Of a DNA stretch of 64,000 bases, positions 1-64,000 are shown piece after piece. This DNA comes from Pseudomonadota bacterium. GTDB lineage: Bacteria; Bdellovibrionota; Bacteriovoracia; Bacteriovoracales; Bacteriovoracaceae. The stretch's first letter is position 1. Every line of letters starts with the position of its first letter. Under the pieces are notes generated by a model. That model made no database searches and was not told the DNA's origin. It was given only the letters and a program-made list of their open reading frames with translations. Position numbers and translations under genes: made by a program. The stretch lies in NCBI GenBank assembly GCA_027487685.1, contig JAIYDC010000134.1, positions 1-64,000 of the forward strand, given 5' to 3'.

Positions 1-1681
1 CCTCAGTGAAGTTAAGCTGTGCGGTTTTACGAAGAACGAGAAAGTAATCGTCGTCGCTAAGCTCGGAATGATAACGAGCGTAGTACTTCGCAAGGAGGTC
101 GTAGTCCTTTAGAGTGGAGAGGTACATAAGGGTCTTGCCTTTATAGGCGCCGGCGGTGATGAAGTGGTTGATCAACCGCTCATTGCGCTTTTTAACGACG
201 TAATACATGAGTGTCGGACCTACCAGCTGAGGGCGGTCGTTAATAATCTCGGCAATGGCGGTGCTTTTAATGATCTCATCTACCGATGCTTCGTTGACGA
301 ACGCGATCGTCTCCGTCCCAGTCTTCAGTGTCCAAACGACCCACCCGAGGGTGATCATGAGAGACGCCGCAATTGGCATAGAGATGCGCCAGTCGAGGAG
401 ATGACCGAACCAGTGCTTGATGCGTTGGGGGGTAGAGACATAGTAGTTAAAAGGAAGCTTGGCGGAGAGCTTGTGCTCGAGAAATGAGATGCGAGACGAG
501 AGTTCTGGATGGGTCGAGAAAGTTCGCGCGAGCCACTTCGAGACAGGCCCCTTCTCCCCGCTTCGGCGTGTCTTCCGGGCCAGGTACTCTGGGATTTCAT
601 CCTGGGTCGTTAAATTTGCGAGTGCAGACTTGAAGGCCTCAAGGTCCGCACCGAGGACCATGACGGCGTAAGCGTCGGCCTCGAACTCGTGGGAGCGAAG
701 TGTGTCGAAGAGGAGGGAATAATTAAAGACGAACCAGCCCAGGCAGAGCGTGACAACCCAGGCGGTGGTGAGACCTGCGTGGATGTAAGCGTCCTCTCCC
801 CAGTAGAGGAATGAGACGCCAAAGACAACCAGCATGATAAGACCAAGACCGACAATAATCGAGATGAAATTTTTCATCAGGTCGATCACGCGTTTGTGAA
901 TGTGCCTGTTCGCAACATGCGCTAGCTCGTGAGCGATGACAGCGTCAAATTCAGCTAAAGTGAGTGTCGTTCGGAGTGCCCGTCCCACGAACATCGTTTG
1001 GTTGGAAAAAGAGAGCAATTTTAGGCCGACGACGAAAGCGTTCTTGATGTCGGTCTCGATCCAGCGGATACGCATATTAGGCTGACCTACCTGCTGCAGG
1101 CGATGGCCAATAAGCTCAAGATACTCGGGCTCTATGATCTCGCGGTTAGGGATCAGACGGAGCATGATGATCACGGTACAGAAGATTGTAAGAACAGAAA
1201 CAAAGATGATGTTAAAGAGAAGGCCGATAAACCACAGGCTTCCCCACTCGTCATAGACGCCGTCCTGGAAGAGCCAGTTGAGGACTGCATAAATGAGGAT
1301 TGGCAGCATCACCATGGCGAAGTTCACTCTGAGTTCTTTGACGAGGTGACCTTTGAAGGAATCGTAGAGTTCGAGCTGCGTCTGGCGCTCAACGTAGCGG
1401 ATGAAAAACTGATAGATAAAGAAGCCTGAAAATAGGAGGCAGAGATAAACTGCGCCTAAGCCCACGATCCCGATCGCCATGGCCCTCTCGGAAATCAGGT
1501 GGGCAACGATGAACGCAAGGAATCCTTCGAAGATGAAGACATAGAAGTGGTGGCCCAGGATCATTTCCCGGTGGGAGGCGTTCTTCGCCTCAATAAGAGA
1601 AGCGAGGAACGCAGGGCGCTCCTTCCGGAACTTCTTTAAGTTGTAGGCGATGGCGATCACCAGGAATAGAACATAGAGCAT
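1..1681 (-). CDS. M48-family (Ste24-like) membrane zinc metallopeptidase, C-terminus off window
   Basis: Reading the minus strand from an ATG at 1681 gives an open frame that runs off the left edge (at least 560 codons). It begins with hydrophobic segments (MLYVLFLVIAIAY, then two or three more helices). It then carries the zinc motif HELAH, encoded near 920-935, followed by two further hydrophobic helices and an HEFEAD sequence that supplies the third ligand (ExxxD). This order (membrane helices, HExxH, helix pair, ExxxD) is the layout of M48 peptidases such as Ste24/HtpX, which degrade or process proteins at the membrane. The region after the peptidase domain has a further membrane helix and unassigned sequence. 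It is divergent from the rhodanese gene. The family is clear, but the substrate cannot be read from sequence. Confidence 0.88.
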   Translation of the reverse strand, partial: MLYVLFLVIAIAYNLKKFRKERPAFLASLIEAKNASHREMILGHHFYVFIFEGFLAFIVAHLISERAMAIGIVGLGAVYLCLLFSGFFIYQFFIRYVERQTQLELYDSFKGHLVKELRVNFAMVMLPILIYAVLNWLFQDGVYDEWGSLWFIGLLFNIIFVSVLTIFCTVIIMLRLIPNREIIEPEYLELIGHRLQQVGQPNMRIRWIETDIKNAFVVGLKLLSFSNQTMFVGRALRTTLTLAEFDAVIAHELAHVANRHIHKRVIDLMKNFISIIVGLGLIMLVVFGVSFLYWGEDAYIHAGLTTAWVVTLCLGWFVFNYSLLFDTLRSHEFEADAYAVMVLGADLEAFKSALANLTTQDEIPEYLARKTRRSGEKGPVSKWLARTFSTHPELSSRISFLEHKLSAKLPFNYYVSTPQRIKHWFGHLLDWRISMPIAASLMITLGWVVWTLKTGTETIAFVNEASVDEIIKSTAIAEIINDRPQLVGPTLMYYVVKKRNERLINHFITAGAYKGKTLMYLSTLKDYDLLAKYYARYHSELSDDDYFLVLRKTAQLNFTE

Positions 1682-1754
1682 TAGCTTGACTCTCCAGTGA
1701 ACTTATCGGAATTTGATGAGACGAAGATTAAGGAAAACGAAAAGGAGACCGGTT

Positions 1755-2078
1755 GTGTCAAACACTCTTCTGAGCCTCAGGGAATTTCATGAGATGCATC
1801 TAAAACTGGGTAAAAACGACGTCATTCTCGACGTTCGAAATCCCGGGGAATACGCCGAGGGCCACATAAAGGGAGCGCTCAACATCCCTCTTCCGGAGGT
1901 CGCTCAGCACGTGGAAAAGCTCAAGGGCTTCGACCATGTTTACATTCATTGCAAGCGCGGAGGCCGTGCCCAGACTGCGTTCCAACTCCTGGCAGGTGCG
2001 GGACTTGGAAACCTGGTCTGTATTGGGGATGCGGGAATGGACATGTGGATTGCGGAAGGCTTTCCAGTCGAGCGTTAG
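1755..2078 (+). CDS. Single-domain rhodanese-like sulfurtransferase
   Basis: This is a 107-residue one-domain rhodanese. It shows the DVRNPGEYAEGHIKGALNIP block and an active-site loop HCKRGGRA, in which the Cys would carry the persulfide. Such small rhodaneses move sulfane sulfur from thiosulfate or persulfide donors, or act in stress responses; no partner is encoded beside it. I chose the GTG at 1755 because AAAGGAG at 1741-1747 sits 7 bases upstream. An ATG at 1713 is in frame but would add a basic 14-residue extension and has no ribosome site. The 3' end overlaps the convergent exported-protein gene by 4 bases. Confidence 0.85.
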   Translation: MSNTLLSLREFHEMHLKLGKNDVILDVRNPGEYAEGHIKGALNIPLPEVAQHVEKLKGFDHVYIHCKRGGRAQTAFQLLAGAGLGNLVCIGDAGMDMWIAEGFPVER

Positions 2079-2500
2079 TTAGCGAGTTTAAAGCAGAGCT
2101 CTTCGTGGTTGACCACATAGGTCTGGTCAATCACGTTCCCGAGTCCCAGCTGGCCCAAGGTCACTTTGACTCTTACCGGGAACTTCAAGGTCGTGAGTCC
2201 TGAGCAGTTGTATCCCAGAGCATTTTCGTTAATCAAACTTTGAGCGTAGGTCAGAAGCAGAGCGCGCATGCGATCTTCAGGGAGATCTTCCTGGAACCGC
2301 TGGAGGCAGTTGTCACGGCACTCGCGCTGGTGAGCAACGGCGTAGGTGCTGTACTCCTCAAGCTCGAAGACTTTTAAGCGGTTTGTTTTGAGTTGGTGGG
2401 AGCCGGTGGTGGGGGCCATGACTCGGACTTCGCAGTCGCAGCCGATGGCGAACGCGGCGGTGGATGCGGCGGTGAGGATCAGGGCCAGTAGGAAATTCAT
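2075..2500 (-). CDS. Small exported protein of unknown function
   Basis: A 141-residue protein with a clear signal peptide (MNFLLALILTAASTAAFA), followed by a mature part with six or so cysteines (CDCEV, REC, NC, NCS, LCF), which suggests disulfides in the periplasm or outside the cell. I do not recognise a family. The ATG at 2500 is preferred over the in-frame ATG at 2518, because the upstream one adds six residues before the signal peptide and lies in the arm of an inverted repeat. It is convergent with the rhodanese gene and lies downstream of the two GNGGD genes on the same strand, separated from them by the inverted repeat at 2518-2550. Confidence 0.7.
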   Translation of the reverse strand: MNFLLALILTAASTAAFAIGCDCEVRVMAPTTGSHQLKTNRLKVFELEEYSTYAVAHQRECRDNCLQRFQEDLPEDRMRALLLTYAQSLINENALGYNCSGLTTLKFPVRVKVTLGQLGLGNVIDQTYVVNHEELCFKLAN

Positions 2501-2517
2501 AAGTTCCGTATCGGACA

Positions 2518-2550
2518 CCGGGGCGTGGCCTTAAGTGGGCCACGCCCCGG
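2518..2550. terminator. Perfect 13-bp inverted repeat, probable U-less terminator
   Basis: CCGGGGCGTGGCC at 2518-2530 pairs perfectly with GGCCACGCCCCGG at 2538-2550 around a 7-base loop. It lies just after the stop of the 510-residue GNGGD gene on the minus strand. No T-run follows the stem in either direction of transcription (the A/T run at 2552-2557 lies before the stem for minus-strand transcripts). It is probably a transcript-end hairpin, but an operator is also possible. Confidence 0.5.
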
Positions 2551-2567
2551 AGAAAAAATTGCCCTAT

Positions 2568-4100
2568 CTATTCGATCCGGCCATCGCGGTGGATTTTGAA
2601 GCTTCGGCGACTTACTGGTAAACCATAGACCTTAAATATCACCTCATCCGTCCCTCTGGAAAACTCATACAATCCTTTCTTAAGAATGAGCGCTGGACGG
2701 TTTCGACCGCCGGCAGGCCGAAGAACGACGTCTGCTGCCACCTCTAAGACTGTGGTTTTAAAAGTTCTGGCAAAATCACCAAGGTTGAAAGTCAGGTCAT
2801 CTCTACCATTAAACAGAACCGGAACGGTAAAGCGCTCAAAGATCTGCATCGGAAGTGGCTCAATTCCAAAAAGACTCGCCTCGTTAAGGGTCACTTCTTG
2901 CTGTTCGATCCTAACCCCTTTGATCCAAAGCTTTCGTTCATCGGCGATGAAGATCCCATTTCCAAGTATTCTTGCTCCCTTTGCATCGATAAACAACTGT
3001 GAGAAACGAAAATTCGAAAGCTCGAGTGGACCAAGAAGCCCTTCGACGATTCCAAAACGACCTCCTAATGAGGCCCCTTCATCACTGAACTGGCCCCCCA
3101 GGTCCTGAAAGGAATTCATTGAAAACGAAATAGAGGTAGGTGCCCCAGAAAATTCAAAAGTTCCCTCACCGACTACAGTGGCCTGAATGCCAAAGGAGGA
3201 CTTCCCAATTTCGACATGACTTGGCACACTAAGCTTGATTCGCACGTTTTTGAATTCGAAGATTTCTCCGGCAGGGATAAAAAATCCACGCCCATAGTTT
3301 GAATCGTAACCAGAAGGAGAAACATCTATGCGGTCAGCAGACTGGCAGTAATCTCCGTACTCCCTAGTTACGCAGATTGAGAGGCTCTTAGATGAGTCGG
3401 GTTCCACTCGATACAGTTCCACTGAGAGTCGAGAGAGGATCAATGATCCATGACTTCTGAAGATGTAACTAAAAAGTTCCAGTTCGGTTCTGTTTCGAGG
3501 ACTAAACGTCTGCGTGAGCCTTAGGAAGAGAAGTGGATCCATCTCATCCCGAAGAAGTTGCCCAACCATCGCCCGAACAGTCATGCTGGTCCCGACATTC
3601 TTTTTTATGGCTTCCCGGTAAATCACTTCGTGAAGCATCAGTGCCATCTTGTTGAATTCATCCAGTTTGTCCCACAGGTCCTGGCTAATGGTATAGCGGT
3701 TAGCACCGGGGATGATATCTCCATCGGCCAGCTGGACCGCGATCTGCTCGAGTTTGCAGCCACGCGGGATAACCGCCAGGCCCGCGTCCGCCACGTCAGA
3801 GAGTTCGATGCCAGGAAGGATCAGTGATTCGCGGAAGAACTCCTGCCCATACTCACGGTAGCGACTTGCACGCTGTGGCTGAAGTTGTGATAGTCGGCGC
3901 TCGAGGACTTCGCGGAACATGTCTTCGTGGTTTTGGGTGGTGAGCTTGAGAGGTTTAAAGCCTCGGACCCGGGCTTCGTAGAGATCGAGGAGTTCGACCT
4001 TGTCGCCGCAGACGATGACGTCGCCGCCGTTGCCGACGCGGTCTCCGGCCGTTGCTGTAAACGTAATAAAAGAGACAATTAAGAGGATGAGCATTTTCAT
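2568..4100 (-). CDS. Exported GNGGD-signature protein, paralogue 1 (510 aa)
   Basis: A signal peptide (MKMLILLIVSFITFTATA) leads into DRVGNGGDVIVCGDKVELLDL. About 195 N-terminal residues, through ALMLHEVIYREA, are closely similar to the next gene upstream. The central 250 residues differ strongly and look beta-rich. The last 70 residues are again shared (RPAGGRNRPALILKKG and the ending DGRIE). I recall short VGNGGD exported proteins as common in Bdellovibrio relatives, but I know no assigned function. The conserved HEVIYREA resembles the start of a metalloprotease helix but lacks the second His of HExxH, so I do not call it an enzyme. It is the last gene of a three-gene operon with a TIGR02147-type regulator and lies 69 bases after its paralogue. 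Confidence 0.75.
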   Translation of the reverse strand: MKMLILLIVSFITFTATAGDRVGNGGDVIVCGDKVELLDLYEARVRGFKPLKLTTQNHEDMFREVLERRLSQLQPQRASRYREYGQEFFRESLILPGIELSDVADAGLAVIPRGCKLEQIAVQLADGDIIPGANRYTISQDLWDKLDEFNKMALMLHEVIYREAIKKNVGTSMTVRAMVGQLLRDEMDPLLFLRLTQTFSPRNRTELELFSYIFRSHGSLILSRLSVELYRVEPDSSKSLSICVTREYGDYCQSADRIDVSPSGYDSNYGRGFFIPAGEIFEFKNVRIKLSVPSHVEIGKSSFGIQATVVGEGTFEFSGAPTSISFSMNSFQDLGGQFSDEGASLGGRFGIVEGLLGPLELSNFRFSQLFIDAKGARILGNGIFIADERKLWIKGVRIEQQEVTLNEASLFGIEPLPMQIFERFTVPVLFNGRDDLTFNLGDFARTFKTTVLEVAADVVLRPAGGRNRPALILKKGLYEFSRGTDEVIFKVYGLPVSRRSFKIHRDGRIE

Positions 4101-4169
4101 AATATTCCTAAATTTTTTAAACTTATATCTTCTATTGCGTGCTTAACATTTACCGTTCATAAAAATGAT

Positions 4170-5711
4170 CTATTCGATTCGGCCATCGCTGAAGACTTTA
4201 AAACTCCCTCTTGTTTCCAAGGAATCCCCCGTGAAAGTAACTGCGTATGCTGCCCGTTGAAATACATACGCACCTTTCTTAAGCACGAGCGCTGGTCGAT
4301 TGCGGCCTGCCGCAGGACGAAGGATCACATCAGTAAGAACTTCGATATATGCTATATCAAGAGAGCCGGCCATGTTTCCAAGGTCATAATAGAGGGAGTG
4401 AGGCCGAGAATACCTGGACCGAATCGGAACAGTGAATCTACCGAAGAGATTAAGCTCCAGCGGGGTACCTTCAATTAAACTTATGTTCTCAAGAATCACT
4501 TTACGGTAAACAACCCAGAGGCCAGTCGCATGAAACTGTTTCCCTTCATCTTTGACGATCATAGATTTTTGAGTTTTAACTCCGACACTCCAGTTCGGTG
4601 TTGTGTAAATTTCCGCGCTAGCATCAGCCGTGAGATCCAGTTCACCGATGCGGCCACCAGAGATGCCAAATCCAGAGAATTTGAACTGACCTCCATCCTT
4701 AGAGTCCAATCGCAGGAAGGAAACGTTTCGAAGCATAATTGTGGCAGGAATAGTTCCAAGAACTTCAAAAGTTCCAGTTCCTCCTTTCACTAGTGGGAGG
4801 ATCAGAGATTTCATTCGATGAAAAAAGCTTCGTACATCAAGAGTAATGCGAGCATTTTGTGCTTCGATGACTTCTCCTGCCTCAAAGAAGCGGCTTTCGG
4901 CACCATCGTCCATTTTAAAGCCCTTTGGGCTTACATCGGCTTTGCGCCCATAGGCACAGTGATCTATGAAGGGCTTGAGGCAAAGCACGAGTTTATCAGC
5001 TTCGAAGCGGAACGTGTTCTCTCCAGTTCGCCGAACTTTGAGAGGGTCGCGAGAATCGTAGGTGTAAGGATCGGTGTAAACCTCGAAGCTGAAGATTTCT
5101 AGTTTGGGTCCCTGGCCCTTTGTCAGCTCAAGGAAAAGCGCTTCATCCATCTCAGTTCGCAGAATCTGACCTACGAGAGCACGTACGATCATGCTACGTC
5201 CAGTGCGGTTCAGGATCGCCTCCCGATAGATCACCTCATGCAGCATAAGCGCCATCTTGTTAAACTCGTCGAGCTGATCCCAGAGGTCCTGGCTAATTGT
5301 GTAGCGATGACCCCCTGGCGGAATATCCGCATCTGAGAGCTGGATCACAATCTGCTCGAGTTTACAGCCGCGGGGGATCACCGCAAGGCCCGCGTCGTCT
5401 ACGTCAGAGAGTTCAATCCCAGGAAGGATGATAGATTCTTTGAAAAACTCTTCGCCGTAATCGCGGAAGCGCTTGGCCCGCAGAGGCTGGAGCCGATGGA
5501 TCCGACGCTCGATGACTTCATTGAGCATCTCCTCGTGGGTGTCGCTCTCTAATTTAAGAGGTTTGTGGCCTTTCACTCGCGCCTCATAGAGGTCAAGAAG
5601 TTCGACTCTGTCGCCGCAGACAACGACGTCGCCGCCATTACCTACACGGTCTCCGCCGCCTGCAAAGGTCTGAGCGCTGAACGCCAAAAGGGATAGTAGT
5701 AAGATTTTCAT
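4170..5711 (-). CDS. Exported GNGGD-signature protein, paralogue 2 (513 aa)
   Basis: This paralogue of the downstream gene has a signal peptide (MKILLLSLLAFSAQTFA) and then GGGDRVGNGGDVVVCGDRVEL. The N-terminal third is closely similar to paralogue 1 (for example LPGIELSDV, DAGLAVIPRGCKLEQI, RYTISQDLWD, FNKMALMLHEVIYREA). The middle third is divergent, and the C-terminal block RPAAGRNRPALVLKKG...DGRIE is shared. The pattern of conserved ends and a variable centre suggests common export or folding with different binding targets; this is inference. A good ribosome site (GAGGAA) precedes the ATG. The start overlaps the stop of the upstream regulator gene by 4 bases (5708-5711), so translation is probably coupled. 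Confidence 0.75.
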   Translation of the reverse strand: MKILLLSLLAFSAQTFAGGGDRVGNGGDVVVCGDRVELLDLYEARVKGHKPLKLESDTHEEMLNEVIERRIHRLQPLRAKRFRDYGEEFFKESIILPGIELSDVDDAGLAVIPRGCKLEQIVIQLSDADIPPGGHRYTISQDLWDQLDEFNKMALMLHEVIYREAILNRTGRSMIVRALVGQILRTEMDEALFLELTKGQGPKLEIFSFEVYTDPYTYDSRDPLKVRRTGENTFRFEADKLVLCLKPFIDHCAYGRKADVSPKGFKMDDGAESRFFEAGEVIEAQNARITLDVRSFFHRMKSLILPLVKGGTGTFEVLGTIPATIMLRNVSFLRLDSKDGGQFKFSGFGISGGRIGELDLTADASAEIYTTPNWSVGVKTQKSMIVKDEGKQFHATGLWVVYRKVILENISLIEGTPLELNLFGRFTVPIRSRYSRPHSLYYDLGNMAGSLDIAYIEVLTDVILRPAAGRNRPALVLKKGAYVFQRAAYAVTFTGDSLETRGSFKVFSDGRIE

Positions 5712-6490
5712 AAAGATTCCTCGTGCTTTGGAAGTTGTGTAACTGGATAAAGGTGAACGTTTAGGTGGTAGATCTCCCGGGGATCGTCACCTTCGACGAG
5801 GTCTGAGATTTCATCTTGAAAGCTTCGGACAAGGTCTTTTATTTTTTTTAAGTTTTTAGGGTTGAGCTTCAATAGGATCGACGAGAAATCCCGAAGCTCA
5901 GGGGTAACCTCACGTAGGGCCCGGTCGGAGAGCTCAAGAGTCTCCTGGTGGTAGCGCTTGATGGCACTGTTCGAGATGTCCTCCGTCGTCTGGTAGCGCA
6001 GGTGGGTGCGGCGGTAGCGCTCGCCCACTTCCTCAATCATTCCAAGACGCAGAAGCCTGTCGAGGGCGTCTCGAATCTTACTCTCCGGGAGGTTGAGTCT
6101 CGTCGCCAGGTGCGGGGCCTCGTGGGCCTCTTCCGGAAGTTCCAGAAGATTTAAAAGTGCGAGGTAGTACCAAGTTGAGAGCACCTGGTATTGATCCAGT
6201 GATAGGTCATGGAAGACTTTCTTGGCGCGCGTGCGCCGGGGTTTGGCCTCATCAAAGAAGCGCTCGATCTCGTGAGGTGGGTGATTGAGGTTCGTGAGAA
6301 TCTTCTTCGCTGTAGTAACCGATACCGTCCGCTTACTCTGGATAATCTCACTTAAAGAACCAGAGCTGATCCCTAGCCGCCGGCCGAATGCGCGCTGGCT
6401 GTACGACGGATTAGTACTCCGCCGGGCCGCGTACTCGGCGACGAGCTTCTCTTGAAGGCGAGATTGTTGGTGCGGTGTCAGAAGTTCCAT
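5708..6490 (-). CDS. TIGR02147-family (DUF4423) transcription regulator-like protein
   Basis: A 260-residue protein whose N-terminal 60 residues look like an HTH: SYSQRAFGRRLGISSGSLSEIIQSKRTVS, a classic 'avoid-or-bind' HTH followed by helices. The rest (FHDLSLDQYQVLSTWYYLALLNLLEL, then a winged-helix-like block with IRDALDRLLRLGMIEE) matches the DUF4423/TIGR02147 pattern known from Fibrobacter and Bdellovibrio. I took the ATG at 6490; an upstream in-frame TTG at 6526 would add twelve residues. The gene overlaps the GNGGD gene by 4 bases, so the natural reading is that this protein controls, or is co-expressed with, the two exported paralogues. No ligand can be inferred. Confidence 0.85.
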   Translation of the reverse strand: MELLTPHQQSRLQEKLVAEYAARRSTNPSYSQRAFGRRLGISSGSLSEIIQSKRTVSVTTAKKILTNLNHPPHEIERFFDEAKPRRTRAKKVFHDLSLDQYQVLSTWYYLALLNLLELPEEAHEAPHLATRLNLPESKIRDALDRLLRLGMIEEVGERYRRTHLRYQTTEDISNSAIKRYHQETLELSDRALREVTPELRDFSSILLKLNPKNLKKIKDLVRSFQDEISDLVEGDDPREIYHLNVHLYPVTQLPKHEESL

Positions 6491-6536
6491 GGCGGGATAC
6501 TTATGACAAGACCCCTCGGAGCACAATGCTCCTTGT

Positions 6537-6564
6537 AAAAAATCTGCTCCGACGGGCGGAGCAG
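6537..6564 (-). terminator. Intrinsic terminator of polA
   Basis: Minus-strand transcripts leaving polA meet an 8-bp stem (CTGCTCCG 6544-6551 with CGGAGCAG 6557-6564, 5-base loop), followed at once by six U residues (A-run 6537-6542 on the plus strand). This is one of the few canonical terminators in the window. It separates polA from the TIGR02147-GNGGD operon. Confidence 0.8.
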
Positions 6565-6591
6565 GGATTCCTTAAGTACTTGAATCTTATT

Positions 6592-9222
6592 CTATTTCAG
6601 GTCGTACCAGTTGGCCCCGGTACCCATTTCCACCTTGAGCTCCACTGAAAGAGTCACCGCCCCTTCCATCTGCTCCTTGACCAGAACCTTAAGATCTTCG
6701 ACCTCAGCTGGCTCCACATCAAAGATCAATTCATCGTGCACCTGAAGAATCATGCGCGACTTTAACTTCCGCTCGGCGAGAATCCGCTGGATGTTAATCA
6801 TGGCGAGCTTGATGATATCCGCCGCGGTCCCCTGAATCGGACTATTGATCGCGACTCTTTCGGCCATGGCCTTCACTTGGCGGTTGGTTGACTTAATATC
6901 CGGAAGAAGGCGCTTGCGCCCAAAGAGCGTCTCGGCGTAACCGGTCGCCTCAGCGCGCTCCTTAAGGCCGTCGAGGTAGCTCTTCACAGACTGAAACTTT
7001 TGAAAGTAATTCGTGATGTACTTCTTCGCCTCTCCCTGGGAGATATGCAGAGTTTGCGAGAGACCAAAGCTTGTCTGACCGTACATAAGGCCGAAATTGA
7101 TCGCCTTCGCTGAGTTTCGCATGTCTTTTGTGACCTGATCGAGGGGGATGTCGAAGATCTCAGAAGCAGTCTGACGGTGGATGTCTCGGTCGTTCTTGAA
7201 GGCCTCGAGCATGTGCCGGTCTTGGGAGAAGTGCGCTAATAGACGAAGCTCTACTTGGGAGTAGTCCGCCGAGAGCAGAACGCGACCCGGGGAGGGTACG
7301 AATCCGCGGCGAAGTTTGCGGCCATTCTCAGTGCGAACCGGGATATTCTGGAGATTCGGATTGTCAGAAGAAAGGCGGCCCGTCGCCGCGTTCGAGGGCT
7401 GGAAGTGAGTATGAATCTTTCCCGTCGTCGGAGAAATCATGGTGGGTAGTGCTTTCACATAGGTTGAGAGCAGTTTTTCAATCTCCCGGTATTTTAAGAG
7501 AAGCTCGGGGATAGGATTGAGCTTCAGCGCCGCAAGCTCCGTCAGAACTTCCGCGTCGGTAGAGTAACCCGTCTTAGTTCTCCGGATAACTGGAAGTTGA
7601 AGTTTTTCAAACAGGAGTTCACCAATCTGCTTCGGCGACCGCAGGTTCACCGTAGTTCCTGCTACCGCATAGACCTCCGCTTCGATAGCAGTGATCTGGG
7701 TCGTGAATTCCTGCTCAAGCTCTTTATAGAATTTGGTATCAAGAAAGACACCCTCGAGCTCGATCGCCGCCAGAACCTTGATCAGCGGAATGTCGAGGTC
7801 GTCATAGGCCCGTTCCGCATTCATCTCCTGCATTTTTGCTCGAAGGATGGGGTAGAGTTTCAGGATCGCCTCGGCCCTCGACCCATGATGGGTGAGTTCG
7901 GCCCCGTCGTCATTTCCAAAGAGATCTCCCTGGCCCTTAGCTGGGGCCTCGAGCTTAAAGCCGAGGAATTCCTCGGTGATGGTGTCCAGGTCATGCCGGA
8001 ACTCAGGGTTTAAGATGAAGTGGGCCTGGGCGAGGTCAAAGTACTTAAACTCCGGCGTCACTCCGGACCCAAGAGCTAATTGAAGAATCGGCTTGGACTG
8101 GTAGCACACCACCAGGGGTCGGGCCTCATTAAGAATACTGATGAAGGTCTTAGCACCCTCAGGATTAAGGTCGATGAGGCCCACGGCCTTTGACGTCGCC
8201 ACGGCGACTGCGCGCCAGCAGCGGTGCTGGTCAAGCTCGTCGTCGCACACTTGAGCAACGGCGACGGCGGCTTCAGTGGCCAGGGCCACTTTAAAATCTG
8301 CAAGAGTCCACCGCTCGACCGTCTTCGCTACTTCCCGCTCAGGGAGAAGCGAGGCCTTATCACTATGATCTTTAAATTCGGCCAGCTTGGTCTGCCAAGA
8401 ACGGAAGCCAACCCTGTTCAGGAAGGTCTCTATTTCGGGAGTGTAGCGCAAGCGATAGCCGACTTCATCGGCGGAGAAACGCAGCTTAAGGTCACAGACG
8501 ATCTTCACGAGTTCTTTTGAAAGCCGCGCCATGTCCGCTTGGGTAGCTATCGCTGCCTGAGCACGCTTGTTCTTAATCGCTGCCGCGTTAGCGAGGATAT
8601 TTTCCAGACCGCCAAATTCCTCCAGTAGGTTTTGGGCACCCTTAGGGCCAATACCAGCGACACCTGGGATGTTATCTGAGGAGTCACCAATGAGAGAGAG
8701 GAAATCCATGATCTGCTCAGGATAAACGCCCATCTTATCTTTCACATCCTCTCGCTCGTAGATCTTCTCTTTCATCGTATCGAGAAGCTTTACCGGCCCG
8801 CCCACGAATTGCATGAGGTCCTTGTCTCCGGACGCGATAAGGATTTCATCGAAGTCGGCCTTCCACTGAGTGACCACCGAGCCGATAATGTCGTCGGCCT
8901 CATACCGTGGCACTTTGATTTCCGGAAGACCGAGTGCTGTCACCAGTTCGTCCACCAGGGCAAACTGCGGGATGAGCTCATCGGGTGGTTCTGTCCGGTT
9001 GGCCTTATATTCTGGATAGATGTCTTTTCGAAACGAGCCCTCTTTCGTATCCCGCGCCACGAGGACATGGGTCGGTTGATACTTGACCAGCATATTGTGA
9101 AGCATAGAGAGAACGCCATACACCGCGTTGACCGGAGTCCCATCGGGTGCATGGAGTGGACGAATGGCGAAGAAGGCCCGAAAGATGAAATTCGAGATGT
9201 CGATGACGATTAATTTTTTCAT
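6592..9222 (-). CDS. polA: DNA polymerase I
   Basis: An 876-residue family A DNA polymerase used in Okazaki-fragment maturation and repair. The N-terminal 290 residues form a 5'-3' flap exonuclease (IDISNFIFRAFF, ASGDKDLMQFV, GDSSDNIPGV). The C-terminal 380 residues carry all polymerase motifs: A (LLSADYSQVELRLLAHF), B (RNSAKAINFGLMYGQ) and C (LQVHDELIFDV). The middle domain has the 3'-5' exonuclease fold remnants, but the region matching the DxE metal site (E. coli DTETD) reads VAQVCDDELDQHR, so proofreading is probably lost, as in Taq and Bacillus Pol I. It starts 6 bases after the RDD gene stop, so the two are co-transcribed. Confidence 0.97.
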   Translation of the reverse strand: MKKLIVIDISNFIFRAFFAIRPLHAPDGTPVNAVYGVLSMLHNMLVKYQPTHVLVARDTKEGSFRKDIYPEYKANRTEPPDELIPQFALVDELVTALGLPEIKVPRYEADDIIGSVVTQWKADFDEILIASGDKDLMQFVGGPVKLLDTMKEKIYEREDVKDKMGVYPEQIMDFLSLIGDSSDNIPGVAGIGPKGAQNLLEEFGGLENILANAAAIKNKRAQAAIATQADMARLSKELVKIVCDLKLRFSADEVGYRLRYTPEIETFLNRVGFRSWQTKLAEFKDHSDKASLLPEREVAKTVERWTLADFKVALATEAAVAVAQVCDDELDQHRCWRAVAVATSKAVGLIDLNPEGAKTFISILNEARPLVVCYQSKPILQLALGSGVTPEFKYFDLAQAHFILNPEFRHDLDTITEEFLGFKLEAPAKGQGDLFGNDDGAELTHHGSRAEAILKLYPILRAKMQEMNAERAYDDLDIPLIKVLAAIELEGVFLDTKFYKELEQEFTTQITAIEAEVYAVAGTTVNLRSPKQIGELLFEKLQLPVIRRTKTGYSTDAEVLTELAALKLNPIPELLLKYREIEKLLSTYVKALPTMISPTTGKIHTHFQPSNAATGRLSSDNPNLQNIPVRTENGRKLRRGFVPSPGRVLLSADYSQVELRLLAHFSQDRHMLEAFKNDRDIHRQTASEIFDIPLDQVTKDMRNSAKAINFGLMYGQTSFGLSQTLHISQGEAKKYITNYFQKFQSVKSYLDGLKERAEATGYAETLFGRKRLLPDIKSTNRQVKAMAERVAINSPIQGTAADIIKLAMINIQRILAERKLKSRMILQVHDELIFDVEPAEVEDLKVLVKEQMEGAVTLSVELKVEMGTGANWYDLK

Positions 9223-9228
9223 TCTAAC

Positions 9229-9774
9229 CTATTGGAGTGGAACGGGAGGAGTATCAAACCATGGACCCTTGGGCTTGCGCAAATCCAATCTGGTCCCATC
9301 ATTAGCAATGACAGTTGTGTCGGCCATGATGTCGCCGAGACGGTGGGCCGAGTCACCCTTGAAGAGGAAATAGACCTCCATCGCTGCAAGGGGTAAAGCG
9401 AAAACGCCGGAGAAGAACCATCCCCAGAAGGGAAAAACGAGGAAAAAAAGCGGAACAGTGAACGGGAGGTTACGGATGAAGGATTGCCAACCGGAGCAGG
9501 GCTCCCCGTCAATTAATGAGACGACTCCGAAGCCCATCAGGCGCTTGCCGATGGACTGGCCGTCATAAAGGGAATCGGAGATTGAGAGGTAAATGATCCC
9601 GAGGATGAGGCCCATGGGATAATAGAAAACAGCACCCAGAGTCACCAGGCCAATGTCGATACTTTTAGCTATGAGTCTGGACCGTCTCGCCCGGATCATC
9701 GGCCCGGTTAAGAAAGACTTTCTGTTCATCCCCGGTATTGTAGCCAAAAAATCACGGGTTGAGAGTAATTTCAT
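9229..9774 (-). CDS. RDD-family membrane protein
   Basis: A 181-residue inner-membrane protein with the RDD signature: an Arg near the start of the domain (RARRSRLIAKSIDIGLV), Asp in the first helix (SIDIG), and the QSIGKRLMGF loop followed by two more hydrophobic helices (LPFTVPLFFLVFPFWGWFF, GVFALPLAAMEVYFLF). RDD proteins are small membrane proteins, some linked to ion exchange, and most have no assigned role. It sits directly upstream of polA (6-base gap) and divergent from trxA. An internal Met at residue 16 could also start the protein. Confidence 0.85.
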   Translation of the reverse strand: MKLLSTRDFLATIPGMNRKSFLTGPMIRARRSRLIAKSIDIGLVTLGAVFYYPMGLILGIIYLSISDSLYDGQSIGKRLMGFGVVSLIDGEPCSGWQSFIRNLPFTVPLFFLVFPFWGWFFSGVFALPLAAMEVYFLFKGDSAHRLGDIMADTTVIANDGTRLDLRKPKGPWFDTPPVPLQ

Positions 9775-9848
9775 TGATTCCCGAGTGGGGTAATCGGTTG
9801 TATAGTGAGTAGAACTTGTCCTGTGAATATCGATAAGTTAAAGTTAAA

Positions 9849-9868
9849 CGGTGCTTAGCAAAGCACCG
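9849..9868 (+). promoter_or_regulatory. Leader hairpin just before the trxA ribosome site
   Basis: CGGTGCTT (9849-9856) pairs with AAGCACCG (9861-9868) around a 4-base loop, ending three bases before the AAGGAG ribosome site of trxA (9872-9877). It may protect the 5' end or modulate access to the ribosome site. There is no evidence for a specific ligand. Confidence 0.4.
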
Positions 9869-9882
9869 CATAAGGAGATTTT

Positions 9883-10209
9883 ATGGCCAATTTAACAAGT
9901 GTCACTTCCGCCAACTGGGAACAGGAAGTCGCCAAGTCAGACAAACCGGTCCTCGTTGATTTCTGGGCCGAGTGGTGTGGTCCGTGTAAGGCGCTCTCTC
10001 CCGTCCTCGACGAGATCGCGACTGAAATGAATGGCAGGGCCAACATCGTCAAGGTCAACGTTGACCAAGCTTCCGACCTCGCCCAAAAATTTGGTATCCG
10101 CGGCATCCCGACGCTGATCTTCTTCAAAAATGGAGAAGTGAAGTCGACTCTCGTTGGAAACCAGCCGAAGGCCGAGATCGTCAAGAATATTACTTCTCTC
10201 ATCGGTTAG
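9883..10209 (+). CDS. trxA: Thioredoxin
   Basis: A 108-residue cytoplasmic thioredoxin with the redox site WCGPC (Cys32, Cys35), the cis-Pro loop (RGIPTLIFF) and the buried Asp26 (LVDFWAEWCGPC). It has no signal peptide, so it acts as a general cytosolic disulfide reductant fed by thioredoxin reductase. It has a strong ribosome site (AAGGAG, 5 bases from ATG). A hairpin follows the stop codon before gmhA, so the two genes may be expressed at different levels. Confidence 0.97.
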   Translation: MANLTSVTSANWEQEVAKSDKPVLVDFWAEWCGPCKALSPVLDEIATEMNGRANIVKVNVDQASDLAQKFGIRGIPTLIFFKNGEVKSTLVGNQPKAEIVKNITSLIG

Positions 10210-10217
10210 TTTAAGGA

Positions 10218-10243
10218 GAGGCGGATTAGGACTGATCCGCCTC
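10218..10243 (+). terminator. Hairpin between trxA and gmhA
   Basis: GAGGCGGAT (10218-10226) pairs perfectly with ATCCGCCTC (10235-10243) across an 8-base loop, right after the trxA stop. Only a weak T-rich tail (TATCATTTG) follows, so it probably gives partial termination of trxA transcripts. Confidence 0.6.
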
Positions 10244-10254
10244 TATCATTTGAT

Positions 10255-10836
10255 ATGAATTTTATCCGTTCATCACTTAGCGAAGCCCAGACCACACTTA
10301 ATCGATTCGTCGAGGATGAAACCAATGTTGCTCTCATCGAGCGTGCTATTGGAGTCTTCGCTGAGGCTTTCCGGAGCAAGGGACGAGTTTTCAGCTGCGG
10401 AAACGGTGGCTCAATGTGTGACTCGCTTCATTTCGCCGAAGAGCTCACTGGCCGTTATAGAAAGAATCGGGCACCCCTTCCAGCAACGGGCATCTCAGAA
10501 GCTGGCCACATCACCTGTATCGCTAATGATTTTGGATTCGAGTACATCTTCTCCCGTTTCGTTGAAGCGTGGGGCCAGGAAGGTGATGTACTCCTTGCGA
10601 TTTCGACCTCTGGTAACTCGGAAAATGTCATCCGTGCCGTTGAAGTCGCCCGCGCCAAGGGGATGAAGGTTGTGGGTCTCCTCGGTAAAGATGGTGGAAA
10701 ATTAAAGGGTATGGTGGACGTTCCTGTGATCGTTCAATCCCCGATTACGGATCGGATCCAAGAGATCCATATCAAGTGCATACACATCTTCATTGAAGGC
10801 ATTGAACGGCAGCTTTTCCCAGAAAACTACGCTTAG
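10255..10836 (+). CDS. gmhA: Phosphoheptose (sedoheptulose-7-phosphate) isomerase
   Basis: A 193-residue SIS-domain enzyme closely resembling E. coli GmhA along its whole length: SCGNGGSMCDSLHFAEELTGRYR, the ISTSGNSENVI phosphate-binding loop, GLLGKDGGKL and the ITDRIQEIHIK segment. The Glu of AEELTGRY and the His of EIHIK are the catalytic acid/base pair known for this family. It makes D-glycero-D-manno-heptose 7-phosphate, the first step to the ADP-heptose used in LPS inner core, which implies a heptose-containing LPS here. A GT9-family glycosyltransferase lies elsewhere in the window. No clear Shine-Dalgarno is visible before the ATG. Confidence 0.96.
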   Translation: MNFIRSSLSEAQTTLNRFVEDETNVALIERAIGVFAEAFRSKGRVFSCGNGGSMCDSLHFAEELTGRYRKNRAPLPATGISEAGHITCIANDFGFEYIFSRFVEAWGQEGDVLLAISTSGNSENVIRAVEVARAKGMKVVGLLGKDGGKLKGMVDVPVIVQSPITDRIQEIHIKCIHIFIEGIERQLFPENYA

Positions 10837-10926
10837 TACCTATAATCTTTTCACTGACGCACTGCTTCCGTGTGGCCATTAACGCACTACAGGGCTACTA
10901 GTCATCCACTTTTCAAGAGGAAGTTT

Positions 10927-11832
10927 ATGACTATGAAACCCTGGATGATCCTTGCCGTAACACTTGCGCTTTTTCAAGGCATAGCTAAGGCCGACACTGT
11001 CTACACAACAGTGTTCAACGTCTTCGAATCCATCAAGACAAACAAGCTTTTAATCCTTTCGTCCGTCGACGGACGAGTCTTTAAGACCAGTTTTACTGAT
11101 GAGAACAGCAAAAAAATGAAGGCCCTCGTTGGTCGCGTGGTACGCCTCGATTTTCGGGACCTCGGTCCGGAAGCTGTCATCACTTCGATCAGAGAAATTT
11201 CCCCGGGCGAGATCGACACCACCACTCTGGATTTGAACCATTTCCGCTACAACCAACTTCGGCAGTTCGCCCCAACTGAACTCCAGGGATTAGCAGACGC
11301 GAAGAAAATCTTTGATGAGATGCTTAACGACGGAGATAAGGGACGCTCTGAGTGCTTCAAGCGCGCTCACATGTGGTCCTTCGACATGTGGTCAAAGCTT
11401 GGTGTGTCTTCAGAGAAAATCTTCATCTTCTATACTAAGCGCTATCAGATTCTGGAAGAAGAGAAGTGGTGGTTCCATGTGGCCCCGATGGTCACCGCCG
11501 GGGGAATTGAGTACGTTCTCGATGGCACTTTCATGCAAAAGCCCATTACGATTAAGGAGTGGCTTGCCCATTTCATCAAGTCTGAGAAGATCACCTGTCC
11601 GGAGATTAACCGTTATCAGGAGTTCGAAGAGGGCCACTGGAACCGCCTGTGCTACTTCATGCGAGTGCCGATGTACTACTTCAGCCCTCTCAATATCGAG
11701 AACCGGGACAAGAACGGCGTTGAGCGCAACCACTGGGTCCTCGAGGAGCTTCAAGATGCAAGGAAGGCGTTCCGGAACTGGGAACGCGCTTACGAAGGCC
11801 TCGATACCGGCAAAATCATCCCAAAGTTTTAA
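10927..11832 (+). CDS. Exported protein-glutaminase-like (Gln deamidase) enzyme
   Basis: A 301-residue protein with a signal peptide (MILAVTLALFQGIAKA). The first 100 residues of the mature part form a beta-rich domain (NKLLILSSVDGRVFKTSF, GRVVRLDF). The C-terminal half carries an apparent Cys-His-Asp triad: Cys143 in SECFKRAHMW, His184 in WWFHVAPMV and Asp199 in YVLDGTF. These motifs and their spacing match the protein-glutaminase fold (Gln_deamidase_2), in which protein glutamine side chains are deamidated to glutamate. I expect secretion to periplasm or prey. The ATG at 10927 follows AGAGGAAG; an upstream in-frame ATG at 10870 would bury the signal peptide. The function is inferred from motifs only. 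Confidence 0.72.
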   Translation: MTMKPWMILAVTLALFQGIAKADTVYTTVFNVFESIKTNKLLILSSVDGRVFKTSFTDENSKKMKALVGRVVRLDFRDLGPEAVITSIREISPGEIDTTTLDLNHFRYNQLRQFAPTELQGLADAKKIFDEMLNDGDKGRSECFKRAHMWSFDMWSKLGVSSEKIFIFYTKRYQILEEEKWWFHVAPMVTAGGIEYVLDGTFMQKPITIKEWLAHFIKSEKITCPEINRYQEFEEGHWNRLCYFMRVPMYYFSPLNIENRDKNGVERNHWVLEELQDARKAFRNWERAYEGLDTGKIIPKF

Positions 11833-11841
11833 GGATAAAAA

Positions 11842-12270
11842 ATGAAAACAATCACTCTCGTCGTCATATCATTAATCTCACTTTCGGCGCTTGCTCACAC
11901 CATCGAGGGAACCCTCATCCTCAAGGGCACAGTCAGGACCAAATTTGATTTGAATGGTCTCTCCACCACTTGCCGGGCACAGGTCGAGAAGGTCAAAAAT
12001 CTCCTCCAGGAAGATTCTTACGGAAACCCCGCTTATAATGTCAGGGTTGACGTTGGTCTTTCCAATTACGATGAGACGACCGGAAAGTTTCTGCGCTTTA
12101 GTCAGGAATTATGGTTCAATAACCTCTTTGCCGTAGGAGGCAATAAGACTGAGGTACGGGACCTCGATTATGCCGCTCCCGGAGGTGCAACCCTTAAGAT
12201 CGACGGCCAAGGCCGGATCCGCAGCGTGACCTTCCCCTACAGCGGTCGCCCCCTGACTTGTAACTTCTAG
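11842..12270 (+). CDS. Small exported protein in operon with the deamidase
   Basis: A 142-residue protein with a signal peptide (MKTITLVVISLISLSALA) and a mature beta-rich part with two cysteines (TTCRAQ and the terminal LTCNF) that could form one disulfide. I recognise no family. It starts 9 bases after the deamidase-like gene with its own AAGGAT site, so it is co-transcribed and exported with it. It could be a partner, a substrate-binding subunit or an inhibitor, but nothing in the sequence decides this. A GC-rich imperfect hairpin (about 12280-12303) follows the stop but has no U-tract. Confidence 0.65.
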   Translation: MKTITLVVISLISLSALAHTIEGTLILKGTVRTKFDLNGLSTTCRAQVEKVKNLLQEDSYGNPAYNVRVDVGLSNYDETTGKFLRFSQELWFNNLFAVGGNKTEVRDLDYAAPGGATLKIDGQGRIRSVTFPYSGRPLTCNF

Positions 12271-12403
12271 TCCGATCTGGGGAGGGGATTTTTGCCTCTC
12301 CCTGTTGGCAACCAACAGATCGTAATCCTGAGGCCTTAACCGGAAATCCTTTCCGCCTCTCCTCATTTAAGTGAAAACTGTTGGATGCCCGTAGAATAGA
12401 GCT

Positions 12404-14698
12404 ATGAAGTTCTTCGCGATCATCCTCTCCCTCCAGCTCATGGTCTCGCCGGTCTTGGCGCAGACGACCAGCGCTCAGAATGGGTCGACCGATCAGTCAA
12501 CGCAAGCACCAACTGGTGCAGACGGTAAGCCGATCACGGACCCCAAACAGGCGAGCGAAGTTCAGGCCCAAAAAAATGAGGAGTACGATAAGAACTCCCA
12601 GACTTCAGGTGGGTTTGAGTTCTACAGCAGGCAATCCCTCAACGTGATCAACAGCGTCATCGGAGCGAACATGATCACGCGGTGCTCATTTGGGATGAAG
12701 GTTCCGTCGATTGCGATGTTCTGGGCGGCTAGCCTCGTCTATATCGTGAGCGAGATTAGCAACGGAGGGAAGGCCCAGAATAAGGACCAGAAGGACTTCC
12801 TGACGGAGCTTGCGGAGGCGAAAAAGAAGGATCAGCAATCTCTGAAGGGCGGAGGGAACGGCGACATCCAGCGAATTACTATTGAAAAGCGGCTGGCGGA
12901 TGAAAAGCGTCTTTCAAAACTTGTGGACGATCGGACCATGTGGCTTTCTGCGGTCTCTGCGATGTACATGGCGGCGGCAATCATGGCGATCATGGAAGAG
13001 GTGAATGGGAACATCGCGGGAGTGGGTGCAGCGAACGGGACCTGTATCGGAACTGCGACGGCGCTTGCCTCGCCGTGTGGTCCTAATTTTCCTTCATGCT
13101 ATGCAACTCACTACGCCGCTTGTATGGCGATTTCGCCGACCGGAGCAATGAGTACGAAACCTAACTTCGCTGCCCCATTGCCGATCATTATTGCTGGCGG
13201 AATTTGCGGTGCTTCGACTCTCTACTCTGCGGGATGCTATGCCTACCTTGGAGCCTACTCGGCCATCGCCTGGGCCAACTGCTCCCCCCTTTGGCCTGCG
13301 TTCATGATCCAGGAGATCGCCCTTTCTTCTGCTGTCGCCATCGCCTACAGTACGGGATTTGGAATGGCGAGCGGCGACGGAAACTTCAACTACGTGAAGA
13401 TCATGATTGGGCTACTTACGTTCTTTGTGAAAGCTCTTAACCCACTCATCCAGGCCGCCTATAACTTTCCAATCCCAAGGGCGGTAACCTTCGGAATCAA
13501 TGGCGCATTGACCGTTGGGATTATCGCGGGCCTCAAGCAACGGCAGAGTGGCGTGATCCAGCCGAATATCCAGAAACTGACGAAACTCTTAAACACCTTC
13601 CGCCAGCAAACAGACGACAACCGCGGAATGAACCAGTACACGAAATCCGGTCAGGAGCAAGACGCCGCGGGCGCGACGGTCAATGGAACCGCCAACGGAA
13701 ACAACGCAGTGTCGAGTGGTGCTGATACCGGGAATAGCAAGGCCGTAGATGCGAGCGCTGGAAATGGGGGCTCCGCCGGTGGTGGAGCTAACGGCAGTGC
13801 TAACGGCGGCGTTAGCGGTGGCGCGAACCGGGTCACGCCCAACACGATCACGGCACTGCCTGAGGCAACAACCGGGAAAACCTGCGCGGGCCAGACGGAT
13901 AAAGGAATCGACATCTCAGAGAAAGCGTGTGCAAACCCGATCCGCCTTACGAGGCCAGTGGTGGGTGAGCTCGCGCCGAACGACCAGGTCCTCATGACCT
14001 CAACGACGACCCTCGCGACAGACCTCGCCAACGAGCTGGCGAGTGGGAATACCGAACGGGCCCGGGTCCTTGCCGGGGAGGTCAGCGCGAAGATGGGTGC
14101 CCTGAGCGAACTCTACGACCGCAAGAAGGCCGAACTCAATGACCATGTCCGGGCGAAAGGCGAGAAAGACTTCGACTTCCAGACAGAGGTGAGCAAGCAA
14201 CTGACGAAGGTGCAGGATACGCTCAACGACGGTCTGCGGACGGAAAAGGTCGCTGCACTACCGCCGAACTTCCGTATCGACCTTACCGACGTCGGTGCAT
14301 CAGCGTCGAATTTCGTGGAGTCGGCGGCGAAAGACGGGGGCCAGGGCAGGGACTCCGGCAAGGCCCCGAGTCAAGAGGTCGTCACAGTTGAAGCTGCGAC
14401 CCCAAGTGAAGACGCTGAGGAAAAATCAGACGAGGCCACGATCCAGGCCGCCATGGAGGAGAATGTAAAGCTTAGCGAAGCGGATCAGAAAGCGGCCGGA
14501 ATGAATGGCTATCTTGACCTAGATGAAAAGCTCTCTGTCGCGGGCAAAGGTCAGGATGGGATTTCCCCAGTTGCAGACGCCTCAATCTTTATGCAAATTT
14601 CAAACAGGTATCTACGAAGCCTCGATCGAATTCTTACTCGAAAAAAGCATAAGATCACTACCCCGAAGCAAGCTCTGGGGACAAAGAAAACCAAATAA
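12404..14698 (+). CDS. Large polytopic membrane protein with Gly/Asn/Ala linker, unknown function
   Basis: A 764-residue protein. A signal peptide (MKFFAIILSLQLMVSPVLA) is followed by a Gln/Thr-rich stretch, then five or more hydrophobic helices between about residues 90 and 380 (for example MFWAASLVYIVSEI, LSAVSAMYMAAAIMAIM, LPIIIAGGICGASTLYSAG). Next comes a low-complexity Gly/Asn/Ala/Ser linker (about 420-490) and a hydrophilic, partly helical C-terminal 270 residues. Several cysteines lie in the loops between helices. No family is recognised. It sits 117 bases upstream of the TolQ-like channel gene in the same direction and may belong to that envelope machine. It begins with ATG at 12404; no strong ribosome site is visible. 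Confidence 0.7.
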   Translation: MKFFAIILSLQLMVSPVLAQTTSAQNGSTDQSTQAPTGADGKPITDPKQASEVQAQKNEEYDKNSQTSGGFEFYSRQSLNVINSVIGANMITRCSFGMKVPSIAMFWAASLVYIVSEISNGGKAQNKDQKDFLTELAEAKKKDQQSLKGGGNGDIQRITIEKRLADEKRLSKLVDDRTMWLSAVSAMYMAAAIMAIMEEVNGNIAGVGAANGTCIGTATALASPCGPNFPSCYATHYAACMAISPTGAMSTKPNFAAPLPIIIAGGICGASTLYSAGCYAYLGAYSAIAWANCSPLWPAFMIQEIALSSAVAIAYSTGFGMASGDGNFNYVKIMIGLLTFFVKALNPLIQAAYNFPIPRAVTFGINGALTVGIIAGLKQRQSGVIQPNIQKLTKLLNTFRQQTDDNRGMNQYTKSGQEQDAAGATVNGTANGNNAVSSGADTGNSKAVDASAGNGGSAGGGANGSANGGVSGGANRVTPNTITALPEATTGKTCAGQTDKGIDISEKACANPIRLTRPVVGELAPNDQVLMTSTTTLATDLANELASGNTERARVLAGEVSAKMGALSELYDRKKAELNDHVRAKGEKDFDFQTEVSKQLTKVQDTLNDGLRTEKVAALPPNFRIDLTDVGASASNFVESAAKDGGQGRDSGKAPSQEVVTVEAATPSEDAEEKSDEATIQAAMEENVKLSEADQKAAGMNGYLDLDEKLSVAGKGQDGISPVADASIFMQISNRYLRSLDRILTRKKHKITTPKQALGTKKTK

Positions 14699-14769
14699 AA
14701 GACAGAAACTCTCGGCCAACCAACAGAAAGAACCTCTGCTAATTTTCTTTCGCACAACCCAATTCAGAT

Positions 14770-14775
14770 TATAAT
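14770..14775 (+). promoter_or_regulatory. Candidate -10 element upstream of aglR-like operon
   Basis: TATAAT at 14770-14775 lies 40 bases before the TolQ-like gene, in an AT-rich gap after the large membrane-protein gene. No good -35 box is present at the expected spacing, so this is only a possible start of transcription for the three motor genes. Confidence 0.25.
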
Positions 14776-14815
14776 AAATTATAAATCGTTATTTTTCCAC
14801 GGAAGGGGAAGTGTT

Positions 14816-15457
14816 ATGGAAATCATCCAGTTTAGTATTAGATTTATCATCGAGGGCGGAATCTTCATGTACGTCATCCTCGCCGTGTGGGCCTTTGCAA
14901 TTGCCGTCGCCCTTGAGCGGTTCAAAAAGCTCGCCTACACCTACGATGTTGATGGCCCGTCATTTATGAACGAACTTCAGCGCTACATTTTATCCAATGA
15001 TATCCAGGGCGCGATCCGAGTTTGCTCCGGCTCTACGGCGGCTCTTCCCCGGGTACTCAAGAGCGGCCTGAAGCGAGCTAACCAGTCACCTGAGCAAGTG
15101 CAAAACGCTATCGATGCAACTGCGCTCGAGGTGATTCCTAAAATCGAACAACGAATCCCTTACCTTCAGCTCGCGGCGAATCTCTCAACTCTCTTTGGAC
15201 TTCTTGGAACAATCCAGGGTCTTATTCAGTCATTCTCCGCAGTTTCCGCCGCTGACCCGACTCAGAAAGCAGAAGTTCTTGCGAAAGGTATCGCTGTCGC
15301 CATGAACACCACCGCCCTTGGCCTCTTGGCGGCGATCACCATCATGATGGTTCACGCCTTCCTGATGGCGAAGTCGGAGAAAATTGTTAACGAGATAGAT
15401 GAATTCTCCGTGAAGCTCCAGGACATCCTTGGCACTAAGAAAGCGATCGACGATTAG
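14816..15457 (+). CDS. aglR: AglR-like MotA/TolQ/ExbB-family proton channel subunit
   Basis: A 213-residue inner-membrane protein with the three-helix TolQ/ExbB layout: helix 1 at about 15-35 (GIFMYVILAVWAFAIAVAL), a cytoplasmic loop, then helices 2 and 3 (LQLAANLSTLFGLLGTIQG; KGIAVAMNTTALGLLAAITIMM), including the conserved Gly/Thr pore residues. With the two ExbD-like proteins that follow it forms a proton-driven motor. The neighbouring FHA/TonB-like and TPR genes match the Myxococcus Agl-Glt gliding machine, in which AglR is the TolQ homologue, so I use that name, though a different role is possible. It has a strong ribosome site (GGAAGGGGAAG). Confidence 0.82.
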   Translation: MEIIQFSIRFIIEGGIFMYVILAVWAFAIAVALERFKKLAYTYDVDGPSFMNELQRYILSNDIQGAIRVCSGSTAALPRVLKSGLKRANQSPEQVQNAIDATALEVIPKIEQRIPYLQLAANLSTLFGLLGTIQGLIQSFSAVSAADPTQKAEVLAKGIAVAMNTTALGLLAAITIMMVHAFLMAKSEKIVNEIDEFSVKLQDILGTKKAIDD

Positions 15458-15466
15458 GGAGCGCGT

Positions 15467-15997
15467 ATGCTCAGAGTACCGACCAGCCGAAAACGTAAGA
15501 AACCTGAAGAGAAGCTTAACCTGGTCCCGATCATGGATTCGGTCTTCATCTTCATTTTCTTTCTCCTTATGTCTGCGAGCTTTCTGAAGATCTATGAAAT
15601 CGGTAGCGATGCTCCAATCATCTCCGATTCAGAGCCAGAGAAACCAGAAAAAGACCCGCTCGCCCTAACGCTTGAGATGAATACCAACGAAATAACTCTC
15701 TCCCAAGGGATACCCTCAACGCCGATCAAGAAATTTACTCGGGCCACGACCGGTGATTATAACTATGAAGAGCTGCACAGTGTCCTGATCGAACTCAAGA
15801 AGCAGCACCTGGAAGAGGACACCATCATCTTCGAACCCGTAGGTGAAGTCACCTATGAGGAGATTGTAAAGGTTATGGATGCTGTGCGGACAGTTTCAAA
15901 AACCGACGAGGCGATCTTCCGAAAAAACAAGGACGGGATCGAGGAGCGGATCAAGGATCTCTTCTCCAAAATCGTCTTCAGCAATCTAACGAATTAG
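15467..15997 (+). CDS. ExbD/TolR-family motor stator subunit (AglQ/AglS-like) 1
   Basis: A 176-residue protein with a short basic cytoplasmic N-terminus, a single membrane helix carrying the essential ExbD/TolR Asp (NLVPIMDSVFIFIFFLLM), and a periplasmic domain of about 130 residues. It pairs with the TolQ-like channel to couple proton flow to mechanical work. It begins 9 bases after the channel gene (ribosome site GGGAGCG). Myxococcus has two such TolR homologues, AglQ and AglS; I cannot decide which one this is. Confidence 0.82.
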   Translation: MLRVPTSRKRKKPEEKLNLVPIMDSVFIFIFFLLMSASFLKIYEIGSDAPIISDSEPEKPEKDPLALTLEMNTNEITLSQGIPSTPIKKFTRATTGDYNYEELHSVLIELKKQHLEEDTIIFEPVGEVTYEEIVKVMDAVRTVSKTDEAIFRKNKDGIEERIKDLFSKIVFSNLTN

Positions 15998-16004
15998 GAA
16001 ACGT

Positions 16005-16520
16005 ATGGCCAAGCGCGCTTCACGATTTACACGGAGGAAAAAAGAGGCGGTGTTCGACATCGACATCACTTCACTCCTCGATATTCTGACGATCCTTTTG
16101 GTCTTCTTACTCCAAAGCTATAACTCCTCTGGGGTTGTCATCAACGTGCCTAAAGGCATCGACCTCCCGAGATCCGCTTCGGAGTCTCTGAATAGCTTTG
16201 GGGTCAACATTCAGGTCTCAAAGTCCAACATCTGGGTCGATGATACCGAGGTCCTTAACGTCGATACGACGGGTAACTCACAGATCTATGATGAAGGAGG
16301 GCGCAGGATTGTCCCTCTTTATAACGAATTGATAAAAATCAAAGAAACCATCAAAGCCTCGGAGAAGCTATCTCCAGACGTTAAAAAGTTCTCTGGTGTT
16401 GCAAATCTGGTAGTCGACAAGACTATTAAGTTCGAATTCCTGAAAAAAGTTATGCACACTTGTGCCACTGCCGGCTATAAAGAATTCAAATTCGTTGTCA
16501 TGACGAAGACAGGAAACTAG
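16005..16520 (+). CDS. ExbD/TolR-family motor stator subunit (AglQ/AglS-like) 2
   Basis: A 171-residue second ExbD-type protein: basic N-terminus (RASRFTRRKKEA), membrane helix with the proton-binding Asp (IDITSLLDILTILLVFLL), periplasmic domain starting with the family's short beta segment (VVINVPKGIDLP). It follows its sister gene by 7 bases with a GGAAACG site. Two ExbD paralogues next to one TolQ-like subunit is the arrangement of the Agl motor (AglRQS) rather than of a TonB or Tol system. The gene faces the convergent FHA/TonB-like operon. Confidence 0.82.
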   Translation: MAKRASRFTRRKKEAVFDIDITSLLDILTILLVFLLQSYNSSGVVINVPKGIDLPRSASESLNSFGVNIQVSKSNIWVDDTEVLNVDTTGNSQIYDEGGRRIVPLYNELIKIKETIKASEKLSPDVKKFSGVANLVVDKTIKFEFLKKVMHTCATAGYKEFKFVVMTKTGN

Positions 16521-16643
16521 TACCAGGCCTTGATCAATCGTATGACCCAAGCTTGAAAACAACAGAATCATCACACTCTTCAGCCGTCCCTCTATTAAGC
16601 AGTACGGTTGAAGAGCATTATCGTGCCTAGATTCTGAATTGGT

Positions 16644-18674
16644 TTAGAGCTTCTTCGGGTAGAAGTTCATTGGCTGCTTCACCTCAACTGTCCCGCCTCC
16701 GAGAGGTTCCGGGAACGTGATCCCTTTCAAAACATTCAGGACGCAGAAACTGACGTCTCTAGGGAGTGGGGTAGATCCATCGAGGCCCGCTTTTGAAACG
16801 TGGCCAGAGCTACCGATAACAAAATTAAGTCGAATGGACCCGTTGATCTCGGTCCCCTTCGCCTCCAACTCCCGCTGGTAGCAGCTCCGGAACTGAGGTA
16901 AGAATTCCATTAAACGGCGGCGGATCACATCTGGATCCATGGAGCCAAGGACCACGGTCTCTGAAGGAATACCTGCGGTATAGATCGCCCGCTTGGACGA
17001 AAGCCCCTCAGCCCCTTTTGACTGTCCCAGAACTCCTGTAGTGGCGCCGACCAGGCTTCCCTGGTTTGTTGCGATGTCGGCGGTTTTGATCTGGCCTGTA
17101 CCACTACTCACTCCCGTAGTCGCTCCGACCATCTCACCACCTGAACCTGAAGCCGTTTTAGTCTGAACTCCGGTCAGGGAGCCACCCTTGGCAACGAGGG
17201 AACTAATGGAGCTCTTGAAGTCCGCTGACTTGTAGACTTCCACGTGCCCTTGAGTTTTCATCGTGAGCTGCGACTGGGCCGTCGGTGCCTTCGTTGAAGG
17301 AAGCTTCGCTGTCTCAGTCGAATTTGAAGATGCTGCCGGAGTCGTCATGGGCTTTGTCGTCGGCTTTTTCACCGGCTCAGTCCCCTGCTTGACGATCTTC
17401 TTTTCCGGAGCAGTACGCGTGCCTGGGTCAGGCTTCTGATTTTTAACTTTTGTGTCAGCAACATCCGGCTTTTTGATGTCCGGTTGTTTTTCGACTGCTT
17501 GTTTCTTTTCAACAGCGATCTTATCCGGTGCTTTTTGAGCAACTTTCGGAGCGTTCTCAGTCTTCTCAACAACGGGCTTCTCAGCAACCGTGAGTTTCTC
17601 ACGGTAGAGGATGGTCGCAAGACGCTCAGGCGCAAGCTCGTTTTTCCGCTCATCCACCGGAACTTCGATAGAACTAAGCCCAACGGAAAGGAGAACGAAA
17701 CCAAACATGAAGATCGCTAGATACTTCCGAAACTCTGGGTCACGTTTAAGAATCGGCGCGGAGGCAATCTTCGGCGGGGCCTGAACATTCCTAATGAAGA
17801 TCTGAAGATCGTCTTTATGGAGGCGAAGAAGGTCCTGCCCATGGAGTTCCACGCTGGTTGCGACATGCCCTGTGTCTTTTTTCTTATCACTCAGGAGGAA
17901 AACACCGAAGCCCGGTAGAGTATGAACGAGAGCATATCCGCCATGGACGTCAACGAAGGGAAATTTGTCATTTTTCCCGAGGTACGGGAACTCCAGTTCC
18001 TCTTGCCTTGAAAGAACTCCGGTGATCTGATAAGTCTGTCGCCCCTCTGGTAGGTAGTCGACGCTGAAGACCTGATCACGGAATAAAATAATAACTTCAA
18101 CTGCCTGCTTGGCAGCTTCGTAACGAAAGATTGGATAGAGTTCATCCTTATCTTCAAAAATGTACTCACTAAACTCGGCCTTGGGGTCGGCGGCAAGCGG
18201 ATATACAACCGAGGGAGCATTGGTTGATACAGCAGGAGCAGTCTTAGGGAGAGCCTTAGGTGAAGCTGGGAGATCCGGCAGAGCTGACGTCTTAACGGAC
18301 GCTTCACCACGTGCAGGTTCAAGTGTTTCGAGAACCGGCGGGAGGGACTCCTCAGGTACGTAATTTCGAAATTCAAAGTTAACATCGGCAAGACGAAAGA
18401 CGTCGCCGATTCGAAGTTCCTTGACGATGATCTTATCATCATTGACGAAGGTCCCGTTGGTCGAGTTCATGTCGTAGATCATGGCCTTGTTGTCGAAGAG
18501 CTCAAGCACCGCATGAACGGCCGAAACCGCATCAGCAGGGACGACGAGGTCGCAGCTCTCTGTGCGTCCCAGGAGGATTCGCCCCTTCCCGAAGACTCCA
18601 CTCCGTACACCGGCCACTTTGGTCAGAGGGCGCAGTTCATACATCTTCTGGTGTTTGCTCTTTTCTAATTCCAC
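16644..18674 (-). CDS. FHA domain, membrane helix and AgmX/PglI-type TonB-like C-terminus (GltG-like)
   Basis: A 676-residue protein with an FHA domain at about 20-105 (GRILLGRTESCDLVVP, NSTNGTFVND) that binds phospho-Thr, a Pro-rich linker, a second cytoplasmic domain (about 170-300), one membrane helix at 318-337 (LAIFMFGFVLLSVGLSS), a long Lys/Pro/Thr-rich periplasmic arm and a C-terminal TonB-like domain of about 100 residues (FRSCYQRELEAK, GSIRLNFVIGSSGHVSK, ITFPEP). This domain order fits Myxococcus GltG and AgmX/PglI-like transducers, which carry motor energy from the inner membrane to envelope TPR and barrel proteins. It is the last gene of the operon and lies opposite aglR. Confidence 0.82.
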   Translation of the reverse strand: MELEKSKHQKMYELRPLTKVAGVRSGVFGKGRILLGRTESCDLVVPADAVSAVHAVLELFDNKAMIYDMNSTNGTFVNDDKIIVKELRIGDVFRLADVNFEFRNYVPEESLPPVLETLEPARGEASVKTSALPDLPASPKALPKTAPAVSTNAPSVVYPLAADPKAEFSEYIFEDKDELYPIFRYEAAKQAVEVIILFRDQVFSVDYLPEGRQTYQITGVLSRQEELEFPYLGKNDKFPFVDVHGGYALVHTLPGFGVFLLSDKKKDTGHVATSVELHGQDLLRLHKDDLQIFIRNVQAPPKIASAPILKRDPEFRKYLAIFMFGFVLLSVGLSSIEVPVDERKNELAPERLATILYREKLTVAEKPVVEKTENAPKVAQKAPDKIAVEKKQAVEKQPDIKKPDVADTKVKNQKPDPGTRTAPEKKIVKQGTEPVKKPTTKPMTTPAASSNSTETAKLPSTKAPTAQSQLTMKTQGHVEVYKSADFKSSISSLVAKGGSLTGVQTKTASGSGGEMVGATTGVSSGTGQIKTADIATNQGSLVGATTGVLGQSKGAEGLSSKRAIYTAGIPSETVVLGSMDPDVIRRRLMEFLPQFRSCYQRELEAKGTEINGSIRLNFVIGSSGHVSKAGLDGSTPLPRDVSFCVLNVLKGITFPEPLGGGTVEVKQPMNFYPKKL

Positions 18675-18682
18675 AATATCCC

Positions 18683-18934
18683 CTAGCGAATGCCGTCGAT
18701 GGCCTTCTTCATTTCCTGATTAAAGTTTTCTCTCTCTGGAAGCTTGTTACGGAATTCCTTTCGCAGTCGCGGAGAGATCGAAAGGTCCCCGGGTGATCCG
18801 GCCTCCCCTTCGACTCCAATTTCGTCGAAATCAAATTTCTCAAATTTTTTATACTCGTAGCGAACATTCGACTTGGGATCTTCCGCCAAAGCATGAAGAG
18901 AAAATAACAAGAGGGCAAAGGTTACGAGCTTCAC
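18683..18934 (-). CDS. Small exported protein in the Glt-like operon
   Basis: An 83-residue protein with a signal peptide (MKLVTFALLLFSLHALA) and a charged mature part (EDPKSNVRYEYKKFEKFDFDE...). No family is recognised. It overlaps the TPR lipoprotein gene by 4 bases upstream and ends 8 bases before the FHA/TonB-like gene, so it is translationally tied to both. A small periplasmic adaptor of the machine is a fair guess but unproven. Confidence 0.7.
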   Translation of the reverse strand: MKLVTFALLLFSLHALAEDPKSNVRYEYKKFEKFDFDEIGVEGEAGSPGDLSISPRLRKEFRNKLPERENFNQEMKKAIDGIR

Positions 18935-19824
18935 GGTGCTCCTCCTAGTTTTGAACGAACGGTTGCGTAGTAGCGCTGAAGATTGGCGGTCTTAGGATCG
19001 GCAATCTTATCAAAGACCTTCTGCGCCTCAATCTTATCTCCTAACTTCTGGAGGGTGAGGGCAAGATTTAATCCAACCTCCGCCCGGGTCCAGGACGCGC
19101 GTGGTATCGCTCGATAGGACTCTAGTGCACGGGGATAATCTGCCTGAATAAAATACGTTGTCGCCACCGCCGTCAAGAGATCAATGTCTGTGGGTGACTG
19201 AGAGAGAAGCCCTTGAAAAAGAGGGAGGGCCGCGTCGGCCAGGCCGTAGGTTAGATAAAGTCGCGCTAAGTTGTAGCGCGGGGTCTTCGCGAACTTTGCT
19301 TCACGATTAGCACGTTCAAATGCTACCAGCGCTTTCTGATCCTGTCCCTGCCTGGAGTACATAACTCCAATATTATTGAGCGCAGGAACGTAGTTCGAAC
19401 TCATCTCAAGGGCCTTATTGTAGAATAATAGGGCCTTGCGTGAGGAGCCCGAATTTAAGTGGCAATTTGCGACTTGATTCCAATAGGCCGGTACTTTCTG
19501 ATAGCGATGATAAGCAGAAGACGCTACTTTAAATGCCTCTGCAAATTCACCTCGGGAACATCGGACTGAGATCTCCAAAAGAGGATCACCGGCAGTTTTC
19601 ACGCCCTCAAGATCCTTCGCACTGTAACGGTCGAGAGTTTCATCTTGTAGTGCAGGTGTCATCACTGAGGTCGCACCGGCGTAAAAATCCGCGACATCGC
19701 TACTTCTTAATGGCTTCTCTTTCTGAAAGCTAGGGGTAGGAGTAGAATCAGGAGCAGGTCCGCTCTTTTTCTCAGGCGTCGATGAGCAGGCGGCTAAAAG
19801 GAGGAGAGGAATTAGGTGTTTCAT
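18931..19824 (-). CDS. TPR lipoprotein, AglT/GltE-like
   Basis: A 297-residue protein that opens with a lipobox (MKHLIPLLLLAACSS), so it is a lipoprotein with acyl-Cys13. Several tetratricopeptide repeats follow (NSGSSRKALLFYNKALEMSSNYVPALNNIG; NLARLYLTYGLADAALPLF). Such TPR lipoproteins (AglT, called GltE in the Glt scheme) belong to the envelope part of the Myxococcus gliding complex and interact with other TPR and barrel proteins. It overlaps its neighbours on both sides by 4 bases, so the operon is tightly coupled. Confidence 0.8.
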   Translation of the reverse strand: MKHLIPLLLLAACSSTPEKKSGPAPDSTPTPSFQKEKPLRSSDVADFYAGATSVMTPALQDETLDRYSAKDLEGVKTAGDPLLEISVRCSRGEFAEAFKVASSAYHRYQKVPAYWNQVANCHLNSGSSRKALLFYNKALEMSSNYVPALNNIGVMYSRQGQDQKALVAFERANREAKFAKTPRYNLARLYLTYGLADAALPLFQGLLSQSPTDIDLLTAVATTYFIQADYPRALESYRAIPRASWTRAEVGLNLALTLQKLGDKIEAQKVFDKIADPKTANLQRYYATVRSKLGGAP

Positions 19825-22688
19825 CGTCGACCTCCCCGATCCATGAGGGCCGCTTCTTTCTGAGTGAAGAAGCGTTTATGCATGTCCTGCTCATTGAAGA
19901 GAACAGAAAAGTTAGAGAGCGAGAGTATCTTATTATCACTGATGAGCTTACGGACTTCATTTCTTTGCTTGCGGGCGTTCTGAAGAATAGGACCGTGGAC
20001 ATCCGCCATGGCCTTACGGAAGCTTTCCACGAATTCAGGAGATTTTTCAGGAGGAGAAAACGCCTTCAGTGTCTCTCCGAATTCTTCATAGCCTGCGATG
20101 ATGTAGCGGTACCCTTCGACTATGCCTTTCCCGGATCCAATCTTCTGAAGCTGGTTTACATCTGTCGCCATCTGATCGAGAAGCTGAAGCTTGGACTTAA
20201 GGGCGTTCTCAAATGTCGCCTGAGGGAATGAGAGACGAATCTGATCCAATCGGCGCTTCTTGTCGGCAATGATCGAGACAAGCCTCTCCGCCATAAGGTC
20301 TAACGCTTCTACAGGAACATCAAGCTTCTGTGTCTTGGCCTGCTGATAGAATCGGTTCTGCTTATCGGAGATGGCCCTCGCCTCTTCAGCCTGTCCGATG
20401 GTGGCCAGCTCCCGGCGGTAATCTTCGTAAGGCTTAATAAGTAGGGGCCCATTCTTAGGATTCTGCTCAAGCTCACGGAGCATTCGCTCATAGGTGTCCC
20501 ACTGCTTAGTTTTCGAAAGATCCTTTAATATCTCAAGCGCCACTTCTGTGGCCGTCACCTCAGGAACACCACAGCTCTTGGCCATACTGTGAACTTCGAG
20601 GGCCTTTTTAAGATCATCATTAGCGAGAGCGATAAAAGCTGCATTCTTAAAAGACGCGGCTTTACTATTCGTCCGCTCACGGCAAAGCTTCACGAGAAGA
20701 CGATGGGACAGATCAGCGGAGGGAGCGAACTGCTGCCTTAGAAAGAGCCCGGCGGCGATGCTCAAATAGGAGTCAGCAAACTTCACAACATCGGCGACGT
20801 CCATTTCCCGAAGAGCTGTGCTCGCCCAGCTATAAGTCTGTGAGGTATCCCCCAGCTCAAAGTAGAGTGCTGCGAGGTTATAAGACGCATTAATCTTGGC
20901 CTTCGGTGTAGATTCGGAAGAAGCATGGATCTGATGATAACCCTTGAGGGCCACCGCCTTCTCCCCTTTCTCGAGAGACTGCTGAACGCCTTCGATTTGA
21001 AGTTTCGTCATTAATCCCCGCAGGGCCTCGGCATACTTAGCTGAGACCTTGAAATCACCGGCATTAATCCTTGTGACGTAAGACTTGACGGGGCCGTAGT
21101 CCTTTCGACTTCGGTAATACTCCATCACCTTGGCCAGCATCGCCTCCTGAGTTTTAAAATCCTCCGGAAAATTCTTAGCGAAGCTAGCTAAAGTTTTCTC
21201 CGCTTCTGCTACATTGCCAGAATCAAACTGAGCGTTGAAAAGCTTCACAAAGATCGCCTGGGCACGAGCGGAGCGAGTATCTACGGTAACGTACCGGGAG
21301 TAAACCGGGATGAATGAGCGATCGGCCGTGGCCTTCGGAAGGGTAGGCTGACCAAGGGCAGCGAGCATTCCCTCGAGGCTTTGAGACAGGATTTTCTTAT
21401 CTCCGTCCACGCGGGCGCCATCGAACGCCGAAATGTAAAGACCGATGGCCTTACTAAAATCTCCAGCAGCGAAAGCAGTTTCCCCTTGGAAGAAGAGCTT
21501 CTCAGCGCGCTTCCCAGGATTGAGTTGAGCAGCAAGTTCAAAGTACGCAATGGACTCTTTCGCCTTCTGTTGCTTGATTTTGGGGACACGATCATAAACA
21601 TTGGATGCGGTAGCTTTCTGGAGCTCAGCCGCCAATTTGTTAACATGGAAAGTGAGCTTTTCAAACTGCGATTTCTCGAGGCCCCCCTTGAGGTGAAGTG
21701 CAACCAACTCACGAGAGGTCGAAAGATGCTCAGCAGTGCGGTTAAATTTCTCAAAGAGATTGAGTTCCGCGAGGAGAATTTCAACACGACGACCACGGTT
21801 CTTCTCGATGGCCTTGACCTTGCCTAAGAGTTTCTCGGCCTGATCGAAACGTCCCTGCGCTGTGATTGCGGTGGCAATCTTTATAAATTGATCCGTATAG
21901 CTTAGGCCTACGCTCTCAAAGAATTGAATCGCCTCGTTGATCTGATTGGCGTCGACATAGAAGATCCCTATATCCCGTTCCACTGCCGAACGCATGTCGA
22001 CATACTTTCCGCCAGATTTGCGATGAACCTCGCGCATGAGGGAGATCCCGCGGTCATAGTTTCTGGTCCGGTAGTAAGACCACGCTAGATTAAATGCATC
22101 CTTGGTCCACCACTTATCATCTGCCCCCTTAAGTGTTGCCTCATAAAGTGGGATAGCGGCGCTGTATTTCTTATCATTAAAATAAATGTCGGCCAGTGCC
22201 TGACGTGACTTCCCAAGAACCTTTGGATCCCGGGAGCTACCGACGGCCAGTTGGAAATACTTGCGTGCGCTGGACTCTTCGCCTAGCTCTTTATAGTTGT
22301 AGGCCAGGATATAATAAACTTCACCTATCGATGAATATTGAGGGAACTTCTTGGCCACCACCAAGGCCGCATCGTTGGCCGCGGCAAAGTAGCGAGTAGA
22401 CTGTATAAAAGCTTCCCGTTTATTTAAGCGGGCCCGCTCAGCAGGAGGAACAGCTAAGTACTTCTCATTTTCGACTTCACGAAAAAGACGTCCCTTCTCG
22501 AGATTAAGCTCCGCAACTCGGAGCAGTGTTTCTGGTGCCTTGTAGTCTTGCTGCTTGGCCAGGCGGGTGACTTCGGCAAGCTCCTCGTCCACAATCGCCA
22601 GGATTTTCTTCCGGCGCTCGTCGAGAGTTGTCCGTGCGTTCGCAACGGCTTGGATCAAGAGGGTTAGAAGGATCAAATACTTTAGCAT
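19821..22688 (-). CDS. Large exported TPR protein, GltD/AgmU-like
   Basis: A 955-residue protein with a signal peptide (MLKYLILLTLLIQAVANA) and an almost all-helical body with many tetratricopeptide-type repeats (LLRVAELNLEKGRLF; VYYILAYNYKELGEESSARKYF; AFNLAWSYYRTRNYDRGISLM; AYNLAALYFELGDTSQ-like units). In Luciano-type Glt clusters the large TPR proteins GltD/AgmU sit in the periplasm and bridge inner and outer membrane parts; by position and architecture this is the best match. It overlaps the gene before it by 7 bases and the TPR lipoprotein gene after it by 4 bases. Confidence 0.78.
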   Translation of the reverse strand: MLKYLILLTLLIQAVANARTTLDERRKKILAIVDEELAEVTRLAKQQDYKAPETLLRVAELNLEKGRLFREVENEKYLAVPPAERARLNKREAFIQSTRYFAAANDAALVVAKKFPQYSSIGEVYYILAYNYKELGEESSARKYFQLAVGSSRDPKVLGKSRQALADIYFNDKKYSAAIPLYEATLKGADDKWWTKDAFNLAWSYYRTRNYDRGISLMREVHRKSGGKYVDMRSAVERDIGIFYVDANQINEAIQFFESVGLSYTDQFIKIATAITAQGRFDQAEKLLGKVKAIEKNRGRRVEILLAELNLFEKFNRTAEHLSTSRELVALHLKGGLEKSQFEKLTFHVNKLAAELQKATASNVYDRVPKIKQQKAKESIAYFELAAQLNPGKRAEKLFFQGETAFAAGDFSKAIGLYISAFDGARVDGDKKILSQSLEGMLAALGQPTLPKATADRSFIPVYSRYVTVDTRSARAQAIFVKLFNAQFDSGNVAEAEKTLASFAKNFPEDFKTQEAMLAKVMEYYRSRKDYGPVKSYVTRINAGDFKVSAKYAEALRGLMTKLQIEGVQQSLEKGEKAVALKGYHQIHASSESTPKAKINASYNLAALYFELGDTSQTYSWASTALREMDVADVVKFADSYLSIAAGLFLRQQFAPSADLSHRLLVKLCRERTNSKAASFKNAAFIALANDDLKKALEVHSMAKSCGVPEVTATEVALEILKDLSKTKQWDTYERMLRELEQNPKNGPLLIKPYEDYRRELATIGQAEEARAISDKQNRFYQQAKTQKLDVPVEALDLMAERLVSIIADKKRRLDQIRLSFPQATFENALKSKLQLLDQMATDVNQLQKIGSGKGIVEGYRYIIAGYEEFGETLKAFSPPEKSPEFVESFRKAMADVHGPILQNARKQRNEVRKLISDNKILSLSNFSVLFNEQDMHKRFFTQKEAALMDRGGRR

Positions 22689-24091
22689 TCAGACCTCAAC
22701 GCGAAGACATAGTCGCCGAGTTCATCGGCCCAGAATTCGCCATTAAAGGTCCAGAAGTACTGCTTGTCGTTGCGTTCAATGTACTTCACGTCTCCTCGCT
22801 TTTTTGAGGGAGTGGCGTCGCTCTGGTAAAGACGTTCTTTCCGTTGGGCAAGGACTTCCAGTTTAATGTAGCTCATTCCCTGAAACGAAGAATAGAGCTC
22901 AGCGTACTTAGATACTAGACCTGCGCGGACATAAGCACCAATCGAACTGCGGTATTCATCAGCGAGAACCCGAACGTTTTTGATGAGGTTTTGAGTCATA
23001 GGGCTTTGGGATCGTTTGCGGAGGTCATTGTACTCGATTATGGCCGCCGTCAAGGCACTCTTCATCTCTCGGTAGGCAGCGTCTTTTCGGATTGACCTGA
23101 GGATAGGATTGACAAGCAGAACAGGTGCCGGTCTGTTATCCTCGAAGTCGGCCATAAGGTTATAAAAATAGCGATAATCCTTGCCACGGGACACGAGGAA
23201 GGAGCGGAGTTCACGGGATGGATTAAGGAGCTCGGAGTAGAAATCATCTACCGTCTTCTTAGCATCATCATAAAGGCACATCTTAAGATAAGTCAGTGCC
23301 TTCAAGACGTCGACCTCGGGTCTGAAGATGAAATTAAACACCGGTGCTTTGTACGAAACGAGTTTGCCGAGTGTGCGATTATAATTCTTTTGATAGTAGC
23401 TCGTCCACGCCTCTTCAAAAAGGATTTCAGGCCAGACGAAGGAGTCTTTCTCGATATCGAGGTAGGTCAGTTCTGCTTTCTTAAAGTCACGAGTTGTGAA
23501 CTGAACCCGGGCGATGCCAGCGACACAGTAGTCACGGTTCGTTTCAAGCTGGTCGCGCATCGTTACAGTCTCAACTTTTCCCATCCGGACCTCGGAAGCG
23601 CGAACGCAGTCACGGAAGTGAGACTCGGCATCCGGAAAGTTACCGAAATGAGAGAAAATGGTCCCTTTGAAATTAGCTACGAATGGATAAGCTGGATGAT
23701 CGACGGAAACACCATTGAGTTCGATCATTGCTTCCTGCGGCTTTCCGCGTTTGAAAAGTTTTTTCGCAAGGATGAAGCGGATGCTACCTGAGCGTGAACG
23801 CCGAAGCTGATCTTCCGGCAGGGCCTCAAACGGCTTAACCCCAGTATGATAAAGCATCTTATCCAGGGCCTCTTCAAGTTCGGTATCCAGTGTGCGGTCA
23901 GTGCGGACGATAAAGTCTTTCATCCACGGCACTGGTGAATAGTAGTGGCCTGCCTTTACAAGGTCGATCACGAGCCTCCGGCTCCCGGCATAAGAAGCTG
24001 AGCTCTTTGCGTAGTTCCGCTCGGCGGACTCAAAAGAGGCAACTGCGACAGGAATCGCGAGGAGAGAAGTGATTAATAGCTTTGAGAACAT
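22682..24091 (-). CDS. Exported helical (TPR-like) protein of the Glt-like operon
   Basis: A 469-residue protein with a signal peptide (MFSKLLITSLLAIPVAVASF) and a helical body with TPR-like pairs (RFILAKKLFKRGKPQEAMIELN; PFVANFKGTIFSHFGNFPDAESHFRDCV). It overlaps the next gene by 7 bases and follows the barrel gene by 15. By order it may be the GltC-like component, but I see no motif that proves this. Confidence 0.7.
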   Translation of the reverse strand: MFSKLLITSLLAIPVAVASFESAERNYAKSSASYAGSRRLVIDLVKAGHYYSPVPWMKDFIVRTDRTLDTELEEALDKMLYHTGVKPFEALPEDQLRRSRSGSIRFILAKKLFKRGKPQEAMIELNGVSVDHPAYPFVANFKGTIFSHFGNFPDAESHFRDCVRASEVRMGKVETVTMRDQLETNRDYCVAGIARVQFTTRDFKKAELTYLDIEKDSFVWPEILFEEAWTSYYQKNYNRTLGKLVSYKAPVFNFIFRPEVDVLKALTYLKMCLYDDAKKTVDDFYSELLNPSRELRSFLVSRGKDYRYFYNLMADFEDNRPAPVLLVNPILRSIRKDAAYREMKSALTAAIIEYNDLRKRSQSPMTQNLIKNVRVLADEYRSSIGAYVRAGLVSKYAELYSSFQGMSYIKLEVLAQRKERLYQSDATPSKKRGDVKYIERNDKQYFWTFNGEFWADELGDYVFALRSEC

Positions 24092-24106
24092 CCTTGTTCT
24101 CCTTTC

Positions 24107-24823
24107 TTAAAATGCGAAGTTGAGACCAGCGCCCAGGTCATAGTTCGTAAAATAGTCAGTCTTCGTTGCCTTGTTTAGCCCTGTATCTGCTGTCGTTCGC
24201 TCTGCACGGTACGTAACACCAGTAACATCAAGACGTAGACTCCACCGCGTACTCAAGTAAAAACGAAGCCCAACATTCCAGAGTGCTCCGACTGTACTCT
24301 CAGAAGTCAATTCCTTCTGCGCTGCCTGAGATAGGCCCGTGTTGAAGAGATTACGGTTATCCTTGGTGCTGATACTTGCGGCACCCAGACCAAACATCCA
24401 GTCATAGTAGAAAATCTGGTTGAACGTGTTGATCTTCGAATAAAAGGGCGACCACATCAGCATCGCACCTGTAACCGTATCAATCCTTCGATAAAAGGGA
24501 AACGCTCCCTGTGACTTAACGCCCTTTGCAGTGTCACTTTCAGTGGAGGTGGACTTAGCAAACATGCCCTCTATTCCCCAGTCTTCGCTAAAAAAGAATC
24601 CTGCGCGCAAGCTTCCACCATAAGCGTCGAGGAAGTCCTGGCTTAGGTTATAGGCGCCTGTGGCACCGAGGTAAACCGTCCCATCCTTTCGAAACTTACG
24701 GTTTTGAAGGACATAGATTTCTTTATCTGAATCGAGCCAAGAGAAATCATAAAGCGATTTCTCGTCCGCGATGGCGAGGGCGCTCATAAGGGACATGGTC
24801 ATAACCAGGATGAGTCGTTTCAT
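24107..24823 (-). CDS. Outer membrane beta-barrel protein
   Basis: A 238-residue protein with a signal peptide (MKRLILVMTMSLMSALAIA) and an alternating, aromatic-rich pattern of short strands (AYNLSQDFLDAYGGSLRAGFFFSEDWGIEGMF; TRWSLRLDVTGVTYR) ending in a terminal Phe (LGAGLNFAF), the usual outer-membrane insertion signal. It is the first gene of the Glt-like operon, where Myxococcus has outer-membrane porin-like GltA/GltB, and is the likely surface anchor of the machine. The ATG at 24823 is favoured; the longer in-frame start at 24889 puts 22 residues before the signal peptide. Confidence 0.75.
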   Translation of the reverse strand: MKRLILVMTMSLMSALAIADEKSLYDFSWLDSDKEIYVLQNRKFRKDGTVYLGATGAYNLSQDFLDAYGGSLRAGFFFSEDWGIEGMFAKSTSTESDTAKGVKSQGAFPFYRRIDTVTGAMLMWSPFYSKINTFNQIFYYDWMFGLGAASISTKDNRNLFNTGLSQAAQKELTSESTVGALWNVGLRFYLSTRWSLRLDVTGVTYRAERTTADTGLNKATKTDYFTNYDLGAGLNFAF

Positions 24824-24836
24824 TTTTACTTCACTT

Positions 24837-24869
24837 GTTAGAACTATCACTTGATAGGAAAATTCTAAC
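24837..24869. promoter_or_regulatory. Nested inverted repeats upstream of the barrel gene
   Basis: GTTAGAA (24837-24843) pairs with TTCTAAC (24863-24869), and inside it CTATCA (24844-24849) pairs with TGATAG (24852-24857). It sits 14 bases before the barrel gene start and after the addA stop. It has no U-tract, so it may be a leader hairpin or an operator of the Glt-like operon. Confidence 0.4.
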
Positions 24870-24898
24870 ACGCTCTGTGGCAGGTGCAAGTTCGCGGA

Positions 24899-27800
24899 TT
24901 AACGAGGGCAAATGCTACCGTAAGAACACCGACTGCAGTGATCGGGATTGGTGCGCCAAGGCTCATTTTGAGAACGCCAGACAGGATAAAGCTCTTCCTC
25001 ACAACTAACCTTTGAGATGGTTCGCGTAAGGAGCTTCTCCTCGTCGACGAAGCAGAGGATAAGTTCCACCTCCTCGTTCACTGCAACCTTGCCCAGATCG
25101 TAGAGGCCGTAGGCATAGCAGGAGAGCTGCAGCCAGTAATGAAGGAGATTATCCTGAGTCAAACGCCCAGTTTTAAAATCCCAAACCTGAGTTTTGCCCT
25201 CGCCTTTTGGAAGCAAGAGAAGATCCGGAATACCGGATACCATAAAATTAAAGAGCCGAAATTTAAGCTGTTCCTCAGCGATAAAATGAAAAGCATCGGC
25301 CTTCTGGGCCAGGAGGTCCAGGGCCCAGCGGACAGGGCCAGCCTCAACTTTCCCAAAGCTCTCACGAGGGACGACAAAATTAGCGCGGATCCCCGATGCG
25401 ATTTGGGCGTGCAGAAATGTTCCCCGATCGGCAGATGAACGGACTACAGTCGCCAATTCGTCGCCCTCTTCTTCAACGTAGGTCTGGGGCCCTTCAGGTG
25501 CAGTGACTTTGAGCGTGTTGCTCAAATAAAACTTTCGTGGACAGTCGACCAGAGCATTCAATCTGGTCACACTGAGCTCGGAAGAAATCAGGAGCTCGGA
25601 GCTCCCCTCGCCCTTGGGCAAAATTCCCATAGGATCGTGAAAGAAAAGTGGAAGCTCCGGGAGCGAGCGCTCGGCGACATCGGCGGCCGGTTGGGGTGGA
25701 AGAGGAAGAGCTGTCACGAGAGCATGAGCATCAACCCGCTCAAGCCAAGAGCTGAGGCCCAGGATCCAGCTGTTCTTAGGGATACTGAACGCCTTTTCAG
25801 CGAAGGTAAAATCAACCCAGACCAGCTTCTTCTTCGCCCGAGTGCAGGCGACGTAGAAGAGTCGTTTGGCCTCGGAGAAATTCTTATACCGGCCAAGTTC
25901 GGCTTCAAAAACGTACAACGGGGACTTCTGTTTCTCCCGACGGCTGATATCGCGGTACCACTGGAAGCTTCCGGGTAAATTTCCGAAGAGGCCTCCGTCA
26001 GATTGGTCCCGACCATTAGTGTAAATGCCTCCCAGGAAGACAACGTCGAACTCCAGGCCTTTTGAAGCGTGGGCCGACATGATCTGCACCTTATGGGCTT
26101 GATCTCCGGACCGAAGATCGAGGCTCAAACGCGGATTCTCTCCGCGGGTGAGTTGCACCAAGACACCTTCCGGATCCTGGTGGTAGAGGCCCGCTATGGT
26201 GTCGATGGTTTCCAGGTTGATATCCGCATTCTCGTTGGTTAGACCCAGGGAATGCAAAAACTTCCTAAAAGCTTCCACCAGACCCCAGTAGCGAACGTTC
26301 TGGTCAAACTCTTCCAGGACTTGGGCATCAATGCTTGGAGAGACACCCAGAACCTTGAAGTAACTCTGCATGATAAAGAGAGCAAACTGATTATGGGTCT
26401 CGGCCCGAGTATCAAATCGCCGCTTCAAGAGACAGAGGAAGATACCAAGAAAAGGGTCGTCAAGGAGGTCAATCTTGAACTGCGCGGTAAAGCCAATCTT
26501 GCGCTCAATTAGAGCGCGGATCAACTCTCCGGAGGGTCTCAACTTAGTATACAGGATAGTACAGACCGAATCCGAAGCTCGGCGCTCGAGCTCTACTGCC
26601 TCAGCAATCGCCCGTGCTTCGAATCGGTTCAGGTCTTCGTTCCGGAACTTTCCGTCACGCTCGAGGTCGCGCTCAAGGCCCGCTTTAAGGATCTGGATCT
26701 CCCCTCTTTCACTCACTTCAGTCTCAGGTGGAACACTCTGATCCTCGGAATTAACAGTGAACGGATCAAGGCCCTCAAAATTCTGACCAAGGGGCAGGAT
26801 CGTGCGGAAGAGTGAGTTATTAAAGCCGATCACTTCCGGAAGTGAGCGGTAGTTATTTGCCAGTGAAAGAACCCGCGGGACGAGTTCGGCGCAGTCCCGA
26901 AAAACGGAGAGCTCCCCGCCCCGAAAACCGTAGATCGCCTGTTTGGCATCTCCCACACAGAAAAGGCGACGAAAGTCGTCACCGATCATGGCGCGAATAA
27001 TCCGAAACTGTAAATCTGAGGTGTCCTGGAATTCGTCCACGATAAAGTAGGAGAAATTCCGCTGGATGCGTTCTCGGTCTTGATCGTTCTCAAGGCCCAG
27101 CGCCACAGCGTACTCAATATCTCCAAAAGTCATTCCCTGATTCGGATCAAGCCGCTCTTCGACAAAGCGAAAGACGTCGAGGCAGAGTCGCTGCCAAGGA
27201 AGGACCTTGATCTCATAGTTTGCCGTAAAATCGGCTATGACCTCACGCCACTTGACCACCCAGTCTCTGAGAGCAACCAGACCTTTCTTCGCTGCCTCCG
27301 AGGCCAGAGTCTTCTTGCGTGCCGTCCGCTCGCCGTCAAGGCGGCCGATTCTACTAAAGACCTCAGTGTAAATAGTAAACTTATCCACACTATCGACAGA
27401 CGGCAGACCCGTCGCCTGAAAGGTCGCCACCAGGCGCTCGAAAGCGGAGCGCTCTTTCTCTTCGTCAAGCTCTAGGTGGTGAACGGCGAGAAGGGCCTCA
27501 TCAAGTTTATTCAAGAGAAAGGACTTACCCAAAAGGTCACCGAGAGAGGACGGTGAGGTTTCGGTCGGGTCAAATTTTTTCCACGCAAGTCGAAGACCCG
27601 GGTCGCTGAAAACGTGGGTAAAGGCCGCGAGAAGGTCGCGCTTCTCACGGACGATAATGTCCTGGAGCTCGCTCTCGATATTTAGCGCACGTTCCGAAAA
27701 CCACTCATCGATGAGTTTACCGACCTGGTCGCTTCGTTCGGGAGCAAAGATAATTTCCGCTTCCGTTGAGAGATGCGGGAAGTGGCCAAGCGCGATGAGC

Positions 27801-28168
27801 TTCTTACAAAAACCGTCGATGGTCGTCACCATGAGAAGTGGCAGCGCTTCGTTGGCGATTTGCCAAAAGCTTTGATCATTGCCCCCAGAGGCCGCCATCT
27901 CCACGAACCGCTCCGTTAAGCGAATGTTCATCTCTCCCGCAGCTTTCTTTGTGAAGGTCATCATAACGACCTGGGAGAATCTGCCTCGGATAAAGTCTTC
28001 GAAGCCATGAGCAGGTGATCGCTTAAAGTCCTCGATCCAAGTACGAGTAAGGTGAACGATGTGTTCAACAAGAACAAAAGTTTTACCTGATCCGGCTCCG
28101 GCCCGTAAGAGAACACCGCCGTGGTGTTCAATCGCCTGGAGCTGTTCGGAATTAGCGGCCCGGGCCAT
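24899..28168 (-). CDS. addA: AddA-type helicase-nuclease (RecB-like)
   Basis: A 1089-residue UvrD-family helicase fused to a PD-(D/E)XK nuclease; it processes DNA double-strand ends for recombination with AddB. It has Walker A AGAGSGKT at 24-30, motif II/III (FQDTSDLQFRII, VGDAKQAIYGFRGGE) and helicase motifs V-VI (SAHASKGLEFDVVFL, ACTRAKKKLVW). The nuclease core is at the C-terminus (SGIPDLLLL, WDFKTG, YWLQLSCYAYGL). A Cys in the 'VDCPRKFY' block and Cys1078, 1081 and 1087 at the end fit a four-Cys Fe-S site of the AddB nuclease type. The ATG overlaps the addB end by 17 bases, with GGGAGA upstream. Confidence 0.9.
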   Translation of the reverse strand: MARAANSEQLQAIEHHGGVLLRAGAGSGKTFVLVEHIVHLTRTWIEDFKRSPAHGFEDFIRGRFSQVVMMTFTKKAAGEMNIRLTERFVEMAASGGNDQSFWQIANEALPLLMVTTIDGFCKKLIALGHFPHLSTEAEIIFAPERSDQVGKLIDEWFSERALNIESELQDIIVREKRDLLAAFTHVFSDPGLRLAWKKFDPTETSPSSLGDLLGKSFLLNKLDEALLAVHHLELDEEKERSAFERLVATFQATGLPSVDSVDKFTIYTEVFSRIGRLDGERTARKKTLASEAAKKGLVALRDWVVKWREVIADFTANYEIKVLPWQRLCLDVFRFVEERLDPNQGMTFGDIEYAVALGLENDQDRERIQRNFSYFIVDEFQDTSDLQFRIIRAMIGDDFRRLFCVGDAKQAIYGFRGGELSVFRDCAELVPRVLSLANNYRSLPEVIGFNNSLFRTILPLGQNFEGLDPFTVNSEDQSVPPETEVSERGEIQILKAGLERDLERDGKFRNEDLNRFEARAIAEAVELERRASDSVCTILYTKLRPSGELIRALIERKIGFTAQFKIDLLDDPFLGIFLCLLKRRFDTRAETHNQFALFIMQSYFKVLGVSPSIDAQVLEEFDQNVRYWGLVEAFRKFLHSLGLTNENADINLETIDTIAGLYHQDPEGVLVQLTRGENPRLSLDLRSGDQAHKVQIMSAHASKGLEFDVVFLGGIYTNGRDQSDGGLFGNLPGSFQWYRDISRREKQKSPLYVFEAELGRYKNFSEAKRLFYVACTRAKKKLVWVDFTFAEKAFSIPKNSWILGLSSWLERVDAHALVTALPLPPQPAADVAERSLPELPLFFHDPMGILPKGEGSSELLISSELSVTRLNALVDCPRKFYLSNTLKVTAPEGPQTYVEEEGDELATVVRSSADRGTFLHAQIASGIRANFVVPRESFGKVEAGPVRWALDLLAQKADAFHFIAEEQLKFRLFNFMVSGIPDLLLLPKGEGKTQVWDFKTGRLTQDNLLHYWLQLSCYAYGLYDLGKVAVNEEVELILCFVDEEKLLTRTISKVSCEEELYPVWRSQNEPWRTNPDHCSRCSYGSICPR

Positions 28169-30521
28169 CAGTCATCTCCCTTTTTACACAAACCTTCGTC
28201 AGCTCACAATAGTCACAGGCCGCCGTGGTGCGAGGGGTGGCGGCAAATGTTTGAGCGCTGCGAATCGCGGAAGCGGTGGTGACAAGGGAGTCCTTGGCAC
28301 TACGGAGCACATCCTGGAAGTCATCTTTTAAACGATGGACCTTGCAGAGCTTTGCCTCCCGAAGCCGGCCCGCAAGTTCCTCATCGCTCAGGATGAGGTT
28401 GGATTTACCCGCATCGTCTAGAACGACATAACCGATGATAATATTTTTGGTCGCAAAATCAGGAAGCATCGTCGACGCGGCTACAGCATAGGTCCAAAGT
28501 TGAATAGCGGCAAATTCAGCTACGTCAGTGCTGGTAGCGGCGGCGGACTCCGTTGATTTAAAATCTAGCAGGACGACATAGCGGGAGTTCACACCGAGGC
28601 AATCGATGCGGCCTCTCAGGGCCAGGTCGCCTTCCAGGCGAAAACCTTCTTCGATCTTCCAATCCACAGGACCATCAAGGAGTGCCTCGAGGTCGCGGAC
28701 AAAGCCGATTCCGTTGGCGGCACGGTGCCGGAACATGAGTTCCCGCTGGAGGTAGGTCTCCTGAGAGAGTTGGAGATTTCGGGAACGGATATGACGCTCC
28801 ATTACGGTCTGAACGAGCACCCGAAGGTCACTCCCATCGGGGCCGGCTTTAAAATGGCCTTCAATGATTTCGTGGATGATCGTACCGGATGTCCGGGGAT
28901 CGAAATCCTTTTCGAGAATAATGTCCGGAAAGACCGGTTCGACGTAACTATAGTAGAACTTCCGGGGGCAATCGATGAAGGTCTGAAGCTTACTCGCCGA
29001 TAGAGACATTTCTCCTGGGGATTTTAAAGGATGGTGGACGTCTTTGATCTCTCGGGTAAGCGCTGGCCGCTCAAGAACCATGGGCGAGAGTTCGATGTCA
29101 GAGAAAAGGCGCTTCCAGATGAGGCTGTGCTTTAAAGTCCCATCGTTCATCAGGACCAGGACCTCAGAACTAGAAAAAATATCCCGAAACTCCCATTGCT
29201 TAAATAGAAGCTCGAGTTCGTTGCGCTTCAGGGGCCCAAGAGTGGCAAGGGCCACTTGGATGCTTTCGGTGTAATTTTGACCAAGTCCCTGTATATCTTC
29301 GAAGCGCTCGTCAATGCAAAGAATAACCCGCCGGCGGCGGTTGAGATCCTCTAGCGATGACATATCTTTCAGGTCAATGGTGAGCGGAGCGGACGAAGTC
29401 GGAACGAAGTTGGTCCGTGGCTGATTCAGAGCAACAACTTCGGCCAGGACCTTTAAGAAGAAAGCGTCGACGGGAACTGCGTCATCGGTGAGCGTGGAAA
29501 CGAATTCCAGCGCCTCACTGTAGAGCTGCCAGGCGCGCAGGTGCTTGAGCGTCGGGGCTTGCCGGAGGCGATCGTCACAAAGAAGCTTCAGCTCAAGATG
29601 AGAACCCCTAAAAGTCTTGACCTCGTCTCGAAGCTCCTGAAGTTCATGGGAGAGCAACTGATAGGGTACCTTAAAAAATACTTTCCGCGAGGGGACAAGT
29701 TCGATGTGTGACGGGGAAAGCTTGGAGACTCCAAGCACAACCTGGTCACCTTCGCGCAAAAGGCCCTGAAGGTTCTGGGCGAGCTCCCGAGAATTGACCG
29801 AGAGTCGACGGCCTCGAGGAACCGTTTCCTCCCCAGGAAGTTCCCGCTCTTCTGTGCGTGAGTCACGAACCCAGCTAATCCAATCACTTCGCTTTATCTT
29901 TTCTCGGAGCTTCCGCGGAAAGGGAATGACCACACGGTAACGGATGGCGAGGGCCTTCAGGAGGTCAACCTGTTGTCCGTTCAAATGCTGAAACCCCCAG
30001 AAGACATAGGTTTTATGGAGGGCCAAAAACTCCTCGGCTGAGCGCAGACGCTCGGCAATTTCACGGTAGGCGCCATGCTCGTCGTGGAATCCCGTCACTT
30101 CCAGAAGTTTCCAGAAAAGGAGTACCGCCTCGCGGATGACGGTCGGTTGCTCATCCAGCACAGGCGAGAGCGCCTCTGGGTTTAAGCTAAAACTCCGGAG
30201 ATCGGAAAAGAGATTGTAGGCTTGGGTGAACTGCTCGTAGCCCAGATCAGGAAGGTATTTATTTTTCAGTATGCCGAAGATGAGGAGAAGTTCGGACTTA
30301 CGCTTAACTGACAGAGGCTCCTCATTGCGCCAAAGGGTTTCCGCCAACTCGGAAGTGAATTTGGCAATAGTGATCACATCCTGCGGGGCCCGACCGGACA
30401 GCCTGGTACGAAGACCATCGGCCTTGGCCGGACTCGGAGTCACGTAAACGATTGGACCTGGAAGTAATTCCATTTCCACCAGAAAATGTTCTTTCTGAGC
30501 GTAATAAACGATCTGCAGCAT
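28152..30521 (-). CDS. addB: AddB-type subunit with PD-(D/E)XK nuclease
   Basis: A 789-residue partner of AddA. The N-terminal half resembles a helicase scaffold but no Walker A loop is visible, so it should not hydrolyse ATP. The C-terminal 280 residues are a PD-(D/E)XK nuclease: 'QTFIDCPRKFYYSY', SGTIIHEIIEG, RGRIDCLGVNSRYVVLLDFKS and QLWTYAVAA. A four-Cys Fe-S cluster is suggested by the first Cys and Cys769, Cys772 and Cys778. Paired with addA it forms a two-nuclease recombination complex. The start at 30521 lies near the divergent hslO gene. Confidence 0.86.
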   Translation of the reverse strand: MLQIVYYAQKEHFLVEMELLPGPIVYVTPSPAKADGLRTRLSGRAPQDVITIAKFTSELAETLWRNEEPLSVKRKSELLLIFGILKNKYLPDLGYEQFTQAYNLFSDLRSFSLNPEALSPVLDEQPTVIREAVLLFWKLLEVTGFHDEHGAYREIAERLRSAEEFLALHKTYVFWGFQHLNGQQVDLLKALAIRYRVVIPFPRKLREKIKRSDWISWVRDSRTEERELPGEETVPRGRRLSVNSRELAQNLQGLLREGDQVVLGVSKLSPSHIELVPSRKVFFKVPYQLLSHELQELRDEVKTFRGSHLELKLLCDDRLRQAPTLKHLRAWQLYSEALEFVSTLTDDAVPVDAFFLKVLAEVVALNQPRTNFVPTSSAPLTIDLKDMSSLEDLNRRRRVILCIDERFEDIQGLGQNYTESIQVALATLGPLKRNELELLFKQWEFRDIFSSSEVLVLMNDGTLKHSLIWKRLFSDIELSPMVLERPALTREIKDVHHPLKSPGEMSLSASKLQTFIDCPRKFYYSYVEPVFPDIILEKDFDPRTSGTIIHEIIEGHFKAGPDGSDLRVLVQTVMERHIRSRNLQLSQETYLQRELMFRHRAANGIGFVRDLEALLDGPVDWKIEEGFRLEGDLALRGRIDCLGVNSRYVVLLDFKSTESAAATSTDVAEFAAIQLWTYAVAASTMLPDFATKNIIIGYVVLDDAGKSNLILSDEELAGRLREAKLCKVHRLKDDFQDVLRSAKDSLVTTASAIRSAQTFAATPRTTAACDYCELTKVCVKREMTDGPGR

Positions 30522-30612
30522 AGCGGATTATCTTACCTTTCTCCTCGAGAAAGATTAACAAAAAAGACCTTCTGAGATATAAAGTAAGGACCCGACTGCT
30601 AAGGAGTTGTGT

Positions 30613-31452
30613 ATGCTCGAACTGAGCCGCCTCTATAGCTTTTTGGACCACCGGAATGGATTTAACGTCCACTTTCTCGAGGGCCAGAAGCTAATCCATG
30701 ATCTTGTACTGTTGCATCCCATGCCAAGTTCGGGATTTGCGTACTTCCGGGATACGTTTCTGGGAATCTTGCCCATCATATTCTTCCTTAAGCCGGGAGA
30801 ATCTCTCGGCATTTACATTGATTCTGAAGATCCCTATTTCCGTTTGAAGATCGAGACTAATAGCGCCGGCCACACGCGCACCCTGTTATTGCCAGAAGAA
30901 TTTAATCTCTTTCCAATGAAGATTACAGGCAAGGTCCGCGTTACGAAACTGACCCAAAACCACTCACAGCCCTACACCTCATTCCTTGAGCTGAAGGCTA
31001 CGGATACGAAAGAAGTTATCAATCAGATCCTCGCAGAGTCCTACCAGACAAACTCTGAGGTCATCATCGGAGAGGTCAGTGACCAGTCCATGATGGTGAC
31101 TAAGCTCCCACCGGTTAATGTCAATTCTAGCTTCGACGAATCCATGTCCCGGAAGGAATACATCAAGAGGAACGCGGAATTTTTCCATCATGTCTTCGAA
31201 ACGGCCGCTAACGACATCGAGAAAGTGGTTAAACTCTTCGAGGACCGTGGCTACTCGTATATGACCAGCCGCCAGGTCAACTTCTATTGCCCTTGCAGCA
31301 AGGATAGGATGGTGCTGAACCTCAAAGGCCTTTACGCCGGGGATATCGACCACCTATTTGACGGAAAAGATTCACTCTCGGTCAAGTGCGACTATTGCCG
31401 GAAAGATTACCAGATCACTAGGCTGGACATCAAGGCAACGGATCTATCTTAG
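30613..31452 (+). CDS. hslO: Hsp33 redox-regulated chaperone
   Basis: A 279-residue cytoplasmic holdase switched on by oxidation. The C-terminal zinc site reads CPC, then after the usual 28-32 residue gap CDYC (CxC...CxxC), and the N-terminal domain carries the Hsp33 features (FLEGQKLIHDLVLLHP, GIYIDSEDPYFRLKIETNSAGHTR). I start at ATG 30613 because AAGGAG (30601-30606) lies 6 bases upstream; a TTG at 30607 is in frame but sits directly against it. Its role is protection of unfolded proteins under oxidative stress. Confidence 0.93.
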   Translation: MLELSRLYSFLDHRNGFNVHFLEGQKLIHDLVLLHPMPSSGFAYFRDTFLGILPIIFFLKPGESLGIYIDSEDPYFRLKIETNSAGHTRTLLLPEEFNLFPMKITGKVRVTKLTQNHSQPYTSFLELKATDTKEVINQILAESYQTNSEVIIGEVSDQSMMVTKLPPVNVNSSFDESMSRKEYIKRNAEFFHHVFETAANDIEKVVKLFEDRGYSYMTSRQVNFYCPCSKDRMVLNLKGLYAGDIDHLFDGKDSLSVKCDYCRKDYQITRLDIKATDLS

Positions 31453-31456
31453 GGGT

Positions 31457-32479
31457 CTACTTGAATGGATTAATGATCTTGAGCTCAAGGCCTTGTTGCT
31501 TGGGTCCGGAAAGGATGCGCTCAAAGACCTGAGAGTCCTCGTAGATGCCGCAGAAATTCTCTGCCCGTGCACCGCTTGCCAACACAAGGTTCGTCAGCTT
31601 GGTTCGCTTGGTGGAGACATTCTTGTTATTCTTTTCGAATTCGAAGAACGCCTTACCTTGGTCAGGCATGTCGACGAACTTCGACTCTCCGGTGGTAAGG
31701 AGGACGAGATAATCGTTCGAAGCCGTGAGTTTCAGCGCCTCGCCATAGGCGTTTTCGAGATCAACGAGGATCTCTCTTGCCTTCACATAATCTCTTGCTT
31801 CAAGAGCACGAAGGTAGCTGAAGTAAAAAAAAAAAAAAAAATGTTTCTCTGAAATTCGGCGCAACCGCGCGTAAACCGCCTTAAAATCTTCAGCAATAGA
31901 TGATCCACAGCTGGCATCGCCGCATGTGCGATCGTAAACGACTTGATTCGGGGCCAGCTTAATCTCTTCCGAATAGTGAAATGTAGGAGCATCTACCGGC
32001 GGCTTAGAACGCGAAAAATAGTAAAGCGAGCTCAGGAACTTCACTCCCTCCTCGCCACAGCGACCGAAACTATGAATCGCTTGATTTTCAACCGCACCAC
32101 TTTCAATGAGGGCGGTCTGGTAACCGTTGGGGTTAACATAGTTCCAAATCGGGCGAAGGCCTGCGTCCTCGCAAGATCCCTTAATGTTTTTACGCCCCGT
32201 CATTTGTGACATGAATGTGGCCGTGGCGGACGCGCGCAAATCATAGAGGTTGTAGCTCCAAGTTTTCCCAAGACAGAGGTTATCTTCAAACGAGGTGCGT
32301 TTGTCGGATGACTCCCGGAAGCGAAGCATGGCAAGCTGCTCCTCCTCGAGGCCCGCAACCTGAAACCAGATGACTTTGGTCGGGAGTAGTCCAAACTGAT
32401 GCTTTTTGAGATTGAGACTTGTCACCTGAGCGCAGCTCGCAAGGATAAGAAAGGAGAGAAGAATAAAAGGCGAGTTCAT
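31457..32479 (-). CDS. Lipoprotein of unknown function with in-frame poly-T tract
   Basis: A 340-residue protein starting with a lipobox (FLILASCAQV, acyl-Cys16). A 17-base homopolymer (plus-strand A at 31825-31841) encodes HFFFFFY near residue 215. Sequence on both sides is coherent in the same frame, so the gene reads through as written. The segment VIWFQVAGLEEEQ... SATATFMSQMTGRKN... PNGYQTALIES faintly recalls the alkaline-phosphatase/sulfatase fold, but the metal-binding residues are not obvious, so I do not call an enzyme. It overlaps the membrane-protein gene by 4 bases upstream and ends just after hslO (convergent). Confidence 0.7.
   Translation of the reverse strand: MNSPFILLSFLILASCAQVTSLNLKKHQFGLLPTKVIWFQVAGLEEEQLAMLRFRESSDKRTSFEDNLCLGKTWSYNLYDLRASATATFMSQMTGRKNIKGSCEDAGLRPIWNYVNPNGYQTALIESGAVENQAIHSFGRCGEEGVKFLSSLYYFSRSKPPVDAPTFHYSEEIKLAPNQVVYDRTCGDASCGSSIAEDFKAVYARLRRISEKHFFFFFYFSYLRALEARDYVKAREILVDLENAYGEALKLTASNDYLVLLTTGESKFVDMPDQGKAFFEFEKNNKNVSTKRTKLTNLVLASGARAENFCGIYEDSQVFERILSGPKQQGLELKIINPFK
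31825..31841. repeat. A17 homopolymer inside a coding sequence
   Basis: Seventeen consecutive A on the plus strand (17 T on the coding strand) in the lipoprotein gene. A change of one base would shift the frame, so the tract can act as a phase-variation or transcript-slippage site, or be an assembly length error. Confidence 0.9.
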
Positions 32480-33144
32480 GGGGCAGCTCCAGATTGGGTA
32501 GAGTGGTCGTCGATCAGAGCACCAACTCCCACAGAGTGCTCGAAGACGAAAAAATAGAAGAGGGCCGGGAAAAGAAAAAGCTGACCCAGAGCATAGGCAC
32601 TATAGTCGTCGTATTGTGAGATGGCCGCCTTGACCCCGAGAAAAAAGCCGAGTTTCAGGAGGGCCCGCTTTTGGTAGCGGGCCTTCCCAACTGCAGCGCT
32701 CAGGAATAGAACACTCACCAGGATAGCACCAGCGAAAAACCAGTCGGCATAGGTCCAAAAGAAAGCGGTGAATAGGAGTGCTGCCATCAGTGGGATCCGG
32801 GAGAAGACCCTCTGCTGAATCGTCGAGGAGCGATTAACTGCCATGATGGTCTGGAGGAGAAGGACCAGCCCCCCAGCAACGAGAGGGAGGGCCCGGTAGC
32901 GCTGGTACGAGAAAGGTGCCAAAAGGCCAAGGGTCGTCAGGCAACGAAGTCCGAAGAAGGCGACGGCACAGAGGAGTACAAGGTAAAGACCAAAACGTGC
33001 TGGGTGGTTGGGTACCCCGAACTGCAGGCAGCTCTTGACGAAAATGACTGCGCAGTACATCGCCAAAACAAGATCAACTGCTGTGAGAAAAGAACTACCC
33101 ATGGGGCCAACTCGCGAATAAAATAATAGTCTGATTATAAACAT
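32476..33144 (-). CDS. Polytopic inner-membrane protein, unknown function
   Basis: A 222-residue protein with about six hydrophobic helices (for example LTAVDLVLAMYCAVIFV, FGLYLVLLCAVAFFGLRCL, LPLVAGGLVLLLQTIMAV, WFFAGAILVSVLFLSAAVG). No motif is recognised. The start at 33144 or the Met at residue 15 (33102) are both possible; neither has a clear ribosome site. It shares a 4-base overlap with the downstream lipoprotein gene, so the two probably act in one envelope process. Confidence 0.65.
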   Translation of the reverse strand: MFIIRLLFYSRVGPMGSSFLTAVDLVLAMYCAVIFVKSCLQFGVPNHPARFGLYLVLLCAVAFFGLRCLTTLGLLAPFSYQRYRALPLVAGGLVLLLQTIMAVNRSSTIQQRVFSRIPLMAALLFTAFFWTYADWFFAGAILVSVLFLSAAVGKARYQKRALLKLGFFLGVKAAISQYDDYSAYALGQLFLFPALFYFFVFEHSVGVGALIDDHSTQSGAAP

Positions 33145-33207
33145 TTTTGAGTAAATGTCTTAGGATGTTTGATTCGAAATTGATTCGCCGCAAAGTTAGG
33201 AGGCCGG

Positions 33208-35229
33208 ATGGAAACTGTTGAAGCTAGTCGGATGATCATGTGGATGATCCCGTTTTGGATGAAGGTGCTCATGTACCTGTCTCTGGCCGTCGCGACGTAC
33301 TTCTTCGTTCAGGGCTTCATGGAGAAACTCCGCTTCGTGACTGCAGGCAAGAGTCCCAAGCTGCTTCTGCCAGAGAAGCTTAACATCACAGGCTTTCTCA
33401 CGACGATCTTCTTCCAGGGTAAAGTTCCCAGAGACGCCTTCGTCAACGTGTATCATACGATGATCTTCTGGGGCTTCCTCACTCTTTTCATCGCCACCGA
33501 GCTCGTCGCCATCCATGCCGATACACCGTTCAAAGTGTTCCAGGGCACAACCTATAAGGTCGTCTCCTTCCTGGCCGACATAGGAGGGCTTTTCCTACTC
33601 CTCGGCATAGGACTCGCGTATTATCGCCGCTACGTCGTCAAAAAGAAGTATCTGTCCGCAACCAAACCGAATCAAGAGAAGTTCATGTATGCCATGCTGA
33701 TCGCTCTGGTAGTGATCGGTTATGTACTCGAGGCGATTCGCATTTTCGTACTGAACATGCCCGTCGGTGAGCGACTCTGGTCCCCGGTAGGATATAATCT
33801 TGCAGCAGTTGTGGGCCTTATGGGTCTGCCGCAGGAGTTTCTGGCCGGAAGTTATAAGACGCTCTGGCTTCTTCACATGCTGAACACCATGGCCTTCGTC
33901 GCTTCGCTCACGCACTCGAAGTTTTTTCATATCCTGGCACTGCCTCTGAACGCTCTCCTGACTCCAGCTCGTCGAGGTGCCGTACTTAACCCGATGGACT
34001 TTAACAACGAAAGTGCTGAAACTTTCGGGCTCGGGAAAACTTCTGAACTCACCTTGAAGCAGCGTTTGGATACGCTCGCCTGTGTAGAATGTGGTCGCTG
34101 TACCCAAGTCTGCCCCGCGAACCTTGCCGATAAGCCTCTCGATCCGAAACTCATTATCACCAAGATGCGCGACGTAATGAACTCTCAAGATGGTTCAGCA
34201 GCACCAGGGGCCATAGATAGGGAACTCTGGGGCGATAATCCAGTCTTCGCTTCCAACGAGCTCGACGCATGCACCACCTGCGGCGCCTGTATGGAAGAGT
34301 GTCCGGCCAGTATTGAGCACGTCCAGGTGATCATGGACCTTAAGCGCTATAAGGCCCTGACTCTCGGGGACCTTCCGCCGGCCGCTGCTGATGCCATTAA
34401 TAAGGTCAAGAAAAACGGAAATCCCTGGGGTATCTCTCAAGATGACCGATTCAACTGGGCCCAGGACCTGGAAGTTCCCGTAATAGAGGCCGGCAAAAAG
34501 GTCGATTACCTCTACTACGTAGGCTGCGCCGGATCCTACGATGGCTCGAACCAGAAAGTCGTCAAAGATACGATCAATCTTTTAAAGAAAGCAGGGGTCT
34601 CTTTTGCAGTGATGGGGAAGACCGAAAAATGTAACGGTGATCCCGTCCGCCGCTTCGGAGACGAGTATTCCTTTTTCGAGATTGCTATCGAGAACATCGC
34701 GAACATGCGCCAGTACACATTCGATAAGGTAGTGACTCACTGTCCACACTGCTTGCACACGATCGGTAAGGAGTATGCGAAATTCGACGACGGGGTGTTC
34801 GAAACCGTCCATCACACCGAACTCCTGGCGGAACTCCTCCGCTCAGGGAAGCTCAAGGCGCTTAAAGACGTGGCAGGCGAACTCACCTTCCACGATCCCT
34901 GCTACCTTGGCCGTCATCATGGCGAATATGATGCTCCTCGGGATATCCTCCGATCGATCCCAGGAGTGAAACTCAAAGAGATGCAAAAGTCGAAAGACAA
35001 GGCCCTCTGTTGCGGTATGGGTGGCGGAAATATGTGGTACGAGCTCCCAGAGGGCAAACACCTGGCCGAGAACCGACTTGAGCAGATCGGCGAGACCGGG
35101 GCCCCGAAACTTGCCACATCGTGTTCTTATTGTATGATTAACTTCAACTCCTCTAAGGGACATGTCGCCACAACGGAGAACCTGCAGGTTGAAGACGTTG
35201 CCTCGATTCTTGCTAAATCCGTTCTCTAA
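33208..35229 (+). CDS. Membrane Fe-S oxidoreductase with CCG domains (heterodisulfide-reductase-like; ETF:menaquinone oxidoreductase candidate)
   Basis: A 673-residue protein. An N-terminal membrane part of about six helices with several His that could hold heme b (nitrate-reductase-gamma-like) is followed by two 4Fe-4S motifs (CVECGRCTQVCP and CTTCGACMEECP) and two CCG domains (CHPHCLHTIG-like 'HCPHCLHT', HDPCYLGRHH, ALCCGMGGG). This set of parts is seen in membrane oxidoreductases that pass electrons to quinone, including the ETF:menaquinone oxidoreductase described for Syntrophus/Geobacter-like bacteria; no etfAB genes are in the window. AGGAGGC before the ATG is a strong ribosome site. 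Confidence 0.85.
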   Translation: METVEASRMIMWMIPFWMKVLMYLSLAVATYFFVQGFMEKLRFVTAGKSPKLLLPEKLNITGFLTTIFFQGKVPRDAFVNVYHTMIFWGFLTLFIATELVAIHADTPFKVFQGTTYKVVSFLADIGGLFLLLGIGLAYYRRYVVKKKYLSATKPNQEKFMYAMLIALVVIGYVLEAIRIFVLNMPVGERLWSPVGYNLAAVVGLMGLPQEFLAGSYKTLWLLHMLNTMAFVASLTHSKFFHILALPLNALLTPARRGAVLNPMDFNNESAETFGLGKTSELTLKQRLDTLACVECGRCTQVCPANLADKPLDPKLIITKMRDVMNSQDGSAAPGAIDRELWGDNPVFASNELDACTTCGACMEECPASIEHVQVIMDLKRYKALTLGDLPPAAADAINKVKKNGNPWGISQDDRFNWAQDLEVPVIEAGKKVDYLYYVGCAGSYDGSNQKVVKDTINLLKKAGVSFAVMGKTEKCNGDPVRRFGDEYSFFEIAIENIANMRQYTFDKVVTHCPHCLHTIGKEYAKFDDGVFETVHHTELLAELLRSGKLKALKDVAGELTFHDPCYLGRHHGEYDAPRDILRSIPGVKLKEMQKSKDKALCCGMGGGNMWYELPEGKHLAENRLEQIGETGAPKLATSCSYCMINFNSSKGHVATTENLQVEDVASILAKSVL

Positions 35230-37123
35230 GTATCTTCTGGGCGCAGTCCTTCTTGGACTGTGCCCTTCAATATTTGCTCAAGAAACACCTCTCGCTACGC
35301 CCAAGAAGGTCGATTACCCGGGAATCATTCAAACCTTCGAGAAGCTTCTCACGGTTGACCGGGAGAAAGTCGACCGACGGACGAAGACCCTCGTCGATGG
35401 GGGCCGGCTCTTTGGCGGTAGTACCCTGGTGGCAGAGCTCGACCTCGATCCTGATTTTCTGAACTCGATCATCCTGCACTCGGATCCGGGATACCTCCGG
35501 ATGGCGGCCACAGATCGATGCCGATTCTACGAGAGTATTCTCACAGATATTCTCCGGAGTTCAGAGGGAAAAATTCGAAATGTTCTCGTCACCTATGTCG
35601 AAAAGGACGTGCGGCAAGCCGCGGTCGTGAGTAAGAAAGATTTCCTGACTAAAGTCGTAAATCAGCAGTGCCCGGACACGAGCAAATCTATTGCGGCCTT
35701 CCAGGTTAAAACCATTTCTCAAACGCTCAAAGGCATAGACTTCGACATCCCAACCGGGATCGACCAGTGCCGAAACATTCACGTGGCCTGGGTCAATAAT
35801 CCGCAGACACCCTTCATTTGCCAGATTCACGAATACATCAAGGAAGCGAGGGCGGGAGGCGGCGATACAAAGGATCTGCAGAACCGCCGGGCCGTGGCCA
35901 AGATTCTCGAAGACAAGATGAGTCTGGTCCAACGGGACTACATCGAAAACCTCTGCGGGAATCTCGACAATGAAGCCGCGTTCTGTGAGGAGTTTTTGAA
36001 CGTTTCATTCTGGACCAAGATCGCAGCAGGATATCAGAGCAAGCGCTTTGTGGAGGATGTCTGCATCCGCGTCATTGGGTCAGGCACCCTGAGCGACGCT
36101 CAATATAATCAGTGCCTGGCCCGGCTAAAGAAAGAAAAGGATCTCTGCCTTTATCCCGCGGGTACCAACACGGGACTCCGGCCTCAGCCGGACTGCGATC
36201 AATTATCCACCGCCCTCAATATCTCGTCGCTCAAGTCTAACATCAAGGACTGTCCCGGGAACTCGGATCAGCTTGCAGTCACCAATATGGGGCGGATCAT
36301 AAGCCACTTCTCGCCGTCTTCCCTTCCAGAAGCTCAGGGTCTTTGCTCCGCCACCTCCTCCCAGCTGACCTATGCTTTTAATAAAGGATTCGACAACGAT
36401 GAGAGCTGGAAACTGGAAGCTTGCTACGACGACCGATTAAATGAGCGCGAGGTTTGCTTTAAAACCTTCTTCGGTAAAGTTGCTAATGAACCAGCGGCCT
36501 ACACTAATGTCGTAGCGGAAATTCTGAAGCGCACCCGGGGAGCGGACGCATCGGTTGCTTGCGAGATGATCGATGCATCGACCTACAACCCTCTCCTCCT
36601 AAACTATAAAACAGGCTGCTACATCGTCTTTGACCGCGACCAGTGCTTCGTTTCACAGTGTAAGCATAAGATCGTTTACAATGATCGGGTGATTAGTGAC
36701 GTGGTAAAGATTAAAGGCCGGGCGACCGTCGCCTACTTCCCGCTTAGCGTTCAGAATGAGCGCTTCTCTCAGCATTACCTTCTCACACGAGATTTCAAGA
36801 AAAGCGGAAAAATTCTTAATTCCCTCAATGCTGTGACGACATTCTTCAAAAAAACCCGTGGTGGGCTCGTCCACGGAGTGGGTTGCGCTGAAGATCTTCT
36901 TCCTACATTTTTTAAGACAACGGCCCTCAATCAATGTACCGCACTCCCTTTTATCATGAATGGGATGCTTCAAGATCAGGATAAGGTTGTCTTCACTGTC
37001 AGAACTGGGGTCGATACTTTGCAGGCACCAAGACTGATCAGCTGGAGCACAGTTTTCTCAGCAGTCAAAAGCTACCAGCGGGGACACCCACTGAAACTCT
37101 GGACGATGTATGGCCTGGAATAG
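35162..37123 (+). CDS. Exported Cys-rich protein of unknown function
   Basis: About 640 residues, with a hydrophobic signal segment (KYLLGAVLLGLCPSIFA) and many cysteines in the mature part. No family is recognised. The ATG at 35162 overlaps the Fe-S oxidoreductase gene by 68 bases; an in-frame TTG at 35210 would put the signal peptide nearer the start and is also possible. The overlap suggests translational coupling. It is the first of three overlapping exported-protein genes. Confidence 0.65.
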   Translation: MSPQRRTCRLKTLPRFLLNPFSKYLLGAVLLGLCPSIFAQETPLATPKKVDYPGIIQTFEKLLTVDREKVDRRTKTLVDGGRLFGGSTLVAELDLDPDFLNSIILHSDPGYLRMAATDRCRFYESILTDILRSSEGKIRNVLVTYVEKDVRQAAVVSKKDFLTKVVNQQCPDTSKSIAAFQVKTISQTLKGIDFDIPTGIDQCRNIHVAWVNNPQTPFICQIHEYIKEARAGGGDTKDLQNRRAVAKILEDKMSLVQRDYIENLCGNLDNEAAFCEEFLNVSFWTKIAAGYQSKRFVEDVCIRVIGSGTLSDAQYNQCLARLKKEKDLCLYPAGTNTGLRPQPDCDQLSTALNISSLKSNIKDCPGNSDQLAVTNMGRIISHFSPSSLPEAQGLCSATSSQLTYAFNKGFDNDESWKLEACYDDRLNEREVCFKTFFGKVANEPAAYTNVVAEILKRTRGADASVACEMIDASTYNPLLLNYKTGCYIVFDRDQCFVSQCKHKIVYNDRVISDVVKIKGRATVAYFPLSVQNERFSQHYLLTRDFKKSGKILNSLNAVTTFFKKTRGGLVHGVGCAEDLLPTFFKTTALNQCTALPFIMNGMLQDQDKVVFTVRTGVDTLQAPRLISWSTVFSAVKSYQRGHPLKLWTMYGLE

Positions 37124-38183
37124 CTTTCTCCTCCTTTTATTCTTAACTTGGGGCCAGACCATGGCCGCTGAGTTGCCGCGATTCTATACCAAACACGCGA
37201 CGGACTCCCTTCGTTACATCACCATGGACGGCCGCTTCGCCTATGTTCAAAAGAAACCCGGGGTACTGGGACTGGTGAATAGTTTCCGGAGCACAGACTT
37301 CCTGAGCGAATCGAGTGCAAACGATTATATCGTTAAGGGATCCCGCTTTCGGACTCGCCTTAGCATCGAATCCATCCCAAATCCTCACGACGAAATGAAT
37401 CTTCTTAAAAACCACCAGGTCTACGTCGTTGATCTCGGTAATACGGCCGCCCGCTCGATTGGTTCTGGCCGGGGGGCAAAGCTCCACCTTAACGACGAGT
37501 GGATAAGTTATTACGATATTGTGGCAAGAATTATCCACATTCAGAACCTCGTGACTCAAAAAAAGTACCAAATCCGAACCACCAAGAAGGCGAATCCCTT
37601 CTTCGTTCCGGAGGTCGAAATGGTCACCTCCCGTGACGTGGTTTACACAGAGATCAACGAGACCGGCTTTGCCGCCCTAGTGACCTTCGATCTCGAAGCA
37701 CAGAAAAGCACCATCAGCTACAAGAGTACGCAGACGGCCACCCGTCTCGAACTCTGTCTGACTGACTCCTACCTCGGCCTTGGCGAATTCTCTTACGACG
37801 GCGTGGCCCGAGGCTCGAAAATCATGATGGTCAACTTAAGCGATGGTCTCAACCTAGCGGGTTTCACTGGCCTCTACTCAGCGGTCGAGCAGGACATTGG
37901 AAACATGGTCTGTATGCCCGGCCATATCTACTTCATCAAAACGATGACGCAAGATACTGCGCTCAATTATAAAGTCACCGAAGCAGTCAGGTTGAATGTG
38001 AAGACACAGGCGATCGAGGCCCGCTCTTCGCTCAAGCATGTTACGCAGTTGATAGAGATTGATAAACGGGTCATGATCCCTTTCCGCGGGGAATACTTCG
38101 TGCTTGAGGGTGTTGCGAATATCGGCGAGGACACGCTCCGAGGCCCAGCACCGAAAAGAGAGGAGCTTGAGCTTGATCTTTAA
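37110..38183 (+). CDS. Exported protein of unknown function (357 aa)
   Basis: A signal peptide (MAWNSFLLLLFLTWGQTMA) and a beta-rich mature part (GRFAYVQKKPGVLGLVNSF; VTFDLEAQKSTISYKS), possibly a propeller-like fold by the recurring short strands, but I recognise no family. It overlaps the preceding gene by 14 bases and the following one by 11. Confidence 0.65.
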   Translation: MAWNSFLLLLFLTWGQTMAAELPRFYTKHATDSLRYITMDGRFAYVQKKPGVLGLVNSFRSTDFLSESSANDYIVKGSRFRTRLSIESIPNPHDEMNLLKNHQVYVVDLGNTAARSIGSGRGAKLHLNDEWISYYDIVARIIHIQNLVTQKKYQIRTTKKANPFFVPEVEMVTSRDVVYTEINETGFAALVTFDLEAQKSTISYKSTQTATRLELCLTDSYLGLGEFSYDGVARGSKIMMVNLSDGLNLAGFTGLYSAVEQDIGNMVCMPGHIYFIKTMTQDTALNYKVTEAVRLNVKTQAIEARSSLKHVTQLIEIDKRVMIPFRGEYFVLEGVANIGEDTLRGPAPKREELELDL

Positions 38184-39033
38184 GATCCTTTTTCCACTAC
38201 TCTTTTCAACTTCACTCCTGGCCTTTAACCGTGACTTCACGGTCGTTACTGACCGTGCCCCTTTGGAATTCGTTCATCTTTTTGAGTCCATGAAAATCCA
38301 TTTAAAGGCCCCATCCGATCAGCTCCGCTTAGTGGGAATCTGTAAAGAATTAAACGAAAATCTAGGGAGTCTCAGGAAGGACCACGTATTCCTTTTGATG
38401 AAGTCCGAAGTCATCAAGAATGTGCTCGAGTTTAAGCACACTAAAGTCCGGAGTTTCGACGTCACGAACCTCCTCATCCGGCGACTAGAAGAGGACCTTC
38501 AAAAAAAGCAGGGCCTCCTGACCCCGTTCTCCCAATGGATATACCGCTCGATCATTGCCGAGCTTCGGTACCGCGAGTCACTTGGTTTGATTGGAGTCCG
38601 CAGCTTCATCCCGGGAAACTTCGAAGGTGCTAAACGCGCAGAAGCCCTTCGCTTCTCCCGTTACCTCACTTATGTTCTACCCTGGATCGATAAGATGGAT
38701 GCTCTGAGTGCTGCGGACTTCAATGGCTTTACCACCCGAGTCTCCTGGGTTGTTCTTGATCGGCTGAATCAGAGGTCACTCCTCTTTAAGCGCTTCGCTT
38801 CTACAGCGGCAGGAGACTCGAAACTCGCAGTCTTCAATATCCCTGGAAAGCTCCTGGAGCTTCATCCCGAGGACATTAAGCGGATCAAATCCGACGCTGC
38901 TCCGCTCACACTTTCGGAAGAGTCCCAAAAGGAGAAGACCGAGGCCACGAAAGACGTCCAGAACGTCGCCCCAGATGACCTGAGCCCACTTTCTGAAGAA
39001 GTCTCAAAAGAGTTGGATAAGAAGACACCATAA
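38173..39033 (+). CDS. Exported protein of unknown function (286 aa)
   Basis: A signal peptide follows a TTG start at 38173 (LIFKILFPLLFSTSLLA), with AGGAG at 38161-38165 seven bases upstream. The earlier in-frame ATG at 38104 would add 23 basic residues and overlap the previous gene by 80 bases. The mature part is helical and charged, with an acidic/Lys-rich C-terminal tail (EESQKEKTEATK...). No family is recognised. It ends the run of three exported-protein genes upstream of hisS. Confidence 0.6.
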   Translation: MIFKILFPLLFSTSLLAFNRDFTVVTDRAPLEFVHLFESMKIHLKAPSDQLRLVGICKELNENLGSLRKDHVFLLMKSEVIKNVLEFKHTKVRSFDVTNLLIRRLEEDLQKKQGLLTPFSQWIYRSIIAELRYRESLGLIGVRSFIPGNFEGAKRAEALRFSRYLTYVLPWIDKMDALSAADFNGFTTRVSWVVLDRLNQRSLLFKRFASTAAGDSKLAVFNIPGKLLELHPEDIKRIKSDAAPLTLSEESQKEKTEATKDVQNVAPDDLSPLSEEVSKELDKKTP

Positions 39034-39060
39034 CACTCTGTCCCAACGCCTCGAAACATG

Positions 39061-39066
39061 TATACT
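39061..39066 (+). promoter_or_regulatory. Candidate -10 box of hisS-valS
   Basis: TATACT at 39061-39066 preceded directly by TG, 34 bases before the hisS start. No convincing -35 is visible. It is a plausible start for the synthetase operon. Confidence 0.25.
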
Positions 39067-39099
39067 CAGCAGTGCTCAGACCCACCATAAAGGACGTGT

Positions 39100-40434
39100 A
39101 TGGCCCTCTCGAAATCACCTTACCGTGGAACACGGGACTTCTTTCCCAAGGACATGCGGGGCCGCAACTACATCTTTCAGAAAATGGCCGAGGCTTCAGA
39201 GCGCTTTGCCTACGAACCCTACGACGGACCGATGCTCGAAGAGGTCAACCTCTACCGGGCCAAATCCGGTGATGAACTGATCAATGATCAGATCTATTCG
39301 TTCACCGATCGAGGAGAACGTGAGGTGGCGATACGTCCGGAGATGACTCCCACCGTGGCCCGGATGGTCGCACAGATTCACCGGGAAGTGGCCAAGCCCA
39401 TCCGCTGGTACGCGATCCCGAATCTCATGCGCTATGAGAAGCCTCAGCGTGGACGGCTGCGCGAGTTCTGGCAATACAACGCTGATATTTTCGGTGCGGG
39501 CCAGAATGGCGAGGTCGAAATCCTTCAACTCGCCGTAGAGCTCATGAAAAGCTACGGCGCCACCGGAGAGCACTTCGAAATTCTGGTGAACGACCGGCGC
39601 TTCGTTGACTTCGTCTTTGAGGGCCTGATTGGTCTCGAACCGGGCCCTACGAAAAAACTCTATAAGTTAGTGGACGCGAAAAATAAGATGCCACTGGAAA
39701 AGTTTGCGGCCGAGGTTCGGATTCTAACCGAAGACGAAGGTAAAGCGAAAGTCTTTGAAGCTTTCGTCAACTTGGGATCCATGGCGGACGTCCGCCGCTT
39801 CGTGGACGAAATTTTCTCCAACGTTTCGGTCTCCGATATGCATCACTTTAAGTCTTCTGCGCCGGTGTCAGTCTCGGGTAACATTGCCCCACTTTATAAA
39901 ATCTTTGAAATGATCGAAGCGGCGGGCATCAGCGAGTACGTTCGGTTTGATCCCTCTATCGTGCGGGGCCTTGATTACTATACCGGGCTGGTATTTGAGA
40001 TCTTCGATAAGCACCCGGAAAATCGGCGAGCGATTGCTGGGGGTGGTGCCTATGCAAATCTTCTTCAGATCTTCGACGAGACACCACTCGAGGGAGTTGG
40101 CATGGGCCTGGGGGAAGTTCCTTTGACGGACTTTTTGGTGACTCATAAGCTCATGCCGGATTTTTCAAAACCTGAGCTCGATTACCTTGTAGGTGCCTTC
40201 GTTCCCGAAGGGGAGGCAACTGCCACCGAAATCGCCACTAAATTGCGCGTCCACGGCTCCAAAGTTGAACTCTTCTTCGGGGATGCAAAACCGAAGAAAT
40301 TCTTTAGCTACTCCGAGAAAAAAAACTTTAAGTACCTCGTCTTCGTCACTGAGTCTGAGATTAAGCTCCGGAATGTGGCAATGCGAGCAGAAACAACTGT
40401 CACTCTCCAAGAACTCACGGAAGGAAAACGCTAA
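39100..40434 (+). CDS. hisS: Histidyl-tRNA synthetase
   Basis: A 444-residue class II synthetase that charges tRNA-His. It shows the N-terminal GTRDFFP block, motif 2 (RYEKPQRGRLREFWQYNADIFG), the His-specific VRGLDYYTGLVFEI segment and motif 3 in the AIAGGGAYANLL / GVGMGLGEVP region, then an anticodon-binding domain. Length and order are normal. It overlaps valS by one base (TAATG), so the two synthetases form an operon. Confidence 0.96.
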   Translation: MALSKSPYRGTRDFFPKDMRGRNYIFQKMAEASERFAYEPYDGPMLEEVNLYRAKSGDELINDQIYSFTDRGEREVAIRPEMTPTVARMVAQIHREVAKPIRWYAIPNLMRYEKPQRGRLREFWQYNADIFGAGQNGEVEILQLAVELMKSYGATGEHFEILVNDRRFVDFVFEGLIGLEPGPTKKLYKLVDAKNKMPLEKFAAEVRILTEDEGKAKVFEAFVNLGSMADVRRFVDEIFSNVSVSDMHHFKSSAPVSVSGNIAPLYKIFEMIEAAGISEYVRFDPSIVRGLDYYTGLVFEIFDKHPENRRAIAGGGAYANLLQIFDETPLEGVGMGLGEVPLTDFLVTHKLMPDFSKPELDYLVGAFVPEGEATATEIATKLRVHGSKVELFFGDAKPKKFFSYSEKKNFKYLVFVTESEIKLRNVAMRAETTVTLQELTEGKR

Positions 40435-43097
40435 TGGACATCGAAAATAACCTACCCAAGACTTTTGACCCCAAGGCCGCCGAAGATAAATGGTACGCGA
40501 AGTGGCTCGAAGAGAAGTGCTTCAAGCCAAGGCCCGGGAAGAAGAAAGAAACCTTCACTGTTTTGATGCCACCGCCCAATGTGACCGGAAAGCTCCACAT
40601 GGGCCATGCCCTGGATGCAACCACTCAGGATGCCCTGATCCGATATAAGAGGATGAAAGGCTATGAGACCCTCTGGATCCCGGGTACAGATCACGCCGGA
40701 ATTTCGACTCAAGCGGTGGTGGAGAAGCTCATCTGGAAACAGGAGAAGAAAACCCGTCACGACCTGGGTCGGGATGAATTCCTACGCCGGGTTTGGGAAT
40801 GGAGAGAGCAGTACGGATCCGAGATTATCAATCAGCAAAAAAAGATGGGTGTTTCCTGTGACTGGGACTACTCCACTTTCACTCTCGACGAAATCCCAAA
40901 CAAAGCAGTGAAAAGATTCTTCGTCATGCTCTTCAACGAAGGACTCATTTACCAATCCGATTACATCGTGAACTGGGATCCCATACTTCAGTCGGCGATC
41001 TCCGACGCAGAGGTCGAGCATAAGGACGTGAAGGGCCACTTCTTCTTCGTCCGTTACAAAGTCAAAGAAGATCCGAACCGTGAATTGATCATCGCAACCA
41101 CTCGGCCCGAGACCATGTTCGCCGACACAGCGGTTGCAGTAAATCCAAACGATGAGCGCTTCAAAGATCTCATCGGGATGACTGCTATCGTGCCTATCTG
41201 TAACCGAGAAGTCCCGATCATCGGAGACGAGCATGTTGACATCGAAAAGGGTACAGGATGCCTGAAGGTTACACCTGGCCATGACTTCAACGATTTCGAA
41301 ATCGGCAAGCGCCACGATCTGCCAATCATCAATATTCTAAACAAAGATGGTACCTTCAATACCAGCGCACCTGAGATCGAAGGCCTTAAGCCTAAAGACG
41401 CTCGTGCGGAAGTTGAACGAGTCTTAATCGAACTCGGTGCTCTGATTGAGAAAAAGGATCACCTCCATCCAGTAGGCCACGGTCAGCGCTCAGACGAAAT
41501 CGTAGAACCCATGGTGTCGAAGCAATGGTTCTTGAACACAACGGCGCTGTCTGAAACTGCGGTCCAATCCGTCGAATCCGGTGAGATGAGTTTCTTTCCG
41601 AAAGGCTGGGAAAATACCTATTTCGCCTGGCTCCGGAATCCGAAAGATTGGTGTATCTCACGCCAGCTTTGGTGGGGTCACCAAATCCCTGTCTTCTATT
41701 GCCGTCACTGCAACGCCAAGTGGGCAACCGAGGAAACTCCGGATCACTGCCCTGAGTGCAGAGACACAGATATCTTCCAAGACCCGGATGTCCTCGACAC
41801 CTGGTTCTCTTCCGGTCTTTGGCCCTTATCAACTCTCGGCTGGCCCGATGAAGAGGCGATGCAGACAAAGGGCTTTGACAAGTTCTACCCGAATGCCACT
41901 CTCATCACTGGCTTCGATATCATCTTCTTCTGGGTTGCCCGGATGATGATGATGGGTACGAAGGTCACAGGCAAGGTCCCGTTCCGCCACACCTATATCC
42001 ACGCTATCGTCCGGGACAAGCAGGGCCGGAAAATGAGTAAGTCCCTGGGTAACGGTATCGATCCCCTCGACATGGTTGGGCAATATGGCGCGGACGCCAT
42101 GCGCTTCACCCTGGCCGCTGGCTCAGGCTACAACCGGGACCTGAACCTCGATCCCGAGAGGATTGAGGGCTACCGGAACTTCGTTAACAAACTCTGGAAC
42201 GCCTTCCGCTTCGTCTATCCCTTCCTTGATAAAGCGACAGATGAGCTTCCTGTGAAATCAGAGTGGCATCTCCATGACAAGTGGATCCTTGCTGAGCTCA
42301 ACGACGTGGCCCGCAAAATGAACGAAGCCCTTGACGTCTACCGTTTTGACGACGCCTCGGCGGAGATTTACGCCTTCGTCTACGATAAGTTCTGTAGCTG
42401 GTACATTGAGCTCTCGAAAAATATCCTCTACGGGGAGGACGAGCGTGCGAAGGTCATCCGGGCGACGATGCTCCGCTACTGCTTTAAGAAGATCGTGACC
42501 CTACTCCACCCTATTGTTCCGTTCATCACCGAAGAGATCTGGTCGTACTTGGAAACAGACGGCTCACTCATCGCAGTTCAGGACTATGTGGAGTTCGATC
42601 TTGGGCTTGAGAACGATGAAGTCCGAAACCTCATGAATAAGTTCATCGACGTAACCACTGGGGTTCGAAACATTCGCTCTTCAGTGAATCTTAGGCCCAA
42701 AGACGAGATCGATGTGCGCCTATTCAGTGATGACAAGAAACTCGCGAAGTTTATCTACGAATCCCGCCACTTCATGAAAGATCTCGCCAACGTAAAGTCC
42801 GGGACAATCAGGAATAAACAAAGTGCCAGGCCAAAAAAGTCAGCTTCTTTTGCCACATCCCATACTGAGATCTTTATTCCCCTCGAAGGACTTATCGACA
42901 TTTCCGAGCAGGTTAATCGGATCAAAAAAGAAATCGAGAAGACGCAAAACGAGCTAAAAAAAGTCGAGGCCAAGCTAAATAATCAAAACTTCATGGGTAA
43001 CGCCCCAGAAGAAGTCCGAGCAGAGGTCCATACTAAGGCCACCCTCTTTCAGGAGAAGCTCACTTCCCTTGATCAGATCTTAGAAACTTTTATGTAA
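40434..43097 (+). CDS. valS: Valyl-tRNA synthetase
   Basis: An 887-residue class I synthetase charging tRNA-Val. It has the HIGH-type motif (PPNVTGKLHMGHALD), the editing domain (TTRPETMFADTAVAV), a zinc-binding insert (CRHCNAKW...CPEC) and KMSKS (RKMSKSLGNGIDPLDM). The C-terminal arm is the usual coiled coil (QVNRIKKEIEKTQNELKKVEAKL) that contacts the tRNA. A hairpin follows the stop at 43105-43130. Confidence 0.97.
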   Translation: MDIENNLPKTFDPKAAEDKWYAKWLEEKCFKPRPGKKKETFTVLMPPPNVTGKLHMGHALDATTQDALIRYKRMKGYETLWIPGTDHAGISTQAVVEKLIWKQEKKTRHDLGRDEFLRRVWEWREQYGSEIINQQKKMGVSCDWDYSTFTLDEIPNKAVKRFFVMLFNEGLIYQSDYIVNWDPILQSAISDAEVEHKDVKGHFFFVRYKVKEDPNRELIIATTRPETMFADTAVAVNPNDERFKDLIGMTAIVPICNREVPIIGDEHVDIEKGTGCLKVTPGHDFNDFEIGKRHDLPIINILNKDGTFNTSAPEIEGLKPKDARAEVERVLIELGALIEKKDHLHPVGHGQRSDEIVEPMVSKQWFLNTTALSETAVQSVESGEMSFFPKGWENTYFAWLRNPKDWCISRQLWWGHQIPVFYCRHCNAKWATEETPDHCPECRDTDIFQDPDVLDTWFSSGLWPLSTLGWPDEEAMQTKGFDKFYPNATLITGFDIIFFWVARMMMMGTKVTGKVPFRHTYIHAIVRDKQGRKMSKSLGNGIDPLDMVGQYGADAMRFTLAAGSGYNRDLNLDPERIEGYRNFVNKLWNAFRFVYPFLDKATDELPVKSEWHLHDKWILAELNDVARKMNEALDVYRFDDASAEIYAFVYDKFCSWYIELSKNILYGEDERAKVIRATMLRYCFKKIVTLLHPIVPFITEEIWSYLETDGSLIAVQDYVEFDLGLENDEVRNLMNKFIDVTTGVRNIRSSVNLRPKDEIDVRLFSDDKKLAKFIYESRHFMKDLANVKSGTIRNKQSARPKKSASFATSHTEIFIPLEGLIDISEQVNRIKKEIEKTQNELKKVEAKLNNQNFMGNAPEEVRAEVHTKATLFQEKLTSLDQILETFM

Positions 43098-43104
43098 ACT
43101 GACC

Positions 43105-43130
43105 GAGCGCTGCTAACCTAAGCAGCGCTC
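43105..43130 (+). terminator. Hairpin after valS
   Basis: GAGCGCTGCT (43105-43114) pairs perfectly with AGCAGCGCTC (43121-43130) around a 6-base loop, eight bases after the valS stop. There is no T-run, as with the hairpins at 2518 and 60681. Confidence 0.6.
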
Positions 43131-43193
43131 ATCTCAGGGTCTATCATGTGTTCTTCTCTGTGCTACACTTAAGGTACAGAACAAGGAACATCG

Positions 43194-43577
43194 ATGAAAA
43201 CAACCGTCATGCTATTTGCACTCTTTGCCTCTCTCTCGGCCTTCTCTGCTGAAATCACTTGCCTGGATAAGCTCCTCCCCTTCAACCGATACTCGGGCCT
43301 TCATCATGTTGACCGGGACGAATGGTATGATGGCCGGGAAACGCTTGAACCTGAGGGCGTGAGCAAAGGAGTTGCCTTCCTGACGAACGTAAAACTGTTG
43401 TGCAAATCAGAGGAAGTCGTTATTACTGTCGCACCTGTGTGCTCAGTCCTCATTCCAGAGTTGCCGCAGTCGAATTCCTGCTTTGTGTTTACTAATGTCG
43501 GCTACTTTTTTGTCTCCAGGGATAATAACCGGAATATGAATTTCATCTTTTCGCGAGACCGTCGGTTCAAAGATTAA
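43194..43577 (+). CDS. Small exported protein of unknown function
   Basis: A 127-residue protein with a signal peptide (MKTTVMLFALFASLSAFSA) and four cysteines in the mature part (ITCLDK, LLCKS, VCSVL, NSCFVF). No family is recognised. The ATG follows AAGGAACATCG. It is convergent with the GT9 gene, overlapping by 11 bases at the 3' ends. Confidence 0.7.
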   Translation: MKTTVMLFALFASLSAFSAEITCLDKLLPFNRYSGLHHVDRDEWYDGRETLEPEGVSKGVAFLTNVKLLCKSEEVVITVAPVCSVLIPELPQSNSCFVFTNVGYFFVSRDNNRNMNFIFSRDRRFKD

Positions 43578-44592
43578 AGAGTTTTGCTGCTTGATCAAAA
43601 ACCGCGTTCATATCAAAGCTCACCCGATCACGTAGCACCGATTGGTTAGTGGAAGGTTTAACAAAAGTCGCGTTATTCGTGGCCATAACGGCGACGTCGG
43701 CCAGGAAATAAAAAGGCCCTGTTCTCTGCGGATCAGCACAATCATACAGAATGAGAGTCCGCGTACCAACGTAGGCGCCAAGAGCACCGCAAGCTCCCTG
43801 AAAAGTGATAACACCACTCGCGTAGGCGAGCATGCGACCTAGTTCGATCCAGTCTTTATAGATAAAAAATTCATATCTATTCGACTTGGGTAAGAGAGCA
43901 ATAAAACTATCCATCAGTAGCTTTAACTGAACCTGATCTTCCGAGGCAAAGAGAACAATCCGATGACCATCAAACTGCGAAAGAAGCTCTATCCACTCAC
44001 TTTCAATCATTGCTCCTCGTAAAGGCGAAAGGTTAACGGCGTAGTACGGGGAGGCTGGTAGATCTGGGGGCCGCAACAAAGGCCGGGAGGTAACTCTGAG
44101 ACGGGTATCTGCCGACGATCCGGTGGTCAGTTGAAAGAGTGCAAAGAAGTCTTCGGCCACATGATGGCCTTTTGGCCTGGCCATCTTGTGGGTCAGAACG
44201 AGCGTCTTCCAATTGTCTGAGAACCCGACTCGTTTCTTGGCCCGGAGTCCCAACCCCAGGCAAGCATCAGGAAATGAATTGGTGAGGCAGACAAAGAGGT
44301 CAACGTTATAGACATGAAGATTGGCAGTGTAGGGATGAACATCAAGAACGGTGCGAATCTCGTCCTCATCGAAGAGATGGTAGAACGCTTTGAAAGGAAG
44401 GAGGTTAAGAACCTCAACATCTTTCTTAGGGGTGATAAAATGAAGATCGGCATTTGGATAGAAATCACTTAGGGCATGCAGAAAGGGGAACGTAAGGATG
44501 CGCTCCTCAAGATCAAACGGAAGCTTCAAGACTATAACTTTCGGCGCATCATCTTCAGGGATTTCTGACTTGGTGACGGGGATCCCCATCAT
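43567..44592 (-). CDS. Glycosyltransferase family 9 (heptosyltransferase-like)
   Basis: A 341-residue protein with the GT9 two-domain pattern: N-terminal KVIVLKLPFDLEERILTFPFLHALSDFYPNA, the Rossmann C-terminal half (YYAVNLSPLRGAM; GACGALGAYVGTRTLILYD). GT9 enzymes add heptose or related sugars to LPS core, which fits gmhA in this window, though the acceptor cannot be read. The catalytic Asp seen in classic heptosyltransferases (N-terminal domain) is not obvious. I use the ATG at 44592, which overlaps the upstream gene's stop as ATGA. Confidence 0.8.
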   Translation of the reverse strand: MMGIPVTKSEIPEDDAPKVIVLKLPFDLEERILTFPFLHALSDFYPNADLHFITPKKDVEVLNLLPFKAFYHLFDEDEIRTVLDVHPYTANLHVYNVDLFVCLTNSFPDACLGLGLRAKKRVGFSDNWKTLVLTHKMARPKGHHVAEDFFALFQLTTGSSADTRLRVTSRPLLRPPDLPASPYYAVNLSPLRGAMIESEWIELLSQFDGHRIVLFASEDQVQLKLLMDSFIALLPKSNRYEFFIYKDWIELGRMLAYASGVITFQGACGALGAYVGTRTLILYDCADPQRTGPFYFLADVAVMATNNATFVKPSTNQSVLRDRVSFDMNAVFDQAAKLFNL

Positions 44593-45317
44593 ATCTTTCC
44601 CTGGCGCTTGAGCCAAAGGATTGTGTAATAACTTGTGGCCATGGCCGGAACAAAAGCATTAACCAGGGGCACGGGAACTACCAATAAGAAAAGAACACCA
44701 CTGAGTGAATAGTGGATAATGTTCCTACCGACGTCCCCCAGGCACTGACTCACTGAGAGATCGTGGCGGGACCAGGAGTAGTCGACGAACTGGACGGCGA
44801 GAAGAGTAGCGATAAGAAAGAGAGCAAGAGGATAGAATAAAGGGAAAATATTAAGCACGAAGGCAAAGCCACCGGCCACGATCAAAAAGAAGAGTTTTTT
44901 GAACTCATTCTTAAAGGTCGCTGAAATGGACTTCTTAACTTCAGCGAGAGCGTGACCTTGATCCTCATCCATAATGACTCGTTGGACGAGCTTGTGCTCA
45001 ATTCGCGAAGAAAGAAGTGAATTAAAGGGTGCTGCAATGATTCCTACCACTAGGACGTAGGTCCAACTCATAACGAAGAAAACAAAAAGGATCAGAATAC
45101 CTGTGAGAATCTGCGAAAGAAGTGTCGCCTGGTCAGAACTGTAGACGTAGCCACGAAAAAAACCGACGAAAATATCAGAGTTCCGATAGATTCCTGCGAT
45201 AGAAAGCAAATAAACGAGAAGAGCGAGAATCGTCGGGACAACGGCCAGTACCAAGTTTACCGGATCCGTAAGGATCATCTTAAGTGCGAGAGGAAAGGTA
45301 CGGAAGATATCTTTCAT
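44589..45317 (-). CDS. EI24/CysZ-like membrane protein
   Basis: A 242-residue protein with the EI24-domain layout: a short N-terminal part (FPLALKMILTDPVNLVLAVVPTILAL), long membrane helices separated by a cytoplasmic segment (FNSLLSSRIEHKLVQ), and VQFVDYSWSRHDLSVSQC near the C-terminus. CysZ-type members take up sulfate; others have no known role. It ends in ATGA overlap with the GT9 gene. Confidence 0.75.
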   Translation of the reverse strand: MKDIFRTFPLALKMILTDPVNLVLAVVPTILALLVYLLSIAGIYRNSDIFVGFFRGYVYSSDQATLLSQILTGILILFVFFVMSWTYVLVVGIIAAPFNSLLSSRIEHKLVQRVIMDEDQGHALAEVKKSISATFKNEFKKLFFLIVAGGFAFVLNIFPLFYPLALFLIATLLAVQFVDYSWSRHDLSVSQCLGDVGRNIIHYSLSGVLFLLVVPVPLVNAFVPAMATSYYTILWLKRQGKI

Positions 45318-45326
45318 CTTGCTATC

Positions 45327-46136
45327 TTAGAGGGAAAACTTAGCAAAATCAATTCCTCCACGCTCATCACGAATAACCGCCATTATAAGCGAAGGTTCGT
45401 CATCGCCCTTAAACTCTGTATCCTCATCAATCCCTGCCTTCGGTTTATCGAATTCACCATTCGAAGTATACCAGGCAACTTGATAGCGCTCGGTGCGCGT
45501 TTCCACGACTCCATCGACTCGAGTCTGTTGGTACACTTGAGCAGCCGAAGTCGCAACAGAGAGAACATCTCCATCACTCGGTAGACCAGCAGCGCCTCCA
45601 TTCAGACTCAGAGAGGACCCCGATGGGTTAGTATTCGGCCCATTATCTACGTCGGCATTAGTTCGAGAACTGACGAGCACCCGTTTAAAAGCGGTGACTC
45701 CATTGATCGTGAAAATTGCAATAAAACCGACTCCGTTGGCCCGCTCCCGCTCACTCCGACCAGCATAGATGATGGTTGATGAAGGGATAGTCAAAGAAAA
45801 GGTCTCGCTACTAAGTCCAGTCCGACCGGCGGCACTTGGTTGGAGCGCAGTCATATCGATACTCACAGAGGTCTCCGACGCAGTTGAATCATGGTCGCAG
45901 CTCACACGGGCACCTTGAGAAATCCCGGGATCAATGCAGGTAATATAATTGCCACTCAGGTTTCCACTACCGTTTAAGTCTGAGACTAGGACTTGAAGGT
46001 TAACGGAGGAACCAGGAATCACTTCCGGCGTATTCGCCTTGATCCCAAGAATACGGAACGTCTTTAGTTCCTCAACTTTTCGGAATTTCGTATCACCACA
46101 AGAGAGGCAAAGAATGATGAGTGCTAAGTATCGCAT
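45327..46136 (-). CDS. Lipoprotein in the TonB operon
   Basis: A 269-residue protein with a lipobox (IILCLSCGD, acyl-Cys13) and a beta-rich mature part. It follows the TonB-dependent receptor gene by one base and is the last gene of the operon, so it could be a surface or periplasmic partner of the receptor. No family is recognised. Confidence 0.7.
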   Translation of the reverse strand: MRYLALIILCLSCGDTKFRKVEELKTFRILGIKANTPEVIPGSSVNLQVLVSDLNGSGNLSGNYITCIDPGISQGARVSCDHDSTASETSVSIDMTALQPSAAGRTGLSSETFSLTIPSSTIIYAGRSERERANGVGFIAIFTINGVTAFKRVLVSSRTNADVDNGPNTNPSGSSLSLNGGAAGLPSDGDVLSVATSAAQVYQQTRVDGVVETRTERYQVAWYTSNGEFDKPKAGIDEDTEFKGDDEPSLIMAVIRDERGGIDFAKFSL

Positions 46137-46137
46137 A

Positions 46138-48345
46138 TTAAAACTCCCCTTTCACACCGAAGGTCGGAAGAATCGGAAGGCCACGGACCCTCTTCTTCTG
46201 ACGGTAGTCAAACGAGTACTCTATACTCTGCGGGTTCTCAGCGTTAAGTACGTTCAGGATATCGACATAGGCCGTGAGGATCCATCGGTCATAGATATAT
46301 TTCCGGTCTACCCTAATGTCGAGCTGTCTAAAAGCGTCAAATCGCTGAGAGTAAATCCGACCGGCCAGAGGAACATAAACATCATTATCGGCGTCAAACG
46401 TGGCGCCACGGATAGGAGTAAAAGGAAGACCTGACACGAAACGGAGTCGACCAGAGAAGGTCCAGCGGTCAGTGTTATAGGCCCCAATGAGATTAAGGTT
46501 ATGGGTCTGGTCAAATTCGGAAGGGCCTGTGCCAAAGCCTGGGATCGTTCGCTCGCTTCTCAGGAGCGTGTAGACCAGCTGTGATGTCCACTCGTTCATC
46601 CGATACTTTGCCTGGATCTCACCGCCTGAAATCGATCCGGTGCCTGTGTTTCGGTAATTTTTCTGGACATCAGGTACCACCAGATTTCGAAGATTCTTAT
46701 AGAAGTAGTTATTCGTCAGCTCGAAGCCCTGATTCGTGTCCTTTCGAAAGTCTTTTCGAAATCCGACCACGTAGTGCCAGGCGTAGGGTGCCGTGATATT
46801 TTTATTGCCGTACTCTTCGGAGACCTCTTGGGGAAGCGGGGCCTGAGCATACTTCCCCCAAGCGCCGCGCAGCTGGAGCGAAGGATCGTACTGGTAGCGG
46901 ATCTGAAGCCTCGGCTGAAGCTGGGTTTCCTTGGTTAGGGTAAAATGATCGACTCGCATATTAGGAAGATAAGTCCACTTCGAGTCTGCGGAGGTTTTAA
47001 TCTCTTGCCGGAGGTACGCACCAAATTGTCCGTCATCACCTTCTGTATCAAACTTACGTTCCTCTCCTACCGAAAATGGCGTATTAACGCCTCCTACGGA
47101 GTAGCTGTTCGGCAAATTAACTCGGACTTTACTTCGGTCATAATTATTATCCAGTCCCAAGTAGGTTTTATAAGTTTCCGACCATTCGTTTTGGAGCTCT
47201 GAGCGGTGTGAAATCACGTTACTCTGGACATCAAGGTAGCGCCCCCCGATGTTGACCAGAAGGTTATCCCGTCCAAGACCAATCGAGTGATCCATCCTGG
47301 TCTTCTCATTGAGTCGGGTCGAAATTTGCGGGATGATGCGAAAGAACTCAGTGCGATTATAGAAGTCTCCGCGCAGACTTGGGTCATTGTTCGCGGGCTT
47401 GTTCAGAATCAGCTCAAGCTCGTCTTTGCTGAGCACCATCGTCGTCTTAAATTCGTTCCTCTCATCGAGCTTCCGACGGTAGATCCCGGTGAGGTCGTAG
47501 TAGGTCGGAGCTGCGGTGAGTTCGAAGTCTTCATTCTCTTTCGCGACGGCCTTAAGCACCTGACCAATGTAGCTGTAGCGACCACCGATCAAAAAGGAGG
47601 AGTCCTTATCGATGGGGCCCTGGACGAGGCCTCCAGTATTCAAGAGATCCACGAAGGCCATTCCGTGGATCCGGTCGTCTTTCGGATTCGTCGTGGTAAG
47701 CCCGATAATTCCTCCGATGGCACGGGAGTACTCAGGGCCATAGCCCGCGGGTAGGAGGTCCACCCGCTCCACCGCCTCGGGGATGATTACCGAGGAAAGG
47801 CCACCGAAGTGGAAAACGATGGGTACTCGGTGGCCGTTAATCAGGTATCCCGTATCGTCGGGGCTCGCCCCCTGAACAATGATCTGCGCGGTGCCAGCAG
47901 TCGCGGCGACACCTGGCAAGTTCTGAGCGGCACGAACCGGGTCACCACCAAATGACCCAGGTGCCTTGAGGAATTCTTCCTGGGTGAGGCTCTGTGCCTG
48001 GTCATCACGCTTAGCAACCTTGCTGGTGACGGTGGTTTCAAAAGTTGTATAGAAGACTTTTTCAAGATAGACGGTAAGCCCCGGGCCATCCGCACAGACA
48101 TTCTTTCGAACAAGTTTCTGGTAACCAGAAAGGTTGATGATGAGTTCGCAATCTCCTACCGGAACATCTGGAAAAGTAAATCCGCCTTGGTCGTTAGATA
48201 CCGCCTTGAGCTTGTGGGGCAGGATAAAGAGGCTCACATCCTTCAGTGGTTTTCTTGTCCCACGCTCAAGCAGTGTTCCGGAAACGGGAACCAGTGTCTG
48301 AGCGGCAACAAGTGCGGATAAAAAAAGCAGCGGCAAAAAATACAT
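46138..48345 (-). CDS. TonB-dependent outer-membrane receptor
   Basis: A 735-residue protein with a signal peptide, an N-terminal CarboxypepD_reg-like Ig fold (VSGTLLERGTRKPLKDVSLFI ... NDQGGFTFPDVPVGD), a plug domain (GSFGGDPVRAAQNLPGV, INGHRVPIVFHFGGLSS, VERVDLLPAGYGPEYSRAIGG) and a 22-strand type barrel ending in Phe (GVKGEF). It imports a large substrate, powered by the TonB-ExbBD of the same operon. The substrate is unknown. Its ATG at 48345 touches the tonB stop. Confidence 0.93.
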   Translation of the reverse strand: MYFLPLLFLSALVAAQTLVPVSGTLLERGTRKPLKDVSLFILPHKLKAVSNDQGGFTFPDVPVGDCELIINLSGYQKLVRKNVCADGPGLTVYLEKVFYTTFETTVTSKVAKRDDQAQSLTQEEFLKAPGSFGGDPVRAAQNLPGVAATAGTAQIIVQGASPDDTGYLINGHRVPIVFHFGGLSSVIIPEAVERVDLLPAGYGPEYSRAIGGIIGLTTTNPKDDRIHGMAFVDLLNTGGLVQGPIDKDSSFLIGGRYSYIGQVLKAVAKENEDFELTAAPTYYDLTGIYRRKLDERNEFKTTMVLSKDELELILNKPANNDPSLRGDFYNRTEFFRIIPQISTRLNEKTRMDHSIGLGRDNLLVNIGGRYLDVQSNVISHRSELQNEWSETYKTYLGLDNNYDRSKVRVNLPNSYSVGGVNTPFSVGEERKFDTEGDDGQFGAYLRQEIKTSADSKWTYLPNMRVDHFTLTKETQLQPRLQIRYQYDPSLQLRGAWGKYAQAPLPQEVSEEYGNKNITAPYAWHYVVGFRKDFRKDTNQGFELTNNYFYKNLRNLVVPDVQKNYRNTGTGSISGGEIQAKYRMNEWTSQLVYTLLRSERTIPGFGTGPSEFDQTHNLNLIGAYNTDRWTFSGRLRFVSGLPFTPIRGATFDADNDVYVPLAGRIYSQRFDAFRQLDIRVDRKYIYDRWILTAYVDILNVLNAENPQSIEYSFDYRQKKRVRGLPILPTFGVKGEF

Positions 48346-49004
48346 TAGTACTCCAGTTGAAACTTAAGCGAGTAGCGGATTCTCACGGCAACAGGTTTTC
48401 CATCAACCTTCGCTGGCCGAAAGACAAACTTCCGCATGGCCTCAACAGCTCCTGAACGAAAAAGTGGATCCCCATCGACAACCGAGACATCTCGAACCGT
48501 TCCTGCGGCATCAATCAAAATGTCCATCACTACTGAGCCTTCAAGCTCTTTATCTCTGGCCGCTTTCGGATAAGCGGGTCTCACTTCGGTCAAAACAGTT
48601 GGCATCTGACTGACGAGATACTCCTCGGTGGGTGTCGGAAGGGTGTCAGCGTCGGAGTCCTGGAGGATGGTCTTATCAGCTTCCTTAGCGAGAGTATTAC
48701 CCTTCTTCGCCTCAACACCCTCGGAGCCGAGAGAGTCATCGGTGTAAGAGTTTCGGTTGGCCCCGAAAACCTCGCGCTTAGGCGCTGACTCAGGCATCGG
48801 TTCGTTGACAGATTTAAGAACGACCTTGGGCCTCTCTTTAACCTCTGCCAGGTTCTGAACATCCTTGGAGGCTTCGATGATCTCGACGGGAACCTCGATC
48901 ATTTCCGATGACGGCATCTTGAGCTGCAGGAGGAGCAGAAACACGATCCCAAGGCCCGCGTGTAAGAGAAAAGAGAGCTGCCAGGGCCGAAGCTGCGCCG
49001 TCAT
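48345..49004 (-). CDS. tonB: TonB energy transducer
   Basis: A 219-residue protein: one N-terminal membrane helix (LSFLLHAGLGIVFLLLLQL with the Ser/His region of the TonB helix), a long charged arm and a TonB C-terminal domain (PAYPKAARDKELEGSVVMDI, GTVRDVSVVDGDPLFRSGA, FRPAKVDG). It transfers proton-motive energy to the receptor encoded next. It starts 4 bases after the exbD stop. Confidence 0.92.
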   Translation of the reverse strand: MTAQLRPWQLSFLLHAGLGIVFLLLLQLKMPSSEMIEVPVEIIEASKDVQNLAEVKERPKVVLKSVNEPMPESAPKREVFGANRNSYTDDSLGSEGVEAKKGNTLAKEADKTILQDSDADTLPTPTEEYLVSQMPTVLTEVRPAYPKAARDKELEGSVVMDILIDAAGTVRDVSVVDGDPLFRSGAVEAMRKFVFRPAKVDGKPVAVRIRYSLKFQLEY

Positions 49005-49008
49005 CAGA

Positions 49009-49425
49009 TTACCGGTCCTTGATCTTTTCTACTTGAAGGGCGAATTTGTTTAAGTTGTTACGCTTCAGAAGGTCTATGAACTTCACCACATCACCATGGC
49101 GGGAGTCAGTGTCAGCGCTAATCAAAAAGTTCGTTTCCGGCGCGGTCTTAGCAATCTGACCCAACTCCTGGGCCAAGCTCATGTCGGAACGAAGCTGCCC
49201 ATTCAGGAGTATCTGACCCTCTTTTGTGATCGCAACACCGACAACGCTCGCCTTGGTCGTAACGTCGGAAGTCAGGGTCTTCGGCAAATTGACCTTGAGA
49301 CTCTCTTTCAGCATGACAGGTGCTGTGACCATAAAAATCACCAGAAGTACCAGGACCACATCAACAAAGGGTGTGATGTTAATGTCGTTGATACCCTCGT
49401 CATCGAGGTCGAACTTCCCGGCCAT
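49009..49425 (-). CDS. exbD: ExbD, TonB-system proton channel subunit
   Basis: A 138-residue ExbD with the proton-binding Asp in its single helix (INDINITPFVDVVLVLLVIFMV). The periplasmic domain has KVNLPKTL and a FALQVEKIKDR end. It works with ExbB and TonB. The gap to exbB is only two bases. Confidence 0.92.
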   Translation of the reverse strand: MAGKFDLDDEGINDINITPFVDVVLVLLVIFMVTAPVMLKESLKVNLPKTLTSDVTTKASVVGVAITKEGQILLNGQLRSDMSLAQELGQIAKTAPETNFLISADTDSRHGDVVKFIDLLKRNNLNKFALQVEKIKDR

Positions 49426-49427
49426 AA

Positions 49428-49994
49428 CTACTCCTTGTAGGCGATGTAGAGATCCTTGAGACTCTGCGCTTCGGAGAGGATAAGTTTCACCTTGCGCCCG
49501 TAGAAGTTATAAGAAACGACAGCAGGGATTGCAACGACGAGACCCACCGCCGTAAGGATCAATGCCTCAGCGAGGGAGAACATCACCGAATTTGTACTGC
49601 CTGTTCCCTGGGAGAGCTCTCCGAAGCTCACGATGATTCCGAGGATTGTTCCAAGAAGACCAATGAAAGGAGTGGTTGAACCGAGGGTCCCCAGCACCGG
49701 AAGCCCTCGCTCCAGCTCACGACGCTTTTCCTGGGCAAAGGCATCAAACGCTTTGTCGATCTGCTCGCTCGTCCGGAGCCCTTGAAGGTCCCTAAAAAAG
49801 TCGCTCAGAAAATGCGTCCCCGTGGCAAAAGAGCTTCTTGCTTTAATGTTTTTCCTAACATCAGCACCAGGAAGTACCAGAGACCTAAAGTAACGGCGTC
49901 GGTCGATAATAATAGTTATGGACCAGACAGAGAGAAGGATGAGTAACGCCATGATGAGTCGGGCGGACCATTCAACAACGGTTAACCAAAGCAT
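49428..49994 (-). CDS. exbB: ExbB/TolQ-family proton channel subunit
   Basis: A 188-residue protein: one long N-terminal helix (MALLILLSVWSITIIID), a cytoplasmic loop (YFRSL...GTLGSTTPFIGLLGTILGIIVSF) and two more helices (ALILTAVGLVVAIPAVVSYNFY). The Thr/Gly-rich helix pattern of ExbB is clear. It starts the five-gene TonB operon (exbB-exbD-tonB-receptor-lipoprotein). Confidence 0.9.
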   Translation of the reverse strand: MLWLTVVEWSARLIMALLILLSVWSITIIIDRRRYFRSLVLPGADVRKNIKARSSFATGTHFLSDFFRDLQGLRTSEQIDKAFDAFAQEKRRELERGLPVLGTLGSTTPFIGLLGTILGIIVSFGELSQGTGSTNSVMFSLAEALILTAVGLVVAIPAVVSYNFYGRKVKLILSEAQSLKDLYIAYKE

Positions 49995-50059
49995 AAAGAC
50001 TCCTCTTAAGGGGATGCAGGTTGCATCTTAAAATCAACAACCAGACCTTGTCAGTATTT

Positions 50060-50452
50060 TTAGGTTGGAAATTGAGTGAACCTGAAGTCGAAAATTTCGC
50101 TAAAATCTTCGAGGCGCGAAACTGAAGATTCAGGTATGGCCTTAACAATTCCCTCGAACCGGTCCCAGTCGAGCTTTTGGCAGAGAAGTTCACTCACGAC
50201 GCTGAGCTCGCGGCAACGCCGGAGTTTGTCTTTGGCCTTCGCAATCATACCCTGGCAACCTAGGAGATTGCTGTCGCGGAAATGGATGCAAGCGGCGGCC
50301 ACCTGAATGACCGCCCAATAAACATTACGAACTGGATCCTGCCGATCCTCCATCCAGAGGTCTTCAAGCACCTCATGGCACTCCCAGTACTTCTGCTCAT
50401 TAAAGAGCCGAATGCCCTCAGATATTTTCTGGAGGTGATCGGCGTCAAACAA
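50060..50452 (-). CDS. DUF309 family protein
   Basis: A 130-residue helical protein with the DUF309 signature (FNEQKYWECHEVLEDLWMED, then VYWAVIQVAAACIHFRDSNLLGC). The His/Glu in HEVLEDLW are the conserved residues of the family. No biochemical role is known to me. It lies 1 base after the fabI stop on the same strand, so it is co-transcribed. Confidence 0.85.
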   Translation of the reverse strand: MFDADHLQKISEGIRLFNEQKYWECHEVLEDLWMEDRQDPVRNVYWAVIQVAAACIHFRDSNLLGCQGMIAKAKDKLRRCRELSVVSELLCQKLDWDRFEGIVKAIPESSVSRLEDFSEIFDFRFTQFPT

Positions 50453-50453
50453 C

Positions 50454-51221
50454 CTAGAAGCCGCCTAGAATGTTCAATCCGGAGTCCACATAAAGAACCT
50501 GCCCCGTCACCCCACCAGAGAGGTGAGAGGCCAGATAAACCGCAGCACCGCCGCAATCTTCCGGCGTCACATTCCGCTTCATGGGCGAGATCTCTTCGAC
50601 CTGGGAAAGCAGAGTCCGGAAGCCGGAAATTCCCGAAGCCGCGAGGGTCTTTATGGGTCCGGCAGAAATGCAGTTCACTTTTATTCCGCGAGGCCCGAGA
50701 TCATAGGCAAGGTAGCGTGTCGAAGCTTCGAGTGCCGCCTTGGCAACTCCCATGACGTTATAGTTTTTAATGACTTTTTGTGAACCGTAGTAGGTCATGC
50801 TGATCACTGAACCGCCGTCATTCAGGAGGTCATGGAGGCATTCCGTGACCCCAACCAACGAAAATGCTGAAATATCACAGGCCATGGCAAAACCCTTGCG
50901 GCTCGTATGAACAAACTCCCGCGAGAGGTCTTCCTTGTCAGCAAAGGCCAGGGAGTGAACGATGATGTCGAACTTTCCCCAATGCTTCTGGACCGTTTCG
51001 CGCATCGTTGGATAGTGAGCGTCATTGGTGACATCCATCTCGAAGGTGAAGTCTGCACCGATCTCGAGGGCGAGGGGCTCTACGCGCTTTTTGATAGCGT
51101 CGTTCATGTAAGAAAGGGCGATCGAGGCACCCTGCTCTTTAAACGCTTTCGTTATCCCCCACGCGATCGAACGGTCGTTGGCGAGGCCAAGGATTAGAGC
51201 TCTTTTTCCTGCGAGAAGTTT
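50454..51221 (-). CDS. fabI: Enoyl-[acyl-carrier-protein] reductase
   Basis: A 255-residue SDR enzyme that does the last step of each fatty-acid elongation round with NADH. It has the FabI-type cofactor motif (GLANDRSIAWGI), the FabI active site Tyr-x6-Lys (YNVMGVAK), SLAFADKEDL and the substrate-loop region GPIKTLAASGI. FabI-family length (about 255-260) is matched by the ATG at 51221, which follows a GAGGGAA site; the longer in-frame start at 51254 is unlikely. Confidence 0.95.
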   Translation of the reverse strand, partial: KLLAGKRALILGLANDRSIAWGITKAFKEQGASIALSYMNDAIKKRVEPLALEIGADFTFEMDVTNDAHYPTMRETVQKHWGKFDIIVHSLAFADKEDLSREFVHTSRKGFAMACDISAFSLVGVTECLHDLLNDGGSVISMTYYGSQKVIKNYNVMGVAKAALEASTRYLAYDLGPRGIKVNCISAGPIKTLAASGISGFRTLLSQVEEISPMKRNVTPEDCGGAAVYLASHLSGGVTGQVLYVDSGLNILGGF

Positions 51222-51311
51222 CATAGGTTCCCTCACTTTTTTATGAGGATACACTACCCAACGGCTCGCAGGCTTTCAAGCTTTTGCGTTGGGTCAGTGG
51301 GAAAAGGTCCT

Positions 51312-51470
51312 CTACTTCGCCTCAGTAGCGATGCTCCGACCCGGCGCGAATTTCTCGGCGTAGTAGGCCTCATAGTAGGTCTTGCGGAAGCCGGTAAAGC
51401 GCTGGAGCTTTGTGGGGTCCGGTAATGTTTCGGAGAGGAAGCTCATTTGCTTGGCCTCGAGATGCCCCAT
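51312..51470 (-). CDS. Candidate small protein, 52 residues
   Basis: An open frame from ATG at 51470 to TAG at 51312 on the minus strand in the otherwise empty gap upstream of fabI. It encodes a Tyr-rich basic/acidic peptide (for example TKLQRFTGFRKTYYEAYYAEK). The peptide is not low-complexity and could be a real small gene, but no ribosome site stands out and I know no homologue. The rest of the 51222-51560 gap holds only a weak 8-bp inverted repeat (51256-51263 with 51287-51294). Confidence 0.35.
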   Translation of the reverse strand: MGHLEAKQMSFLSETLPDPTKLQRFTGFRKTYYEAYYAEKFAPGRSIATEAK

Positions 51471-51560
51471 ACTAGACTTGAAAGGTCAGTCCCTCGGATT
51501 CTAGCAGGGGCAAGAATTGCTGAAGCGTTGATAGACCCAAAACAGGGATAAAATCAATGG

Positions 51561-52565
51561 ATGATACTTCGCTGTATTTTTGCCTTGGTTCTAATCTTTA
51601 CCTCTTCCCTCACGAAGGCATTCGACGAAGAAAAATTCGCTCAAACTTTAGGCCTCGAGCTCGTCTCCGAAGGACATCCCTACAACTTCTTTGGCGTCCA
51701 CACCATGTACGCCAACGAGAACCTTTCCCGCCAGCTCCTTCTCATGCGCGACGTGCCCGGGGAGCTGAAAGATCTCAGGATTATCCAGGCCAAAGGTTAC
51801 TTGATTGCTGAGCTGCCGAAGTCGGCCAGTACCTACATGTCCATGGCCTTAGTGGGAATCAGCGAGGACGAAATCCGCCGCCACCTCAGGCCAACGACCG
51901 TTTGGCAAAAGCTCTGGGATCAATTCAACCCTCTTCCCCAGGCCTACGGTCTTGAAGACTGCAGCACCATCCAAGGGAGACCAACCGCCCGAGGCTTAGA
52001 GCAACTCCAGGCCTTTTATGGATCAACCTTCGTACGTGGGTCACTAAGCTGCATCTCAAACTTCAGACATGGACTCTGGGGATCAACAGGCGGCCGGGTA
52101 GGTGACCTCGTCGAAGGAATCGGAAACCTTATCACGGACCCTCGAGCATTTTGGCACCGGCGAGTTGAACAAGTACGAAACCTAGAACGCTTCATTGCTA
52201 ACTTCGATGCAAGGATAAGGGGGATCTCCTCGTTTATCGCCCGCCTCCCCGCAGAAGCTAAAGTCCAGATGCTCTGCGGGTTCCTCGGAGGACTCGGTGG
52301 CGACGCGCTCACCACGATCCTCGCGGGGGGAGCGGGGCTCGGGCAGCTCATGTTCCGGGTCGAGGAATACATTCGTAAGCTTACCTCCCTCGACCGAGTT
52401 TTTCGCGTCCTCGGGCAGGTCAATAAGATTGTCCTCATTCCACCAGACTTTTATGCAAGACTCGCAACTTCTCGAGTCCCAGCCGCTACGATCGATGCCC
52501 TCTATAGTCTTGCTGAGCGTGAACTGCCCCAGGCCATCATCAACGCCATGAGGTCATTGCCATAA
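51561..52565 (+). CDS. Exported protein of unknown function (334 aa)
   Basis: A signal peptide (MILRCIFALVLIFTSSLTKA) and a mature part with helical C-terminal half and a Gly-rich segment (CGFLGGLGGDALTTILAGGAGLGQ) that may touch membrane. Two cysteines lie at EDCST and LSCIS and one at LCGF. No family is recognised. It is convergent with the GDSL hydrolase gene. Confidence 0.68.
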   Translation: MILRCIFALVLIFTSSLTKAFDEEKFAQTLGLELVSEGHPYNFFGVHTMYANENLSRQLLLMRDVPGELKDLRIIQAKGYLIAELPKSASTYMSMALVGISEDEIRRHLRPTTVWQKLWDQFNPLPQAYGLEDCSTIQGRPTARGLEQLQAFYGSTFVRGSLSCISNFRHGLWGSTGGRVGDLVEGIGNLITDPRAFWHRRVEQVRNLERFIANFDARIRGISSFIARLPAEAKVQMLCGFLGGLGGDALTTILAGGAGLGQLMFRVEEYIRKLTSLDRVFRVLGQVNKIVLIPPDFYARLATSRVPAATIDALYSLAERELPQAIINAMRSLP

Positions 52566-52570
52566 ACTTG

Positions 52571-53176
52571 CTAGGGAAGAGAGGCAAGAAAAGCCGAGGC
52601 CCAGGCACGGGCGATGGGAAGACCTGCCGGAAATCCGAAGTGCACACCGTCTCCCCCTCGAGCAGGATAACTAGTCACGGCCTTAGAATCGAAAACCTCA
52701 CATGAGGGAGTTACCACTTCCCGCAGGAGTCGCTCCAGTCGCGGCAGCTCCGCCTCGAAGCGGCGCATCTGCGGAGGCCCGACCCAGTAACAACGAGCAC
52801 CGCTGGCACGGATCTTCTCAATTATCACTCGCAAGTCTGTCCTCACCGCATCATCCGAAGGAACGTTCACATAGTTAGTTGAGAGGTTGACAATAACCAC
52901 GTCGGGTTTATGCCGACGCAAGAGATCATCGAGCTTCGGCGTAGCATGAGTCGCAGCACGCCGCTCAACATTCGCCGGAGAGCGTTCAAAATAGCCGCAG
53001 CTGGTGGACTTCCCAGTTATCCACCACTTACCGATAGATCCGCAGGACCCATAGGTCGCCACAACCGCCTCTCGTTCACGAAGTCCTCTATCAAGGGCCT
53101 GGCCAAAAGGGCCAACCAGATGAGAGTCACCAAAAACAAGTACTGAGGTAGCGACCAAAGTTGTTAGCATCACCAT
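52571..53176 (-). CDS. SGNH/GDSL-family hydrolase, exported
   Basis: A 201-residue SGNH hydrolase: block I FGDSH with catalytic Ser18 (short hydrophobic lead, probably a signal peptide), block III VNLSTNYVN with the Asn of the oxyanion hole, and block V GGDGVHFG with Asp and His. The block II Gly is in TYGSCGS. SGNH enzymes cleave esters or acyl groups of lipids, carbohydrates or peptidoglycan; the substrate is unknown. The ORF begins with ATG at 53176 without a clear ribosome site. It is divergent from the lipocalin gene. Confidence 0.85.
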   Translation of the reverse strand: MVMLTTLVATSVLVFGDSHLVGPFGQALDRGLREREAVVATYGSCGSIGKWWITGKSTSCGYFERSPANVERRAATHATPKLDDLLRRHKPDVVIVNLSTNYVNVPSDDAVRTDLRVIIEKIRASGARCYWVGPPQMRRFEAELPRLERLLREVVTPSCEVFDSKAVTSYPARGGDGVHFGFPAGLPIARAWASAFLASLP

Positions 53177-53255
53177 GTAAAATCTCCCGCTGTCCGGCCG
53201 GTGTCTGTTGATCTATTTTCCCTCTATTGGTACTTACTGTCCAAAGGAGTCCTCC

Positions 53256-53774
53256 ATGAGAAAATCATTCCCTATTCTATTCACCCTCTTACTGTCCTGT
53301 TCACTACACGCTCAGGTCCTTACCACGGCTTCCTACGTTGATATCGGACGCTACGTTGGAAAGTGGTATGCCATCACGTCACTCCCACAATTCTTCACCC
53401 GTAACTGTCGTGCTCAGACCGCCGATTATGAAGTCCTCACCGAGAAGAGCATCTCCGTCCTCAATACTTGCATCAAAGGGAAGGGAGAGACAACGATCAC
53501 AGGTAAGGCCGTGGTCAAGAATCCGAAGACCAACGCCGAGCTCGATGTCACGTTCAACAACTTCTTTACTCGCCTGTTCCGGGTTAAGGGCGACTATACG
53601 ATCATCAAGCTCGATGAGAACTATGAGTACGTCCTGATCGGTGGCAAAGACCGGAAGTCCCTCTGGATCATGTCTCGCCGCCCTGACATGCCGCTGGAAG
53701 TCCTTGAGGAGTACAAAGCCTTTGCTAAGAAAGAAGGCTTCGACGTTTCCCGCCTGGTTGACTCTCAGTTTTAA
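53256..53774 (+). CDS. Bacterial lipocalin, probable lipoprotein
   Basis: A 172-residue protein with a signal peptide ending near LLLSCSLHA (a possible lipobox Cys15, or signal peptidase I cleavage after LHA). The mature part begins with the lipocalin motif (DIGRYVGKWYAI with the conserved Trp) and carries the later signature (YEYVLIGGKDRKSLWIMSR), as in Blc. Blc-type lipocalins bind fatty acids or lysophospholipids at the outer membrane. AAGGAG lies seven bases before the ATG at 53256. A canonical terminator follows. Confidence 0.88.
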   Translation: MRKSFPILFTLLLSCSLHAQVLTTASYVDIGRYVGKWYAITSLPQFFTRNCRAQTADYEVLTEKSISVLNTCIKGKGETTITGKAVVKNPKTNAELDVTFNNFFTRLFRVKGDYTIIKLDENYEYVLIGGKDRKSLWIMSRRPDMPLEVLEEYKAFAKKEGFDVSRLVDSQF

Positions 53775-53781
53775 GCTCTGT

Positions 53782-53818
53782 GCCCAGGGTAACCATACGG
53801 AATCCCTGGGCTTTTTTT
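53782..53818 (+). terminator. Intrinsic terminator of the lipocalin gene
   Basis: GCCCAGGG (53782-53789) pairs with CCCTGGGC (53804-53811), followed at once by seven T (53812-53818). It is a canonical rho-independent terminator. Confidence 0.85.
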
Positions 53819-53881
53819 CTTGATCAAATTTCTTTAAGCATACAGTCGATAAGACTCCGTCATTCTAACGATGGAGACTTT

Positions 53882-54043
53882 ATGAAACTCATCATTCTGA
53901 CAGTCCTCTTCACCACATCGGCATTCGCTTACCACTCAGGCACAGAAAAGAACCATCCGGTCCGTGAGCCCGTGATTAAAAGTGAGGTGCGCGTTCCCGC
54001 CTCAACCCCAGCAATTAAAGAAACACAGCCAGTTCGTAAATAA
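53882..54043 (+). CDS. Small exported protein, 53 residues
   Basis: A signal peptide (MKLIILTVLFTTSAFA) and a 37-residue mature tail rich in Pro, Lys and Val (NHPVREPVIKSEVRVP). GGAG lies before the ATG at 53882. It has no recognised family. The next gene follows after 20 bases, so both may be one transcript. Confidence 0.55.
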   Translation: MKLIILTVLFTTSAFAYHSGTEKNHPVREPVIKSEVRVPASTPAIKETQPVRK

Positions 54044-54063
54044 GATTAAAGAAAGGAGCTTTC

Positions 54064-54300
54064 ATGTCGATTCCAAAGGACTGCTTTGATAAGTCAAAAC
54101 ACAACTATATGCAAAAATGCTTTTATGTGATTAATCTTCTAAAAGATAAGGACTATGACCTCTGGGAAAACTTCCACGCCCAGTATTGCAACACGACTCC
54201 CGAGGAATCATGGGAACTCTACGAAATACTCGTGGAGGAGTATCGAAAAATCGTCTCCCCACCGAAAAAAGCGAGAAAGGTATCTAAGCGCGCTGCCTGA
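54064..54300 (+). CDS. Small cytoplasmic protein, unknown function
   Basis: A 78-residue, soluble, acidic-then-basic protein (YDLWENFHAQYCNTTPEESWELYEILVEEYRK; C-term KKARKVSKRAA). It has AAAGGAGC before the ATG and no signal peptide. No family is recognised. It ends just before the convergent nuclease gene. Confidence 0.65.
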   Translation: MSIPKDCFDKSKHNYMQKCFYVINLLKDKDYDLWENFHAQYCNTTPEESWELYEILVEEYRKIVSPPKKARKVSKRAA

Positions 54301-54317
54301 TTCCTAGCAACCAGGGA

Positions 54318-54851
54318 TCAGCGGCAACCACTCATGCGGATAGTGTTTTCTTCGGGAGGCGTGAGCGGGAGTTGGTATTTTGATTTGAGTCGAACCCAGT
54401 CCCGGATGTATCGGCAGGCATAGTCTTTTCCGACTGGAAGCCACTGTGCGATGGTCTTAGCTCCCTTCTCACGGTTGTAGCGGCGGTCGGTAATGACAAG
54501 ATTTTCTGGGTCATTGGCAAACGCTTCCCGCTGAGCTCTTCCCCATAAGCTTGCACCGAGGTCATGGGCGTGTTTTAGAGGGATCAGGTGATCGATGTCT
54601 ACCGATTTTGCCTGAGTATGAACCTGAGGGTAGTAGTAGTCGTCCCACTTTCCACGAACTACTGTGCACCCTTTTCGATTCATACCTACCTGACTAAGAG
54701 AGCGTGAGATAAGAAGTTCCTGCCGCGTATTCTGACAGTCTTTATCCACATCAGACCAGTGTGGGTACGCCTTACGGTCGTAGCGTGTTGTTTTGGCCAA
54801 ATCCTGAGTGCAGGAAACAAGGAGAACGACGACGGCGATCATTTGCATCAT
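54318..54851 (-). CDS. HNH-type (DUF1524/GmrSD C-terminal-like) nuclease, lipoprotein
   Basis: A 177-residue protein beginning with a lipobox (IAVVVLLVSCTQD) and the DUF1524 HNH region: DIDHLIPLKHAHDLGASLW, then EAFANDPENLVITDRRYNREKGAKTIAQWLP. The 'DIDHLIPL' His is the predicted catalytic general base and the NREKGAK block the metal end. It also carries four cysteines (CQN, GCTV, CRYIR, GCR) for envelope disulfides. It is an exported DNase/RNase candidate that could attack prey nucleic acid or scavenge nucleotides. The ORF can extend to 54959, but the lipobox fixes the start near 54851. Confidence 0.8.
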   Translation of the reverse strand: MMQMIAVVVLLVSCTQDLAKTTRYDRKAYPHWSDVDKDCQNTRQELLISRSLSQVGMNRKGCTVVRGKWDDYYYPQVHTQAKSVDIDHLIPLKHAHDLGASLWGRAQREAFANDPENLVITDRRYNREKGAKTIAQWLPVGKDYACRYIRDWVRLKSKYQLPLTPPEENTIRMSGCR

Positions 54852-54979
54852 TAAAAAAGTATAGAGCGAACGAATTATGTCGGTCGAGCTTAAACTTACC
54901 GAGGCGCGATGAATAAGGTCTATACTGGGACCTCGCGGCCCACCAGTACTCTCAGACATTTAACACACAAGGATTGATC

Positions 54980-55204
54980 ATGAAAAAGACGGATGCTTTT
55001 TTGATCGCTCACGTTGAACACACCAAGGCACGCTTTAGCAGCAAGGGAGAGGATCTCGGGATTGAATTTAAGAATCACATCGATTGCTGGATGCGCATCG
55101 AGGCACATCTGCGGCACAAGTTCCAGAATCGGGGCCGCCATGGGAATCTCGAGAAGCAAGATTTGAACCCGTTTGTATATTCTTTTCGAGAGAGACTCGA
55201 CTAA
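54980..55204 (+). CDS. Small protein, unknown function (74 aa)
   Basis: A soluble 74-residue basic protein (KTDAFLIAHVEHTKARFSSKGEDLGIEFKNH). AAGGA is placed 7 bases before the ATG at 54980; a TTG at 54974 is also in frame. It has no signal peptide and no recognised family. A strong hairpin follows the stop at 55211-55241. Confidence 0.6.
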   Translation: MKKTDAFLIAHVEHTKARFSSKGEDLGIEFKNHIDCWMRIEAHLRHKFQNRGRHGNLEKQDLNPFVYSFRERLD

Positions 55205-55210
55205 TCTATT

Positions 55211-55241
55211 GAGGGCCCCGGACTCAATGTCCAGGGCCCTC
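55211..55241 (+). terminator. Strong hairpin after the 74-residue gene
   Basis: GAGGGCCCCGGAC (55211-55223) pairs with GTCCAGGGCCCTC (55229-55241) with one C/A mismatch around a short loop, followed by AGTTTT. It lies between convergent genes. Confidence 0.7.
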
Positions 55242-55245
55242 AGTT

Positions 55246-55791
55246 TTAGTTCTGAGTTTGAGTCTCAAGTTCCTTGATAGCCGAGAAAGAAATTGTCTTG
55301 ATAAATTTCCCGACGAACTCACCCTGATCAGAAAACTCTGCTTCGACACCTTCATTTATTGTGACCATATGGGAGACCGAAAATAAGCGGCTTGTCCCAT
55401 CGGAGGTAAAGCCAACAAAGAAAGTGTATCCAGCGCCGGCATCTGCCCAACCCCCACGGCCAAAAGACGTCCGAATTGTAGGGGTGATAGTGACTTCTCC
55501 GCACATATCGATCCAGGTCTGCTCACCTTTACTAGTCTCTTCGCAGTTGGCGAGTTCAATCTCCTTCTTGAGTTTATAGAGAGGCGACTCAGGGTCCGCA
55601 AGGAGCTCCTTGATAAAGGTCTTAGTCTCTTTACCGTCCACGTAGACACCTGCCTGTCCCGGTTCCTCGGCGTCGACAAGAATCTCCACTGATGCCACAG
55701 TAGGACTGACTTTTTTATAAGTACGAGTCTCCGCTGCATGGGTGGCGAGAGTGAGGGATAAGAGGAGCATAGAAAGGGCGATATTTTTCAT
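55246..55791 (-). CDS. Exported protein of unknown function (181 aa)
   Basis: A signal peptide (MKNIALSMLLLSLTLATHA) and a beta-rich mature part with two cysteines (ANCEETS, DMCGEV). No family is recognised. It is convergent with the 74-residue gene and separated from the desaturase by about 120 bases. Confidence 0.7.
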   Translation of the reverse strand: MKNIALSMLLLSLTLATHAAETRTYKKVSPTVASVEILVDAEEPGQAGVYVDGKETKTFIKELLADPESPLYKLKKEIELANCEETSKGEQTWIDMCGEVTITPTIRTSFGRGGWADAGAGYTFFVGFTSDGTSRLFSVSHMVTINEGVEAEFSDQGEFVGKFIKTISFSAIKELETQTQN

Positions 55792-55912
55792 CGTGTTCTC
55801 CAGTTTGGTCTATAGGTAGAGGCAGGATATCGCGATTAGGCATCTTGTTGACGATACTTGTAGATTTTACCCGAGCTGTTCAATTTCACCCCACTTCCCT
55901 TACCATATCAGC

Positions 55913-56800
55913 ATGAATGCACTTACCTTTCGTCTGGTTATAGTCCACTCCCTTATTCTCCTGGTCTTCTGGACCGGAGTATCGAAGATCACCCTCGCAG
56001 TCGCAGGATTTTTCTTCGTCTGGCGAGGGCTCTTCCTGAGCATCTCCTACCACCGCTATTTCTCCCACCGGGTGTTCCGCACCTCCCGCGCCTTCCAGTG
56101 CTTCCTGGCCCTCGCCGGCAGTATCTGTATGCAACGCGGGGCCCTCTGGTGGGCCGCGAACCACCGCCGGCATCACCAGTATTCGGATACAGAGAACGAT
56201 CCCCACTCACCCATCGCCCACGGGCTCTTCCATGCCTACTTTGGCTGGGCGATGGAGAAGCGCGCCTTTGTCACGGACTACACCCGGATCCGGGACTTCC
56301 AGGCGTACCCGGAGCTTCGTTGGCTCAACGAGCACAGTGACCATATCCACGTTGCCTTCCTCGCTTTCCTGGTGGCCCTGGGGGAATTCCTTCGCTGGCA
56401 ATTTCCAGAACTCGGAACCAGTGGTGCCCAGATGGCACTTTGGGCCTATCTCGTCGGAGGCCTCGCTCACCTGCATACGATTTTTCTCATCAACACCGTC
56501 AGCCACCTGCGCGGGAGCCGGAGCTTTGAATTCCCTGCGCGGGAAGGCAGAGACAATAGTCACAATAACTGGTGGCTTGCGGTTCTTACTTTCGGCGAGG
56601 GCTGGCACTATAACCACCACTGCTTTCCGTCCGGTGCCAACGCCGGGATCCGGAAGTGGGAATGGGACATGAGCTTTCAGCTTATCCGGATTTTCGAAAC
56701 CTTTGGCCTGGTCTGGGACGTGAAGGTGACACCGGAATCGGCGATCGAAAAGCTTGAAAGAGAAGAAGAACTTTCAGTGGCGATTTACGGGAAGACCTAG
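55913..56800 (+). CDS. Acyl-CoA (delta-9 type) fatty-acid desaturase
   Basis: A 295-residue membrane di-iron desaturase with three His boxes: HRYFSH (His47 and His52), HRRHH (84-88) and WHYNHH near residue 230. Hydrophobic helices pass between them. It puts a cis double bond into acyl chains to tune membrane fluidity, using ferredoxin or cytochrome b5-like electrons. It follows a short AT-rich leader and is monocistronic, ending in a hairpin at 56822-56849. Confidence 0.93.
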   Translation: MNALTFRLVIVHSLILLVFWTGVSKITLAVAGFFFVWRGLFLSISYHRYFSHRVFRTSRAFQCFLALAGSICMQRGALWWAANHRRHHQYSDTENDPHSPIAHGLFHAYFGWAMEKRAFVTDYTRIRDFQAYPELRWLNEHSDHIHVAFLAFLVALGEFLRWQFPELGTSGAQMALWAYLVGGLAHLHTIFLINTVSHLRGSRSFEFPAREGRDNSHNNWWLAVLTFGEGWHYNHHCFPSGANAGIRKWEWDMSFQLIRIFETFGLVWDVKVTPESAIEKLEREEELSVAIYGKT

Positions 56801-56821
56801 ATTTTGATGACCCTTGGAACG

Positions 56822-56849
56822 AGTAAACCCCGCGCAAGCAGGGTTTACT
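56822..56849 (+). terminator. Terminator after the desaturase gene
   Basis: AGTAAACCC (56822-56830) pairs with GGGTTTACT (56841-56849), followed by GTTATTGTTTT. It is a reasonable intrinsic terminator between convergent genes. Confidence 0.7.
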
Positions 56850-56871
56850 GTTATTGTTTTAAAAGTAAAGC

Positions 56872-57594
56872 TTAGGCTTCTACAGCTCGCGCAGCACGAG
56901 ACCGGTTTAATTCGACAGGACCATCCGCCTTAGGGATTGTGCCTCGATCACCGTGGTTGATCTGAATCATCCTTGCTTCTCCACTTATAGCATCTGCATC
57001 ATCGGCAGGACCTATATCCACTCCACGCTCTTCCGAACCTGCCCGAAAGCCTATGTTCCTAGTTCTCATTGGAGACTGTGTTTGTTGCAAACCTATAGCT
57101 TGAAGGAGGAAATCAGCATTAAGCTCAGCAGGACCACGAATATTGCCCATCCTACTATCCCCAGGCCATTGACGATTATAATTATAAACTCCACATCTCA
57201 CCGAGGCCACTAAGGCACCAGATGAAGGATCCAGAAGCTCTAATCTTGGTGGAGGAGCATCTCTTAGGATTCCGCTCGGTTCATATCTCCAACGTGTACG
57301 GAAGGATCGGCCGCGCGGAATGACTGGCTTAGTAAGAGGGGGTGTATTAACTGTAATAAAGCAGCTATGAAAGTCCGCATCCCATGAACCTTGTCTGATT
57401 TTGGTTCCATTGAGGTGAGTGGTCATCATTTGCGGACTATTTGTCCTGTTCTCACTAAGATAGAGGCTTTCTGTTTGAGCTACAAAGACGGAGCCATCGG
57501 GAATAAGTGGGTTAGCTTGCGCCGAAACTGGGAACAGGATGAGGCCAAAGAGAAGAGGGCCGGCCAATGCTGAGAGTGTGTTGATTTTTGACAT
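56872..57594 (-). CDS. Exported protein with DRG...NRxxRAxEA tail
   Basis: A 240-residue protein with a signal peptide (ALAGPLLFGLILFPVSAQA). The mature part has two cysteines (HSCFITV, VRCGVYN). The last 25 residues (DRGTIPKAD...NRSRAARAVEA) resemble the tail of the neighbouring 153-residue exported protein. GC content sampled on single lines here is about 40%, below nearby genes. No family is recognised; the tail could be a sorting or attachment signal. Confidence 0.6.
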   Translation of the reverse strand: MSKINTLSALAGPLLFGLILFPVSAQANPLIPDGSVFVAQTESLYLSENRTNSPQMMTTHLNGTKIRQGSWDADFHSCFITVNTPPLTKPVIPRGRSFRTRWRYEPSGILRDAPPPRLELLDPSSGALVASVRCGVYNYNRQWPGDSRMGNIRGPAELNADFLLQAIGLQQTQSPMRTRNIGFRAGSEERGVDIGPADDADAISGEARMIQINHGDRGTIPKADGPVELNRSRAARAVEA

Positions 57595-57755
57595 AGTTTT
57601 TTCTCCTTGCTCAATGATTCAATGAAGAATTAATTTGCAAGCAGTAGGCCAATCTTTTCTGTATCTAAGGATAAGATTTAAAGATCTTACAAAGGCCTGC
57701 CCTGTAAATTCTTTAGGCGTGTACAGAAATTAGGCGATTCTGACGTACTCGGGGG

Positions 57756-58217
57756 TTATGCCTCACTTGCCCTCGTAGCTCTATTCACAGGATCTGAACC
57801 AGCATCATCCTGCTTCTCAATTTGGCCCCGGTCGCTTTCATTGATTCGGGCATCGACGTTAACCGGTACAAAATTCACCCTTCCAGCGGAGCCATCAGAG
57901 AAAAGCCTGCCCCTGCAGGATGAATCTGATACGGGGACTCCATGAAAAAGAATCTGACCATCAATTGTAGAGTACGCATAACAATTAACCCTTGAATCTC
58001 GAGCGACTCCCCATTCGTAGCGCATAGGTTTCGGGCCAGAATTGCGACAAAGGGATTCCGGCATAGGTGAACCACCATCCGCCAATTGACTGCTGTTGGG
58101 GAGAACGGCAAAGCAAGTTATAACTCCACCTCGATACATCCCCCATTCATACCGTAAAGTTTGGGCGAATGTAGTAAGTGAAAATAAAAGCATAAGGAAA
58201 AAAGTAAAAAACTTCAT
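57756..58217 (-). CDS. Exported protein with two RYEWG repeats and the shared tail
   Basis: A 153-residue protein with a signal peptide (MKFFTFFLMLLFSLTTFA). It has an internal repeat: LRYEWGMYRGGVITCFAV and MRYEWGVARDSRVNCYAY, each with one Cys, followed in the first repeat by ESLCRNSG and in the second by DSSCRGRL. It ends in DRGQIEKQD...NRATRASEA, as the adjacent protein does. AT-rich sequence (sampled lines 37-43% GC). Unknown family. Confidence 0.65.
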   Translation of the reverse strand: MKFFTFFLMLLFSLTTFAQTLRYEWGMYRGGVITCFAVLPNSSQLADGGSPMPESLCRNSGPKPMRYEWGVARDSRVNCYAYSTIDGQILFHGVPVSDSSCRGRLFSDGSAGRVNFVPVNVDARINESDRGQIEKQDDAGSDPVNRATRASEA

Positions 58218-58320
58218 AGAACCTCCTCAACTAAATTACATCTAGTTACCGCAATTGTTGTGCCAGCTGTATGCATGCGAATTCTAAATACTGAGGAGAC
58301 TCTTAAAGAGTGGGAATGAT

Positions 58321-58340
58321 CGTATGAAGCTAGTCATACG
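58321..58340. repeat. 7-bp inverted repeat in the gap upstream of pckG patch
   Basis: CGTATGA (58321-58327) and TCATACG (58334-58340) form a perfect 7-bp stem with a 6-base loop; no T-run on either side. It could be a terminator of the remnant or an operator. Confidence 0.35.
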
Positions 58341-58370
58341 ACTACAAAATGTACAAACTCTCATTCACGA

Positions 58371-58678
58371 TTAGGAAGCACATCGAACGAAGGGCACATA
58401 ACCCAAGCCATCCCTGTCAGGAGCAAAAGGCTTTGAATCAGCATAAATGAGCTCAGTGGACTTCCCTTCAGCATCAACTTTAAACAAGAAATCCTCGCCA
58501 GCGAAGTAACCGTAATTCGGAAGTCGGAATAAAAGTTCTCCAGGAGTCGTATGGGCCACTGTTTCGAGGTGGAAAGATCCACCGCCTATGCTAAAGGCAA
58601 GCTGGCCCTTCTTACTCCAGCGGATAACGCGAAATAGGAAGCAAGAAACTTTTACACCTCTTGAGTAGGTGTGTTCCT
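58371..58678 (-). pseudogene. Start-less exported-protein remnant
   Basis: Minus-strand sequence from about 58678 to TAA at 58371 translates to a coherent ~100-residue stretch (for example VSCFLFRVIRWSKKGQLAF; GELLFRLPNYGYFAGEDFLF; KPFAPDRDGLGYVPFV), but an in-frame TAG lies just upstream and no ATG or other good start precedes the coherent part; only GTG at 58559 exists, inside it. It most likely is a 5'-truncated gene left from rearrangement. The gap 58218-58821 otherwise holds only the pckG leader. Confidence 0.45.
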
Positions 58679-58821
58679 AAAGATTCTGATCACCTGGCGT
58701 CTTATCCTATTGCTTGCCGCGTCGACGTAAATTTTCTGAAGAAATTTCAAGTCGCATCTGGTAATTCACTTCTCATTAGAACTAAGCATTAACGAACAAT
58801 GGATCACTCTCAGGGGGTCTC

Positions 58822-60672
58822 ATGGCGCATAAGAATCCAAATACAAAAAATCAGCACCTTATCCAATGGGTCGCGGCCATGGCGGACCTCTGCCGACCTG
58901 ACCAAGTCCTGTGGTGCGACGGTTCAGAAGCCGAGTATGACGAACTCTGTGGCCAGATGGTGGCCAGTGGGATGCTGACTAAGCTGAATCCCGTGAAGCG
59001 CCCAAATTCGTACCTCGCCATGTCTGACGCAAGCGATGTCGCTCGGGTCGAGGACCGCACGTACATCTGCTCTGAAGATAAAAGCGCCGCTGGTGCCACC
59101 AATAACTGGATGGACCCGGACCTGATGCGCGAAACGCTCAATCCTCTTTTCCGCGGCTGTATGATGGGCCGAACCATGTACGTTATCCCCTTCTCCATGG
59201 GTCCCCTCGGATCGCCGATTTCACAGATCGGAGTCGAAATTTCTGACTCTCCCTACGTAGTCGTCAATATGCGCATCATGACCCGCATGGGTGAAGGTGC
59301 CCTCCGAGTCCTTGGTGACTCCTCTCACTTCGTGAAGTGCGTCCACACTGTCGGTATGCCTTTGACACCTGAACAAAAAGACGTGCGCTGGCCGTGTAAT
59401 AAAGAAACAAAATACATCGTCCATTACCCCGAGACCCGTGAGATCTGGTCTTACGGCTCAGGCTACGGTGGAAACGCCCTCCTTGGTAAAAAATGTTTCG
59501 CTCTTCGGATCGCATCCACCATGGGGAGAGATGAGGGCTGGCTAGCCGAGCATATGCTCATTCTCGGTGTTGAAACTCCGAAGGGCGAAAAGCACTTCGT
59601 GACTGCGGCCTTCCCAAGCGCTTGCGGCAAAACCAACTTCGCTATGCTTATTCCTCCTCAAGCTATGAACGGATGGAAAATAACGACGATCGGCGATGAT
59701 ATCGCCTGGATCAAGTCAGGCGCCGATGGTCGTCTACGGGCGATCAATCCTGAGGCCGGCTTCTTCGGTGTTGCCCCGGGAACAAGCTTCAAGACGAACC
59801 CGAACGCCATGCACTCAGCTCGAGCGAACACCATCTTCACGAATGTTGCTCTCACCGAAGACGGTGACGTCTGGTGGGAAGAGATGACGGAAACCCCACC
59901 GGCCCGGCTCACAGATTGGACCGGTCAGGAGTGGACCCCAGATTGCGGCCGGAAGGCGGCCCACCCGAACGCGCGCTTCACGGCCCCGGCCTCTCAATGC
60001 CCGTGCATCGACAACGAATGGGAGAACCCGGCAGGCGTGCCGATCTCTGCCATGATTTTTGGCGGACGCCGGCCAGATACCATCCCTCTTGCCTATCAGG
60101 CGAAAAATTGGGAGCACGGAGTCTTTATTGCTGCCACCACCGGTTCGGAAACGACTGCCGCGGCCACTGGCCAGGTCGGAGTCGTCCGCCGGGATCCAAT
60201 GGCGATGCTTCCCTTCTGTGGCTACAACATGGACGCCTACTTTAACCACTGGGTGAAAGTGGGACAGAGGGCCGGCGCCAAGGCCCCGCTCATTTTCGGA
60301 GTCAACTGGTTCCGGAAAGACGCTGAGGGAAAATACGCATGGCCTGGATTCGGCGAGAATGCTCGGATCCTCGAGTGGATCGTCGGCCGTATCGAAGGCA
60401 CGGCCTCCGGAGTGGAGACGCCTGTGGGAACAATGCCAGAGTACAAGGACCTGAACTGGACGGGCCTTGATTCTATGACTCAAGAGAAGTTTGAGAAACT
60501 GACCTCCCTTGACGCGCGAAAGTGGGCGCAGGAAGTTTCGTCGAGTGCGGAGTTCTTTGCTAAGTTTGAAGGACCTGTACCGGCGGCATTCGCAGAGATC
60601 CAACAGGGCATCTTGAAAGCATTTTCACAAGCAGATGAGACTAAAAAACATTTCAATGAAGTAAGACTTTAA
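58822..60672 (+). CDS. pckG: GTP-dependent phosphoenolpyruvate carboxykinase
   Basis: A 616-residue GTP-type PEPCK. It converts oxaloacetate and GTP to PEP, CO2 and GDP for gluconeogenesis. It shows the P-loop [13 protein letters not shown], the metal/kinase-2 block GDDIAWIK, a Cys-containing active-site segment and the GTP-class block [13 protein letters not shown]. Length is typical. The start uses AGGGGGTCTC before ATG at 58822. A strong hairpin without a T-run follows at 60681-60704. An amino-acid-fed predator would need this enzyme to make sugars. Confidence 0.97.
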
Positions 60673-60680
60673 TTTCTTCA

Positions 60681-60704
60681 GCCGGAAGGAGAAATTCTTC
60701 CGGC
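60681..60704. terminator. Hairpin between pckG and the convergent gene
   Basis: GCCGGAAG (60681-60688) pairs perfectly with CTTCCGGC (60697-60704) across an 8-base loop. There is no T-run in either direction. It is probably a bidirectional transcript end. Confidence 0.6.
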
Positions 60705-60712
60705 GCACTACC

Positions 60713-61150
60713 TTAGGCCACTTCCATCACGAATTCCATTCTTCCTTCGATCTGATTCACAAGTTCCCGCCGCAGAACCAGGTCGCTTGCTAACCAACCC
60801 AGCGTAGAGACGAAAAACTCAAGATCCGGCTTCTGATTATTCATTGAGGAGAGGTAGTGGCGTTCCATGGCATCCAAAACAATCGCCGTGAGGCCATGAA
60901 AGCCAGAGATTCGGCATAAGGAATCACTGACGACACAAAGACCGTCCCAGTCCATAGAATCATCCATCAGTTGGTAAAAATCCCGCTGAGGTCCACTGAA
61001 GTGGCCCTGGCAGTACTTACACATAAGAAGAGCAGAAAGATTCTTTGAAAGCTGTTCCAGGAATAATTGGTGATTCGCTTGAGGCCACCAAGAGCTCTTT
61101 CGGCCCTCGACTTCAACCGCCGCAGCAAAATTCATGAACAGATTTTTCAT
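60713..61150 (-). CDS. Protein of unknown function (145 aa)
   Basis: A soluble helical protein with a CKYCQGHF motif and further Cys residues (LCVVSDSLCRISG). It has no signal peptide and no recognised family. It is convergent with pckG. The CxxC pair could bind metal. Confidence 0.65.
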   Translation of the reverse strand: MKNLFMNFAAAVEVEGRKSSWWPQANHQLFLEQLSKNLSALLMCKYCQGHFSGPQRDFYQLMDDSMDWDGLCVVSDSLCRISGFHGLTAIVLDAMERHYLSSMNNQKPDLEFFVSTLGWLASDLVLRRELVNQIEGRMEFVMEVA

Positions 61151-61292
61151 GGGTCCCCTCTCCTGACTAATCTAGTCGGAATATTGGGCGCAAAGCTTGA
61201 GTTGATTTTGAGTGGCACCCCCCCAGGAAATGGGAGGTGCTGAAAACAAATAAGTCATAGAAAGAAGAACAGAGCTCAGAGACGGCTTGTCT

Positions 61293-61637
61293 CTAGGCGC
61301 CGCCGCCGCCACCATTATCATTCTCAATGCCGCCAGGAGCACAGGAGTAGCCCATAAACCGGAAGCGCCAGTTGTAGACACCCTGAACATAGTCACGGAA
61401 GTTACACTTCGCTTCTGCCTCTTCCCAGGTTTTGAAAACCGTGAAGAAGTCACTTTTAATGTAGCGCCGGTCAACAGTAGGTGTCGGGTTATTACACGGA
61501 ACCGCGTAAGCAGCTTCAGCTGAAGCTGAATCAAGCTCATAGAAAGGAACATCGCCGCAGGTCTCAAGGACGCTTTGATTAGCAGATGCGACGCCGGTGA
61601 GGAGGAGCAGGGATACAAATAAAACCAGTGCTTTCAT
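61293..61637 (-). CDS. Small exported Cys-containing protein (114 aa)
   Basis: A signal peptide (MKALVLFVSLLLLTGVASA) and a mature part with four or five cysteines (ETCGDV, VPCNN, AKCNF, YSCAPGG) and a Gly run at the end. GGAG lies six bases before the ATG at 61637; longer in-frame starts exist up to 61712 but lack a ribosome site. No family is recognised. It is encoded downstream of the 374-residue gene's end by about 90 bases. Confidence 0.6.
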   Translation of the reverse strand: MKALVLFVSLLLLTGVASANQSVLETCGDVPFYELDSASAEAAYAVPCNNPTPTVDRRYIKSDFFTVFKTWEEAEAKCNFRDYVQGVYNWRFRFMGYSCAPGGIENDNGGGGGA

Positions 61638-61727
61638 AGAATTCTCCATAGGGGAAATAGTTGTCAGACTTGAAAATACGGTATTTCCCATGCATAGGCA
61701 AATCCGGGCCATCCCATGAGATTAACG

Positions 61728-62852
61728 CTACTTATTGGTGTGGTAGCGGATAGGATTTGCCAGAGGATTTGTAGCGAGGAGATACCCTACGATGGCCTTC
61801 AGCTCTGGATTTACCCCCACCTCATCGAAAGAAACAGGGCGCCCCAGGACCTCAATCCCATCGAGGCTATAGTGTGTCTTCCAGTTCTTATCTTCCCACA
61901 TCCGATAGACGATACCTCTCCGGCAGTTAGCTACCATTGCACGGCGGTCAAAACGATCCATGCCATAACGAAGTTCCTCTGCCAGGAAGTCTCGGAGGTT
62001 GAGGTAATGGGACATCGCTTCGTTAACCATCAGGCAAAGTCCTGCGTTGGCCTTAAAATTTTTCTCGAAGACCTCGTCGGAAAGTCGCACGTCAATGAGG
62101 CCCGCAATACTAGAGAAATAACGCTTTCCACGCATGATGTGATCGGTAGGAATGAACTTCCAGTCGCCCATCTCCCTTGGAGTGAGGATTCCCTCAAACT
62201 CATTCTCGAGTTGGAGGAGCCCCAGGACAACCTTGGCCGCGACTTGATTATCGTTGGTCCAGATAAGACGCATCAGGTGCCGAACCTCGGCCAGCGCGCT
62301 GAGGGTATCGCCCGTTTCTTTGCCATAGAGGTAACGCAGTTTCGACCAGCTCACGAGATCTCTGTAGGTAGGAATAGGGTAAGCGAAGGTATCGAAGCGC
62401 TTCCCCTGGGGGTAGGCCGGCGATCCAAGCTCAAGGGCCCAGACATCGTAGACCTTCAGGGCCTTAAGCCAATCGAACTTCATCCCCATTTTCTTAAAAA
62501 GTGGCCTCTTGGTGACCCAGTCGTGGGCGAGTTCACGGTGAATGAAATCAGGCAAGACAAGGCCGCCTTGGTGATGGACCTCGCCGATCTGCCAGTGAAG
62601 TTGTGGATTAAGGAAGGGGCCTGCGTCTCGGTTTCCACGGCCTGGATAAAAGAGGTCGTACTGGTTTAGGATCTCCCGGTCTTCAGCGATAAGCTTATCA
62701 TGCTCTTTGATCAGTTTGGCGGGGGATAATTTAAAGAAGCCGCGCATGTAGTAGAGGCGAACAAAGGAGTAGCGATTGACCCAACTGAGGGCGAGTAGTA
62801 TGGAGATGATTGCCAGGAGTGTAATAACCGACTTACGTTTTAAGATTCCCAT
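61728..62852 (-). CDS. Membrane-anchored protein of unknown function (374 aa)
   Basis: A basic N-terminus and one membrane helix (VITLLAIISILLALSWV) anchor a helical soluble domain with many Tyr and Trp residues (WALELGSPAYPQGKRF; VWSKLRYLYGKETGD-like). No family is recognised. The ATG at 62852 is used; the ORF also allows 62867. The opposite strand holds a long open frame (61716-62669), which I judge to be a shadow. Confidence 0.68.
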   Translation of the reverse strand: MGILKRKSVITLLAIISILLALSWVNRYSFVRLYYMRGFFKLSPAKLIKEHDKLIAEDREILNQYDLFYPGRGNRDAGPFLNPQLHWQIGEVHHQGGLVLPDFIHRELAHDWVTKRPLFKKMGMKFDWLKALKVYDVWALELGSPAYPQGKRFDTFAYPIPTYRDLVSWSKLRYLYGKETGDTLSALAEVRHLMRLIWTNDNQVAAKVVLGLLQLENEFEGILTPREMGDWKFIPTDHIMRGKRYFSSIAGLIDVRLSDEVFEKNFKANAGLCLMVNEAMSHYLNLRDFLAEELRYGMDRFDRRAMVANCRRGIVYRMWEDKNWKTHYSLDGIEVLGRPVSFDEVGVNPELKAIVGYLLATNPLANPIRYHTNK

Positions 62853-62884
62853 TGGGGAAAGATACAAAAGTTTGGACTCCGAGT

Positions 62885-63142
62885 CTACCGGACTCGTTTG
62901 AAGTAAAGTTCGACTTCGGGGTTTATACTGGCCTCGGAAATTCCGGGGATTTCCACACCCGCTTCGAGGGTCAACCGAAGTCTTACTTGCCTCAGGACAA
63001 CGCTATTGCCGAAATCAAGTGCCTCCTGGGATTGGAGAACATCTCTGAAAGATTGGACCTTCTGATCAAGCACGATACCCGGCTCAGTAGTGACCATAAT
63101 TGATATTAAAGAAAAGAAAAGGCTTGGAAGAAATGCTTTCAT
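62885..63142 (-). CDS. Small exported protein overlapping the next gene
   Basis: An 85-residue protein with a signal peptide (MKAFLPSLFFSLISIMVTT) and a short charged mature part. Its ATG at 63142 overlaps the end of the larger gene upstream on the same strand by 4 bases, so the two are an operon. Unknown family. Confidence 0.55.
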   Translation of the reverse strand: MKAFLPSLFFSLISIMVTTEPGIVLDQKVQSFRDVLQSQEALDFGNSVVLRQVRLRLTLEAGVEIPGISEASINPEVELYFKRVR

Positions 63143-64000
63143 GGCCCAAGGCTCCGGTGGTCAATTTCTATGACTCCTCTCGTGGTGACGTCGGCCAGAC
63201 CAAGAAAACCAGTCCTAGAAAAATCGCTCACAGTTTTAAGATCAGAAATGTACCAGTGCTTGAAGTCCTTAGCGCGAATCTGAGAGGCATATCCCGCGGC
63301 GGTCTTAAGAGCACTTACCATTCCCGCAGCAAAATCTACTCGAACATAATTGCGGCGACGACGGAAGCTTCTTTCTGCCTCCTCCTCTTCGAAACCGCCA
63401 ATCTCGAGACTTGTGTCCCCAAGTTTAGCTAGTGCAGGAGGATGTTGAACTTTATTGCTCGATTCAGGCACGAAAATCAGATACCCGATGAACCCCGCCG
63501 AGTATCTCCATAAACCAAAGAATTTTCTCCTAACGGAAGCACCGAAGCCTATGGCCATCCGGCTGACCTCGAAGCCCGGAATTCTGATCATCGAGTTGGC
63601 CTCATTCAGTCCGGAGAGCACCTTGATGACAAACTTTGTTTCCTCATTATGAATCAAGGCCGGATTATGTTCACGCGGGACGATATCCCAATCGATACGA
63701 ATGCGAAAAGCGACTCCAACTTTCGTCCAAAGCGCAACCTCACCGCTCGCAGAAAAATTAAGATCGATGCGCATGGCCTTGAGCTTCCAGCCAGCGACTT
63801 GAGTGACACTGATCTGTGCCATTCGAAGCCTTAGCTCTTCAAGGGCCTTACGGACCTTGTTCCGCTGGGCCGGTACACGAAGTTTACCGGACTTGTTGGC
63901 GAGATCCACGATCGCATCCGCGAGGGAGTCGAGATCCTTCTCAGAGGTCTCTCCGGTAACTTCAAGGCTATCCTCTGTCTCAGAGAGAAGAGGAGCAGAT
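63139..64000 (-). CDS. Protein of unknown function, 5' end off window
   Basis: The frame runs off the right edge, open in the sequence from 63910 to 64000; inside the window it gives about 287 residues. The visible part is beta-rich (RIDLNFSASGEVALWTKVGVAFRIRIDW; GFIGYLIFVPESS; LAKLGDTSLEIGGFEEEEAERSF) and has no clear signal. A GTG near 63909 is in frame but probably internal. It is translationally coupled to the 85-residue exported protein. Unknown family. Confidence 0.65.
   Translation of the reverse strand, partial: SAPLLSETEDSLEVTGETSEKDLDSLADAIVDLANKSGKLRVPAQRNKVRKALEELRLRMAQISVTQVAGWKLKAMRIDLNFSASGEVALWTKVGVAFRIRIDWDIVPREHNPALIHNEETKFVIKVLSGLNEANSMIRIPGFEVSRMAIGFGASVRRKFFGLWRYSAGFIGYLIFVPESSNKVQHPPALAKLGDTSLEIGGFEEEEAERSFRRRRNYVRVDFAAGMVSALKTAAGYASQIRAKDFKHWYISDLKTVSDFSRTGFLGLADVTTRGVIEIDHRSLGP

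What the first reader, a model, noticed from the sequence alone, without database searches (positions are those of the whole stretch)
10927..12270. Exported protein-glutaminase-like enzyme coupled to a small exported partner
An apparent Cys-His-Asp set (SECFKRAHMW, WWFHVAPMV, YVLDGTF) with C-to-H spacing of 41 residues, behind a signal peptide, next to a 142-residue exported protein 9 bases downstream. In a predator-type genome, secretion of an enzyme that deamidates Gln in prey or envelope proteins would be a distinct weapon or remodelling tool; the partner could be an inhibitor or a targeting subunit.
Basis: partly seen in the sequence, partly recalled or inferred. Interest (0 to 1): 0.65.

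Follow-up and report, generated by a model that had tools for sequence, protein, structure and literature searches.

The report
Exported protein-deamidase zymogen with dedicated partner
A bacterium of a mostly predatory family exports an enzyme of the protein-glutaminase family, which in known members turns glutamines in other proteins into glutamates, always together with one small exported barrel-shaped protein that is predicted to bind it; relatives show that such enzymes are often paired with small exported companions, some of which look like the enzyme's own 'safety plug' made as a separate protein.

Summary
10927-11832 encodes an exported 301-aa protein over the Pfam cut-off for Gln_deamidase_2 (PF18626; E 3.6e-12). 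C143/H184/D199 align with C156/H197/D217 of crystallised protein glutaminase, are invariant in 57 relatives examined, and the predicted catalytic domain superposes on solved protein glutaminases (Z about 11.5). The 142-aa partner (11842-12270) is a predicted closed beta-barrel. In 116 genomes of the order, enzyme ortholog and partner occur in the same 22 and nowhere else, 8-14 nt apart, and co-evolve beyond shared ancestry. The pair is a removable cassette between gmhA and an AglRQS-like gliding-motor operon. New here: residues 23-92 form an OB-type domain homologous to the protein-glutaminase pro-region; its invariant Gly49 aligns, through a relative family, with pro-region Ala47, the position whose Gln mutant was crystallised. 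Elsewhere in the phylum, enzymes lacking this domain carry a homologous small exported protein downstream: the plug in trans. A third partner type is a lipoprotein. I read P0002 as a cognate exported regulator, inhibitor more likely than targeting subunit, but this is inferred. Catalysis, docking site and any anti-prey role are untested. Verdict: real; a new variant of a known kind.

The parts
10927..11832 (+). Exported PF18626 (protein-glutaminase family) enzyme P0001, 301 aa
   Evidence: Pfam E 3.6e-12; PDB 8z3i E 5.8e-4; fold match Z 11.6/11.5
10927..10992 (+). Signal-peptide-like segment of the enzyme (residues 1-22)
   Evidence: read from sequence; conserved as a hydrophobic N-terminus in orthologs; no dedicated predictor run
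10993..11202 (+). N-terminal OB-type domain (residues 23-92), homologous to the pro-region of protein glutaminase: cis pro-domain
   Evidence: DSSP E-E-E-H-E-E; OB-fold matches; A3 profile aligns pro-PG from pro residue 54; homologous to the trans family
11071..11073 (+). Gly49, invariant; aligned via the type C family with pro-PG Ala47, predicted tip of the active-site plug
   Evidence: 38/38 invariant; alignments
11269..11829 (+). Papain-fold catalytic domain (residues 115-301)
   Evidence: aligned to 2zk9 residues 1-185, Z 11.5, 144 residues, rmsd 4.3
11326..11337 (+). NDGD motif with a one-residue insertion just before the catalytic Cys, found only in enzymes that own this partner
   Evidence: D135 is a gap in 94% of paralogs
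11353..11355 (+). Cys143, catalytic nucleophile (= C156 of pro-PG)
11476..11478 (+). His184 (= H197 of pro-PG)
11521..11523 (+). Asp199 (= D217 of pro-PG)
11791..11814 (+). C-terminal tail YEGLDTGK (residues 289-296), only in enzymes that own this partner; candidate partner contact
   Evidence: orthologs at least 90%, gap in 81-100% of paralogs
11842..12270 (+). Partner P0002, exported 142-aa closed beta-barrel
   Evidence: AF2 pLDDT 93.7; best Z 6.5 over 108 residues to beta-barrel domains
12007..12036 (+). Most conserved stretch of the partner (QEDSYGNPAY, a hairpin loop between two long strands); candidate enzyme-contacting loop
   Evidence: conservation window and DSSP
14816..16520 (+). 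Context, not part of the cassette: AglR/TolQ-like (14816-15457) and two ExbD/TolR-like genes (15467-15997, 16005-16520)
   Evidence: Pfam MotA_ExbB, ExbD, ExbD

Best explanation
A two-gene exported enzyme/partner module of the protein-glutaminase family. Shown by comparison: P0001 is a PF18626 papain-fold protein with an intact Cys143-His184-Asp199 triad and an N-terminal OB-type domain homologous to the pro-region of protein glutaminase; P0002 is a small exported beta-barrel found only with this enzyme. Inferred: after export the enzyme is held inactive by its own pro-domain, with the hairpin at Gly49 lying where Ala47 of the Chryseobacterium pro-enzyme lies, in the active site. P0002 binds the enzyme in the periplasm or at the outer membrane and acts as its dedicated regulator, most likely an inhibitor or antidote that protects the producer's own envelope, less likely a targeting or activating subunit. 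Once released, Cys143 would attack the side-chain amide of Gln in proteins, giving Glu and ammonia, on envelope, secreted or prey proteins.
For: PF18626 over cut-off; nearest solved structures are all protein glutaminases, by sequence and by fold; triad invariant in 57/57. Pro-domain: a profile of the enzymes matches pro-PG 3a56 at E 8.6e-7 but mature-only PG at 6.6e-4, the gain coming from the pro-region. Partner: same 22 of 116 genomes, adjacent every time; no partner-only genome in 291 of the phylum; distance matrices correlate at r 0.66 after removing the AglR and GmhA signal, 0 of 2000 permutations reaching it; the linked pair folds with pTM 0.86, higher than I would expect if the barrel were not placed on the enzyme (my estimate). 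Regulator reading: other PF18626 genes are followed by small exported partners far more often than neighbouring genes are (24/64 against 6/97), and the commonest partner is homologous to the pro-domain itself. Precedent: papain-fold C10 proteases of Bacteroides are co-transcribed with small exported beta-sheet inhibitors, some lipoproteins (PMC3462683). The partner has no invariant Gln, so it is unlikely to be a fixed deamidation substrate.
Against: No activity data. P0001 already has a cis pro-domain, so a second inhibitor may be redundant, which leaves room for a targeting or activating role. The docking site is unknown (no coordinates or PAE). P0002 has no clear solved relative; Z 6.5 is in the range of common barrel arrangements. 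The joint model used a linker made by reading two stop codons as Gly plus the partner's own signal peptide, which can favour contact.
Confidence: 0.5

Rival explanations
1. P0002 is a targeting, anchoring or activating subunit: it docks on the exported enzyme and brings it to a surface, a substrate or the gliding machinery next door.
For: The enzyme has its own cis pro-domain; the cassette sits directly upstream of AglRQS-like motor genes in two genera; the partner-owning clade has extra conserved enzyme segments (NDGD, C-terminal tail).
Against: Seven genomes of the genus have the motor genes without the cassette, so it is not a motor part; neighbouring PF18626 types use pro-domain-like partners, which favours a regulator.
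Confidence: 0.3
2. The enzyme has diverged in reaction: a transglutaminase (cross-linking) or a cysteine protease using the same triad.
For: The papain-like superfamily holds deamidases, transglutaminases and peptidases with one triad (PMC10318531); protein glutaminase is considered related to transglutaminase (PMC9396377).
Against: All nearest solved relatives are protein glutaminases; the 41-residue C-H spacing and the PF18626 match are kept.
Confidence: 0.15
3. P0002 is the dedicated substrate of the enzyme: a surface barrel whose Gln residues are deamidated to mature it.
For: Obligate adjacency and co-evolution fit a substrate as well as a regulator.
Against: No Gln position is conserved in 20 partners; a stable docked prediction fits a binder better than a transient substrate.
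Confidence: 0.08

Closest known systems
Protein glutaminase of Chryseobacterium proteolyticum and Flavobacterium FBPG (PDB 2zk9, 2ksv, 3a54-3a56, 8z3i; EC 3.5.1.44; Pfam PF18626)
   Same: Profile, Cys-His-Asp triad with 41-residue C-H spacing, papain fold, signal peptide, homologous pro-region in front of the catalytic domain.
   Different: About 14-20% identity in structural alignments; conserved C-terminal tail of its own; part of a two-gene cassette with an exported barrel; I know of no described adjacent partner for the food-enzyme glutaminases.
Staphopain/staphostatin, SpeB/Spi and Bacteroides C10 protease/staphostatin-like inhibitor pairs
   Same: Papain-fold exported enzyme with a small inhibitor gene directly next to it, co-transcribed; Bacteroides inhibitors are small, beta-rich and exported, some as lipoproteins (PMC3462683).
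   Different: Those enzymes are proteases; P0002 shows only general beta-barrel fold matches; inhibition not tested.
Agl-Glt gliding machinery (AglRQS plus Glt proteins)
   Same: Adjacent gene order AglR-AglQ-AglS followed by convergent FHA, TPR and outer-membrane-barrel genes, like the described gliding loci.
   Different: The glutaminase cassette is not part of it: genomes with the motor and without the cassette exist.

Membership tests
Protein glutaminase (PF18626, Gln_deamidase_2) | Profile match over curated cut-off | tested here: met
   46.9 bits against 25
Protein glutaminase (PF18626, Gln_deamidase_2) | Cys-His-Asp triad in the PG order, aligned with C156/H197/D217 | tested here: met
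Protein glutaminase (PF18626, Gln_deamidase_2) | PG variant of the papain fold | tested here: met
   AF2 model against 8z3i/2zk9/3a56: Z 11.6/11.5/11.4, 140-149 residues, next unrelated row 8.6; prediction, not a solved structure
Protein glutaminase (PF18626, Gln_deamidase_2) | Signal peptide and N-terminal pro-region | tested here: met
   N-terminal hydrophobic segment by reading; pro-region homology by profile; cleavage not shown
Protein glutaminase (PF18626, Gln_deamidase_2) | Deamidation of protein-bound Gln | not testable with these tools
   needs an enzyme assay
Staphostatin-type inhibitor (for P0002) | Small beta-barrel encoded next to its papain-fold target | tested here: met
Staphostatin-type inhibitor (for P0002) | Fold match to solved staphostatins | tested here: inconclusive
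   best listed rows are other barrels at Z 6.5 or below
Staphostatin-type inhibitor (for P0002) | Blocks the enzyme's active site | not testable with these tools
   no coordinates and no assay
Agl-Glt gliding machinery component | Present wherever the AglRQS-like locus is present | tested here: not met
   7 same-genus genomes keep the motor genes without the cassette

The most novel reading that the evidence does not exclude
Bdellovibrionota hold a diversified set of exported protein-deamidase modules in which the active-site plug is modular: fused in cis as an OB pro-domain (as here), split off as a separate exported protein encoded downstream, or joined by unrelated dedicated partners (the P0002 barrel, an EF-hand-like lipoprotein), working as enzyme/antidote pairs that modify envelope or prey proteins.
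Probability: 0.3. Interest if true: 0.75.

Novelty: new variant of a known kind. Interest (0 to 1): 0.52.

Why it matters
Protein glutaminases are known mainly as food-processing enzymes; their role in the organisms that make them is, to my knowledge, largely open. PF18626 genes occur in 172 of 291 genomes sampled from this predator-rich phylum, up to 12-13 per genome in one genus, so secreted protein deamidation may be a common tool there. The paired barrel, the lipoprotein and the trans pro-domain give direct handles: a 1:1 inhibition test would show whether these enzymes are kept in check by antidotes, and would supply natural inhibitors for an industrial enzyme class.

Tried and rejected
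NCBIfam gave nothing useful for either protein. P0002 as a copy of the pro-domain: rejected, hhalign 0.3-2.5%. P0002 related to the lipoprotein partner: no support, 0.2%. Partner as fixed Gln substrate: no conserved Gln. In-frame spacing between enzyme and partner in most genomes as a sign of read-through: explained by a conserved stop/Shine-Dalgarno overlap (TAAGGA) with an 8-14 nt gap. Cassette as motor part: rejected. The promoter and terminator scan was at or below chance. Foldseek for P0002 alone gave no match below E 0.12, and no staphostatin was among the listed rows. VIA-align of the joint model aligned pro-PG only from residue 85 on, so whether the OB domain sits as in pro-PG is open. 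No paper held ties PF18626 to Bdellovibrio. The main structural paper (Hashizume 2011) is not held; the active-site position of Ala47 rests on the PDB entry title (A47Q mutant), the paper's title and my own knowledge.

Full report
Observation. The two ORFs are exactly as described: 10927-11832 (301 aa) and 11842-12270 (142 aa), 9 nt apart. The proposed triad residues are C143, H184 and D199. Relatives keep both ORFs, and substitutions are strongly biased to synonymous sites, so both are real genes.

Enzyme family. hmmscan puts residues 142-215 in PF18626 Gln_deamidase_2 at E 3.6e-12, 46.9 bits against a cut-off of 25. Single-sequence search of the PDB finds the protein glutaminase 8z3i first (E 5.8e-4). 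A profile of 38 relatives finds pro-PG 3a56/3a54 (E 8.6e-7 and 1e-6) and mature PG (6.5e-4); in that alignment the triad falls on C156, H197 and D217 of pro-PG. All three residues are invariant in 21 orthologs and 36 paralogs.

Structure. I folded the mature enzyme and partner as one chain (window 10993-12267, the two in-frame TAA codons read as Gly, the partner's signal peptide as linker) with 63 related rows: pLDDT 92.1, pTM 0.86, only the linker disordered. Foldseek's first three hits are protein glutaminases; VIA-align gives Z 11.6 (8z3i), 11.5 (2zk9) and 11.4 (3a56) over 140-149 residues. Residues 23-92 form an OB-type domain (rows from Z 8.6 down, mostly OB folds). From the chain composition I estimate pTM near 0.7 if the partner were placed at random, so 0.86 points to a confident placement; this is my estimate, and no PAE or coordinates were available. 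The partner alone folds to a closed barrel (pLDDT 93.7) with only general barrel matches (best Z 6.5 over 108 of 123 residues).

Pairing. In 116 genomes of the order, close orthologs of the enzyme are in 22 genomes and the partner in the same 22, always directly downstream. A partner profile over 291 genomes of the phylum finds it in two genera only. Enzyme and partner distances correlate at 0.78, and at 0.66 after regressing out AglR and GmhA; no permutation of 2000 reached this. Enzymes that own the partner have private features: an NDGD motif with an inserted Asp just before the catalytic Cys and a C-terminal YEGLDTGK tail. The partner's most conserved stretch is a hairpin loop, QEDSYGNPAY.

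Locus. The order is thioredoxin, gmhA-like SIS gene, enzyme, partner, then MotA/TolQ (AglR-like), ExbD, ExbD; the convergent strand carries FHA, TPR, TPR and an outer-membrane-barrel gene, resembling the Agl-Glt core described in PMC3169522. In seven same-genus genomes lacking the enzyme, gmhA is followed by the AglR-like gene directly (six) or by an unrelated ORF (one, G033). The pair is therefore a removable cassette at a stable site; a functional link to gliding is possible but not shown. In the window and in G027 an unrelated 764-766-aa ORF lies between partner and motor.

A wider pattern. The genome has six PF18626 genes. Of 51 paralogs read in related genomes, 21 have one lipoprotein family directly downstream (gaps -4 to 15 nt), with a DxNxDGxxD-like motif and an invariant Gln. 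Across the phylum 172 of 291 genomes have PF18626; 24 of 64 genes read there, against 6 of 97 neighbouring genes, are followed by a coupled exported ORF (Fisher p 8e-7, crude signal-peptide rule). Twenty of these form one family of 82-113 aa, 'type C'.

The plug. Type C is homologous to the OB domain of P0001's family: hhalign 77%, score 29.7 over 61 columns in one direction (31%, 22.6 in the other), against a maximum of 10.4 in 100 column-shuffled controls and 9.7 reversed. Searching the whole PDB with the type C profile, pro-PG ranks third (E 0.24), and its matched stretch is exactly the pro-region 33-88, placing the conserved Ala of the type C HAA motif on Ala47; the first-ranked hit (desmoplakin) is probably chance. 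The same type C position aligns with Gly49 of P0001, invariant in 38 of 38. PDB 3a54 is the A47Q pro-enzyme, reported in a paper on pro forms converted into an enzyme-substrate complex (title). The type C enzymes that could be read in full in this check (9 of 20) have no recognisable OB domain in cis. Hence the pro-domain appears to be carried in cis (here) or in trans (type C). This is inference from three weak but collinear matches.

Mechanism. Shown: family, triad, pro-domain homology, obligate pairing. Inferred: zymogen state with the Gly49 hairpin in the active site; P0002 binding; inhibition as its most likely effect. Literature supports that the PG propeptide lowers activity (pro-PGB about 17-fold less active than mature, PMC13139226) and that exported papain-fold proteases can be paired with exported beta-sheet inhibitors (PMC3462683). 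Role against prey: untested.

Verdict. Real, correctly recognised enzyme; the partner is genuine and specific. New variant of a known kind.

Noticed in passing
window 12404-14698; L107 11311-13611: 764-766-aa ORF with signal-like start, membrane stretches and low-complexity regions, no Pfam or NCBIfam match; seen between partner and AglR-like gene in the window and G027.
   Followed up: partly
window 14816-24889: AglR/ExbD/ExbD-like genes followed by convergent FHA (676 aa), two TPR proteins, a 469-aa protein and an outer-membrane-barrel protein: looks like an Agl-Glt gliding core cluster.
   Followed up: partly
L102 6302-6946, L103 4736-5662, L066 2413-3102 and 18 more loci: Lipoprotein family coupled to other PF18626 paralogs, with a DxNxDGxxD-like motif and one invariant Gln (H.Q.IH.G..CP); could be partner or substrate.
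   Followed up: partly
L152, L153, L155, L158, L163-L168, L171, L172, L174, L177, L179, L182, L192, L196, L204, L217 (downstream of the PF18626 gene): Type C family: small exported proteins homologous to the protein-glutaminase pro-domain, encoded in trans beside enzymes; the enzymes that could be read lack it in cis.
   Followed up: yes
genomes G060, G064, G065, G069, G072, G108, G112: Expansion of PF18626 to 10-13 copies per genome in the window's genus.
   Followed up: no
window 24899-30521: UvrD-like helicase with PDDEXK domain (1089 aa) next to a second PDDEXK protein (789 aa): probable AddAB-type recombination pair.
   Followed up: no
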